Source: Sipunculus nudus
Lineage: Eukaryota; Annelida; Sipuncula; Golfingiida; Sipunculidae
Reading direction: 5' to 3'
Assembly (NCBI GenBank): GCA_026874595.1
Contig: CM049316.1
Location: 52,461,676-52,525,675 of the forward strand
Length of the DNA stretch: 64,000 nt
The position numbers were made by a program, and so were the translations under genes. Below the pieces are notes generated by a model that saw nothing but the letters and a program-made list of their open reading frames with translations, was not told where the DNA came from and ran no database searches. This document shows, one piece after another, positions 1 to 64,000 of the stretch. Every line of letters starts with the position of its first letter. The stretch's first letter is position 1.

Positions 1-388
1 AATAAAAATCAAAACAAATATGTCTTACACTTGTGAAAACTGTTATTTTCCTAATTGAGGGTATCCATGCAATTTCTTTTGAAGTACCCGCCCCTTCGCG
101 GCTGACGGTGATTGAGCGATAATGAGTGAATTCAGCAATGTGTAGCACACAAGGTACATTAATGACGCGGTTTTGCGGACTTTAGTCGCAGGATTAACCT
201 ATCTAGTCAATATAACGGAAAAATAAAAATAAATTAAAACTTTTACTGGGCAATTAAGATGCAAGACGACACGTCTGTTTGGGTTTCTTTCCTGAACGGT
301 CCAATTTTACCGCGTCATCCCTCAGCCAGCGGTGACGCACTGACGCTGCAAACTTTTCTCACCCAATCGCGTCTACTTTTACATCGGC

Positions 389-474
389 AAGGTTCACGTG
401 ACTGGGTCTGGCGTGTTTACTTTGTAAAGTCTTTTAAATGGACAAGGTTCACGTGACTAAGTCTGGCGTGTTTA
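389..474. repeat. Short near-identical direct repeat, 31 bp x2
   Basis: AAGGTTCACGTGACTGGGTC at 389 and AAGGTTCACGTGACTAAGTC at 444 continue alike to GGCGTGTTTA (two differences), 55 bp apart. Each copy contains the E-box CACGTG. Confidence 0.85.
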
Positions 475-992
475 TTTTAGAGGCATCATGAGATGCAGTG
501 CCGACTGGCGGTCGAATTATTCTTTTTTTTGGGGGGGGGGGGTGTTTGTTGGAGTTACCTGGAAACATCCTTTCACGTCATGCAATATATGTATATGCAT
601 TAGAAGGGATTCTTTCCCGCAGGGATCAGAAACAACGAGAACACGTACTGATAGTACTTAGATAGTAGAACAACAATTCATTACATATAGAATATATATG
701 CAAATTAATGTAAACAAATCGTTATTAACAAGAATATAAAATAACGGAAAATCAATATTTTTATTGTTGGAAAGGTGTTTTTTAAATGTGCTATTGGGAT
801 AATGCACATAATACCAAAGTTTATAAACGTGGGAAAACGATACTAAACTGTGAAGTAACACCAAAGAAACATGTTTTTCACAGTACATTTTAATGTATGT
901 TATGTTATTCAAATATATAGGCCTACGTATGTCCAACAAAGCCTACCAAAATTATGCCTAGTTACTATGATATCATAGCAGTACATTCTGGT

Positions 993-1138
993 ATCTTAGA
1001 GGAAAATTGCACGTACATATCTTTATGCACTTACTTATCCAGGTCTTCAATTTGCACTTTATTTCATCTTAGAGGAAAATTGCACGTACATATCTTTATG
1101 CACTTACTTATCCAGGTCTTCAATTTGCACTTTATTTC
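993..1138. repeat. Exact 73-bp tandem duplication
   Basis: Positions 993-1065 and 1066-1138 are identical 73-bp copies starting ATCTTAGAGGAAAATTGCAC. Identity with no substitution implies a recent duplication. Confidence 0.95.
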
Positions 1139-3904
1139 AGTGACATTTAAATGAAGCATAATTACGTTATGAAATTAATATAAAATGGAAATATAATATA
1201 TAATTACATTTATTCAATTCAACTTCACTTGAAGAAAAGTAGGAAATTTATTTAATAATTTTGAGACGCACAATTCCTTGGTTAACTATAGATGTATACA
1301 CGAGACCTAACTTCAAATCATATCTAATCTGGTAACCTCCGTATGCAACTTTGTACATTTAAGCCTTCATATAGTCAGAATGCACAAGTCATGCATTGCT
1401 GATAAAACTTCAGCTTCAGCAGGAATGCATGCGGTCTCCCCAGGCTGCAAGGTGGTGATTTCACGGAGATGCAGAGTTCCAGTTAATCATAAAACAACAT
1501 GCAGCAACAATTCAATAATTCTAAAGAAGCGCCTGGAATGTTCCAAAAACTTCTAATAAGTTATGATCCCTTGGGTGTTTGTTTATTTATTTATTTTGTA
1601 TTCACCAGTCCCGTCAGCTGTAGAGAAGCGGACCATGACCTACACCTTGCAATTATACATGTCGTTCGGTTCCCGAACATTGTAAATGATATCCTTTGTT
1701 GATTAATGTAATAGGTGCCAATTTAAAGTAGTAAATTCCACTCCGAATCCCTGCCTGGTTGGCCACATGATGTGTGCTGTCTTTCCGCTAAAATCTTCTG
1801 TGTGATAAGAAAATTTCCGTGTGCTAATAAAACTGTCAATCAAACGTGAAAATGACAAGGTAGGGTGGGTAAAAATAGAAGCCGACACCTTGTGGTATTT
1901 TAGGTCTTCGAAAGGGGCAAGTTTGAGACAAAGCCATCAAACATTTTGCAATATAGATATATTTGTATACCTGCGTCTTTTAAATCTTATCTTACAGCAA
2001 TGGAAAGGTACAATTATATTTCAGTCTAATTTGTCCACCTGCATGGTTTCTCGTCATTTTGAATACACCATGCGCATGCATATCGAAAGTCCGCATCTTC
2101 AGTCTTTATATTTTACTTTCACTGTGTCACCGTCACTATATATATACACGCTATAGCTTCTAATTTAAGATTGGCAAATGCATTTTATTCATTTGTCCTG
2201 CATGTATCATGACTGAGACTGACTCCGCCGTATGACTTTAAAGGATTATCATGACCAAGACACATTTTCCATATTTAATCCCTGGGCCATGCATGCACGG
2301 TGACTGGGTTTTGAGAGCGATATCAATATAAAGCGGCGTTTATACCGGGCGCACGGTATATGCGATATATATGCAGGTGGTCTGCGGTATACACTATGTA
2401 TTTTTTATGAATATAGGCAGCGAATGAAACCGATTTGAGAAATTGACATGGATGAATTGTAAAAAGGAGTTATAAGTTCTGGTATTAGTGGTAAGATTTT
2501 ATGTTAAAAAGGTACAAACATTTAACGCAGTACTATTCCTTACAACAATGAATAGCCTGTTATAGGCAAACATGTATTACCAAAAAAAATATTTACTTCA
2601 ATTCATAATATAATAGGTTATAGTTTTATAATTTCATTTGCTATGTGCCATATATATTTAAGGATGTTTTGCAGCTCCTCCCAAAAACTGTTTCACTGGC
2701 AGTGACAGTGCTTTTTTCAATCACTAATGAAAATTATAATACGCACATACTATATACATGTGTATATATATAGGCCTATATACACACACATGCACACACA
2801 AAAGCGCGCACACGTGCACGTACACATGTAGCCTATACATATACAGAAAGTACTACACATATACAAATTTGTAAAATCTGTTCAGTATGTGTTGAAACCG
2901 TATTAATACATATTTGTTCAAGCGTATAAGTCACTTACTGTCTTGTCTTACATATTCAAGGATCTGGGTGTAAGCGTGCAGTTCCACGTACGTCGTTTAA
3001 TAATTACATCAATATTTCATGAAGTATATTATCATTATATTTTACACTGGAAAATTAACTATATCCATAAATTATCTGGCTCTTTCCAAGTTAAGACGGT
3101 ATCAATTTTATTTTCAATTCATAAAGTCTCTTAGAATGATTGACAGTTCTTGTGCACGGCCGATTGTGCCCAATAACGATTGTACATAGAATGTTTGGCA
3201 CAGAAATGATCACTAGTAAACAATCAGACATCACATATATATACGACATGATATATGACAGTATCTTCGATTTTTATTTATGAAAATATGTTAATATTTA
3301 AAATAAATACTCATCTTATTATATGAAATCGGTAAAACATGGTTTTCCAGTGCCATTACATGACACAATTAGGAGGTCACTCAGATCACGTGCGTGGTGT
3401 CTGTCAAACGCGTCAGTCAGTCGGACGGCGATCATTGGTCACAAGTTAAACCAATAAAAAAAGGGATAATATATGATCTTGGAAATATTTAACGGAAGTT
3501 AACTCTGTAAACACATCGCACTTGGTTTTCTCACTGGAATTGATAGCCAACATTTAGTGATTTACCGATTTCTTATGAATTTAGCGAAAGTGTCTGATTT
3601 TACTCTCGCAGGCGACATGTGACCAGGGCCCACGTAACAAGGCCACGTGAGTGAAAGTCAATCATTTTTATTTTTTTCCAACAAGTCGGCGTCCGCGCCA
3701 GTTTGGATCTTGGTCACATGTTAGAACAACTCTTGACGTTCTGCTCTTTCATTTAAGTACAAATATGATAGATGACAATAGATATTTCACCCCCAAAACT
3801 TGCCCCAAATACGGGAATGTAAAATGGGCTTTAGCGCGCCCTGGCGGGCGCCTTTGAATTCTAGGCCTGTGACAAACCGTGCGCCCGCCAAGGCGGTATT
3901 GGAG

Positions 3905-5011
3905 TTTAAAGGCTTAATGTCTGCAGTATGAACGTGAATGTAGGTGGCGCCACCTGTCATAAAATCAAGAAAGCTATCTAGGAAGTATACGCATGCCGAA
4001 TTACAGGTAATTTGGTCAAACCACTGCAGTGATATGAGTGATTTTAACCAAAGGCAAACAAACAGATGGACGCTGTGCAAAAATGGCTGCAGGTGGCGCC
4101 ACCATTTTTGTGTCTGTTATAAAGCTATCCAAGGGCTACATTTGTGTAAAAACTTTTTCCTGATTGGTTTCCTGATTGGTTGAATGAGTCCGGAGATATA
4201 AGCATGGATGTCTACAGCGTGAACGTGAATGTAGGTGGCGCCACCTGTAATAAAATCAAGAAAGCTATGCGGGATGTATACGCATGCCAAATTTCAGGTA
4301 ATTTGGTCAAACCACTGCAGAGATATGAGTGATTTTAACCCAAGGCAGACAAACAGATGGACGCTGTGCAAAAATGGCTGCAGGTGACGCCACCATTTTT
4401 GTGTATGTTATAAGCTATCCAAGGGCTACATTTGTGTAAAAACTTTTTCCTGATTGGTTTCCTGATAGGTTGAACGAGTCCGGAGATATAAGCATGGATG
4501 TCTACAGCGTGAACGTGAATGTAGGTGGCGCCACCTGTCATAAAATCAAGAAAGCTATCTAGGAAGTATAAGCATGCCGAATTTCAGGTAATTTGGTCAA
4601 ACCACTGCAGAGATATGAGTGATTTTAACCTAAGGCAGACAAACAGATGGACGCTGTGCAAAAATGGCTGCAGGTGGGGCCACCATTTTTGTGTATGTTA
4701 TAAAGCTATCCAAGGGCTACATTTGTATAAAAATTTTTTTCCTGATTGGTCAAATGCTTCCAAAGATATTTGGGTTTATGTGTCGAAACAGACGCACAAA
4801 CGGACACTGGGCAGAGAGGAAAGGACAGAGGTCAAGGTCACTTGGGTTAGGCACCAGTTCATATGTGACCCAATAATTTGTGCAAGTTTCGGAAAAATCC
4901 GTCCAGTAGCCTCAGAGGGGTTCTCCGGAAACAAACGCCGCGGCAGCGGCGGAACCTGGTCAAAAACATAGTATCCGCAAAACTTCGTTTTGGCGGATAC
5001 AATAACGGGAC
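3905..5011. mobile_element. Family A element, copy 1 (pearl/HINE-like)
   Basis: 2.8 tandem copies of a roughly 290-bp unit (starts at 3931, 4222, 4512). Each unit holds two GGTGGCGCCACC-type palindromes, one in GTAGGTGGCGCCACCTGTCA context and one in GCAGGTGGCGCCACCATTTT. A 3' tail has GACGCACAAACGGACACTGG, then a terminal hairpin GTATCCGC...GCGGATAC at 4971-5000. The 5' end is not clear; a GC-rich palindrome lies just before at 3835-3900. Open frames at 3944-4183 and 4525-4971 are repeat artefacts. Confidence 0.75.
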
Positions 5012-6029
5012 GCAAGAGTTAACAGAGAAGTGATCAGTATAAAAATGTTTAATAGATTGAGATATGATATGCTTTATAAGAGAAACGGTGTCTTATTTTG
5101 TACTGTGTATTTTGATTGTGGCATAAAGCTTGGATAAAATATTAAAAATACATCAACAATAGTTGGTTGATATCGCTACCGTTTATTATGTAGACCAATA
5201 TTTTTCTATTTTCTGTGAAAAAAAAGCAAATATAAGTTGTGGCAAAAATACCGTTCAAGGTCCAATTTTGGCGTTCAAACTCGGGGAATGTCATTAATTT
5301 GTATACATTCTATACTTTGAAATGCACCCGCGACGCGCGGGTCACGATACAGGCGCTTATCTTCAACCAACTAGTAAAATATAATGAAATTCAGGAAATA
5401 TATAAAATTCAAGCTTCATAATCATATGAGACGTCCCGTCCATGCAGACCTTGACCAGCTACATCAAGCTCGCTTTGTATAAACCGGCACGCCCCCCAGC
5501 CCCACCCCATCCAGACCTCGCTCATTACAACCATAATCTTTCCTGAGCGGGTATTCCCCGGTTTCGGACGTTTGCGGATATTCCCCGACTTCAGTCTTTT
5601 TACGGGTGTTCCCCGAAGACTTTCACAGCTTCAAAAATAAGTATTTGTAATCCTGTGTGAGACGAAGTAATTCCGTTTCTGATGCCAGACTACTTGGAAG
5701 CTTGCTTGCGCAATCACACGTGACCCTGAGTTGACACGAAAGCAAGGCAGAATGGACATTGGAGGGTTTTCCTTAATTTCTCGAACAAAGTCGCAATGGC
5801 CCAGTGTTTGGTTTGGTAGGAGAACATGGGGACTGATGTGCTGCTGAATATAGAATTTCGGACGGACAGACGGACGGACAAAGGACCATCACCACAGCTC
5901 AGATGACTTACAATCAGCTAAGCTGAATAAAAATAAAAATATGCTCAAAATGAAGGTGGAAAAGCTTTCTCATCTGAAAATGTTGGCACTCTTTTGGGGT
6001 ACAAAAAAGTATTTGTTATAAAACGGTAT
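5012..6029. other. Mixed sequence with a family C 3' end
   Basis: No gene seen. 5316-5345 has a CACCCGCGACGCGCGGGTC hairpin. 5547-5617 has three NF-kB-like GGGTATTCCCC motifs. 5700-5930 is a truncated family C tail with GGACGGACAGACGGACGGAC and a variant GCTCAGATGACTTACAATC end. Confidence 0.6.
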
Positions 6030-8067
6030 TTTTGTGAACCTGTGCAATGGGATATACATCAGGTATAATGCTTCCATGCGGGACCATTACTTTTCAAGGA
6101 TATGTGTGACACTTATATGACTATGTACAATGCAGGTACTAAACATTTTGAACCCGAGCATGAGCACTAATTACACAATCGTCATTCCTGAAATATCGGC
6201 ATGGATGTACACAACACAAAATAATCGTAGGTGGCCCCCACCAGTTATGTGTACGAGAAAGCCTTCGGCGATGTATGGACATGCAAAATTTCAGGCAGAT
6301 ACTTAAAACCACTCTTGAGCTACATGCAAAGAAACATGAAACCCCAAAACAATTGTAGGTGGCACCACAAGTCTTGTATATAATAAACCATCCGAGATGT
6401 ATGGACATGTAAAATTTCAGGCTGATATGTCAAATCACTCCTGAGAATTGAGACTGACATACACTGTGCAAGATAATTGTAGGTGGTGCTACCAGTCTTG
6501 TATATGACGAAGCTATCCTATATGAATAGAATTGCACTATTTCAGGATGATATATCAAATCTCTCCTGAGAAATAAGCAGGGACATACACTGTGCAAAAA
6601 TCATTTTAGGTGGCGACACCAGTCTTGTGAACGAGAAGGCCATCAAAGACAGGCCTGTCCATGAGTTAGGTCCACTCAGCTGACCAGGCTCAGCTGAGAA
6701 AAGCAGTTGTCCCTAAATAAATGGTGACTAAGTGCCAGGTGTAGTTACTGCACTGAGTGATCTCTTGACCTTTACCTGGCTGCACTAAGTGAACTCTTGA
6801 CCTATTGCAAAATCTGTTACAGTTGGCAGTCTGCCAAAGCTATGAACAGATCCAGAATAAAACTTGGCCAGTTGCCAAGTATGTTTATACATACTGAAAG
6901 ACTTTGGCTACAATGTTTTTTTTTTTCAAGCTGAATATATATATAAGAAACTTTTATCAAAAAGTTTAAACTAATAACAGATGCCTATTGAAAGGAAAAT
7001 CAGAATACAGATATATTTCTTTCATGGATTTATCTTACAAATAAGCTGGATACGGACACCAATCATGTATGTTGCCTGTACAGCATTGCTGATATACCCA
7101 GAGAGCTCACGTTTGTTTATAGATCAATCTACTAGCTATGTCAACTGAAGTGTTTCACAGTCCTTACTTTGTTAAAAGGTCCAATAATTCTGCCAAAAAT
7201 CAGTTAAGTAAACTTGAACAAAGGCCACCTAAAAATCATTTTTGTGCAATGTTACAGGGGCTAAAACAACAGTTTTTCAGAAGAAGACTATTGCAGCTCT
7301 CCATTTAAAATTGGCTAACTATTGGCCATAAGACCAACTTCAGCTTTCTATGTCTCTACCAAAAATCAATGAACCCAATCTATTTTTATACAATGGAAAG
7401 AACCCTACCCTAAGATAATTATTGTGAAAAATTAAACCATTCAGCTTGACAGCTTCATCATAAACATTTTTAAGCTGAAAGGTTAAAATTACGAGGTTTT
7501 TGCCTGTAAAAGCAGGGGTAAAAACTTGGTGATGGTAGCTCCTGTTGTTTCTCAGATGGTTATGTTAGTATGCTTACTTGGCCAAATAACTAAGTTCAAA
7601 TTCCTGTAACTCAGCCAAAATTCATCGAACCTAAACCATTGAACAAACATGAGAAAGCTAATTCCCATTATCTTTCTGTGAAATATTAAACAATTTGGCG
7701 GAATGATTTTGAAGAAGAAAATTTTCAAATGTTTTCAAGCTTTTCCCCCATAAAATGTAAATCCCATGCAAGTGGCACCACAAAAAGCTCAATCCCACAA
7801 CATTTGATATATGATTGATTTTTGCATAAAATTTGGGGATGCTAGCTCCTACTGTTCCTGAGAAATTAAGGCTTAATTTACTGACCCCCCCCCCCCCCAC
7901 ACACACACACACATAAAAGGTTGGTGCAAGTGGCGCCACCAATACCTAAAAATCAAATATGATTCATGTGTCCAAGATTCGCATAAAATTTGATGATGAC
8001 AGCTAAAGCCATTTCTGAGATAAAAGAGATTTCTTACAGAAGGTGAAACAATCATACACATGCAAAA
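6030..8067. mobile_element. Family E element, copy 1
   Basis: Begins with a GAACCTGTGCAATGGGAT start shared with 39825. It contains units GTAGGTGGC-CACCAGTC...TGCAAAATTTCAGG (6230, 6355, 6479, 6605) and the CTGCACTAAGTGAACTCTTG block also found at 40919 and 40985. It also has AGTGGCGCCACCAATACCT at 7929 and a poly-C plus CA tract at 7885-7913. It stops just short of the PFDN4 3' UTR. No coding capacity recognised. Confidence 0.65.
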
Positions 8068-8078
8068 AGAGACAAATA

Positions 8079-8084
8079 TTTATT
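8079..8084 (-). terminator. PFDN4: Candidate PFDN4 polyadenylation signal AATAAA
   Basis: AATAAA lies on the minus strand about 160 bases after the PFDN4 stop codon. It is the first such hexamer met in the 3' UTR, and cleavage would fall near 8060. The 3' UTR appears unique down to the edge of the family E repeat. Confidence 0.55.
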
Positions 8085-8242
8085 TCCATTGATTTGGATA
8101 TTAATGATACACTTCCTAATTGCTAGACAGTACACAATTCAGACTTCATAGCGAGATTACACACTTCAGGCTTTGTAGAGAGGTCACATCTGGACTTAAA
8201 ACAAGATGCAGATAAAAGGCAGAAACGATTATATATCCTCCA

Positions 8243-8444
8243 TTATTCTTCCTCTGCATCTAGATTGATGTTATTTCCAAATTTGGCGTACAATGTGACC
8301 TTAAGATCTGACAACACTTGCTTGTGTCTCTCACAATTTTCCTCAAGGTCACTAATGTCCTTTTCAAGGTCACTCTTGGCATTTTCTAGCATCTGGTTTG
8401 TACTTTCCAGTGAAGACAGGACAAACACCTCCCCAATCTGGTAT
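8243..8444 (-). CDS. PFDN4: Prefoldin subunit 4, exon 4 (hairpin, second helix, stop)
   Basis: This is the last coding exon: 202 nt, with the first base completing the split proline, then 66 codons and TAA at 8243-8245. It encodes YQIGEVFVLSSLESTNQMLE, an acidic/basic coiled-coil helix, and the family-signature C-terminus LKVTLYAKFGNNINLDAEEE (human LYAKFGSNINLEADES). The second helix packs against the first in the prefoldin tentacle. The exon begins just after an AC dinucleotide with TCCTTAAC about ten bases upstream. This is a U12-type acceptor and branch site, and no pyrimidine tract is present. The reading frame is intact and no residues look damaged, so the gene is likely functional. The 3' UTR runs toward 8060, where a dispersed repeat begins. 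Confidence 0.95.
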
Positions 8445-8630
8445 GTACTGACAGTTAAGGACCATCAAATAAAACTTTGCAACATACTAGATTCCAATCT
8501 ATTTATTTAACAATTTCTGTAAAAGAAATTTACCATACAATGAGCTTAAAGCATGATACTAATTGTTGATATAATTTAGTGATGGCTAATTTGTTTATAT
8601 AACTGGAATATTAAACACTAATCTTTAAGA

Positions 8631-9013
8631 AAACAAGGGACCCAAGGGTCACTGTGCTCAGCTGAAGTTAATCTGGAAGGTAAAATTCAAAATAATATAA
8701 AATGGAGATAAAAGTCCGAGAGGAAGAAGTAATATAGGCCATGGTTGGTTGATATGATTGGTTTGTATTGATGAGTAAGAAATTGGTGCAAATAATATTT
8801 TGTGACCTGACCATGTGTTTCCTAATGTTTAAACTGAAGCATGTGAGCAGTTTGTGAACATATGATCTGTACTAATACTATTACATTGATCATTGGTTGG
8901 CTTTTTGATAAACTGTTGACAGTTCAGCAGTTTACACATTTGTTCAATCAGATTTTGTTCAATCAGAAATTGTTCAATCACATTTGTTCAATCAATTTTT
9001 TTTAATATATTAT

Positions 9014-9070
<57 letters not shown>

Positions 9071-10330
9071 GTGTGTGTGTCAGGTGTGTGTGTGTGTGGG
9101 GGGGGTGGAATGTTGGGAGTTATAAAATCTCTGTAAATACATACAGGATAATCACTAAATTCAACAGTGCTTACAGGATAAAAAAGTTCATTCCCAAATT
9201 AGTGAATAGTTAACTAGGGTCTCAAGCACATGGGTCTCGTCACTCAGCTGAATTTGTCAATAAGGATATTTTTCAAGAAGTCCTTCAGAAAGATGGTCCT
9301 GTGGCCTTAACCAATGAATCTGGGAACTTATCATCCTTTAACTTGCAGCTTATATATTATTGTAACAATCTTTAAAAAGAATGGTGGGTCAGGTGACCTT
9401 GACCTCTGACCAGGTAACCTCAAAATCTACAGATTTCTTCCACATTGGGCAAGTACCATTGAATGAAAGATGGAAAATTGTGACGAAAAGTTTAATTTAC
9501 AGTGCATCCACAATCTTTTGGAAGTTGTGGCTCCTGTGACCTTCACCTTTGACCTCTGGGCCCTGAAAATCAAGATGTTTCTTACTTAAGTGGTTGGTCA
9601 TAAATAAATCAAGTTTGAAGCCAATCTGTCTATCCAAACCAGAATTATCATCCCTAAACTAATTTGTGAATGGATGGGCCCTTTGACCTTGACCTTTGAA
9701 CCTATTACCCACAAAATCTTAAAGAATCTTCTTCTATTGGCAAGTGAGCAAAGATGGAAGGTTTGTGATGAAAGGTTTGCCTTGAAATGCATACAAATTC
9801 CTTTTAAAAAATGGCTCCTGTGACCTTGACTTATGACCTTTGGACCTTTGAACCCCAAAATCGACAGGATTCTTACTTTAGTGGTAAGCCATTTATAAGT
9901 TAGGTTTGAGATCAATATGTCAAACATAACTGGAATTATCATCTGGAAACTAATTTGTGATCAAATGGCCCTTGTGACCTTGACATTTGACCTAGTGACC
10001 CTAAATTAATTTATGATCTCCCCATACTGCCAAGTCAGCTAAATACGCAAGATGGAAAGTTTGGGATGAAAAGCTTGGCTTGAAATGCAACCAGGATCTG
10101 TGAGTGCTGTGACCTTGACCTTTGACCTGACACAAAATCATACAGGTTCTTGTTTAAGTGGTGGGCCATTGGTAAGTCAAGTTTGAAATCAATATGTCAA
10201 TCCAATTTGGAGATATCATCTGGAAATAAATTTTTGTGGATGGATGGATGGACAGATGAACAAACAAGGTGATTACTATAGGGCATCCACTTCTGATCAA
10301 TAAACACAGCAGGTTTTGGGACACTAGATG
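8631..10330. mobile_element. Family C-type element with DR1-like core repeats, copy 1
   Basis: Starts AAACAAGGGACCCAAGGGTC...GTGCTCAGCTGA at 8631. It has an (AT)n tract at 9016-9067. Six core units of about 135-155 bp follow, each holding a TGACCTTGACC/TTTGACC block (near 9406, 9539, 9686, 9822, 9977, 10111). After GGATGGATGGATGGACAGATG it ends in a diverged tail. Lies in PFDN4 intron 3. Confidence 0.7.
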
Positions 10331-10374
10331 GAGTCCCAGCTGAGAAACTGACATGATTGTTGTCATTTTATAGT

Positions 10375-10924
10375 AAAAAAAAGGGACCCAGTGGTCACTG
10401 TGCTCAGCTGAAGTTGGCCTTGAAGGTAATAATCTAAAATAATATCAAACAGAGATAAAGTCTTACAGGAAAAGGTGATATAAGCCATGGCTGGTTGACA
10501 TGATTAGTTTGTATTGATGAGTAAGAAATTGTTGCAAATAATATTTTGTGACCAGACCATGTATTTTCTTATGCTAAAAATGAAGCAGTTTGTGAACATA
10601 AGATGTATATTACTACCATGATCATTTGTTGGCTTTTTGATAAATTGTTGACAGTTCAGTAGTTTACACATTTGTTCAATTGGATCTATTTTTTTATAGT
10701 ATATAATACTATATATGTGTATTTTTTTATTTTATAAAATACTGTTGAAATATAACTAATGTCCCAAGTCAACAGATGCAAGGACTTTGGTGTTGTTGTG
10801 GGGGTGGGGGATGAATGATGGGACTTACAGCATCTCTGTATTATTATAGTGTATATACATAGGGTTTTCACTTAATTCAACAATGCTTACAGGAAAAAAG
10901 TTCATTCACAATTAATTAATATTT
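10375..10924. mobile_element. Family C 5' part, copy 2
   Basis: AAGGGACCCAGTGGTCACTG at 10379 and the following 500 bp repeat the 5' portion of the copy at 8631 (GCTGAAGTTGGCC, TTTGTGAACATA, GTTCAGTAGTTTACACATTT). It is cut by the family E element starting at 10925. Confidence 0.65.
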
Positions 10925-11407
10925 AACAAGGCCTACAGGCCTAATGCAAACCTGTGCAAAGTTTGGGAGTATGAATGGAGGATTATTTTTTAAATTTAAT
11001 ATTGATCCTCTTATGTCCTGCATATTTACCTTAGTATGATGATTTCAGCAAAATGAACATTTCAGACCTGCAAGTTTCGGATTAGGACATTTTAAAACTA
11101 GGATGTATCAGTCAGGATATTTTGGATATGTTCTTTTTACCAGGGAGGATTATTGGGACAGATGAACAGGCATTTTGGCAGCATGGTTCCGGAGAAAATT
11201 TTTAATTGTTTTTAGCTTTTTCCCTATAAAATCTAAGAAATTGCAGTTAGCCAAGAAATAAGCAAAATCTGATAGGATTTTTTAGATGACATATTTTTTG
11301 CAAATAATTTGGTGATGCTAGCTCCTGCCCTTTTTGAGATAGTTATGATGGACGACGGACAACAGACAAGGCAACACCATCGCATAAGCTCACAGATTCA
11401 CTAAAAA
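10925..11407. mobile_element. Family E element, short complete copy
   Basis: Starts AACAAGGCCTACAGGCCTAA then TGCAAACCTGTGC. Ends ACCATCGCATAAGCTCACAG then ATTCACTAAAAAT. The start segment CTAATGCAAACCTGTG is the imperfect reverse complement of the end segment CACAG(G)TTCGCTAA, so the ends are short inverted repeats. A GGACGACGGAC tract precedes the 3' end. 483 bp. Confidence 0.7.
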
Positions 11408-11409
11408 TG

Positions 11410-12296
11410 CAAACCAAGTTTTTTCAAACAGTTGAAAGATATAGTTCCACCATTTTGCCTCTTGATGATGTGTCTAGATGTCTAGATGATGTGTCTAGAC
11501 ATCTAGACATGTTCTCTTGACACCAGGAAGAGCCAGGTCAGTTGCCATGGTGATGTCTGGACTGCACCTGGGTGCACTGTGTGACCTCTTGATTTGGGAT
11601 GATGAAACTTGGTATGTTGTCATATCTTTTTTCAAACACTGAAAGCCTTTTTCAATTGGCTACACTGCTTTTTTAAAGCTGCATTTACCCAATCTATTCT
11701 TATAAAACTGGCAGAACTCTACCATTGAATAATTTTTTCGAAAGTTTAAACCAATCAGCTTAACAGTTTCATCATAAAACAGTATATAAGCTAGAAGAGT
11801 CTAAAATTACATTTTTGCTTGTAAAAACAGATCAATGTAGGTGGTGTCACCAATACCTCAATTTCAGATATGACTTATGTGACAAACATTGGCATAAAAT
11901 TTAGTGATGATATCTCCAGCTATTTCTGCGATATTAATGGCAGTGTGCTTTTTTTGACAGATGACTAAGTTCAACTTCCTATAACTTGGCCGAAAATCTT
12001 CAAACTGGAACCATTCAAACAAACTTGAGAAAGATCATTTCTGGGATTATTTTTGTGAAATATTGGACAATTTGGCTGGACAGTTTCGGAGAAGAAGATT
12101 TTTTCCCTATAAAATCTAAATTAATGCAGATACACAATAATAAGCTTTAGGGCATCAAGTTTCACATGTGACTTATTCTTACAAGTAATTTGGAGCTACT
12201 GGCTCTAACGGTTTCTGACTTACAGCCATGGACGGCTACCAGCCAGCCATAGACGGTGAACGGACAACGCCATCGCATAAGCTCACAGGTTTGGTT
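11410..12296. mobile_element. Family E 3' portion
   Basis: Contains a GTAGGTGGTGTCACCAATAC unit at 11838, the text GGCATAAAATTTAGTGATGA and a GAACGGACAACGCCATCGCA end then TAAGCTCACAGGTTTGG. A TCTAGATGATGTGTCTAGAC palindrome-like cluster lies at 11470-11510. Confidence 0.55.
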
Positions 12297-12520
12297 GAAA
12301 AGAACAGACAGACTGGTAAACAAACTAATCTGATAATATATGAAGTTTCAATTATTTCTCAATTTTTTATTGTATCAAATTTTAAAGTTAACATCTGTAA
12401 TATTACACAACTGAATATACACGTTGTTTCAAATTTCAGACTTTAATAGCTTAAATCCATACACATTTAGCATTAGAAAAGTATTTCAGCAGTGCTCATA
12501 GTAAAAATTTTATATATTTA

Positions 12521-13815
12521 ACTAGATACGGGTAGTCGACAAGCGACTATGTGTATCCGCCAAAATCAAGAGTGGAACAGGTGAAGTGAGGCATGGATTG
12601 AATGGCAAGGGGAAATAGAGTGAGGTCTGTTGCATATTAGCCTGGATGTCTGCAGCAGAAATGTGTCTGTAGGTGTCGCCACCTGCCAAAAAAATTGAGA
12701 AAGCTAACCAAGATGTATAAACACGCAAAATTTTAGGCAGATAAGTCAAACCACTTCTGAGAAATGAGTGATTTTAGCCCAAGGCAGACAAAAAGAGGGA
12801 CGCTGTGCAAAAATGGTTGAAGGTGGCCCCTCCAGTTATGTGTATGATAAAGAGCTATGTGAGATCTATATACACCAAAAATTTTGGCCCAATCAGTCAA
12901 ACAGTTCCCAAGATATGAGCTTGAATATCAGCAGAAACTAAAATGTAGGTGGCGCCACCTGTCATAAAATCATGAAAGCTGTCCCAGATGTATAAACCTG
13001 CAAAATTTTAGGCAGATATGTCAAACCATTGCCGAGTTATGAGTGATTATATCCCAAAGCAGACAAACAGATGGATGCTGTACAAAAATGGTTGCAGGTG
13101 GCGCCACCAGTTTTGCGTATGATAAAGAGCTATGTGAGATCTATACACATGCAAAATTTTGGCCCAATCTGTCAAATGGTTCCTGAGATATGAGCTTGGA
13201 TGTCTACAGCGTAAACTAGAATGTAAGTGGCGCCACCTGTCACAAAATCAAGAAAGCTGTTCAGGATGTATAAACCTGCAAAATTTTAGGCAGATATGTA
13301 ATTACTGCCAAGATATGAGTGATTTTATCCCACAGCAGATAAACAGATGGACGCTGTACAAAAATGATTGCAGGTGGCACCACAAGTTTTGCGTATGGTA
13401 AAGAGCTTTGTGAGATCTATACACATGCAAATTTTCAGGAAGATATGTCAACCCAGTCCGGAGATATAAGCACGGATGTCTGCAGTGTTAACCTGAATGT
13501 AGGTGACGCCACCTGTCATAAAACAAGAAAGCTATCCAGGATGTATACGCATGCCAAATTTCAGGTGAATTAGTCAAACCATTGAGGAGATATGAGTGAA
13601 TTTAACCCAAGGCAGAGAACAGATGGACACTGTGCAAAAATGGTTGCAGGTGGCACCACCATTTTTTGTGTATGTTATAAAGCTATCCCAGGGCTACATT
13701 TGTACAATTTTCTTTTCCTGATCGGTCAAACAGTTTCCGAGATATGTGGGTTTATGTGTGGAAACAGACGCACAAATGGACGCTGGGCAGAGAGGAAAGG
13801 TCAGAGGTCAACTCA
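12521..13815. mobile_element. Family A element, copy 2
   Basis: 5' end ACTAGATACGGGTAGTCGAC with a GTCGACAAGCGAC hairpin and GTGTATCCGCCAAAA, the inverted form of the family 3' end. Four roughly 272-bp core units follow (GCTTGGATGTCTACAGCGTA-type starts near 12649, 12917, 13193, 13470), each with two GGTGGCGCCACC-type palindromes. The 3' end is truncated after GACGCTGGGCAGAGAGGAAA. Confidence 0.75.
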
Positions 13816-13829
13816 AATTGGTTAGGCTG

Positions 13830-14339
13830 ATCTCCAATTCTACTGAGGCAGGAAAATAATGAACAAATGTTTGTATTAAATCCTAATTTATCACATCAAT
13901 TTTTTTAAATTTTAAGTTTATATTTCTATATATTTCCAATATAACATATATATCTGAATATAAAAGTTGATTCATAATTCTAAATTGCATCATCATAAAT
14001 CCTAATCTTGTCAGATAACATCACATCATGCATACAAATGTATATTTATTTTTTACCAAAAATATATCTTTTAAATTTGCAAAACAATAAATATATAAAA
14101 ATAATACTTGATTCAGATTTTACTATTTAAAATTGTGCCTTTATCCATAATTTGCTTCGTATTTTATAAATGTATGCATACTGAAGGGTTTAATTATATT
14201 TTAATTTGTCAAAATCATTTAAAGAAAATTGATTACTTTTAAAATGTTACATTAACACAACATTGGCATCTTCTGTTTTACTCCTTGAATTACTTTTTCA
14301 AGGAAAATTTTGCAATTTGGAGAGGAAACAGATTTATAT
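13830..14339. other. AT-rich gap, nothing recognised
   Basis: About 80% A+T by eye, with no coding, RNA or clear repeat signal. Confidence 0.5.
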
Positions 14340-15148
14340 TTAAGGAAATACATTGGTGGGGGGAATTATATGAGAATAACTGTACACGTGTAACGGCCCC
14401 CCCCCCCCCAGCTAATTAACTAAAACTAGCCTAATTTTCAAACTTTTATTTTCAAATTTCAGATTAAGCAATTTAAATACTTATGTTTACATGCTGTGAA
14501 AATTAAATCAAACAGTACTCACAGAAAAAAACCTGCCATGGTCAAAGTTGGACAAAATTTAAGGTTCTGCTTTTATTTTTATGCTAATAACTTTTAAAAA
14601 TTTCAAAATTCAGATCTAATTTTGGGTATATAATTGAACCTTAATTAAACAAAGTTATATACTTGGAAAAAAAGTCTCTAGCTTCAAAAAGTTTCATGCT
14701 AAGTGGGCAAATATTTTTCCTGATTTTTTACCAAGTCCATTATGTTAGGGCCCATGACTTAAAGAAATTAAACTTAACAGGTTTGACTTCGAGCATGTAA
14801 ATAAGACATATATAGGAGAATACTTCTGGTAAATATTACAAAAAAACAGATAAGTGGTTTTGATATTAGGCAGTCCTGAAGTGTGATAATAGGTTTTTTA
14901 ATGGAAATTTGAGGTTTCTCCTTAATTTCTAGAAGGAACCATGTCGCATGGTTTTAATTAATGGTTGTAATTAATATTTGGTTTGGTAGGAGATCTTAAG
15001 GACATCTAACAGTATGCAGAATTTTAGATTTGTCTAATGGTTTCAAAATGTGCCAGTCTAAGGGATTGACAGACAAACGGACAGACAGACGATGGACAAT
15101 GGACCAAGACTATAGCTCGAAGACTTATAGTCAGCTGAGCTAAAAATT
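14340..15148. mobile_element. Family C 3' part, copy 3
   Basis: Shares about 700 bp with 16600-17343, 17510-18180 and 47990-48733: AAATTTAAGGTTCTGC, TTTTCCTGATTTTTTACCAA, GTGGTTTTGATATTAGGCAG. It ends in GGACAGACAGACGATGGACA, then ACTATAGCTCGAAGACTTATAGT and CAGCTGAGCTAAAAA. A poly-C run lies at 14397-14409. Confidence 0.7.
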
Positions 15149-15229
15149 TAAAATATTCCTAAAAATTAGAAAAATTAGACATTTCTGGCATCTGAGATGC
15201 CGTAGTATCCCCAGACATATAAAGCATTC

Positions 15230-16106
15230 CTCCTTCTAAAATAGACACTCTTCTTCTGAATTATAAATTGACGCAAGGCAGGGCAAAGGTCACAAATGTT
15301 TGAACTTGTCTGACATCCCGGTGGAGATTGTTGTGTCAAATTTGAAGGGAACAGATGCAGTACTTCAAAATTATGGGGTTGACCAAATTTCTGTTTCCAA
15401 AGATTTCAGAACAGATGGCTCATGTCACACTGATCTTTGACCTTGTGACCCAAAAATTGATAGGAATCTTAGCCCACTGGTGAACTATATTTGCAAGAGG
15501 AAAGGCTTAGGATGAAAACTATTGCTTAAAATGCATCCACAATCTTTTAAAGATGTGGGTCTTGTGACCTTGACCTTTGACCTCATGACCCCAAATCAAT
15601 AGGATTCTTGCTCTATTGATTGGGCATATATAAGTCAAGTTTGAAACCCATATATCAATCCAAGCTGGAGTTATCTCCAGGAAAGGACTTTTTGAACAGA
15701 TGGCTCCTGTGACCTTCACCTTTGACCCTGTAACCCAAAAAATGATATGGATCTTCCTCTATTGATAGGTGAGGTATATGTGCAAGGTGAAAGGTCTGGG
15801 ATGAAAAGTTTTGCTTAAAATGCATCCACAGTCTTTTCAAAGATGTGTCCTGTGACCTTGACCTTTGACTGCATGACCCCAAAATGAACAGAGGTATTGC
15901 TTTATTGATGCGCCATAAATCAAAGTCAGGTTTGGCATCTATGTATCAATCCAAGCTGGAATTATCATCTTAAAACCTAATTTTTTGACAGATGGCTTCT
16001 GTGACCTTTACCTTTGACCTTGTGACCTAAAAATTGATAGGGGTCTTCTTCTATTGGCAGGTGAACTATATGTGAAAGATGAAAGGTCTGAGATGAAAAC
16101 TTTGGT
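15230..16106. repeat. Tandem core units with TGACCTTGACCTTTGACC
   Basis: Five units of about 140 bp, each with the TGACCTTGACCTTTGACCTC type block (15430, 15567, 15710, 15855, 15998) and ATTGGCAGGTGAACTATATG-like text. Same core as 9406-10150. Cut at 16107 by a family C copy. Confidence 0.75.
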
Positions 16107-17343
16107 AAACAAGGGACCTATGGGTCACGGCGCTCAGCTGTTATATATGATAAAAAAATATGATTTAGAAATGAGGCACATGCTGGTTTTATGTGGTAAT
16201 AAAAATAAGCTGTATGAGTTGTTGTTGTTTAGCTTATGTATGATTTTGAAAGTACCTTTGGAGACAGAGAAGAGAACTGATTTCATTTATTTTATCAACA
16301 AATGGAGTACTATTGTCACACAGATTTTGACTTGGCCATATAACTTATAAGCAGAACATATAATATAAGAGTTTAACTATTAATTAAAAAAAATTACAAA
16401 TATTGTCCCAGATATAATTTTATTAAAAATAATAAGAGAATCGTATGATTTTTAAAATGAAATATAACTGAAATGATTATTAAAATAATATTAAAGAATA
16501 TATTCATGAATGCATCATGAGGGGATTTTGGAGACATCTAATTGTATGCCAAATTTTAGGAACTGAGAGCTTAAGCTGGAGAGCTGAGCTCTTGCAAACT
16601 GCATAACACTAGCCTGATGTAAACAATATGTTACATGGTGATTGAAAACTTGAATAAAATCTACAGTTTTTGATCAACTGGTTTCAAATTTTTGGTGTAA
16701 ACAGACAAAATGCTAATTAAAACATGCTGAGAAAATTAAATCCACAGTACTTACAGGAAAAAAACGTGCCATGGTCAAAGTTAGGCAAAATTTAAGGTAC
16801 CAATTTTTTATTTTTGTTAATATTTTAAAAAATTTAAAAGATTTTGATCTAATTTTGGGTATACAATTTAATTTTGATTAATTAAAGTTATATTACTTGA
16901 AAAAAAGTCCATAGCTTTAACAAGTTTTGTGTTAAGTGATCAAATATCTTTCCTGATTTTTTACAAAATGCATTATGTTCTGGCCCATAACTTTCTTAAA
17001 TTATATAATACAGACATAATTTCAGGCATGTACATAGGAACAATATAGAGGAATATTTATGGTAAATATGAGGAAAACCAGATGAGTGGTTTTGATATAA
17101 GGCAGTCCTGAAGTGTGAAAATAGGTTTTTAATAAAAAATTTTTCCTTAATTTCTCAAAGGAACAAAGTCGCAAAGACCCAGTTTTTGGCTTGGTAGGAG
17201 ATCTTGGGGACATCTAACACTATGCCGAATTTTGGATTCCTAGGTCTTACAGTTTCAAAATGTGCCACATCTACAGACGGACGGACAGACGGACAATGGA
17301 CCACGACTATAGCTCAGATGACTTATAGTCAGCTGAGCTAAAA
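16107..17343. mobile_element. Family C element, full-length copy
   Basis: 5' end AAACAAGGGACCTATGGGTC then ACGGCGCTCAGCTG. 3' end GACTATAGCTCAGATGACTT then ATAGTCAGCTGAGCTAA. The GACTATA...TATAGTC hairpin about nine bases before CTAA resembles a Helitron/Helentron 3' end. A GGACGGACAGACGGAC tract precedes it. No transposase or helicase coding. The copy lies inside the preceding core-repeat element. Confidence 0.75.
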
Positions 17344-17399
17344 ATTGTATATTGGAGTGGATATAGCATTACAATTAAGGTAATACAGTGTAAACAAAA

Positions 17400-18180
17400 T
17401 TAATTACTGAATAACACTTGGTGGGGAAGAGGGTGGGGGGGGGGGCATAGCTGATCTCCAGTGAACGAAGTGGTGCATTATGCAAGTGAATACAATAGAG
17501 CCTCTGAAAAAAAATTCAATAACTAGCCTTAATTTTAGTTTTTATTTTCAAATTTCATAATTTAACAGATTAAATCCTTATGTGTACTTGCTGTGAAAAT
17601 TAAATCAAATTTACTTACAAAAAAAGTGCCATGGTCAAACTTAGGAAAAAACTTAAGGTACTGATTTTATATTTTTGCTTATAACTTAAAAGATTAACAA
17701 AATTCAGATCTAATTTCAGTTATACAGCTAAATCTTGATTAAATAAAGTTATTTCCCTGAAGAAAAGTCTCTAGCATCAACAATTATCATGTAAAGTGAG
17801 TAAATATTCTTCCTGATTTTTGCAAAGTTTATAATGTTTGGGCCCATAACTTTTATGAATTATGTAATACTTACCCAATTTCTGGCATGTACATAGGAAC
17901 TATATAGGGAAATATTTATGGTAAAGAAGAAAAACAGATGAGTGGTTTTGATATTAGTCAGTCTTGAAGTGTGATAATAGGTTTTTAATGAAATATTTAG
18001 GTTTTTCCTTAATTTCTCAAAGGAGCAAAGTCACACGACCCAGTTTTCAGTCTGATAGGAGATCTAAGGGACATCTAACAGTATGCTAAATTTTGGATTT
18101 GTAGGTCTTATGCTTTAAAACGTGCCGGTCTAACTGACGGACAATGGACAATGGACCACAACTATAGCTCTAACAAGCAC
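17400..18180. mobile_element. Family C copy, 3'-truncated
   Basis: Repeats the body of the neighbouring copy (GTGCCATGGTCAAACTTAGG, GAGTGGTTTTGATATTAGTC) but breaks off after GGACCACAACTATAGCTC. A poly-G run lies at 17434-17443. Confidence 0.65.
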
Positions 18181-18189
18181 ACATTGCAT

Positions 18190-18619
18190 CAAGAAAGCAA
18201 AGTGTCTGTGTGTATCTTTCTACTGAATATTATGATGGATGGTTTAGCATTTCAATTTTCCTGGAATTAACAGAAAAGGTGTCATACTTTTGGTGAAAAA
18301 ATATTTTCTGTTAAACAAAGAGTATGAATTTATATCTTTAAACCAAACTAGTAATCATTTGTTTCCTTATGTGCAGCTCACAAGATTCATGAGAAAGATG
18401 GAAACCTGGGGCATATTTATGTTCCATGAATATGTTCCTGTTCATGTGCATTGTTCAAGATAAACCTAATCAACTCCCTCAGTTGGTTACACCACCAAGA
18501 GGCATGGGAACTATGTCAAGGCTGTCAATAATGGCAACAAGGAAAACACTGTGCAGAATCCAACTCACAAGAGTAGGGTTCTGAGGCTTCACAATCTGCA
18601 GCACACAATGCACCGCAGC
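18190..18619. other. Unique-looking sequence before the minisatellite
   Basis: No gene or repeat recognised. An open frame on the minus strand enters from the minisatellite and is not supported. Confidence 0.45.
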
Positions 18620-19545
18620 TTCAAGATACTTGAGTGGCGTATCCATAAATGAAGTGAAGACCAAGGCTTCAAGATACACGAGTGGCGTAGCTATGAATGT
18701 AGTGAAGACCAAGGCTTCAAGATACACGAATGGCGTAGCTATAAATGTAGTGAAGACCAAGGCTTCAAGATACACGAATGGCATAGCTATAAATGTAGTG
18801 AAGCCAAAAGCTTCAAGGTATATGAGTGGCATAGCTATAATTGTAGTGAAGACCAAGGCTTAAAGATACATGAGTAGCGTAGCTATAAATGTAGTGAAGA
18901 CCAAGGCTTCAAGATAACAAGTGGAGTAGCTATAAATGTAGTGAAGACCCAGGCTTCAATAGACACGAGTGGCGTAGCTATAAATGTAGTGAAGACCAAG
19001 GCTTCAAGAGACACAAGTGGCATAGCTATAAATGTAGTGAAGACCAAGGCTTCAAGATACACGAGTGGCGTAGCTATAAATATAGTGAAGACAAAGGCTT
19101 CAAGAGACACAAGTGGCGTAGCTATAAATGTAGTAAAGACCAAACCTTCAAAATACACGAGTAGAATAGCTATAAATGTAGTGAAGACCAAGACTTCAAG
19201 AGACACAAGTGGCATAGCTATAAATGTTGTGAAGACCAAGGCTTCAAGAGACACAAGTGGCATAGCTATTAATGTAGTGAAGACCAAGGCTTCAAGATAC
19301 ACGAGTGGCATAGCTATAAATGTAGTGAAGACCAAGGCTTCAAGAGACACATGTGGCATAGCTATAAATGTAGTGAAGACCAAGGCTTCAAGAGACACAA
19401 GTCGCATAGCTATAAATGTGGTGAAGACCTAGACTTCAAGATATACATGTGGAGAAGTTAAATGTAGTGAAGACCTAGGCTTCAAGAACGAGTGGAGTAG
19501 CTATAAATGTAGTGAAGACCAAGGCTTCAAGATTCAGAAGTGGCG
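18620..19545. repeat. 48-bp minisatellite, main block
   Basis: About 19 tandem copies of a 48-bp unit with core GTGAAGACCAAGGCTTCAAG followed by an (A/G)GTGGCGTAGCTATAAAT-like half. Because 48 is a multiple of three and the unit lacks stops in some frames, long frames stay open on both strands (18630-18863 and 18941-19432 plus, 18479-18856 and 18883-19407 minus). These are not genes: the repeat continues at 23761 after an inserted transposon. Confidence 0.93.
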
Positions 19546-19814
19546 TACCGTAATGTCTACTTGAATTCGTACAGAAAAAATAATTATTTTTCTCGGTGTG
19601 TTAATTATTATATGTAAAATATGAAAAATTAGAATACTGCAGGAGAGAAGACCGTCTGACACCTGAGAATCGGCGGTGGGCGATAATAGAGGATGTACGG
19701 CAACCCTCATGTTAATTATTATTTAACACTTGTTCGGGAATATATGTGAGCGCTACTGGTGACGAAAAAGATATCCATTATATCCTGTAACTGGCATTTT
19801 ATAAACCAGTGTCT

Positions 19815-19873
<59 letters not shown>

Positions 19874-19916
19874 CAGGGTTTTAGCCGCGCCGGTCGGGGG
19901 TAACCGCCGGGGACGG

Positions 19917-22197
19917 CAATAAATAAAACTCGGAAGTCGGAAGCCCTCGGAAGTCGGAAGCCGTTTTATTTTTTAGTATAATTTTAAAAATAACGAACAA
20001 ATCGACAAGTTTTTGTGTTAAAACGGAAGATATAGACACCCTTATTCATACGAGAAAGTTTCAAAGATATATATTAATATATATGAAAATTAAAGCATAA
20101 TTAATGCGTCGGAAGCCTCTCGGAAGTCATCCTGAAGTGACAAATGATGCTTAAAATGCATAAAACTCGGAAGTCAAGCCACAGTATCAACCAACAATGA
20201 CACAAAAAGGTCTTGCATCAACCCAAATATTAATTCAGGTAATATTTATGTATTTGAATAAAATCATAATATATATAACTAACAAAATAATATATGCATT
20301 AACCCAAATATTAATTTAGGTAATATTTATGTATTTGAATAAAATCATAATGTATATAACTAACAACATAATATATAAATTCATATTAAAATATAAAATA
20401 TGAATATAAAATACTATCATTATAAATTAAAAAAAAACAGTATAATACAATACAGATTTGTTTTGGTATTCTCTTTTATTTTCATTGAACAAATTCATAC
20501 ATGATGCAAAATATAATTACATAATACAAGTATAATAAAATGTATACATAATGTGTTAAATAACACAGATGACGATATAATTATATATTCATTCAACAGC
20601 GAAATAATTTGATATTAAATTATATTATATGATAAAATATCATATATTATAAAAGTACAATATAATCAATATTCCTATATTAAGTAAGACAAAAATATAT
20701 AGGTCAATATAAATTAATATATGAAATGATTAAATTGTATATAATATGATTATTTATATATCCATTCATGTATGTGATAATTTATCTCCTCCACCTAGGG
20801 AGTTATTCTAACAAATAAAAAGGATAACAGATGGCAGAAAAGATTTTAGATGGCGATTCCTCCTATTAGTTGTAACTGATAATTATCTAAAGATAGTTTA
20901 TGTCGTTACCTTAAAGGCACACGCGTTTCATTGTTCTTATTGCCTGATCCCCAGTTAGCACAAACATTTTATGAAACTGTTCTTAAAATGTTTCCAAAAC
21001 AGTATGTGGCTTTAAAGTGTAAAATTAAAAAATGATCTCTGGACTCATATAATAATGTAATATCCTTCCTACATAAATTTTTTTGATTAAGCTAAAATTA
21101 AAATATAAAGATCCTGTTATAATTTATATCAATATTTTTGCAACTTCACATAGCTTTTTTTAAAATCTTTCACAGTTATGCAGTTTTACATATTTTTAAA
21201 TTTTCGAAATATTTTGGAAGTGTTTTTATAATGGTTTATGCAAATTATCTGTGCAATGTTCTAAAAATGTTTCCTGATACGTTGGGTGATCAGTATTCAA
21301 CAAGCATTGGAGAGTTATATGCGTTCCATATAAAGCAACCTAATGCATGGATAAAAATTAGTTTCATTTATACTGTATATAGCACCCTAATGGATAAAAA
21401 AAGAATAGTTTTATTAATACAAAACTTAATGGACTTTTCTTATGGTTTTACCAGTTCCTGCATGGATGCGACAGTTTGATACTTTGTTTTTTTTTACATT
21501 AATATACAAATTTATGTATTTTATCAAATATTTGAATAGTATTATGTAAAAATATTATAATACAAATTAATGTAGAATACTTAACATTTTTTATATGATA
21601 AAATATTCTAATCTATTTTGTTATATAAGGAAAAAAATTATTACACCATTTTGATAAAATTACGTAATTTTAAATGTTTTTATATTATATTTATTAAAAA
21701 TAACATTCCATATTAAAATATTACGTCGCGATATGATATATAATGTGTTACATTTGAATGTATATTTCAACATTTATTTTTTTTTATATTTTATATATCA
21801 TTATGTTTAATTAGTAATATACATTATGGTTTTATTCAAATACATAAATATAACTTTAATTAAAATTTGAAATGATGCAAGACTTTTTCTGTGTCATTTT
21901 TGGTTGGTGCTATATGGTCTTGACCTCCGAGTTTTTATGCATTTTGAACATCATCTGCATCATCTGTCACCTCAGGATGACTTCCGAGAGGCTTCCGACG
22001 CATTATAAATGCTTTGATTTTCATATATGGGAATATACGTTTGTTCGACTTTCTGGTTTTGCAAAGGGGGTCTATATCTTCCATTTTAACACGAAAAAGT
22101 GTTGGTATGATCGTTATTTTTAACATTATATCAAAAATTATAACGGCTTCCGACTTCCGAAGGCTTCCGACTTCCGACTTCCGAGTTTTATTTATTG
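19917..22197. mobile_element. Mutator-like element with ~450-bp inverted ends
   Basis: Very long inverted arms: about 19917-20420 matches the reverse complement of about 21760-22197, including the tip CAATAAATAAAACTCGG, the TCGGAAGTCGGAAGCC repeats, and an inner TATTTATGTATTTGAATAAA segment. A 13-bp direct repeat, CCGCCGGGGACGG, borders the element at 19904-19916 and 22198-22210. Part of it can be counted with the inverted tips, so the true duplication is 9 to 13 bp. Long inverted ends with about 9 bp duplicated fit Mutator-like elements. The AT-rich centre has one unassigned 113-codon frame (21138-21479). Confidence 0.75.
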
Positions 22198-22884
22198 CCG
22201 CCGGGGACGGCCTGTACTGCCGGCCGGAACAAACTAAACATTTGTAACCCACAGACCGGCACAAAAGATCATAAAGATCGTCAAAAAATCCAGCTACCGG
22301 CAATGGAACTACAGTATTTTATTACCCCAAACTGTTAATTTGTACCTCATTAGTATGTTAACAAATTTATTTGATCACGGCTATGGTGCAAACAAAATTG
22401 ACAGAAGTCACTGATCACCTTAATATTACACATCAAATAAATTATTGGTAAACAAACAAGCAACGATCTTCGAAGGGTTTCACAGTTTGGACATGAAAGG
22501 AAAACATCATTAGCCAGGGGTCTCTCACAGCGTACATCGGTGCGTAGCATCATTAGCGGTAAGAAAATGGGCTATTGTTTTGTAATAATTCATGGCAACA
22601 TTTAATTCATTTAATAACATATTTGTATGGATTTCAGAATACGCCCTAAAAAAAGCAATGGTGATTTTCTCAGGGCGTTAATGAAATTAATTCCGGGTGC
22701 CACCTGGCGGCAAGTGAACTTATTACAGCTGTGAATATGTAATCTCACCAGATTTATATATATATTTCAATGAATTAAATGTTTATTTTACACGTTTGGT
22801 AATTCCAGTGGAAAGAAATAAATGAAAAATATATGTTTATAATATTTCTAAATTGAGACGGGGGGAATAACATAAAAGGGGGAA

Positions 22885-22965
22885 AAAAAGTGATAGGTTT
22901 GAACCAGGGTAATAAGGTTAACTTTCTAACCGTTCATGCGCCTCTAACCAATCGGCCACAGATGC
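22885..22965 (-). pseudogene. tRNA(Ser/Leu)-like pol III sequence
   Basis: On the minus strand TGGCCGATTGGTTAG (22958-22944) matches a tRNA box A of the Ser/Leu type, and CCTGGTTCAAACCT (22908-22895) matches box B. A run of seven T follows, as at a pol III terminator. The T-stem and acceptor stem do not pair well and no long variable arm is evident, so this is a tRNA pseudogene or SINE head, not a working tRNA. It lies inside the TA-flanked transposon. Confidence 0.4.
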
Positions 22966-23760
22966 CAACGCAACACATGTAAGTTTTTATTTGGGAGATT
23001 CTAATAAGATTCATACAGCGGGGTAAAAAAATAAATTATTTCACGGACATTACCGGGATTTATCAAATAAAAAGTCTAGGAGACAGCGGTATATCCTTTG
23101 TAGCTGCGGTTCAAAGCACTCTGACGATCTCCATTTAACCTTTGATGTCTTGCAGCACCAGGTCATGCCTGTGATCAGTGGTCCGTGCGAGGTTTGTCCC
23201 GAGTGGATTACCAGTATATGATCATCAGCTAATGTGATTTTTGTCCCAGTTACAAATCCTTCTTATTCTATTATTAAGTAAACAAAATATTATCGATTAA
23301 AACACATTTTTTACCACGAGTTCTATTGTTCAAATCACATTCATGTTGTAACAAGTCTGAAGCAAAGATGGCCCATCGGTGTCAGTTAAGTGACAGTTTT
23401 TCCTGTTTACAAACATGAAGTCGCAAATCTGATAAAATTGTTCCGATAAATGTTTACAAACATGAAGTCGCAAATCTGATAAAAATTGTTCCGATCATGG
23501 TACTGTCACGCACTAGGACATAAAGATGTCTTGTTATCAGGTGAACAGCGTCGACATTTGATTCATCTCAGCATGCAAAGCCATTTTAATCACAGCAACA
23601 TATATGGTTCATACGGACCGCCGGTGGTCACCGGCAATAGCTAATATCGGCACAGTATGTTGGTGTACGAATTCAAATATGTATTATAGAAAAATATGTT
23701 TCAAGAAATTTATAGTGTGCGAACTAATGAAGGATACGAACTAATGTAGACATTACGGTA

Positions 23761-23875
23761 GCTATAAATGTAGTGAAGACCAAGGCTTCAAGAGACACAA
23801 GTGGTGTAGCTATAAATGTAGTGAAGACCAAGGCTGAAGAAACACAAGGTGTAGCTATAAATGTAATGAAGTATA
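23761..23875. repeat. 48-bp minisatellite, block displaced by a transposon
   Basis: Two and a half further copies of the same unit (GCTATAAATGTAGTGAAGACC and onward). The first base joins exactly in phase with the unit interrupted at 19545, which shows that 19548-23758 was inserted into the array. Confidence 0.9.
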
Positions 23876-23879
23876 ATGT

Positions 23880-24810
23880 AGTCCATTCAAATATGTTGCA
23901 TAAGAATTGGTCTCAAGGCAAATTCCATAAGGTAAGGACTTCACAGAATAAGTAAAATTTTGTAAGCATTAGTATGTGAAATGTAAACAGAAGGTTTTCT
24001 AAAGTGTATCATATTATGATTTGAGGTCTGAAAGTTAGTCCTGGCTGTCCCTCATTACCTTACTGGTAGAAGTTAATTTTGAGTAGAAGCAACAAGGGTG
24101 CTGCAAGGAAAGGAAATGCTTACCAAAGCCAGGACTTATCATTTTTGTTTAATTGACTGATATAATGTTAATTTTGTCATTATCTGCAATGCTTTTGATT
24201 TATTGATAAACCTCAATGAAATCAAATGACATACACTATTGATTGGTATTTTAAGATACATATATGTGGGTATGTGAACAATGTGTATTGGTATCGGAAC
24301 AGGAGCATGGTTCTGTTTGCTTCAGCTTTTGCAAACAAGAACAGGATTGGTTCTGAGAACAAAAACACATCAGATTACAACAGAGCACCCACACCCAACC
24401 CTCCTGGTAGCCAGGTGAAGTTCTTATCATAGTAGTATCCTAAACCCACATCAAAGGGCTCAGGTATGGTAACGAATCTTTAATAAGGATGATATTTAAC
24501 AATTAAATTTTTATTGCACTGCTACTAGCAAATTGATGAGTATACATTTAATGGTAACTATATAATTTCAACAAATATCAACTAAATTTAATATGTGAAA
24601 TATTAAAACATTTTGAGCTAAAATCGTATATTGTCTAGTGTGCATACCCCATAAAAAGAAATTTTTAGTGGCCTGCGCAGGTTCATATCCTTGTCCAATG
24701 TAAAACCAGTTAAACAATACCATTCAGAAGCACCACTGACCCAGTATTTAGATGACTGTGTAACAATAATGAGCATCAACAACCTAAATTTGCACTAGCA
24801 TCACATCAAC
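23880..24810. other. Intronic sequence with no recognised feature
   Basis: PFDN4 intron 3. Short frames only, none with a known match. Confidence 0.5.
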
Positions 24811-25381
24811 CCTCTGACATTACGACCAGATTATTGGACTACCAGAGTGTCTTTACATCTAGGTCTGGGGATCGCATTATAAGGCCTCATGAGGATGCAA
24901 ATATTTTCATCATTTTTTACGCCTCTTGGCCTACAAGTTCACTGTCAATTTACATAAACTAAATCAATCGTTAGCATTTCTTGTGTACTTTCTAATAACA
25001 CTAAACATGAGCGAGAAAGTTACGTTTTAACTTAGCATATTGGTAAACCCCACGGCATGTTTGTTGAATTTATGACCGCATGAACACAATCATGGCTCAC
25101 ACGGGTTACAGGACACAGACAACTTGCAGGCAATACAGGAAATGACTCTTTACCACAGAGACAGGGTTTCAGTTTGGGTTGTGAGTTCACATTTATTCTT
25201 TTATGTTAAATAATCATCTGTCACACAATGTCAGGATTATAGATGGTTTTACCACAATATGAATGCAACCTGATGGAAACCACTGTGATGCATCCCTTAA
25301 TAGATATTGCTTGTATCATGACTCGAGTGGGCTTACCAGCCCAATTATCACTACCTACTGAGTTGGGTTGTCACGGCTAAA
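24811..25381 (+). repeat. ~570-bp dispersed direct repeat, copy 1
   Basis: Matches 58711-59293 in the same orientation over its whole length, for example AACATGAGCGAGAAA, TTTGTTGAATTTATGACCGC, GGAAATGACTC, TTACCACAATATGAATGCAA and GTTGTCACGGCTA. Unknown element with no convincing coding potential. CpG sites kept in the other copy are often TG or CA here. Confidence 0.85.
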
Positions 25382-26119
25382 TTTGCAAAGAAGTTGCAAA
25401 AGGAAATATGAACAAATCTGCTTCCACACCTGAACTATAACTGAATAGGCCAATGAATATTAAAAACAAAATGGCTCTTTCAACCTGATAATCAATGACA
25501 GCAGTCATAGCTATTTTAAATTTCCCACACTTTTCTAAACACTATATTAACATTAACATGCAAATTAAAGGAATTTATGTCCTCCCCTTCTGCCTTCAAA
25601 TCTGGGATGATATAGTGGTGAATAAGTACAAATAGTTTTAACCATGCTTAAAAGATGGCAGCACCTGGCAATTACTGCAAAAAAATTCAAGTATTTTATG
25701 TCAACTTCTAGCGACATCTGTTCGTTAATAGTGAGACTAAATGTGCTGATTCTTCATATAAAACATGAAATATCATTTGCATTACTGTCTTGTGAGGAAG
25801 ACACTCCAAAACCAATCCCAACCAAGGTAAGCATGAGAGAAAGAACGGACCCAAATTTGAATGAAATCAATTAAAATTTAGGAAAGTTATTGCACGGAAA
25901 CAAAAACCTGACAGACAGACAGACAGAGAGACAGACAGACAAACCTAAATCAATGTCCCGCGTTCCTTCCAAAGAAGCAGGGAACAATAAACACTAACAC
26001 CTTTGTTGAAATTCCCTGAAAAGCAAATCCTATTAAAGAGATCATTTATGTAAATATCAAATAAGAGGTAGGCTGCATATGTGGCAACAAAACCAAACAA
26101 AATATGAATGTGGTGGGGT
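25382..26119. other. Intronic sequence with a (GACA)n tract
   Basis: No gene. GACAGACAGACAGACA at 25911-25945 is followed by AATCAATGTCCCGCGTTCC, possibly the tail of another short element. Confidence 0.5.
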
Positions 26120-26129
26120 AAAAGGATAT

Positions 26130-26200
26130 GGTATTGCTTCTTCTTCATCTTCTACCATCAGCAATTCATCTGCTGCATCCTCCAGATTCTGAAGTTCTTT
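26130..26200 (-). CDS. PFDN4: Prefoldin subunit 4, exon 3 (helix to hairpin)
   Basis: This internal exon of 71 nt encodes KELQNLEDAADELLMVEDE, then EEAIP, with the proline codon split (CC at the exon end). It matches human QLQNLEDACDDIMLADDD...IPYQIGD closely and covers the end of the first coiled-coil helix and the turn into the beta hairpin. The acceptor is a run of seven T then GCAG at 26201-26204. No GT or usable GC donor fits the exon end. The bases after CC are ATATCCTTTT, the U12-type AT-AC 5' splice site consensus. The frame across to exon 4 works only with this junction and gives IPYQIGEVF, as in other animals. The exon sits about 26 bp from the start of the 33-bp minisatellite. Confidence 0.93.
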
Positions 26201-26225
26201 CTGCAAAAAAATGAGCAGTACAAAC

Positions 26226-27440
26226 ATACATGACTTTATACACATATACCAGTCATACAGGTGTGACCACACATACATGTATCACTCATACAAGTGTGAC
26301 CACACAAACATGTACCAGTCATACAGGTGTGCCCACTTACACATGTACCCGCATACAGGTGTGACCACACACACCTGTACCAATCATACAGGTGTGACCA
26401 CACATACATGTATCACTCACACAGGTGTGACCACTTACACATGTACCAGTCATACAGGTGTGACCACTTACACATGTACCAGTCATACAGGTGTGACCAC
26501 ACATACATGTATCACTCATACAGGTGTGACCACATACACATGTATCACTCATACAGGTGTGACCACATACACATGTATCACTCATACAGGTGTGACTACT
26601 TACACATGTACCTCTCATTCAGGTGTGACCACTTACAAATGTACCAGTCATACAGGTGTGACCACTTACACATGTACCAATCATACAGGTGTGACCACAC
26701 ATACATGTACCAGTCATACAGGTGTGACCACTTACACATTTACTAGTCATACAGGTGTGACCACATACACATGTATCACTCATACAGGTGTGACCACATA
26801 CACATGTACCACTCATACAGGTGTGACCACTTACACATGTACTAGTCATACAGGTGTGACCACACATACACATATTACTCAAACAGGTGTGACCACACAT
26901 ACATGTATCACTTATACAGGTTTGACCACATACACATGTATCACTCATACAGGTGTGACCACTTACACATGTACCACTCATACAGGTGTGACCACTTACA
27001 CATGTACTACTCATACAGGTGTGACCAATTTACACATGTATCACTCATACAGGTGTGACCACTTACACATGTACTAGTGATACAGGTGTTACCACTTACA
27101 CATGTATAACTCATACAGGTGTGACCACATACACATGTACCACTCATACAGGTGTGACCATTTTCACATGTACCAGTCATACAGGTGTGACCACTTACAC
27201 ATGTACTAGTCACACAGGTGTGACCACACATACACTTATTACTCATACAGGTGTGACCACTTACACATGTACCACTCATACAGGTGTGAACACACATACA
27301 TGTATCACTCATACAGGTGTGACCACATACACATGTATCACTCATACAGGTGTGACCACACATACATGTACCACTCATACAAGTGTAACCAAAAACACAT
27401 GTGCCATCCATACAGGTGTCACCACACACACATGTATGCT
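26226..27440. repeat. 33-bp minisatellite in PFDN4 intron 2
   Basis: About 36 tandem copies of a 33-bp unit, TCATACAGGTGTGACCAC followed by TTACACATGTACCAG, with mild variation. A multiple-of-three length with no stops keeps long frames open on both strands (26211-27077 plus, 26619-27014 and 27007-27447 minus). These are artefacts of the repeat. Every unit contains AGGTGTGA. The array ends about 25 bp from the PFDN4 exon 3 acceptor. Confidence 0.95.
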
Positions 27441-28370
27441 GTGACAAACAGTTAGGTCATCACTGACTCATAACTGGGCTGTGTGGTGCTGCATGTTTAT
27501 CTGCATTTTACCATTACAAACACACCAGGCGTATCAATGTTTGGTCTGCATCCCATTTTGTAAATTACCTAAGGTAATATAATCCCTGTACTGGTCACTG
27601 CTTTCAGGTTTTTGAAATTAATTAAAGTGAAAACTATGCAAGACTGAATTGATCAAAATTACATCAATCTGCAAAAGATAATGTAATCCGTGAAGCATCC
27701 TTGCACTGATATTGGGAGTTCACAAGCCTTGTACCTCCAGATTTTCCAACTTAGATCTCAACACTTTATTAAGAGTTCAGTTTCATAAAAGAATTATATT
27801 TGATTTAAGATTAATATAAAATCATTAGATATCAATGGGCCGATCATTCATGTGATGTAGCAATTTTATTATTATGCCAAAGGTTGACTGTAGAGTTGAG
27901 CAACCCTGGTAGTGTTTGTGAAACCAGGACTCCATGGACCCAGATCACAGACCCCAGGAATAATCTATTATTTTTAAAACACTCATGGTAATTTGTTTGG
28001 ACATTTTAGCAGGAAGTATCTAAAGATGTATTCTTAAATTAGGATTGGTTAAAACATACAAAAACAATCTGTTTTGCAACAAAATTTGATAATCAACACC
28101 TATGGACCATGGCACACAGACCTCACAAATCCCACAGACCCCTTTTACTCTCTGTTTTACCAATTCTTTAGCATGTATTTTCACATCACGTTAAGGCATA
28201 ACACACATGTGATTTTGTTACTGTGTTTTTGTATCTGTATTTTTTACATTTTTTGTCTCACTTTTATTCATATTTTTAAATTCGCTATTCATTCCATTGT
28301 GTATCGTTTTCAAAAGTATAATGAGAACACAATGGTGGATTTCATTGAACCAAATTTGATACAAGTAATG
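27441..28370. other. Rest of PFDN4 intron 2
   Basis: Unremarkable intronic sequence between the minisatellite and exon 2. Nothing else recognised. Confidence 0.6.
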
Positions 28371-28374
28371 TTAC

Positions 28375-28479
28375 CTTTCTGCTGTCTAATTCCTCTTTCA
28401 GGTCCTGCAGTTTGGCATTGTGACGAGCAAACTTATTAATCTGCTGCTGGTCTTCAAATGTCACTGTTACTTCATTATC
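28375..28479 (-). CDS. PFDN4: Prefoldin subunit 4, exon 2 (first helix)
   Basis: This internal exon of 105 nt (35 codons, phase 0 at both ends) encodes the conserved start of prefoldin subunit 4: DNEVTVTFEDQQQINKFAR, followed by a Lys/Glu-rich stretch ending in DSRK. It aligns directly with the human VTFEDQQKINKFARN block. Prefoldin is a six-subunit cytosolic cochaperone that captures unfolded actin and tubulin and hands them to the CCT/TRiC chaperonin. PFDN4 is a beta-type subunit, two coiled-coil helices joined by a beta hairpin, and this exon forms the first helix. The acceptor is a T-rich tract ending TTTAG and the donor is AAAG|GTAAC, both ordinary GT-AG signals. Intron 2 follows (26201-28374, 2174 bp) and is more than half minisatellite. 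Confidence 0.93.
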
Positions 28480-28739
28480 CTAAATGATCAAAAACAAAAT
28501 AATTGATACTAGTAGTCAACTTTTTATCTACTGATGTCAAGTGGACATATGAATGGTATGAATGAGGGACGCCTGTCCTAAACAATTTCATTCACATCCT
28601 GATCCATAACGGCTTAAAGTTAGAAATATAAACCAGAGGAACATGTTCAATAACAAATGTAGAAGGGATAAACCATGTGCCATGCTATATGGAGAAGAGA
28701 TAAGAGTTTTTTTTATTTGTATATTAACACTTGAGTAAT

Positions 28740-29265
28740 ATTGCCTTTGGTGATATATCAAACACTCCTGAGTTAAATGCACGGATGTATTCTATGAATT
28801 TGTGATTATATGTAACGCCATCTGTCATGTATATGAGAAAGCTATCGAAAATGTGGGGACATGCCAAATTTAAGGCCAATACATTTGAACAACTCATGAG
28901 ATATGATTGATTTTCACCCACAGCAAATATAGGGATGGTGGGGCTACCAGTGGAGTATGAGATGAAGGTATCAAGATCTACAGACATGCACAATTTCAGC
29001 CCAATACATTCAACCACTCCTGAGATATGTCCTATTATCACTGTACAAGGCCTACAGGTCTAATTTGAACCTATGCATCACTTATAACCCTTCCTTGATA
29101 TAAATCAAAATTAATTGATTCAGAGGTTGATATTCTACTACAATTTAGTCGAAGGCTCATATGTTCAGACAATTCCATGGGAAGAAGATCATGAACACTG
29201 GAATTGCAAACACTATTTATAATTGTAGTTGCCAGTTAATCAAAATGCCTTGATCTTATGGTGCA
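28740..29265. repeat. Family E/A-like core units and a family E start
   Basis: Two degenerate units with GATATATCAAACACTCCTGA and ATGCCAAATTTAAGGCCAAT, then ACAAGGCCTACAGGTCTAAT at 29043, the start of a family E copy. Confidence 0.55.
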
Positions 29266-31140
29266 AGGAAAAGAAACTCATGGCCCATGGGCTATGATGC
29301 TCAGCTGAATTCAAGGAACATTGAACAATGAGCAAACTGACTGCCAGAATGCAAAAAATTCATAAATTTTGTGAATAGTCCTTAGAAAAGGAATGGCTAC
29401 AGTTATAGTTACAGTTGGCTTTTGGACAGATGACCACTTCATTTGAAGGTCTCATAAATAAAACGAGTGGCCCATGGGCCATGACGCTCAGCTGAATTCA
29501 AGGAGCCTTGAAAAAAGGGCAAAAGACTCCCAGAGTGCTCAAAATCATGCATTTTGCCAATAGTCCTTAGATATAGGTTATAGTGACCTTATTCTACATG
29601 CAGCTGCTACCATTTGTGCCTAACAGACTAATTAAGTGTAAAATCAAGTTCTTTCACACAGCTTGCAGAAAATGGGTTAGAGTGACATTTCAGGTTTCCA
29701 AGGAGATTTTTAGGGATCTCCATGAAAGTCATGTATGAGGATTTTAGGCCAAATAGATAAAATTTGTGCCCCATCTGACTCACTTGGTGCTTAAAAAGCA
29801 TGTTTTCTCCCCTAATTTGCAAAATATATTTAACCATGACCTAGTTTCAAGTTTCCAAGGATATTTTTCATGGAAGTCCAAGGATTTCAAGTTAGAAGAT
29901 TCTAGGTCCAACACTCATGATTTGTGCCCTGTTAATGGACAACTGCTTCATTTGTTCAGAAGTTCCCAAAAAAAGACATAAAAATGTTGAAAAAATTTGA
30001 AACTAGATTGGCTTTGTTTCTGCAGTGCAAAACTGTTCTATGTCTCCCCCTATGGGCCATCCCAAAACATTAGGGGTAAAATATGCAATATCTCAAAACA
30101 ATGAATCTAGATTTCAGCAAATTAGACATTGAAGGTCAAGGTCACCGCTTTTGGAACTCAGATGGCATTTTGGCAGAAAGAACTGGTGTACTATATTTGA
30201 GGACAAAACTGGAAATACTACAAAATTAATGGGGTTCACAAAAATGTTACATTTCAGCAGATTTGACCTTGAAGAAAAATTCAAGGTCACCAGGTTTCAA
30301 ACTTGTCAGAGAACTTGGTAGGGACAATTGGTGAACCAAATTGAGGACAAAATGTGGAATACTTCAAAAGTTATAGGGCTCACAAAAATTTCACATTTCT
30401 GCAGATTTCACCTTGAAGATGAAGGTCAAGGTCACAGGTTTTTGAACTCTTTCGTGATTTTGGTTGGAACAATTGGTGTACAAAATTTTGGAGAAATGTG
30501 AAATACTTCAAAAGTTATGAGGTTAAAAAAAAATTACATTTCAGCAGATTTGACCTTGAAGATGATGGTTAAGGTCACTGGCTTTCGAACTTCTCCGAGA
30601 GTTTAGTAGGAACAATTGGTGATCATACCTAATTTGAGGACAAAATGTTAAATACTTCAAAAGTCATTGGGTTCTCAACACAATTAGTATAATATGCCAC
30701 TGATTTGACCTTAAAGATCCTGGTCAAGGTCACTGGGTTTCAAAATCACCCCAGGACTTGGAAGGAACAATAAGTGTACCAAATTTGAGGACAAAATGAG
30801 GAATACTTCAAAAGTTATGGGGCTCAAAAAAATTCCACCAGATTTGACCTTGAAGATGGACGCCAAGGTCACCAGTTTTTTTTAAAACCTAAAAGATTTT
30901 GGTATGATCAATTGAGTGTTTCAAATTTTGGCGGAAAATATGCAGCCCTTCAAAAGTTATCATGTTCACAAGATATCCTACAGATGAGGGCGACATTGAC
31001 AGACAATGGCACTGGAAACAAAATGCCTTCCCTGTAAGGAAGGAGGGGGGGGGGGGGACATAAAGATACAGGTGGCATCACCAGTTTGCAGGAACTAATG
31101 AAACCCCCAATAAGGCAAAGAATCATGGCAATCAATGCAT
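29266..31140. mobile_element. Family C-like element with ~141-bp core repeats
   Basis: Two family C-like starts (GGCCCATGGGC...GCTCAGCTGAATTC at 29281 and 29469). Six tandem units of about 141 bp follow, with GATTTGACCTTGAAGATGA...GGTCAAGGTCAC and ATACTTCAAAAGTTATGGGG (near 30125, 30269, 30410, 30550, 30704, 30843). Then a poly-G run (31045-31056) and a CAGGTGGCATCACCAG unit. Confidence 0.7.
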
Positions 31141-31214
31141 TAGTTATTCATATACTTAAGCTTTAGTATCAAACTTTTCATTATTCTGGGGGTTACCTAC
31201 AGGCCCCAATGCTT

Positions 31215-31570
31215 GGAGGATAAAGTACAATCCTTATAATAAGAAATCACTTTCTTATAATAAGAAAAAAAACTTGATATAAGTAAAATATCCTTGGGAG
31301 TGAGGCAAGAAATATTTCCTTATATATAATCTAGAAAATTTTACTTAAAAAACTAGAAATATTTTCTTGCTAGGACCTAGGAAACAAACAAGGAAATTTA
31401 TCTTAAATAAGAAAATTGGTCTTAAAACAAGGAATAGTTTCTTAAAAATATTTTCTTGTTTTAAGTCATTTGGGAGTGGGGTAGGAAAATTTATCTAGTA
31501 TTCCAAATGTTTAAGGAATATTTACTTACTCAAGGAAAATATCCTTAAGCAAGAAAGGGATCCTAGAACC
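31215..31570. repeat. Palindrome-rich CTTAAAACAAG repeat
   Basis: Many short self-complementary pieces, for example CTTAAAACAAG at about 31421 with CTTGTTTTAAG at about 31456, and repeated AAAATATCCTT / AAGGAAAATATCC. It could fold into hairpins. Probably a decayed MITE-type element. Confidence 0.5.
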
Positions 31571-32149
31571 AACCTTAATGCAATATGCATGCACTGTAGC
31601 AATGCAAATGCATGCAGTGAACTAAAAATCAAAGCATATTATATAATTGATCAATGCATATAATATCAGTTATCCCATATTTGGATTCCACAATGAGTAA
31701 TACTATAAAGTAATTACATGAGATTACTGTCAATCTGTCATTCTTAAAAAAAGTTTCAAGTAATCTATAAAATTTATTTACATTACTATCATGAAATAAG
31801 TACCTGTGACAAATACAATATGCAAAACTTTAATTCTCAAGTGAGCTATATGTTGTATTAAAGGAAATGACTAGCGATGTGTACATAAATTAATATTAAT
31901 TTTTGCATAGTGTATATCCTTGCTGATTTCTCAGGCGGAATTTGCTAAATAATCCTGAAAATTTATTTAATTCTACATAAAGGATAGCTTCATCCTATAC
32001 AAGACTGATGGGGTTACCTACAATAATTTTTGCACTGTGTATATCCCTGATTATTTCTCAGAAGTGATTTGACATATCAGATAGAAAATGGGCATATTTA
32101 TAAATTTCAGATAGCTGTTGTTTTGGGTTTCATACATATGTGCAGCTCA

Positions 32150-32383
32150 AGATGCATACACAGACCTAATTTCATGTTTCCAAGGAGACTTTTAATTGAC
32201 CTCCCAGGATGTAACGTAAGAAGCTTCTAGGTGCAACGGTTACAATTTGTGCCTTTTTGCCGGAATTCCATTTCATTTGAAGGTCTCAAACAGAGAAAAA
32301 AATACATATAATTTTGAAGAAATACAGGTAGCGCCACCAGTGTACAGGATCTGACAAAACACTCCATGATCAATATGCATGCA
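32150..32383. repeat. Family F-type unit cut by the LINE
   Basis: TTTCCAAGGAGACTTTTAAT, AAGGTCTCAAACAG and CAGGTAGCGCCACCAGTGTA ... AATATGCATGCA also occur at 42770-43440, where the text continues AAAGAATCATGG. Here it stops at the LINE 5' junction. Confidence 0.6.
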
Positions 32384-35300
32384 GTTCATATGGGAGTGTT
32401 GTAAAGCCAAAATTAAAGAGAATACAGTGGAACCCCACAATTACAACCACCCTGGGGACTGAGCAAAGTGGTCGTAATTTGGGGGTGGTCGTATTTCTGA
32501 AATTCTTACTGTGGTCGCATATAACACGCTGATATTTAATGTGTATCAGAGTTTATCTATTGCATATCTTTAATGTGAATTATAACAATATATTTTACTT
32601 AGCGGAGGACCCTTATTATGAATGTTTTTTTTTGTGTAGCTGAACATATTTATTCATGATAAAAATTAATATACATGTACACATACGTTGTGACTGATGA
32701 TTAACAAATAATAACACTAAGGCAATACGATTACAACCTACTGAATGCATATTGAACATAATACGTGGCTGTCATATATTTAGCCTTCCACTTGAGTATA
32801 TATTGCGTGCACTTGAGTTTTCCCGACGCTAAACTGCGGAGCCATTTGGTGCTGACTGCGCATGGTGTTGCCGTCTTGATTAACGCCACTTCATCCTTCA
32901 AGGAGAGGTCTTTCAGAGGCATGGTTACCTAACAGCAAGCAATTTAAATGCAAATGTAACCAGTAGAGAAATAAACTGACAACGATCTATCAGAAAAGGC
33001 AAGTTACTGTTAGGGATATTCCCCCCATACAAGCTTTATTCATACGTTTTACTGACTGCTCAATACTCAGTGTCAGTAAGGTATGAACACATTTAGATTA
33101 ACTAGGTCGTTAATTTTACCAATGAGGATCGAACAAAATGTGATGAGTTGAAATATTAAGCCCGCAACCCCAAACTTAGGGTAGCTGTTACACAGGTGAT
33201 CACTGAGGGGCAATTAGCACCTGACCCCAGGTCAGACCGGCTCATTAAGTAATCAGGCCGATGGGTACCCTCTTTGATCTATAACCTACACCTCAACGAG
33301 TCTCAGCGAAGACACCGAAAGATATGCAGGACCAGATTGACACTCGGGTTAAGAAACCTTGTTACCTGCTTTGATCTTTCGTTAAGGCGCCTATGACAAG
33401 ACGCAGTCATTGACTCGTGACAAATGTTGTTTCAGTACTTCTCGGCGGTGGTTGCATTAGCCGGGTCGCATTAGCGCTGGGGACAGGAAATCTGGTCGTA
33501 ATTCTGAATTCAGGGGTGGTCATAATTTTGAGTCATTTTTAAACGTAAATAAACTAAAAAAAATTCGGGACCAAGCAAAATGGTCGTAATTGTGGGGTGG
33601 TCGCAATGGTGGGATGGTCGCAAGGCGGGGTTCCACTGTACAATGATTTATTGTCGTGGTAAATCAAAATCCAGAAAAACAAAGAAAGATATTTTGTTTA
33701 ATACACTTAAACAGATTGAAGCAAACTATGACATGAAAGATAAACAGATACAAAATCAAATCATTAAGATCCAACGGGAACTTGATATTTTAAACATACA
33801 TGAAGCAAAAGGTGTACAAACAAGAGCAAGGGCCAAATGGTGTGAGCAAGGGGAAAGAAACACGAAATATTTCCTTAGTTTAGAGAAATCAAGGGCACAA
33901 AGAAAAACAATGACAAGTCACAAAACTACAGATGGCAATGTGCTTACAAAATGGGCCGATATCTTAAATGCTCAGATGACTTATTATAGGGATCTATATA
34001 GACGCAAACACGGGTTTTCAGATGTATGCATGCTAACTAAGATTAATTCTTTTAAAGATGGTCTGATAATTCCCAGGCTTAATGAAGAAATGAAAGGGAA
34101 ATGTAAGGTCTCGTTTGCTTGGCTGAAGTTGCAAGTGCCTTAAGAAAAATAAAAAATGGATCAAGTCCGGGATTAGAAGGACTTACAACGAAATTTTTAA
34201 AATTTTTTTGGCCATCTGTGAAAACACTAGTGGTTAATTCTTTTAACTATGCATGTAAAACAGGAATGTTATCCACACAACAAAAAAGGGGGGTAGTTAC
34301 TTTACTGCACAAAGGGAAAACATTACCAAAGGATGAATTGCGTAATTGGAGGCCTATCAGTGTATGCAACACCGATTATAAATTGGCGAAGGTGCTCGCT
34401 ATGAGGTTGCAGTCCGTAATCGGTGACATAGTAAATCGAGACCAAGTGGCTTTTATTAGAGGTTGTAACATAGCTACAATAATCCGACAAATAGACGTCA
34501 TTAATTACGCAAACCAAGAAAATATTCCTGTTGCTGTAGTAGCGCTAGATTTTAAAAGCGCCATTGATTCGATTAACAAAGAGTATATACTAGAGACAAT
34601 GAAGATATTCGGTTTTGGTTCCCAGTTCATGCATTGGGTGTCAGTTTTATTCAATAGCAGTGAAAACTGTATACAACTCAACGGCTGGCTTTCTCAAATG
34701 TTTCAAGTTCAGTCTGGGGTCAGACAGGGGTGTCCATTTTCTCTCCTGGTTTTTGTTCTGGGCCTGGAACTTTTAGTAATCAAAATCAGACAAACAACTG
34801 AAATAAAAGGTATTAAACTACCATTGACTAATTACTCAGTAAAAAATGTTAAAATTGCACTATATGCTGATGATGTTACTTTGTTCAAGCAGATATCAGA
34901 TTATGCTTTAGACAAATTTACAGCTATTTACAGAAATCTTTGGAATGGCTTTAAACCTAAATATAACGGAAGCTTTATGGATAGGGAACTTTAAATATAA
35001 ACAAGAAAAATATGAAGAAATCAAATGGAATATCTATCCAAACTGTGAAATTAATTTTAGGGGTCAAATTTAGCAGCTGTAAGCCGGCATCAGATATTGA
35101 AACCAAATCCAAGTAAAAATATTATTTGAAGAAATTAAGAAATGGGAAAAGAGAAATCTCGATAATAGGGAAAATAATAATTGTGAAAACCTTTCTCATA
35201 TCCCAGATGGTATACATTATGCAATCTTTGTATATGCCTGAAAAGGTAATGAATACCATTAATAAAAAGATTTTCAAATTTATTTGGCAGAAAAAATTCA

Positions 35301-36434
35301 GTAACAAAAGAGCATTTGAAAAAGTAAAACGGAAAATAATGTAATCTGATTATGAAAATGGTGGACTCAAGAGTCATTAACGTTAAAGATATACAACATG
35401 CTCTACTCCTAAAATGGGTAATATTATTGGCGAGGAAAGATAAAACAACTTGGAAAAACATTCCGTTATACTACTATGGGAAAATGGGAAACCATCTCTC
35501 TGTATTTCAGAGTAGTGTCAACCCCATTAATATGAAAGGGACGCATCAAATAAAATCGGATTTCTAAAGAAGTTTATTAAACACATGGCTAACGTATAAT
35601 AAAACTAGTATACAATGGGAGAAAATACATATAGACCAAGGGTTATATGGAATAATGAGGCATTTACGTATAAAAAATCGGTTTTGTTCTTCAGAGACTG
35701 GATAAAAGCAAATATTATCTACATGGAAGATATATTTCAAAACAGACAGATTTTATCATTTGATGAGATAGTGCAGAAAAAGGGGTTGGGGCCAAGCACA
35801 CTACTGGAATATAATGTAGTAAAGACAGCTGTCTTGCATAGCTCACTTAGCCACCAGGTGGCCTTAAATTCCGATTCTATTTAGGGGTAAAGAAATCAGT
35901 AATTGGACCGCGAGATCTATTAGACTATCTTTAGCGAATGATGGCGTAGGCCCCCCACAAATTCAAAAGTTCTGGAACCAAAAATATGAAAATTTTAATT
36001 TTAAAAGTGCTACATGGAAAAACATATACACTTGTACTAAAGAAACCAGGTTAAGAGTCTTACAGTGGAAAATCGTCCACAACATCTATCCTACCCGTAT
36101 CCTGTTGCAGAAAATTGGTGTGACTGACACAAACAGATGTTTCTATTGCAATGAAATAGAATTTGTCGAACATTTTTTCTTTATCTGTGTGTAACTAAAA
36201 CAGTTTTGGAACACAGTAGAATCCCACATCTGTATTAAACTATGTAAAAGGATCACACTAACAGAATGAGAAAAAATACTAGGATATGAGAAAACAGAAA
36301 CACTTACGCAAAATGACATAGACATTATTAACAAATATATTTTGATAGCAAAAAAATGTATCAGCAAGTACAAATATGGTAATTTAACAAACCCGATATA
36401 CCTTTTTGAACAAGAATTGCACCACAGATCTTGA
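32384..36434 (+). pseudogene. Tx1/L1-group LINE ORF2 remnant, interrupted by a Tigger element
   Basis: This is a 5'-truncated non-LTR retrotransposon, with the polymerase recognised in several frames. Codons at 32385-32424 (IWECCKAKIKE) continue after the Tigger insertion at 33639 into a basic linker, then RARAKWCEQGERNTKYFLSL at about 33813. A frameshift near 34090-34119 leads into the reverse transcriptase (34119-34994): NWRPISVCNTDYKLAKVLA, the first catalytic motif ALDFKSAIDS, SGVRQGCPFS, and YADD. Further frameshifts follow. At about 36065-36200 there is a CX2CX7HX4C zinc-knuckle-like C-terminus, and the frame ends with TGA at 36432-36434. NTDYK and the C-terminal knuckle point to the L1/Tx1 group. 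The copy is dead. Its 5' edge abuts a dispersed repeat at about 32384; the 3' UTR end is not clear. Confidence 0.88.
32425..33638. mobile_element. Tigger/pogo-type DNA transposon inserted in the LINE
   Basis: The ends are inverted repeats, CAGTGGAACCCC at 32425 and GGGGTTCCACTG ending at 33638, continuing imperfectly with GGTCGTAATT-type motifs. Each end is flanked by TA (32423-32424 and 33639-33640). CAGTGGAACC with a TA target duplication is typical of Tigger/pogo elements. Inside, minus strand 32731-32922 reads MPLKDLSLKDEVALIK, resembling the first helix of a CENP-B/pogo N-terminal DNA-binding domain, then degenerates. No DDE domain is present in 1.2 kb, so this is a non-autonomous or decayed copy. 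Confidence 0.88.
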
Positions 36435-38352
36435 ATATGATGTACCTTTCAAATGAAATCTTATAGGACTGACTGTATTGTGAAGAAGATAATGAAGGTT
36501 ATTAAAAAAAAAAAAAATTATGATTTGGGGAAAGCACAAAATTAAAAAGGTGCATGCACATACAGATATTTTTATAAGAAAAAAGGTCAGAGATGATAGG
36601 AAATGTTCATGATGGGATGGAAGTGTTTTAGTTTTAGTTGAGAATGTATCCCACAGTAACTGGATTGTGATCTACATTTATGTTGCATAGCCATGGGTCT
36701 TTTCCACCTACCAAATATTTCAGTAAAACAAATCGTAAATACAGTAGTGTTAAATGAAATGGTTTTGGCACAATGTATGGAAATAGCATGTATGCATGGA
36801 AATAAATATATTTAATATAGGCCAAAAAAAAGGTATGGTTCTCAGTCTAATTTTTTTTTTTTAAATCAGTGTGGGCGGGCAAATTTCTTTTTTGTTTACA
36901 TTTTTTTTGAATGTTTTGGTAAAAATGTTATATGATCAGGGAAAAGCATGAAAACAGATTTTTTTACTAAACTGGTAAAAGCACTACATAACAAAAGAAA
37001 TCTTATCAAAATTGTATTATCTTCCTTGAAAGATGAAAATCAAAATCAAAATGTTTGGTGCGGGGGGTTAAAACTGACCCAGGCACTGCATGAGAACCAT
37101 TCTTTTTTATTTTTTTTTTGGCTTAAAAAAATAATTTTCATGATGGCTTTATATAGATCACTACCTGAAATTATGCACAGTCAGATGACCATTAGGTACA
37201 AAATAAAATATATCTCTACACAGGATTTGATTGTTGAAATTGATAAGGGGACCTCTTTTTGTTCATCCTCCTGATAATTCATGAAAATGTTCAAGTGAGA
37301 TATTTAGTGTGCCTTAATTGTATGAATATATCAGCTGTCTAGCAGTTCTGTTACTTTTACACCTTAAGAATATGTGCTCTTTGTAAGATCACAGCATGCA
37401 GAACGAACTAGTTTTATTTGCAGAAGTACAGAAGGTACTACGTCTATTTACAAAATATTTGGACAAAATCTTGAGTACGGTCCTGACAAACATACTTTTT
37501 GTAGGTTACATGATACACTGCTGTTAATTAGGTGAAAATGTCACTACAAATTGGAAATCACATAAAAGCTACTTGTAGTGCAAAATCAATATCCAAGACA
37601 TTTGTATCAGATGTGATCACTAAATTGGCTGTTTTCTTTAATCTTAAGGAAAAGGAGTATTCAGTTTTGCACTGATTTATGTAGAGCAGTTTGTAACAAG
37701 GAGGGCTTTAAGGTCAAGTATATGGACATTTTAAATTTAATTATAATTCTTGATATCACAAGTTTGCAGTGTCATTTTGCAATTTTTTCCAAGAGTTGCC
37801 CCACTGCTAATCTAACTAGTCAGCCTTCAGGTTTTGTGGATATGCATTTTGCTTATTCTAGATCATGTATTTATAACTAAGGATCAAATAGATCAGGAAA
37901 TGAAGCTTCAGAAATGTTTGTGGATAAAGCAGTAACAAAGTAATGACACCTCAGAAACGTTTGTGCATTAAGCAGTCACAAAGCAGAGTAAAGATTAATG
38001 TTGTTTTAAGCAGAGATGATATTTTTTACCCAAGTCAGAGCCACAGTAAGGTTGGTTTAGTAAAATTGGGCACAAATGGTTTCATTTAAACAGACTGTAG
38101 GTGCATTAAATGTGAATGGTTTCCTAGGTGTTACCAAATTTTGGGTTTTCATGAAGCTGTGGACATTTGGTGACTTCTAAAAGTTTGCGCATTGATGAAG
38201 GGTCTAACTGTTATGGTTGTATTGCATTTGCAAGAGCTATTTATTTGTCTATGGTTATTGATATGTAATAAAGTATTCCTGGTTGATTTGTAAATATATG
38301 TTCAGTGGATAAATTTTGTACAAAGTGAAAAAAAAAAATATGCATGCAAAAA
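36435..38352. other. LINE 3' region and unique sequence
   Basis: A run of 14 A at about 36504 may belong to the LINE 3' UTR. Beyond about 36850 nothing is recognised. The open frame at 36948-37274 has no known match. Confidence 0.45.
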
Positions 38353-39793
38353 ACTAGAATACGGGTAGTCGACAAGCGACTATGTGTATCGACCGAAACC
38401 AGAGTGGGACGGGTGAAGTGAGGCATGAATTGCAACCAATCTTGTGTATGATCAAGAGCTATATGAGATCTATACACATGCAAAATTTCAGGGGGATATG
38501 TCACACCAGTCCTGAGATATGAGCCTGAATGTCAGCAGCGTTAACATAAATGTAGGTGGCGCAACCTGCCACAAAATCCAGAAAGCCATCCAAGATGTAT
38601 CAACATGCAAAATTTTAGGCAGATCAGTCAAACCACTAATTGTATATGAGTGATTTTAGCCCACGGCAGACAAACAGACAGAGGCTGTGCAAAAATGGTT
38701 GCAGGTGGCGCCTCCAGTTTTGTGTATGATTAAGAGCTATGTGAGATCTATACACATGCAATATTTCAGGAGGATACAGCAAACCAGTCCTGAGATATAG
38801 GCCCAAACAACTGCCGAGATATGAGGGATTTCATCCAAAGGTAGATGAACAGATGGACAATGTGTGAAAATGACTGCAGGTGGTGCCACCAGTTTTGAGT
38901 ATGATGAAGAGCTATGTGAGATCTATACACATGCAAAAATGATTGCAGGAGGCACCACCAGTTTTGCGTATGATAAAGAGCTATGTGAGATCTATACACA
39001 TGGTTCCCAAGATATGAGCTTGGATGTCTGAAGCGTAAACGTGAATGTAGGTGGTGCCACCTGTCATAAAATCAAGAAACTGTCCAGGATGTATAAACCT
39101 GCAAAATTTCAGGTGGATAAGTCAAACAAATGGTGAGATATGAGTGATTTTATCCCAAGGTAGATGAACAGAGGGACGCTGTGTAAAAATGGTTGCAATT
39201 GGTGCCACCAGTTTTGCGTATGATGAAGGGCTACGTGAGATTTATACACATGCAAAATTTTGGCTCAATAGGTCAAACGGTTCCCGAGATAGGAGCTTGG
39301 ATGTCTGCAGTGTAAATGTGAATGTGGGTGGTGCCATCTGTCATAAAATCAAGAAAGCTATCCAGGATGTATACACATGCAAAATTTCAGGTTGATAAGT
39401 CCAACTAATACAGAGATATGAGTGATTTTATCCAAAGGCAGATGAACAAATGGATGCTGTGCAAAAATGGTTGCAGGTTGTGCCACAATTTTTAGTGTAT
39501 GTTATAAAGCTATCCAAGGGCTTTTTTTGTGCAAAATTTTAGCCTGGTCGGTCTAATGGTTCCTGAGATATGTTTGTTTATATGTGCACATGCACAAATG
39601 GACGCTGGGCAGAGAGGAAAGGTCAGAGGTCAACCGAAAACCAGGTTGCAGCAGTTCACATGTGACCCGATCATAATCCTGAATTTAAAAAAATTCCGCC
39701 CAAATGGTTAAAGAGGAGTTCTCCAGCAACCTATGTGGCGGTGGAGGTGGTAGCGTCCAACTGAAAACAATATCTGCAAATTCTGTTTTCTTT
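38353..39793. mobile_element. Family A element, copy 3 (3' end cut)
   Basis: 5' ACTAGAATACGGGTAGTCGA with the GTCGACAAGCGAC hairpin. At least five core units with GGTGGCGCCACC variants follow, then GACGCTGGGCAGAGAGGAAA, TTCTCCAGCAACC, and a partial terminal hairpin broken at TTCTGTTTTC. A family E element starts exactly there. Confidence 0.75.
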
Positions 39794-42765
39794 AACAAGG
39801 CCTACAGGCCTAATGCGAACCTGTGCAGTGAGATTACACCAGGTATAATGCTTCAATGCTGGACCATTACTTTTCAAGAACATGTGTAACATGTATATGA
39901 ACAATGCAAGTACTAAACACTTAGAAAGAAAAAGAAACAAACAAACATCACTGCTGCAATTCTGGCATTGGTAGAATATGGAAAGTCAACAAGCAACTAT
40001 GTGTATCCTCAAAAATCCAAGTGGGAAAGGTGATGTGAGGCATGGATTGAGTGGCAAGGGGAAATAGAGTGAGGTGTGTTGCATAATAGCCTGGATGTCT
40101 GCAGCCGAAATGTGTATGTAGCTTGCGCCACCTACCACAAAATCGAGAAAGCTGTCCAAGATGTATAAAAAAATGCAAAATTTTAGGCAGATAAGTCAAA
40201 CACTACTGAGATATGAGTGATTTTAGCCCAGGGCAGACAAACAGATGGACACTGTGCAAATATGGTGGAAGGTGGCGCCACCAATTTTGTGTATGATTAA
40301 GAGCTATGTGAGATCTATAAACATGCAAAACTTTTGCCCAATCGGTCAAATGGTTCCTGAGATATGAGCTTGGATGTCTGCAGCGTAAAATGTGAATGTA
40401 GGTGGCGCCACCTGCCACAAAATCCAGAAAGCTATCCAAGATGTATACACATGCAAAATTTCAGGTGGACAAATCCAACCAATGCAGAGATATGAGTGTT
40501 TTTATCCCAAGGCAGATGAACAGATGGATGCTGTACAGATGTGCAAAAATGGTTGCAGGTTGCGTCACCATTTTTAGTGTATGTTATAAAGCTTTCCAAG
40601 GGCTACATTTGTGCTCTGTTTTGGCGGATACAATGATTGTAGCTGGCACCACCAATCTTATATACAACGACATATGCCCAATGTCAGACTGGTATGTCAA
40701 ACCCCTCCTGTGAAATAAGCAGGCTCATACACTGCAAAAGTCAATGTAGGTGGCACCACCTGTCTTGTAAATGAGAATACCTTCAAAGACGCACAGACAG
40801 GTATCAGTCCAATACATCAAACTTCCCCAGAGTTTGATGCACTGGGCTGACAAGGCTTAGGTGAGTAACGCAGTTGCCCCTGAGTGACCTGTGACAAATT
40901 GCTGCCTCAAGCTACTGCACTGAGTGAACTCTTGACCTGCACCTGGCTAGACTGGGTGAACTTTAGACCTGTACCTGGCTGCACTGAGTGAACTCTTGAC
41001 CTGTTGCATAATCTGACACAGTTGGCAGTCTGCCAAAGCTATAAATAGATTCAGGCTGAACTTTGGTGCCAAATATGATGCAGTGAGCAGTCTGCAAAAG
41101 CTATAAATAGAATGCAGCTACTGCACTGAGTGAACTCTTGATCTATACCTGGCTGCACTTCTTCCAATCCTGGCACTGTGCCAAAACTATTTATAGAGCT
41201 GACATCATCTTGGCTATTGGCCAACATCAAGGCACTGGCAATCTGCCAATGGTAAACCAAGTGCTGCCATCTGTACACAAAAGTGGTCCCTACTTGAAAT
41301 AACTTTGAAATTTATTTTCCCAATACAAAATGCTTTTCAGCTGACTTTTTATAAAAAAAAGAAATCAGGAATATATGTAAAATTAATACTGATGCATACT
41401 GAATGCAAAATTAAAATACAGATATATATCATTGATGGCAAATTCTTGAATTGAGTTGAGTAGGGATAACAATAATTTAAAATCCATGTACAGTTGTCTT
41501 TATATAGCCACAGAGAGCTGAATATCCATGATTGTAACATTGCCTGGTATGATGAATAACTTAAATCATAAATCTAAATTTTTTAAAAGCTTTTATAAAA
41601 ACTTTATAGTCAATATAAACCAAATATAACCTGAAATCTAAATGTCTAGTGGCATGATGTAATATATGCTTATAAACTGGTGCCAGGCTGGATGTAACAG
41701 CATCACACAGCTAACATATATGGTAAAATGACTCAATTCAATCTCCATAATTCAGCCAAAAATCATTCATGTGGAACCATTAATGACAATTATTATAAGA
41801 ATTATTGTATGGATTATTCTTGTAAAATATTTAACAAACTGGCTTCAGTGGCATCAGTTGAAAAACGTTTCGCAAGTTTATAACTCATATAGGAAGATAC
41901 AGCAAACTGGTTCAGCTTCCTGTAACTCCGCCAAAAATCAGTGAACTAAACCCATTTGAACAAACTTGAATTATCAACATCTGAGGATAATTAATGTGTG
42001 AGATTTAAGAATTTGGCCCAGTGGTTTTGAGAAGAACATCTTTGTAGCCACTGAGCTAAAATGGGCTGTTATGGCATATGACTAAATTCAGCTTCCCATA
42101 ACTTAGCCAAAAGTCACTGAAAAGAGACCATTTGAACAAACTTCAGAAACCACTACCCTAGGATCATTTCTGTGCGATATTAAACATTTTGGCCATATGG
42201 TTTCAGAGAAGAAGTTTATTGTAGCCCTCAGTGTGATACAGGCACTAATGGCCCCGTACAAAAAGGCCGATAAAGGTGGCGCCACCAATACCTCAATTTC
42301 AGATATGACTTATGAGACCAACATTGGCATAAAATTTGGTGATGATAGCTCCAGCCGTTTCTGAGATTTAAATTTTAATATGCTTTTCTGCACAGTTAAC
42401 AAAGTTCCACCTCCTGTAACTCGGCCAAAAATCTCCAAACTGGAACGATTCGAACAAACTTGAGAAAGATTGTTCCAGGAATCATTTCTGTGAAATATTG
42501 GACAATTTGGCTGAACATTTCGGAGAAGAAGATTTTTAAAGCTTTTTTAGCTTTTTCCCTATAAAATCTAAGAAAATGCAGTTAGAAAAAAAATAAACAA
42601 AATCCGATATAGTTTTTTGGATGACTGATTATTTGCAAAAAATTTGGTGATGGTAGCTCCTGCCGTTTTTGAGATAGCTATGGTTAATGTACAGACGGCG
42701 CAAGACGTACAACGCACGACAGACGACGACGCACCATCGCATAAGCTCACAGGTTCGCTAAAAAT
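39794..42765. mobile_element. Family E element, long copy holding a family A insertion
   Basis: 5' AACAAGGCCTACAGGCCTAA then TGCGAACCTGTGC. 3' ACCATCGCATAAGCTCACAG then GTTCGCTAAAAAT, short inverted repeats of each other. Internal CTGCACTGAGTGAACTCTTG repeats (40919-41150) and CAGTCTGCCAAAGCTATAAA repeats (41025-41110). 39972-40635 is a nested family A copy. Confidence 0.7.
39972..40635. mobile_element. Family A element, copy 4, nested in family E
   Basis: Decayed 5' end TAGAATATGGAAAGTCAACA then GTGTATCCTC. One and a half core units with GGTGGCGCCACC at 40272 and 40401. Ends GTTTTGGCGGATACAATGA. Confidence 0.65.
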
Positions 42766-42769
42766 CGAA

Positions 42770-43530
42770 GAAGAGGTGGTGCCACCAGTCTGCAGAAACT
42801 GGTATAACACTCCATTATCAATATGCATGCAAAGAATCATGGTAATCAATGCATTAGCTGTTCAGATACTTGAGCTTTTGTACCAAATTTTCCATTATTC
42901 TGGGGGGTACTTCGAAGCCCAACAGCTCAGAGGTTTTGGGTAACAGAGACAACTTTTGGTTGCCACAGAGACATTTCATGGGCCTCTTTGCATGTCAAGA
43001 TAGAAGATTCTAGGTCAAGTCGTAACAATTTGTGCCCTGTTAACAGATGATCGCATCTTTTAAGGTCTCAAATATACAGATAAAAAATCGTAAAAACTTG
43101 AAAAGATACAGGTGGCACCACCAGTCTGCAGAAACTGATGAAAAACTCCATGATGAATATGCAGGCAAAGAATCATGGTGATAAATTTATTAGTTGTTCA
43201 GATACTTGAGCTTTTGTATCAAATATTTCATTATTCGGGGGGTACTTCGGAGGCCTACAGCTTGAAGAATATGGGTATGAGAGACCTAATTCCAGGTTTT
43301 CAAGGAGATTTTTCATGAACCTCTCTGAAGTAAAGTTAGAAATTCCAAGTCCAGTGGTTAAGATTTGTGCCCTGTTAACAGATGACCGCATCTTTTAAGG
43401 TCTCAAGAAAAACACTCCATGATCAATACCCATGCAAAGAATCATGGATGGCCGGACGGCTGGACGGACGACGGACAAAGAGTGATCGCTATAGCTCAGA
43501 TGACTTAGTCAGCTGAGCTAAAAATGGTAC
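42770..43530. mobile_element. Family F/C composite with ~335-bp units
   Basis: Two tandem units (GAGGTGGTGCCACCAGTCTG at 42774, CAGGTGGCACCACCAGTCTG at 43109) with AAGAATCATGGTAATCAATG and GATGACCGCATCTTTTAAGG. A GGACGGCTGGACGGACGACG tract follows, then the family C end CTATAGCTCAGATGACTTAG then TCAGCTGAGCTAAAAA. Confidence 0.65.
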
Positions 43531-43539
43531 AGCTGATGG

Positions 43540-44376
43540 CAAAAAATTAATTTTAAATGAAATGCTTAAAAGTAGCAAAGCCGTAATATCACCAGTCCTG
43601 TGTAAACTATTTAATCTTAAATTTCTCTCCAGTTTCCTTTTGGAAAAGTTGGAAACAAGGCTTGGTTTCTTTACTCCACAAAGGAGGAAATCGGTCAGAC
43701 CCAGATAATTATAGAGGTATTACTATCTCAAGTTGTGTATCAGAACTTATCAACTATTTAGAAAAACATAAAATTATAAGTTAATGGCAAATAGGTTTCA
43801 AATCAAAATCACGGACAAGTGACCATTTATTGGTATTTTGTACACCTGTCAACAAATATACCAAACGTTCAGGAAAAAGGAAAATTCCTTTACACTTGCT
43901 TTATCGATTTCCAAAAGGCATTAGACAGAGTTTGTCAGGATGGCCTTTTATATAAATGCCTTCAATATTATATAAGCAACATCTTTCTCAAAATCATTAA
44001 AGATATGTATAGTGACGCTAGCGTCCAATTAAAACTCTCTCATGGACTTTCAAATAATATTGCAGCTACAGTGTCTAAAACAAGGCTGTGTCCTAAGCCC
44101 CACTTTATTTAATATATATATATATATATATATATAAATTACCTTCCAAAACTATTTGATAAAACATGTAACCCTGCCACATTAAATTGGAAAGTGGTTA
44201 ACTGTCTGCTCTATGCAGATGATGTTATTCTCATATCTACTTCAGAGAAGGGTCTCCAGTCTTGTTTGTCCAAACTAGGCAAATATTGTAATGACTGAAA
44301 ACTAAAAATAAACTGTAATAAATCAATGACAGTAATTTTTAACAAATCAGGCAGACAAATACAAAAAAAACAAAGC
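43540..44376 (+). pseudogene. LINE reverse transcriptase relic (jockey/I-like)
   Basis: The pieces of a non-LTR reverse transcriptase lie in order with stops and frameshifts. Near 43655 is LVSLLHKGG then SDPDNYRGITISS. Around 43890-43930 is the first catalytic motif FIDFQKALDRV. Near 44085 is QGCVLSPTLF in another frame, interrupted by an (AT)n tract at 44111-44136. At about 44205 is LLYADDVILIS. It is cut off on the right where a family E repeat starts at 44369. The motifs differ from the LINE at 32-36 kb, so it is a different lineage. No endonuclease or C-terminal part is seen. Not functional. Confidence 0.82.
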
Positions 44377-44735
44377 CTACAAGCCTAATGCTAACCTGTG
44401 CAAAGTTTGGGAGTATGAATGGAGGTTTATTTTTAAAATTTAATACTGATCCTCTTATGTCCTGCATATCTACCTTAGTCATTCTGATTTCAGCAAAATG
44501 GATGTTTTGGACCTGCATGTTTCGGACTAGGTCATTTTAAAACTAGGATGTATCATTCAGGATATTTTTGGATATGTTCTTTTTGCGAGGGAGGATTATT
44601 GGGACAGATGAACAGACAATTTAGCAGCATGGTTTCGGAGAAGAACATTTTTTAATGTTTTTAGCTTCTTCCCTATAAAATCTAAGAAAATGCAGTTAGC
44701 CAAGAAATAAGCAAAACCCAATAGAATTTTTAAGA
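44369..44735. mobile_element. Family E 5' portion
   Basis: AACAAAGCCTACAAGCCTAA then TGCTAACCTGTGCAAAGTTT. Matches 10925-11290 closely (GGAGTATGAATGGAGG, CCTCTTATGTCCTGCATAT, GGACAGATGAACAG). Interrupts the LINE relic to its left. Confidence 0.75.
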
Positions 44736-44828
44736 TGATTGCAATCATGAATACATTTTGAAATTATTTGCATTTGTAATCAAATACTTTCATTTTTATC
44801 TGTATTCCAATTCTTATGCTATCTAGAT

Positions 44829-46837
44829 GTGTCGGAACGACACGAATGCCCCCGCCTTGGGCAAATTAGAAACATTTGTAAAATTTGGAAAATTTTTTAA
44901 GTTCAGGAGGTGTCGTATGGTCAAAAGTAGGTCAACAAGGGCAAAATGCAAACTCGATTTGTAACGGGTCATTATCAAGCAACACACCAAAAATCATGCC
45001 AGTATATGCAGGCATTGTGAAAAAAAGTCCATACATGTGCATTTTCCATAAAAATTTCTGTCTTTCATGAAATTTCTATGTTTAGGATCCTTAAAACAAT
45101 CAAAAGTAGGTCAACCAGGATGAAACGCAAACTCGATCTGTAACTGTCATTATCTGCCCACACAAAAAAAATCAGGGTGGTATCTGCAGGCATTGAGGAA
45201 AAAAAGTCAGTACATATGCATTTGTTATGAAAATTTATATTTTTCATGAAACTTTCTATGTTCAGGAGCAGTCAAATGGTCAAAAGTAGGTCAACTGAGA
45301 CAAAACAAGAACCGGAACGAAACGTGAACTTGATCTGTAACTGGTCATTATCTGCCCACACACCAAAAATCAGGCCAATATCTGCAGGCATTGCGAAATA
45401 AAGTCCGTACATGTGTATTTGTCATGAAAATTTCTATTTTTCATGAAATTTTCTAAGTTTAGGAGCCGTAAAACGGTCAAAAGTAGGTCAACCAGGACGA
45501 AACGCGAACTCGATCTGTAACTGGTCATTATCTGCCCACACACCAAAAATCAGGCCAATATCTCCAGGCACTGCGAAAAAAAGTCCGTACATGTGTATTT
45601 GTCATGAAAATTTCTATTTTTCATGAAATTTTCTAAGTTTAGGAGCCGTAAAACGGTCAAAAGTAGGTAAACCAGGACGAAACGCGAACTCAATCTGTAA
45701 CTTGTCATTATCTGCCCACACACCAAAAATCAGGCCAATATCTGCAGGCATTGCGAAAAAAAGTCCATACATGTGTATCTGTCATGAATATTTCTATTTT
45801 TCATGAAATTTTCTAAGTTTAGGAGCAGTAAAACGGTCAAAAGTATGGCCAACCGGGACGAAACGCGAACTTGATCTGTAACTGGTCTATATCTGCCCAC
45901 ACACCAAAAATCAGGCCAATATCTGCAGGCATTGCGAAAAAAAGTCCGTACAACTGTTTGATTTCGGAATGACGGAATGACGGAATGACGGACATGGGTA
46001 AAACTATATGCCCCGGCCACTTTGTGGCGGGGGCATAAAAACGTACATGTGTATTTGTCATGAAATTTCATATTTTTCATGAAATTTTCTATGTTCAGGA
46101 GCCGTATGATGGTCAAAAGTAGGTCAACCAGGACGAAATGCGAATTTGATCTGTAACTGGTCTATATCTGCACACACACCAAAAATCAGGCCAATATCTG
46201 CAGGCATTGCGAAAAAAAGTCCGTACATGTGTATCTGTCATGAATATTTCTATTTTTCATGAAATTTTCTAAGTTTAGGAGCTGTAAAACGGTCAAAAGT
46301 AGGTCAACCAGGACGAAACGCGAACTCGATCTGTAACTGGTCTATATCTGCTCACACACCAAAAATCAGGCCAATATCTGCAGGCATTGCGAAAAAAAGT
46401 CCGTACATGTGTATCTGTCATGAATATTTCTATTTTTCATGAAATTTTCTAAGTTTAGGAGCCGTAAAACGGTCAAAAGTAGGTCCACCAGGAAGAAACA
46501 CGAACTCGATCTGTAACTGGTCTATATCTGCTCACACACCAAAAATCAGGCCAATATCTGCAGGCATTGCGAAAAAAAGTCCATACATGTGTATCTGTCA
46601 TGAATATTTCTATTTTTCATGAAATTTTCTAAGTTTAGGAGCCGTAAAACGGTCAAAAGTAGGTCAACCGGGACGAAACGCGAACTCGATCTGTAACTGG
46701 TCTATATCTGCCCACACACCAAAAATCAGGCCAATATCTGCAGGCATTGCGAAAAAAAGTCTGTACAACTGTTTCATTTCGGAATAACGGAAGGACGGAA
46801 TGACGGAATGACGGACACTTTGTGGCGGGGGCTTAAA
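44829..46837. mobile_element. Family B element with 180-bp core repeats and two 3' ends
   Basis: 5' hairpin GTGTCGGAACGACAC (44829-44843) then GAATGCCCCCGCC. About nine core units of 180 bp follow, marked by GGTCAAAAGTAGGTCAACCA (44918, 45278, 45474, 45654, 45834, then 46111, 46291, 46471, 46651). Each of two tails has a (GACGGAAT)n tract and a GGCGGGGGC end, at 46026-46040 and 46824-46839, inverted relative to the start. Matches the pearl/HINE plan. Non-coding. Confidence 0.85.
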
Positions 46838-48733
46838 AACAAGGGACCCATGGGTCACGGCGCTCAGCTAAAGTTTGAAATTTTTGTAAATGCAAAATAT
46901 TCTATTGTAATGTTTTTCATTTATATAAGAATATTAGAAGCTAAGAGGAAAGGAGCCCTCCTACTTGGTTATAGTAAAGTTCTAAATATACAATTGCAAA
47001 CTAATACTCTGACAAGACTGTCATGAAGAAAAACAGTAAAAGTTTTGAAATACTGTGATGCATATGAAAATTTACAGATGGACAGGCAAGTGGACAGAAT
47101 GGACTAATACCTTTATTTCACTTTCAAGGGAATAATGCATTTAAGTTAATATATAAGCCTATTTTTTAGCATATCGACTTTTTCCATTAAAAGTTTTTAT
47201 CCGAATCATTTTTTTTATTTACAAGTTTTATAAATTTTTAATAAAAAAACTGAAAATACAAGTTAAAATATTAGAATTGTTGCAATCATTATATATCCCG
47301 GGTGTAGCTCATATTGGGTCATATTATGCATACACATATTTTATTATTTTCAAATCACAAATGTTTAAACAGAATTTAAAAGAAAATAATGCCACAACAT
47401 GGCATCTACAAGATTATTCCTTGAATCACTATTTAAATGTTTTGCACACTGGAGTTTTCAGTACATGCTTAATTTTATTCACTGAAATAAAATAAAAGAT
47501 TCAGTAAATTTGATAAAATAAAACATCTTTTCAAATAAAGTATACACACTGTTGGCTGAATGAGAGACAAACAATACCACTGTGCTAATTACTATCTCAG
47601 CTTTAATTTATTACTGGAATTGATAGTCAATTTCACACTTTGTGAAGTTTTTACTCTTCTGAAGTAAGGAATTACTTATCTGATGAACATCCACACTTTC
47701 ACAGCAATACACCACTTTGTGGACACAATTAAATGTGCACTTTAATCATTGTAACCCTGGTGGTACATACAAAATTTAAAATGTAGCATAGCCTATAATA
47801 GAATGAATCAAATACAGAAAATAATAACATATTAACAATAATCATCTTGTTTATGCACCATCTGGTGGTGGGGGGGGGAGTGCAGGGCAGAGGGGAAGCC
47901 TGCTGGTAGTGACCAAGCTGAGCCAAGGCAAGCTGCCTGGGGTGGGTTACATAATGCAAGTGAAGGCTGTACTACCAGGTGGGCTAGATGTAAACAACAC
48001 TTGACATGGTGTATGAAAACTTGAATAAAAGCTACCCTTTTCAATCAATTCCTTTGAAATTTCTGGTTTTAGAAGATCAATTCCTTATGTATATATGCTG
48101 TGAAAAATAAATTAACAGTGCTTACAGGGAAAAAATGTGCCACTGCCAAAATTGGACAAAATTTAAGGTATTGATTTTTTATTTATGCTAATAACTTGAA
48201 AAATTTGCAAAATTCAGATCTAATTTTGGGTAAACAATTTAATCTTGATAAAATAAAGTTAAATTCCTGAGAAAAAGTCTCTAGCTTCGGCAATTCTCAT
48301 GTTAAGTAAGTAAATATATTTCCTGATTTTTTAAAAAATGCATTATATTTTGGCCCATAACTTCAAAATAAGACCCAACACTAACCTAATTTTTTGTATG
48401 TTCATAGAAAATGTAGGGAAGAATACGAATACTAAATATGATCAAAAACAGATCACTGGTTTTGATATTAGGAAGCCTTGAAGTGTAACAATGGCTTTTT
48501 TATGGAAAATGGAGGTTTTTCCTTAATATCTCGAAGGAATAAAGCCCGAATGACCCAATTTTTGGTATGGTAGGAGATTTTGGGGACATCTAATAGTATG
48601 CAAAATTTTTTAATCGTACGTCCAACGGTTTTAAAACATGCCCTGTTTATGGATGGATGGCCGGACAGACAGGCGGACGACGGACAAAGGACCACGACTA
48701 TAGCTCAGATGACTTATAGTCAGCTGAGCTAAT
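46837..48733. mobile_element. Family C element, long copy
   Basis: 5' AAACAAGGGACCCATGGGTC then ACGGCGCTCAGC, immediately after the family B end. The body matches 16600-17343. 3' GACTATAGCTCAGATGACTT then ATAGTCAGCTGAGCTAA, preceded by GGACAGACAGGCGGACGACG. A poly-G run lies at 47870-47878. Confidence 0.75.
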
Positions 48734-48739
48734 TATGGA

Positions 48740-49620
48740 GTACATATTCATATTCACATTCAAATACATTTGAAAAGTATTCGCACCATGTCTAGTAATT
48801 ATTCAGTTTCAGCTAAACAATGTTCTTGAGAATCCAGAATATACAAAGTTCACAAATTTAAATAATGATCATAAGTACCTGGTTTCATGGCTTTAATTAA
48901 TATTCAAAGAATAAAACTATTATATTCACTTTGGACTACTTTCACATCATTCTATGCACTAGACATACCAAGAATCTTTTGACAATTATTAACATTACAG
49001 AAATCATAAAGAGAACTTGTCTAAGATCTGATTTTGTATCATATTCAAATATTTTTTTTTTAATTTATCAGAAAAAAATTAAAAGTCATCTCAGCTATGA
49101 AACCATTATATGTGTAAAAAATAACCCAAGGATAAGAACACCCAAGGAGAAAACTAGAAGTGGGCATGTTTATTAACAGAAATAAAGGAACAAGTAATAT
49201 AAATTTTGATTATTAGCATCTAGTCTTATGACAGCTGAAACAGCCAAGAGTCTTAATGTCATTAGTTAAACATATTGACGTCTTTAATCAGTATTTGTTT
49301 GAGTAAAATTTAAAAATCTTGACATATTATTTTTTCATAAATTTTGACATAAATATAAATTAACAAGCTGAAACACTTTTAAAAGACCTGGAAATTTAGA
49401 TTAATATTATCAAAGTCTGCACCTTTGTTTATCATTAATTTCCTTTGTATAATGAAATATTGGCACATATCATACTATTGTAAGGAGAACACGCTATATT
49501 ACAAGTATATTTAACATGCCTAGTATGTAAAGAGGGCCCTTTAATGTCTTATTTACATTAAACACGCACATTTCAATGGATAAATGAAACATACAGAATT
49601 TTAATTGTAGTCAAATATTA
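48740..49620. other. AT-rich sequence, nothing recognised
   Basis: Part of PFDN4 intron 1 if exon 1 is right. No supported feature. Confidence 0.5.
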
Positions 49621-49627
49621 ATTTTAA

Positions 49628-50662
49628 CTAGAATATCAGCAGAAGCTGACAAAAGCCCCCAGCCAAAACAACAGTGTTTAGAGGTGGTAACAGTAACAAG
49701 TACTAAATATCTGTTCTCACATGGATGTATATCTGTACATGTCTCAGTTATAAATTTAAAATGAAGAGGTATGTACCATGATTCATAACAAGCCACCAAA
49801 TGCTTCCTGAAAAATAAGCTTCTAAGTTTTATTCTATTATAAGCTCTGTGACCTTGAAAAGTAGGTCAAGGTCACCCATCTTGGAACTTGACCGAGATTT
49901 TGTAGATATACGTCTTCACCAAAGAATTAAAATTCCTCTTGTGAATCCTTTTAGAGATATCCCGCTCACAAGGCCAAAGTTGAAAAATCCAAGAAAAATT
50001 CATTAAAAATCAGAAAATGCAGGTGGCGCCCCCAAACTTGTGCAGCAGTTACAGACCATCAGTCCCTATGATCATAGTAAGAATTGTGAAAATCCACCCA
50101 ATGGTTTCTGAGAAATAAGCTTCTAAATGTTTTTTTCTATAATCAGCTCTAAAACGTAGAAAAATAGGTCAAGGTCACCCATCTTCGAACTTGACCGAGA
50201 TTTTGTCAATATACATCTTCACCGAAAAAATAAAATTCCTACGGTGAATCCTTTTAGAGATATCCTGCTCACAAGCCCAAAGTTGAAAAATCCGATAAAA
50301 ATTCATTAAAAATCAGAAATTGTAGGTGGCGCCACCAAACTTGTGAAGCAGGTACAGACTATCAGTCCCAATAATCATAGTAAGTTTTGTGAAAATCCAC
50401 CAAATGGTTCCTGAGTAATAAGCATCTAAATGTTTTTCTATAATCAGCTCTAAAATGTAGAAAAATAGGTCAAGGTCACCCATCTTCGAACTTGACCGAG
50501 ATTTTGTCAATATACATCTTTACCGAGGAAATAAAATTCTGACGGTGAACCTTTTCAAGATATCCCGCTCACAAGGTAAAAGTTAACGGACGCCGGACGG
50601 ACGGACGGACAGCTTGGGTGACGACAATAGCCCATCAGCCTAAGGGCTGAGGGCTAAAAAAA
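49628..50662. mobile_element. Family D element with ~302-bp core repeats
   Basis: 5' AGAATATCAGCAGAAGCTGA then CAAAAGCCCCCAGCC. Three core units (AGGTCAAGGTCACCCATCTT at 49863, 50166, 50467), two with a (G/A)GGTGGCGC(C)CCCAAACTTG unit. A (GGAC)n tract lies at 50588-50610. 3' hairpin CAGCCTAAGGGCTGAGGGCT then AAAAA. Pearl/HINE plan again. Confidence 0.8.
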
Positions 50663-52820
50663 GGATGGGGGGGGGGGGGGGGGGGGCTTTTTGTCCTCTT
50701 TTATCATTAAGGTAGGGGGCTTTTTACCTGGGGGCATTTGTCTAGTGGGGCCTTTGTCTGTAGCCCTCCCCCATCCCATGATCATGAGAATGTTAATGGT
50801 TTTCATCACCCAAAATAGATTATTTGCATAAACAGACAACACCACTTATTTGCAAGTTGGTTAACAGAAAATGCCTCTTATTTGCAAAAAAATCTGAAAA
50901 CCAAAACCATTTCCTATATCTTATCATTAAAAATGTGCCCCATTATCGGAAGCCTAATAATTGCAAATTTCTGATTAACGCAAGGAAAATATGGGCAGAA
51001 AGGTAGAAAACTCACGTTAAATGCAAGTACTTCAATGAGTCAGTGAGTTGTGTTTGTGTTATCCCAATAGTCATCAAAGAACGGAACTTCAAAAGTAGAC
51101 GCTGTGATAACTGCAGGTGCACATGTGTACAAAGGACCTTAATTACCCTCTGCTCTGTGATGCAGTTCGATATGGTCACAGCACACATCTCTTTGAAGTG
51201 GGTTAACAATGGTAGGTTAAAATATGTCAGGCATATTAAACACCTTGATCACGAGAGCATATCTTTATTAGCTTGAGTTAAATGTTAAAAACAATGCTAA
51301 ATTAATAAGATATTCGGCGGTCCAATCGATCATTTGGCTTCCCCTTACACAAGGATAGACAGTGAATTTCGCGCTTCGCCTAAATGCAACTTCAGTTAAT
51401 TGCAACAAATTTGCTTGACAAAAGCCTCTAGCATTTTAGCAGCTTCATCTGTATATTAATGGCATTATGGCGACTCATTTGAAATCCAGAGAAACCTTCA
51501 TCCAAATTTGGGTAGTTTACCTGATCTTCAGGAATAATTGTCAAACAAAACAAGTTCAACCTGTCTGTCTGCTATATGCCTTACCACATTTGGCAAACTA
51601 TGTAATTAATGATATTATTGGTGCATATTCAATCAATTCTGAACAAAACTGTAAGTTGTGTACTAGTGCACCAGTGCACTAGTAAAAGAACTCCTATGAT
51701 AACACTCGCATCACACCAATGAATTATATTCAAATGAATGCAACTTTTTGATTTGCGAATTGAATTTGAATTGAATAAAAATTATTTGAATTAAATTGGA
51801 ATTGATATTTTTCTTAAGCACATTGAACTGAATTAGAAATTGCAGTTTCAATAAAGTCCTTGAATTGGAACTGAATTGGAATTGAAAAATTTGAATTGAT
51901 CCCAGGTCTGGTGTCTAGAGGTCTATACCCAGACACACTGCCCAAGAGCTCAGGGTTGGGGTAATTGTAATGTGTAATGTTTATGACATAACTTTAATCA
52001 GCATTGATAGTAAAGAATTTAGGATTTATGAGTTGATTAATGTGTAGGATTACTGTATAGGATTAAGGTAGTCGCTAAAAAGGTTTTTCCATCATCAAAC
52101 CAACAATTATTTCCACCTGTGCTCTAACTGGCATATGCCAGTGTTATCAAGAAGCAAGACTATATGTCTGATAAAAGATAACAAGTGATAAAAGAATATA
52201 AGATGAATTTTTTTTGCACAAATGACTTCAAGATAATATGTTTAAATATAGTTTTCCCATATGTGCTTACAGATATTTCTATTTTGTGCCAAAACACTAA
52301 TTCAGCAAATGTTTCAATGCCTGATACTATAAACAATACAAGCAATGTTCATTTATGATGGTGACAGCCATTTTGCCTTTCCATAAGAGAAAAGTGTAAA
52401 TTTGAACATAATGCAATGATATATTATCATTAGTACAGTTATTGTACACTTTAATATATGACACCAGACTGGATGTGTTTTGTTTGCAGTTGTTCCTTTC
52501 ATAAATTTAATCAGTTGGCGTTTCTATAATGAATGAACTTCAGCCATGCTTCTATATGTTATATATTTTTATAAAGTAATTGAAGTTAATTAGTTGCTTT
52601 TTAAAAGTAATTGTAAATTAATCATTACTCTGAAAAATTTAAGTAATCTGTAATTGTTATTGAGATTTTTGGAAGAAATTGTTATTGTAATGATTACTGT
52701 TCAATGTAATTGGCCTTAACGCTGCAAGAGCTAAAGGTCCAGACTATTCCCGGTGAGCACTTACACAATAAAGTGAAGCACTATAAGTAGGCCTACATAC
52801 AGACATCAGCATTATGAGTT
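50663..52820. other. Mostly unique sequence with GAATTGAATT-rich and GTAATT-rich patches
   Basis: A poly-G run lies at 50668-50687. 51745-51900 is built of degenerate GAATTGAATTT pieces. 51958-51985 and 52570-52720 are GTAATTGTAAT-rich. These patches may be the decayed ends of one element. No gene seen. Confidence 0.45.
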
Positions 52821-52821
52821 A

Positions 52822-54310
52822 CTAGCAAATACCCGTGCTAAGCACGGTTTGGGACGAACGAAACAATCCGTACGTTGGTATCCGAAATCCACCGGAAATC
52901 GGGAGATACGGAAATCACACAAATCGCGATACGCTATTAATAAATAGATACATTATATGTAGGGTGATATGCATAAACATCATATTGAAGCCAAGAGATT
53001 GGACGGAGATGTTTTCGGAGAAGTTGATATGATAAATGAAATAATTTTTATATAAAAATATATTATGTTGAACAGCGCTATTTAAAGTTGCCCTCCGACA
53101 AAATCGCACCGTGTAAAATACTGGTGACATATTCCAAAGTTTATTTGCATCCGATCATTGCATTAGTGTAAAAATTTTGGACACTATATTTTCAATTACA
53201 CATGACACATACCTCCGGCAACAATTATCAGCTGCGATCAAAGCATGCAAGCGTTTATCGCAGACCTTGAGTCCTGCATCCATTAAACACACAGGGGATT
53301 CCACTTCATGACGTAAAATCGGGGAAGCCCACACTTCCATAACCAAAATATGAGTATTAAAGTTCACAGTGGAATAACTGTAGGGAAGCATCATGTCTAT
53401 AACACTCAACATGCATCTTATTATATATGTATCACTGAAAGATTGCAACAATGAATTTGATGCAACAAAAGTGACATTTAAAGTGGAAGCAAAATAAAGC
53501 GTTAAGCACGGGCGCCAGGACAATTATTTTTGTGTGCATGTGTGCATGTGTGTGTGTGTGTGAGTGTGTGTGGGGGGGGGGGGGGGTCCTATCCCATATT
53601 AATTTAATTAAAACATAATTATTTGTTATATTTTACTGAAATATCATTTAGGTTTACAGGTATAAATCTTGATTTGTAAGGACAAAACTACTTATCGTCA
53701 TCTGTTTGACTCTTGTATGTGTCATGTGTTGCCTCATGCTTGCCGTCCTTTGATCGCATATGAAAGACGGGTGCGACTAACTAAATGCGATAAACACTGG
53801 TTTGTGTGACCATGGGACATGATTTTAGTCGCATGCGACTCGCTCATTTGTCAGACGCCCTGGACGCGGTACATGTGCATTCAAGCATATCAGGTCATGT
53901 ATTTTTTAGAAGCCCTCTTCGTGCAATATCCCGGTGACAGGAAGGCCTCCCAAACAATTCTTTCAAAGATCTCCCTTTTGAGAAGGGGATTATTTCGGGC
54001 TGGTCACCATGAAATGTGAGAAAACCCCAGATAGGGCCCCCGGAGTAAAACTCTGTCCCGCCATCACACACCCTATGGCCATTATGTTGCCGGGCCCAAA
54101 GACACAAAGAAAAGAGGCGCCCACGGGGAGAAAATATTAAAATTATTAATTATGCAGGTAATAGGCAAATATTGCAAATAAAAGGGGGCGGAATCTCTTC
54201 GGACAAACCCAGAGCATATGTATGTCGAAAATCACGGCAATCCGTACGGCGGTATCAGAGGAGATACAGAAAATCACAAAAATAGCCTTACGCTATTAAT
54301 ATATAGATAC
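52822..54310. repeat. Dispersed repeat with ACCCGTGCTAAGCACGG start, two related copies
   Basis: 52822-52950 (ACTAGCAAATACCCGTGCTA ... CGATACGCTATTAATAAATA) resembles 54225-54310 (ACGGCAATCCGTACGGCGGT ... CTTACGCTATTAATATATAG). The stretch between holds a TG tract with poly-G (53537-53586) and a 122-codon minus frame (53155-53523) of unknown nature. Superfamily not assigned. Confidence 0.5.
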
Positions 54311-55800
54311 TCTGTGCAATATATGGATAAACTTTAGTTATAGGCCTATATGCAACTATAATTCTATTTATAAAGCCCATCATATAATTCTGTTTTCATT
54401 AATTTCTTAAAATGTTTGCATGACTGGGAGTGGGCCTAATTATATTTTCATTAAAATTCAGATATGGACTTCATCTCAAACCTATAAACAATGAACATAT
54501 ACTTATATAGGTCTTTTGTTTAAACATTAATCTGTGAGTACATATATTTAAAACTTGCTTCCAAAGGTCATGGTCAAATTAAAATCAAACGGTTCGCTTC
54601 TGTCACATTTTATTCTTTGGTAATTTTGCAGATATCTGGGTATATGCATATTTTCCAAGTTGTAGAAATTCCTTCATAAAGTGCCACAATTAAAACTAAA
54701 TTAATTTTATATTTGTTACTAAATGCTGGAACAATAGCAAATGTTCTGGCAGGTCCATCAGTCAGTGCCAAATAAAATTGCTCATATATATGTGTCCAGC
54801 AGTGTCAGTGCACATGCTCATAGAAAGTGCCGGAACTTTAGCCTGTTTGATTGGTTTCTGGGTCTGGACCCATGGCAACAGCCTATCTTATAAGTTATAT
54901 GTAACATACCTACTTGATATCCCTGTATACCTGTAATATGCTTATATGATATTCAATGATGTCATGTTATTTGTGATGACATGTATTATTCAACTGTTAC
55001 ATGTGATGTCATGTATAAGCAAAATGCTATTTCTGTACAAATAGCAAGCTAATAAACTCAACAAAGTGCTTATTGACACGCGGTCCGAAAGTCTTGGTTA
55101 CCTCGATTTGGAAGTCTTGGTTACCTTGTTTTGCCGTCTCGGGTACTGAGATTTGGTGTTACGGTGTGTCAGGAAAGCATCTATGGTCACTGTGTGTCAG
55201 CAGTGGTCAGTGAAGCATATTGCAATTAAGCTGCTTCACCGTTGCCCCAATTAATCACTGGTATCCTAGATCAAAGGGCCAAGTAATTTAAAAGGAAACA
55301 AGGAAATTGGGCGTCATGAAATCTGGTGTATGTACCATTGCGAAGTTGTTTCTTTTGCCTTATTGTAACGGGTATTATTCAGGATGTGTATTTTATTTTC
55401 AGAGTTTTTTTTATGGCCTATTTTAGTCTTTAATATTCTGTAATATAAAGGAGATGAATACTTATTGAAAAATAAGCATTATATACAGAAAGGTGGTGTT
55501 GTTTGAGAGTCATTATATCTCCTAAGTCTAATTTATCTGCTCAAATTTTTATCTTTCACTGTAACGTTATGTATGACGTTGATGACTTAATTTAGTGGTT
55601 CCAAACCGTAACATATCAATGAAATGATACTTACTGCACATGTTAACCAACAAATGTCCCGTTAGAGCAGCAATTGCAAAGGAAAACCCATGAACGCTAA
55701 ACAAATTTGCATTTCATCACATGACGGGTTTTGGCATAACCCCATATCTCAGACGCATAATCTACTACCCCCAGAGTATATAATTTTGTAAAATTTTTAA
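54311..55800. other. AT-rich sequence, no gene seen
   Basis: Contains repeated TGATGTCATGT pieces (54958-55018) and an inverted-repeat half at 55069. Otherwise unremarkable. Confidence 0.45.
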
Positions 55801-55809
55801 ACTTGCCTA

Positions 55810-56600
55810 ATATTGAACCGAAAGCTCATAATCCAGATCTGCTAGGAAATCAGAAATTTTATCAGAGTTTAGGTATTTGTGAAGGTAGGTAGAAACCAAG
55901 GCACTTATGAACGTTCACAGTTCGGTACCATATTAATATATTATTTCAAGTTTGTAAGTGTCATCCTTTTATCCTATAAATGCATGCCACTTGTCTCCAC
56001 TGTGTTCACTTTAAAGCTGCCAGGAATTACACCACACTTGAGAGTAATAAGTAAATTTTGCATTCCGCCTCTGTGTTCGTCATTAATAGAATGTCATCTA
56101 TATAGTAACAAAGATATAATGCAGCTTCTGATTCTTATACCAAAATAATATCTAAGGCTTTATTATTTATTATGCTAAGCCATTAATACATGTATTAAAT
56201 AGCTAGCGTTGGTGATGGATAATATCAGCTTGTACCCTGCATCGTATTCAAAACCAATTTGCGAAAATATTATTACTTGATCATATATAAGCTGAATAAC
56301 TAGGCCCACTATATAAATTTTTTATGGCATTATAATTTTTGGAATCAGTTTTTACTCCAAACAACCTATGTTTACCCAAGCAAAAGCTTTTTCCATACCC
56401 ACTCACCATGGCGATGTGTTTCTCTTTCTTGAGGCAAACGATTGCTTAATAATGAATTAACAACAAAAATATGATCGGTACAGGAGCGTCCTTTCAGAAA
56501 TCCATTCTGATCTTTGGCTATAATGTTAAGTTTGTTAAAGTATAAGACTTTCTATAATCGATTTGGACAATATGATTAGTTGTTGACGAAGGTATGACCA
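55810..56600 (-). pseudogene. Degenerate LINE reverse transcriptase relic on the minus strand
   Basis: Minus-strand reading from about 56540 gives AKDQNGFLKGRSCTDHIFVV, the classic GF..GRS..DHIF block before the first catalytic aspartate of non-LTR polymerases. Further on come a disrupted catalytic region, YNAIKNLYSG near 56320, a YIDD version of the YADD box near 56085, and YLHKYLNSDK near 55885, matching the YLG-type segment after the palm. Several stops and shifts separate these pieces. The order and spacing are right for one decayed element. Its clade cannot be fixed by eye. Confidence 0.65.
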
Positions 56601-56604
56601 TTCT

Positions 56605-57620
56605 ATGGCTCACAGTAACTTAGCAAATTTCCCCCTTCATCAGAAAAATGGTTCTGCACATTCGGTCTCTTTAGTTCTTTCAGGACCATTACTTTTCCCA
56701 AACCTTCAAGAGCAATTTATGCTTGTTCTGTCACTAAACCATTTCTTTCAAATTGTTATCCCAGAATGGTTTCGGGTTGTTCATCTGATTTTGGACATGT
56801 CCATTTTACATCATATCCATATATAGTTTGTATATTTAGTCACCAGACACTATGAGTAACTTACTATATCTTGTATTTATTTCAATAAAGCTAATTTGTA
56901 TCTGTTATTTGTTGATTATTCTCTAGTTAAAAAAAAAATATATATATATTGAATGGAACAAGATGATATATATTTATATACATATATATATAAATTTAAA
57001 CTAAATTATATCTTATTTTTTAATTGTTAAATATAATTTAAAATTTGAAATGAGATATATATTTTTCATCCACTATGTAATTTACATCCCCGAAATTTGT
57101 GGTACTCTGTCCTATAAAAATAAGTTTAAACTAATTAATATACCTGACGATGAAAGTACTTAACTTTTACATGTTTCTGTTTTAATGCTTTACATTGCCC
57201 CGTTCTTTTCACGACCTGGCCCCAGTGTAAGAGATCAAAGGACTCCCATGGTAACACCTGGTTAGACCAAAGCCACCATTTCTTATGCACAGTAATTATG
57301 ATCTGCTAGAGTAATACAACTCGCCTTAATAACACACGGAATTGGGTGTTAGTGACACACGGTGAACGCCCTGCCATCTAGCGGGAGTGTGACAGCCGCA
57401 TGCGCAGTTAAACCGTGTGTCAATAAGCTGGACCTTAGTGTCAATAAGGGCGGCCTTAACAACTCAATTTATGCATGCACGTCTAGACAAGTGACAATCC
57501 TTCCTCATTTATCGCTCAAGCAACTGTAAAACCGGTGGTCGGTAACGTACTTATTGAATTCATGTATTTCGAAACACAATAACAGTAAACATATTTGTTA
57601 GTAAGACATAATATACTGTT
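56605..57620. other. AT-rich sequence upstream of the candidate PFDN4 exon 1 donor
   Basis: Nothing coding is recognised. 57320-57450 repeats GTGTCAATAAG / GTGACACACGG pieces in both orientations. Confidence 0.45.
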
Positions 57621-57628
57621 CCACTGAC

Positions 57629-57652
57629 CGTATTTTTGGCGATGGTTGCCAT
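57629..57652 (-). CDS. PFDN4: Prefoldin subunit 4, candidate exon 1 (start codon exon)
   Basis: This is a candidate first coding exon of PFDN4. It encodes eight residues, MATIAKNT, and ends in phase 0 at a GTCAGT donor (57628 downward). The next PFDN4 exon also starts in phase 0, so the join is in frame and gives a 133-residue protein; human PFDN4 is 134 residues and also has a short, weakly conserved N-terminus before the conserved TVTFEDQQ block. The ATG has a good context (A at -3, G at +4) and lies at the edge of a CpG-rich block typical of a 5' end. The implied intron 1 is 29.1 kb (28480-57628). The assignment rests on phase, size and setting, because eight residues are too few for a similarity argument. 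The true exon could lie elsewhere or outside the window. Confidence 0.45.
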
Positions 57653-57890
57653 TTGTAGCGCCTTTTGAGTGTCTTTTCCTTTCTGAATACCTGACAGATG
57701 GCACTGCGGTCGTAGTGGTGTAGCGTTCCATCGCGACTCGGAGAAAATGTCTTCCTAAACGCGAATCAGCACGCGGTCCGCGAGCGGATCCGTTGCTTTC
57801 TTCAAATAATTAACCAACCTGCCAAACAACGTCAATGAAACTAGACGGATATTGGAAGTTGGGAGGGCTAAACGCGGGCCAGCGCGGACC
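57653..57890 (-). promoter_or_regulatory. CpG-rich block, probable PFDN4 promoter/5' UTR
   Basis: This stretch is much richer in CpG than its AT-rich surroundings (for example GCACGCGGTCCGCGAGCGG near 57770) and lies directly upstream of the candidate PFDN4 start codon on the minus strand. No TATA box is evident, as is usual for housekeeping genes. A short frame in it (ATG at 57731, minus) overlaps the putative 5' UTR and looks like chance. A plus-strand frame at 57835-58032 has a hydrophobic stretch but no known match. Confidence 0.4.
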
Positions 57891-57899
57891 ATCAATAAT

Positions 57900-58705
57900 A
57901 TTTCTTTCCAATTTCTCAGTGTTATTTCTTCGTCTTGTCATTTCTTTGGGCATTTGTTACTTAGCAACACCTGTATACGTACCATTTACATATTTTTCAT
58001 TGCTCGTGCCAACAATTAAATGGAGTGGGTGACCAGAATATAAAACGTCCGCGTTATTTTATATTGGTTTGCAATATCAGACTGACGCTGTGCGTTGTTC
58101 CGAATAGTCCTGCTAAATGGATATAAAAGTGTTATTAATTATACCCCAACCATGAATTAATTACTGTTATTTATAGCATCCAATATCTGACTACATTGGT
58201 CCGAAATATACTAATAATTATGATTATAATCCATAGATGCGAACCTAACTGTGTGCGGACCATTGCAGCGGATGCCAGATAATTATTATTCCATATATAC
58301 AATAGCATCTTAAGGTATATTATTTCTTAGATTGTGTCTGGGAAATATTTAGCCCCATTTTTAACAGACGAAATGCAACAAAACATTTATATTTTTATTT
58401 TCATCTTTTGATTATCCATCATAGAACTTACCGCATGACGTATATTTTCGAACTAGAAATAACACAAGATTCCTATAAATCAGCGGGCCTCAATATGGAA
58501 TTTAACAGAACAACAATTGCTGATGTGAATGACAAGTCCATTATGCAGGTGAGTTACCGTGAGTACAGGTTTGTTAGGTAAGCTGACCGTAAATAGGTCA
58601 TCTGAGCCATGGCGATCACAAAAAAAATACTATATGAGAACAACATATATGTGCATATATTTTATCCCCTGTCCCTAAAAAAAAGGTAGTTTGAACCTAG
58701 CGCCA
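57900..58705. other. Upstream flank of PFDN4, nothing recognised
   Basis: A short plus frame at 57835-58032 has a hydrophobic stretch. No other support for a gene. Confidence 0.45.
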
Positions 58706-58710
58706 TATTG

Positions 58711-59293
58711 CCCTTCTGACAATATTACAGATTATTGGCTGTTAGAGTGCCTTTACATCTGGGTCTAAGAAACACATTAATAAGGCCCCATGAGGATGGA
58801 AATTTTTTTCGTCATTTTTTACAACGCCTCATAGCCTACATGCAGGTACACAGTCAATTTACATAAACCAGACTAATCGTTAGCATTTTAATGTACTTTC
58901 TAACAACACCAAACATGAGCGAGAAAAGCTCCGTTTTTACGCAGTATATTAGTATACCCCTCCGAATGTTTGTTGAATTTTTGACCGCATGAATACAGGC
59001 ATCGCTCGCACGAATTACTAGACGCAGCCAACTTGTACGCGATTCAGGAAATGACTCGTTACAATAAAGACGGGGTTTCCGTTTGGGTTGTGAGTACACA
59101 TATGTATTCCTTAGTGTTAATTCATGATTCGTAGAATAATGTTAAGATTATGGGCTGTTTACCACAATATGAATGCAACATGATCGAAGACCACTGCAAG
59201 CATTCCTCGATATTGCATGCTTGTATCACGACTCAAGTAGGCTTATACCACCCAATTATCATTGCCTAAACGGAGTCGGGTTGTCACGGTTAG
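58711..59293 (+). repeat. ~570-bp dispersed direct repeat, copy 2
   Basis: Partner of 24811-25381. Retains more CpG (ATCGCTCGCACGAATTAC, GTACGCGATTCAGG). It lies 5' of PFDN4 while copy 1 lies in its last intron. The minus frame at 58854-59099 is not preserved in copy 1. Confidence 0.85.
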
Positions 59294-59503
59294 TTAGAAC
59301 CATGAACTTTCAAGGCCATGGACTGGAGAAGCCTATATAGGCTAGCAGTTTGGGAAACACTGTAAAATTTGAACACAAATAGAATTTGAAGAACATTAGC
59401 TCTGTTATAATTACTGTCATGCTCAGAGGAAATGATATATATTAATTCTGAGGCCATTTTGTATCCTTTAAATCTGAACACATTCCCTTAATATTAACAC
59501 TTG

Positions 59504-59508
<5 letters not shown>

Positions 59509-59579
<71 letters not shown>

Positions 59580-59740
59580 TGCGCACCAACCGTTGACAGA
59601 ACACATCTGAAGATTGCAAATGCATGAAAACACATGTTAATGTGTAACTGAAAATTTTCGTAAATTATCACTATGTACCAGCTCTTAGCATACCGCTAAT
59701 AGAGCACAATTGGATTCGTTCTGGAAACATATAAACTATT

Positions 59741-59801
<61 letters not shown>
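59509..59801. repeat. Paired (AT)n microsatellites
   Basis: Pure (AT)n at 59509-59576 and 59741-59801, 165 bp apart. Frames reading YIYIYI here are artefacts. Confidence 0.95.
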
Positions 59802-59805
<4 letters not shown>

Positions 59806-60237
59806 TTTACCAAAGGCATATTTGTAGGATTCAGACTGATAGTATTGAATTTTAATAATACTTTAATTAATAGTTCTTTTAGCACGAATAGCACAAATGC
59901 ATGTGAAGTTTTCACTTTAGTTTCCCAGATTATGCGAAATAACACCATGCATGTAATAAATGGAGGTTGCATTTGACAACAATCTGCAGTAGTGTTGTTT
60001 ACCCAGTTTATTTTGTTTCTCCCATCTCGGATTAAGAACAAGATCTTGGTGTAACTTGATTTGTATAGGAACTATCCTAATTTATTGCTAACATGTATGG
60101 TCAGTAAAACATAGAAGACAAAAAAAAAGAAAAAAGATAATTGTATGGGTGCTACGCTCCACCCCTTCAAAATCAAAATTTTACATGGTTGAACGCTGAA
60201 CTTCCTAGAACCTCACAACTTGGAGCAGTGATCTATA

Positions 60238-60613
60238 TACCCTCTAACACACAAAACGTTTTCAAACCGATCTGGCCAAACCGGTTTGGTGCTTTCACAC
60301 GGTCATCTAGCACCAATTTAATGCGTGTTGCATGTGTACATTTCAGATGGATCAATGTAACAACATGCTGACACAAGCATTCGCTCTTGCTCTGTGACCG
60401 GTCGAGTTGCTGCTTGAAAACTCAAACGAAACCGTTTTAGAGCGTTCACACGACAGTTAAGCAAAGCGATAAGCCTAAATGATTCGCATTCAAAACGGTT
60501 TGAAAACACCTCCTGAGCTTGATCAAAAACGGTTTGAAAACGCTTTGGATTGCCGTGTGAACGCTCTAAAAGGTTTCCAAATCGGTTTGCATTTGCCGTG
60601 TGAAAGGGGTATT
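60238..60613. mobile_element. MITE with TACCCCTTTCACACGG-type ends
   Basis: Left end TACCCTCTAACACACAAAAC; right end reverse complement TACCCCTTTCACACGGCAAA. Internal repeats of AAACGGTTTGAAAACG, CAAACCG and GAGCGTTCACACG in both orientations. 376 bp, non-coding. Confidence 0.65.
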
Positions 60614-62730
60614 AGATTAATGAGCACAAGCATCTTCCAACATTTCTGCAATGTGAAACAAATGAGTGTGAAGTAAACACTATTTTATCAGCAAAAATCA
60701 GCATTACCAACATTATGGTGTTTATTTTGCTTCATTGCATGGCTTCAAATATTAAAATATATAGTCTTTGGATATGACGAATTGAAACTTTCCTTAATGA
60801 TCCTATCTTACACAGGTCGGTCTTTTGGTCGAACAATGATGTTCACTCATTGTCAAGTGAAGGTAGAAGATACTATGCCTATTAGGGATATTTTTGGAGT
60901 AATTGAATGATTATTCATATATTAATTATTGTTTATTAGTTCACTAAGAGCTAGATTAATAACATCCCTTGATCGTTAAATATGAACAACACGTTTTGAG
61001 CATTATTTTGCTATAGTCCACATCAATCAGTTTTTTTTTTTTGTATGTGCCCTATATACCCGCAAGTGATTAATTCATAGACTCCGATCAGCAAAGAAGT
61101 GCACGGAGAAAGTCTGATTCGGTTAAATAGAGATATACATATCTGAGGCATTTTAATATCATCACAGATTGAAGATATGATTTAGATACAAGTCCCTAAA
61201 TTGTTAAGCCTTTCGCCTATTGGTGATTTTGTCAGCATGAGTTAAAAGTGTTGGTTAACACAGTCACTGGCTGGCAGTTGGCAATTTCTCAAAGATTTAT
61301 GAAAGCTATATAATCCAGTAAGATTATGCCGACAATCCCTCATCATGCAGGTCACATTTAAACAAAAATAAAATAAAATAAGGTAGAGTATTTGTATATA
61401 TGGTATCGTTGATGAAAATAAGAAATACGAGACAAAACTAAACGCTTTTGAGTGAATTCACTGATGGCTCTGTCGATATATATATCAGCGTCTTGGATAT
61501 ATAAACTATGGTTAGAATGCCAAATGAAGATATCCCAGGATGCGGTGGAGCAGTTAATTTGGAAAACTAAAAATAAAATGCTAAATTTGCTAGATTTTGA
61601 GAGTGGCAGATTTTGAGAGACATGATCAATCAAAGCATGATTATATATATATATAAATATAAAGAGGTTATAAATAAAGGAGGTACAGGTTTACTGTTGA
61701 CATTTTAAGAGGCAAGACTTAAAACAGATAACTATGTACGACAAAGCACTATTAAGAACAATGAAAAGTGCTTAAATTTGAAAGCATTATTATATCAAAT
61801 ATACAAATAACGTCATGTAATCTATATTCCAGGGATATTGGGCATTATACCTATAAATTCTATGAGTTAATAAAATAAAGTGAATCCAAGACCATGTATG
61901 TTATTATTTTCTTGTACCTGAAGTAATGAAACAAAATGCACTTTAATGTTGGTAAAGCTGGTTTTTCTAGTGAAGTATTTGTCACTTCAATCAGTTATTT
62001 CAGATAATTTATGGGGATAAAAAAAAAAGAATAAGCCTGTGTCTTAATCTTAATTACTTACAACTCAATTTTTCTGGTAATTTGAGCAGCTATAAATTAC
62101 ACTTTCACATTGTGCAGTTCAAGGATGTGGAGATCAGACCCCTTAATTGATACTTGAGGGTAGAGAGTACCATCTTATCTTCTTGCATTTTTTCGGTTCA
62201 AATATTTTATCAATAAATCATATAAATATATGGTTCCTGCAAATTTAATCGCGTCAAAATCTTGCTCTCACAACGAGATTTGCATTTGTGCTGTTTGTCC
62301 TAAAGAAGTAAGGTCCCAAAAATATATCTGAATATTACAAATATGCCTTTGGTATAAAGATTATATTAGTGGGTGTAAATTTTTAGGGGGAATAAATTCA
62401 GGATGAAAGGGTATATCAATTATTCTGAGCAAGACAGTAATTATAATAAATTAGTGTTCTTCCAATTTTGAAAAAAAGAACCCCCCCCCCCCCGATCTGC
62501 TTCACCCGCTTCTGATGTCAAACAAAAAATAGCTTTTTGAACCAGTCCTTAACTGAGTAAATTGTTTTAAAATAAAAAATGTAGTAATTCCGCGTACATT
62601 TATGCACTCTCTACCCTTAAGATAACCATCGAAGCAACAATATTTTTGCTGGGGTAACCGTCTAAATCTAATTCTGCAATGCAAAAAAATTACAGGAAAA
62701 ATAGCAAGAGGACCACAGTTTCTCGTTACA
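60614..62730. other. AT-rich intergenic sequence before the TMX3-like exon
   Basis: No gene, RNA or clear repeat found. A poly-C run lies at 62481-62493. Confidence 0.5.
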
Positions 62731-62770
62731 CCGTACCGGCTTGCTACGGAAGCCAGCAGTAGACGACAAG

Positions 62771-62862
62771 ATGTGGGCGGCCAAGGTGTCGGCCTGTCTG
62801 ATCTCTGTCAGGTTAATACTTCTCGGCATCATTTCAGCCCAAGTGATTGAGCTAGATGATAG
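62771..62862 (+). CDS. First coding exon of an ER thioredoxin/PDI-family protein, TMX3-like (partial)
   Basis: ATG at 62771 has A at -3 and opens 30 codons reading MWAAKVSACLISVRL, then a hydrophobic run ending in IISA, then QVIELDD. The exon then breaks in phase 2 at AG|GTAATA. This is a classic secretory signal peptide, with cleavage expected after the ISA. Directly after it comes the start of a thioredoxin fold of the PDI family, whose mature proteins begin V-x-x-L-D/N-D/E-S/R-F. Human TMX3, a transmembrane ER thiol oxidoreductase, reads VEDLDESF at the same point, and a serine completed from AG plus C or T would fit. Later exons with the CxxC active site lie beyond 64000, so the catalytic part cannot be checked. 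Other PDI-family members (TXNDC5, ERp44) remain possible. Confidence 0.5.
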
Positions 62863-63215
62863 GTAATATGTACTCATATTTAGAACACTTCCCAACTAAA
62901 GCCATTCAGGGAAAATCAGTTGACTGTTGTGCATCCCGCCTGCTTCATTCTTCTCTGCTCGTTGTTGTCCTGTGGATATTTCGGTACGACAATAGTCCGT
63001 TCCAGTACCCGTGCCGCACGTTTTTTTGCGATAATTATTTTAAGAGTATTCTTTAAAAAGCCCGGCAGAACTATAGAAACCAGGCTTCAGCCTGCCGCCG
63101 GTACAACGGGTGTCGCATAATAAATTGTTTCCTGGAAAAGGCCGATACATATCATTTTCCTCAGAATTCCCGTATTTAATTTTGCTCATAGCTGGAGTTT
63201 ATTATATTAGAGGAG

Positions 63216-63275
63216 GAGGGGTCCGGGGAACCTGGGTTCCCCGTCTGAACGGGGGTGTGGGGGCGGAGCCCCCAC
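63216..63275. repeat. GC-rich hairpin cluster
   Basis: GGGGAACCTGGGTTCCCC and GGGGGCGGAGCCCCC are adjacent perfect or near-perfect hairpins in AT-rich surroundings, just left of the SINE pair. Confidence 0.7.
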
Positions 63276-63290
63276 CTAAAGCTTAATTTT

Positions 63291-63606
63291 CCTGTTAAAA
63301 TAGTAAATGGTTTCCCATTTTCACGATAGATGCCTCTTCAATCGCAGATATAAATCAACAAAACTTGCTCCTGCTGGTATCTCGTCTTCACGGCTCACTT
63401 AGTAGCGTGTAGGGTTCCTAGTCTAGAGATCGTAGGTTCGATTCCCGATTCAGGCGACTTCTGATGTTTAGTAGTTGTTTATGTTAGAAGAGTTAAGTGT
63501 AGGGACATCTACAGGGAAAAGTAGGAATTAAAATAGGGAATGAGAGGAGACAATTTTATTTATATGTTCCTCAAAAGAAGCGAAGCCCGCGTTCTATAGT
63601 GGCTCC
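63291..63606 (+). mobile_element. tRNA-derived SINE-like arm, left
   Basis: The region 63392-63406 (GGCTCACTTAGTAGC) matches a tRNA box A, and GGTTCGATTCC at 63435-63445 is a perfect box B, followed by a roughly 150-bp non-tRNA body ending CGCGTTCTATAGTGGCTCC. The whole arm is the imperfect reverse complement of 63690-64000. Tail-to-tail orientation with an 83-bp spacer. Confidence 0.8.
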
Positions 63607-63689
63607 AAAAGCCCTTTGGCCTGAAGTAAATAAACAAATATTCCCCCAATTTTGTGTTAAGTAGTTATATGTCATGTAAAACGTATTTA

Positions 63690-64000
63690 GGAGCCACTAT
63701 AGAACGCGGGCTTCGCTTCTATTGAGGAAAATATAAATAAAACTCTCCTCTCATTCCCTATTTTAACTCCTACTTTTCCCTGTAGATGTCCCTACACTCA
63801 ACTCCTCTAACATTACCTACTACTAAGCAGAAGAAGGCACCTGAATTGGGAATCAAACCTACCATTAGACTAGGAGCCCTACATGCTACTAAGTGAGCTG
63901 TGAAGACAAGATACCAGCAGCAGCGAGTTTTGTCCATTTATATCTGCGATTGAAGCGCCATCTATCGCGAAAATGGGAATAAATTTACTATTTGAAAAGG
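63690..64000 (-). mobile_element. tRNA-derived SINE-like arm, right (runs to window edge)
   Basis: Reverse-complement partner of 63291-63606, starting GGAGCCACTATAGAACGCGG. Its box B is altered (GGTTTGATTCC on the minus strand). It may continue past 64000. Confidence 0.8.

Follow-up and report, generated by a model that had tools for sequence, protein, structure and literature searches.

A 17.7-kb, repeat-rich PFDN4 intron with U12-type AT-AC splice signals in Sipunculus nudus

The PFDN4 gene on the minus strand

The window analysed here, a stretch of 64,000 nt of Sipunculus nudus DNA, carries on its minus strand exons 2-4 of the gene for prefoldin subunit 4 (PFDN4), with the following features:

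28375..28479, minus strand: exon 2, 105 nt, 35 codons (DNEVTVTF...LDSRK), placed by reading frame and by the prefoldin subunit 4 match
26201..28374, minus strand: intron 2, ordinary GT-AG, 2,174 bp, with TTTTTTTGCAG at its end
26130..26200, minus strand: exon 3, 71 nt, KELQNLED...EEAI plus CC
8445..26129, minus strand: intron 3, 17,685 bp, phase 2, very probably a U12-type AT-AC intron
26121..26129, minus strand: U12-type 5' splice site ATATCCTTT of intron 3, a 9/9 match, at the gapless coding junction
8454..8461, minus strand: U12-type branch-site motif TCCTTAAC of intron 3
8445..8446, minus strand: terminal AC of intron 3
8243..8444, minus strand: exon 4, 202 nt, with the TAA stop at 8245-8243
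8079..8084, minus strand: AATAAA polyadenylation-type signal, 158 nt past the stop

The joined exons 2-4 encode 125 aa followed by a stop codon, and residues 3-124 of this product give a gapless alignment with PDB chain 7wu7_4 ('Prefoldin subunit 4', E 1.2e-38), which we take to be the human protein; the two PDB sequences that matched with an E of 0.001 or lower both bear that name. Furthermore, a Pfam Prefoldin_2 match (E 1.2e-22) assigns the product a domain of the prefoldin beta type. Across the junction between exons 3 and 4, ipyqigevf is aligned to ipyqigdvf of the PDB chain, with one change. These results confirm the naming of the gene in the original prediction, and its placement of the intron at 8445..26129, together with both exon junctions, proved exact to the base on the minus strand.

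The gene model is incomplete, because no exon 1 could be placed securely: above 28479 on the minus strand, four filters that presumed a phase-0 junction returned 8, 2, 24 and 3 candidates, none of them secure, and none of the first filter's 8 survived a further polarity filter. The likeliest, though weak, candidate encodes MATIAKNT (57652-57629), lies in a CpG-rich stretch and ends at the donor ACG/GTCAGT; it is not claimed as exon 1, given its weak donor and an ATG 79 nt upstream in a different frame.

Nested insertions within intron 3

Judged by evidence from within the window, 72.5% of intron 3 is repeat. It includes the following components:

18618..19547, unstranded: 48-bp satellite array, left part, broken by element A
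23759..23871, unstranded: 48-bp satellite array, right part
19548..23758, unstranded: element A, 4,211 bp including element B, with 24-bp terminal inverted repeats (21/24 match) and a TA target duplication
19915..22199, unstranded: element B, within A, 2,285 bp, with inverted repeats of ~400 nt (80%) and a 9-bp target duplication, GCCGGGGAC

Element A splits the 48-bp satellite at a TA, and the empty site matches the satellite unit; element B in turn splits A, is bordered on both sides by GCCGGGGAC, and has an inverted match extending over 408 columns at 79.7%. The nesting is thus B within A within the satellite, and the original prediction of nested transposons is substantiated by the target duplications and the empty-site match. 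Intron 2 of the same gene also contains a tandem repeat, a 33-bp minisatellite at 26238-27436.

In its 9-bp target duplication and long inverted repeats element B resembles Mutator-like DNA transposons, and in its TA duplication and inverted repeats element A resembles TA-target DNA transposons; these superfamily names are putative and go by the length of the target duplication, which is not a sequence match. No transposase was recognised in the one open reading frame scanned (21938-22318, spanning the edge of B), which had no Pfam match. Among 10 open stretches picked by eye from 96 of at least 75 aa, Pfam matches above cut-off occurred only in LINE pieces, and the below-cut-off matches PHA01746 (0.044) and U5_2-snRNA_bdg (0.021) were dismissed as noise.

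The observed/expected CpG ratio is 1.58 in the left part of A, 1.13 in B and 0.97 in the right part of A, versus 0.27 and 0.28 in the flanking intron. Elements A and B look young, because CpG is kept there and lost in the rest of the intron, a reading that presumes germline methylation of the PFDN4 gene body and no composition bias of the elements, with B at 25% GC and the left part of A just 367 bp long. The intron probably grew passively: into a repeat-rich intron of ~13.5 kb, depleted of CpG as a methylated gene body should be, element A would have inserted at a satellite unit, and element B would then have landed in A. With 2,371 bp between the donor and element A, and 11,103 bp between A and the acceptor, neither insertion disturbs the splice signals.

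A sequence so rich in repeats is of the type that assemblers are prone to join wrongly, and the length of the intron could in part be an artefact, with a repeat contig inserted or misjoined between correct exons. This we consider very unlikely, as the insertion points of both elements, the places checked for joins, are clean to the base, A with its TA duplication and empty satellite site, B with its 9-bp duplication.

Splice signals at the exon 3/exon 4 junction

Exon 3 ends ...GCA ATA CC at 26130, and intron 3 begins at 26129 with ATATCCTTTT and ends at 8445 with GTCCTTAACTGTCAGTAC, exon 4 beginning ATACCAG at 8444. The usual U12 branch-site consensus is TTCCTTAAC, with T at the first place; the branch site of intron 3, GTCCTTAAC, has G there and fits TTCCTTRAC at 8/9 positions. 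Counted from the last base of the intron, its second A lies at 10 nt and its first A at 11 nt, and the motif is followed by TGTCAGTAC, with no polypyrimidine tract before the terminal AC. Intron 2 serves as an internal control, with GT-AG ends and a T-rich acceptor. The minor-class AT-AC signals originally predicted are therefore all present at the coding junction, namely the ATATCCTTT donor, the TCCTTAAC branch site and the terminal AC.

The further statement that this is the only junction keeping the frame goes too far. When GT, AT and GC donors over 400 nt were paired with AG and AC acceptors over 210 nt, 91 pairs kept the frame (27 AT-AC, 26 AT-AG, 12 GC-AC, 12 GC-AG, 6 GT-AC and 8 GT-AG), so that 90 others do so; however, the pair 26129/8445 alone yields IPYQIGEVF. 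The junction has 5 equivalent placements, and AT-AC, GT-AG or GC-AG ends are obtained only at 26129/8445.

These counts bear on whether the major spliceosome could remove the intron through a nearby GT-AG or GC-AG pair, at the cost of several altered PFDN4 residues. Suitable pairs exist, the 8 GT-AG and 12 GC-AG pairs above (e.g., 26155/8438, 26098/8438 and 26137/8438), but none of the 20 restores IPYQIGEVF, a peptide that the known PFDN4 chain shares except for one residue, and the donors ATG/GTAGAA and TTT/GTTTGG appear weak by eye. Such splicing would also mean that U12 signals stand at the gapless junction by coincidence (~5e-8), and we judge it very improbable.

Over the whole minus strand (64,000 bases), RTATCCTTT occurs once, at 26129, and TCCTTRAY with AC or AG 8-21 nt beyond likewise once (possible ends 8445, 8441 or 8438). 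The chance of both motifs at the exon 3/4 junction was ~5.1e-8, a rough, post hoc estimate under a first-order Markov model that allows 5 equivalent junction placements and 8 branch-site offsets. Taken alone, neither motif is significant: RTATCCTTT was observed 4 times on both strands of the 64 kb (2.0 expected), and TCCTTRAY...YAG twice in the 64 kb (4.1 expected). On the plus strand of the window, a U12-like pair consists of GTATCCTTT at 59461 with TCCTTAAT and an acceptor end at 60815; it was rejected as a U12 intron, since short three-frame translations read by eye revealed no recognisable exon on either side. This pair is a control, indicating that 64 kb can contain such pairs by chance if a coding junction is not required. 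Because a pair without coding flanks exists in the window, motifs alone prove nothing.

Intron class, mechanism and context

In minor splicing, U11 binds the donor and U12 the branch site, and U6atac takes the place of U11. Removal of PFDN4 intron 3 by the minor spliceosome is what its sequence predicts: U11 would pair with ATATCCTTT and U12 with TCCTTAAC, U6atac would replace U11 at the donor, and CC of exon 3 would be joined to ATACCAG of exon 4, restoring IPYQIGEVF. In the 64-kb window, a scan gave no match to any Rfam family at that family's threshold, and no tRNA match either. Viral contigs yielded no relative when compared by protein and by one 27-base repeat pattern, and one repeat had no phage match; the mosaic of CpG and repeats gives the impression of an invertebrate.

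AT-AC termini alone do not settle the intron class (PMC2831892, PMC3584512), and in sodium channel genes the AT-AC introns of the U2 type carry G at +5 (PMC2831892); position +5 of intron 3 is C, which sets it apart from them. Thus, although the termini would allow a U2-type AT-AC intron, of the rare class handled by the major spliceosome, the C at +5, the perfect ATATCCTTT donor and a U12 branch-site motif at roughly the expected distance leave this reading a probability close to nil. That distance, 10-11 nt, lies at the lower limit of the 11-13 nt reported as optimal (PMC3584512). In Trichinella spiralis, three AT-AC introns based on ESTs combine the ATATCCTTT donor with TTCCTTAAC (PMC2846911, Table 1); PFDN4 intron 3 is like these U12-type introns in its ATATCCTTT donor and its TCCTTAAC branch site near the terminal AC, and unlike them in its length (17,685 bp, against 94, 182 and 2,095 bp), its gene and its repeat-packed interior (PMC2846911).

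We therefore hold with high confidence that PFDN4 intron 3 is a genuine U12-type AT-AC intron, at which the minor spliceosome would connect CC with ATACCAG and which would have grown passively by insertions. The kind of intron is known, and this instance of it is well formed and bulky. Minor introns are reported to constitute <0.5% of introns. Published surveys find that across species their length broadly tracks major-intron length and genome size (PMC10639083; PMC7367187), and the original description of intron 3 as unusually long is in this light an overstatement. Our literature search, which covered titles, abstracts and main texts, found no report of a minor or U12-type intron in PFDN4, and 'prefoldin' and 'PFDN' were missing from the main text of the minor-intron papers searched. 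A bolder proposition, which we regard as doubtful, is that this is a PFDN4 minor intron missing from the catalogues (lineage-specific, or ancestral and converted or lost in vertebrates), with near-perfect U12 signals, that it reached 17.7 kb through recent nested insertions, and that few minor introns of invertebrate housekeeping genes bear so heavy a transposon load.

If RNA bears the intron out, all PFDN4 transcripts containing exons 3 and 4 need the minor spliceosome to cross 17.7 kb of repeats. The locus would then test naturally whether a transposon load is tolerated in minor introns as it is in major ones, and would offer a well-defined site at which to ask when PFDN4 gained or lost a minor intron.

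The PFDN4 gene model and the exon 3/exon 4 junction

Exon joining and protein matching place the gene for prefoldin subunit 4 (PFDN4) on the minus strand of the window, with the following exons.

Coding exons of PFDN4
28479-28375, minus strand, exon 2, 105 nt
26200-26130, minus strand, exon 3, 71 nt
8444-8243, minus strand, exon 4, 202 nt, with the TAA stop at 8245-8243

Once joined, exons 2-4 encode 125 aa and a stop, matching without gaps PDB chain 7wu7_4 'Prefoldin subunit 4' (E 1.2e-38, residues 3-124), which we take to be the human subunit, as well as Pfam Prefoldin_2 (E 1.2e-22); an AATAAA lies 158 nt downstream of the stop. As these exons contain no frameshifts or internal stops, PFDN4 looks, from its sequence, like a working gene, with exon 1 not securely placed: the search for this exon on the minus strand gave, as its most plausible hit, a weak candidate (57652-57629, MATIAKNT), located in a CpG-rich stretch, which, if right, would extend the gene to about 49.6 kb and the protein to about 133 aa. 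Intron 2, which displays ordinary GT-AG ends together with TTTTTTTGCAG, serves as an internal control; it also harbors a 33-bp minisatellite (26238-27436, 36 copies, 86% matches).

Intron 3, between exons 3 and 4, comprises 17,685 bp (26129-8445), beginning with ATATCCTTTT directly after exonic CC and ending with GGTCCTTAACTGTCAGTAC directly before ATACCAG. The original prediction held that only this junction keeps the frame, which is too strong, since a scan of GT, AT or GC donors across 400 nt and AG or AC acceptors across 210 nt yielded 91 frame-keeping pairs; what stands is that 26129/8445 alone among them produces the conserved IPYQIGEVF (IPYQIGDVF in the known protein). Five placements of the intron yield an identical mRNA, with termini CA-TA, AT-AC, TA-CA, AT-AT and TC-TA, AT-AC being the sole usual pair.

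Assignment of intron 3 to the U12-type class

The 5' splice site of intron 3 matches the U12 pattern at 9/9 positions and the branch site at 8/9, with the branch A 10-11 nt from the intron end, no polypyrimidine tract between branch site and 3' end, and phase 2. U2-type AT-AC introns are described in sodium channel genes, where position +5 is G (PMC2831892); intron 3 of PFDN4 instead carries C. Both of its motifs are shared by three EST-based Trichinella AT-AC introns (PMC2846911), and the AT-AC subtype is a normal one, given that it constitutes about 26% of human minor introns (PMC10639083).

A U12 motif by itself is nothing unusual in a stretch of 64 kb: the donor pattern RTATCCTTT was found 4 times (2.0 expected), and the branch site with acceptor, TCCTTRAY...YAG, twice (4.1 expected). 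This is illustrated by a plus-strand pair at 59461/60815, set aside because no coding flanks can be recognised beside it. The PFDN4 strand, by contrast, has a single donor motif and a single branch site with an acceptor within reach, and each falls precisely on the coding junction, a coincidence whose chance is 5.1e-8 by a rough, post hoc first-order Markov estimate.

Nested transposons, repeat load and CpG landscape

Repeats of intron 3
18618-19547 and 23759-23871, two parts of a 48-bp satellite array split by element A
19548-23758, element A, a DNA transposon-like insertion with 24-bp inverted repeats (21/24) and a TA duplication
19915-22199, element B, within element A, with roughly 400-nt inverted repeats that match at 79.7% across 408 columns

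Brought together over a single TA, the flanks of element A reconstitute GTGGCGTAGCTATAAATG, a satellite sequence also intact at 18969 and 19113, and element B is flanked on each side by the 9-bp duplication GCCGGGGAC; the predicted nesting is therefore shown at the sequence level. Outside the elements, intron 3 has a CpG observed/expected ratio of 0.27 on the left and 0.28 on the right, versus 1.58 and 0.97 in the left and right flanks of B within A, and 1.13 in B. Because CpG is kept in both elements and depleted elsewhere in the intron, we read them as recent insertions into a putatively methylated gene body.

On window-only evidence, repeats constitute 12,825 of the 17,685 bases of intron 3 (72.5%), rising from 9,333 by self-matches to 9,676 with tandem arrays and to the full figure with elements A and B. 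Self-match coverage (52.8% versus 39.3% for the whole window) indicates that the intron is richer in repeats, by a factor that is not large.

In 1-kb bins, CpG observed/expected falls from 0.67-1.10 in 1-6000 to 0.02-0.46 in 6001-32000, a drop near the PFDN4 3' end, 19-24 kb (elements A and B) excepted, that may be as in mosaic gene-body methylation. A LINE remnant upstream of exon 2 (33553-36191, plus strand), probably within intron 1, carries two domains, RVT_1 (reverse transcriptase) within 34107-34991 at E 6.9e-21 and zf-RVT within 35868-36191 at E 1.1e-8, and is less CpG-depleted than both flanks. A dispersed repeat family is tandem at 3917-4750 and 12668-13686 (units of 275-290 bp), with self-matching relatives at 38432-39634 and 39976-40614; these four stretches hold 8 of the 10 copies of the palindrome GGTGGCGCCACC in the window. 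A large palindrome occupies the right edge (63291-64000; 84% versus its own reverse complement, 721 columns).

Intron length and prior record

Median minor- and major-intron lengths correlate across species (Spearman 0.903), with exceptions among some insects whose minor introns are far longer, such as Hermetia illucens (4,019 versus 105 bp; PMC10639083). Mean intron lengths track genome size, and U12 introns display no sign of a size limit (PMC7367187). In mouse and human, retention is higher in shorter minor introns and alternative splicing more frequent in longer ones (PMC6717393). In plant CBP20 mini-genes, longer introns reportedly conferred higher splicing efficiency, with the Vitis intron, whose length in the gene is 2,733 nt, exceeding the 134-nt Arabidopsis intron 34.65-fold; the Physcomitrella intron was spliced poorly, which the authors attribute to its branch site (PMC5932401). 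These lengths all fall short of the 17.7 kb of PFDN4 intron 3, but nothing in the published data suggests that length by itself would make splicing poor.

PFDN4 was not found as a minor-intron gene among the matches listed in the literature searched, nor is it named in the main text of the minor-intron papers searched, such surveys placing their gene lists in supplements; its minor intron may well be catalogued already. We file PFDN4 intron 3 under a known kind of intron, well formed, with a heavy repeat load.
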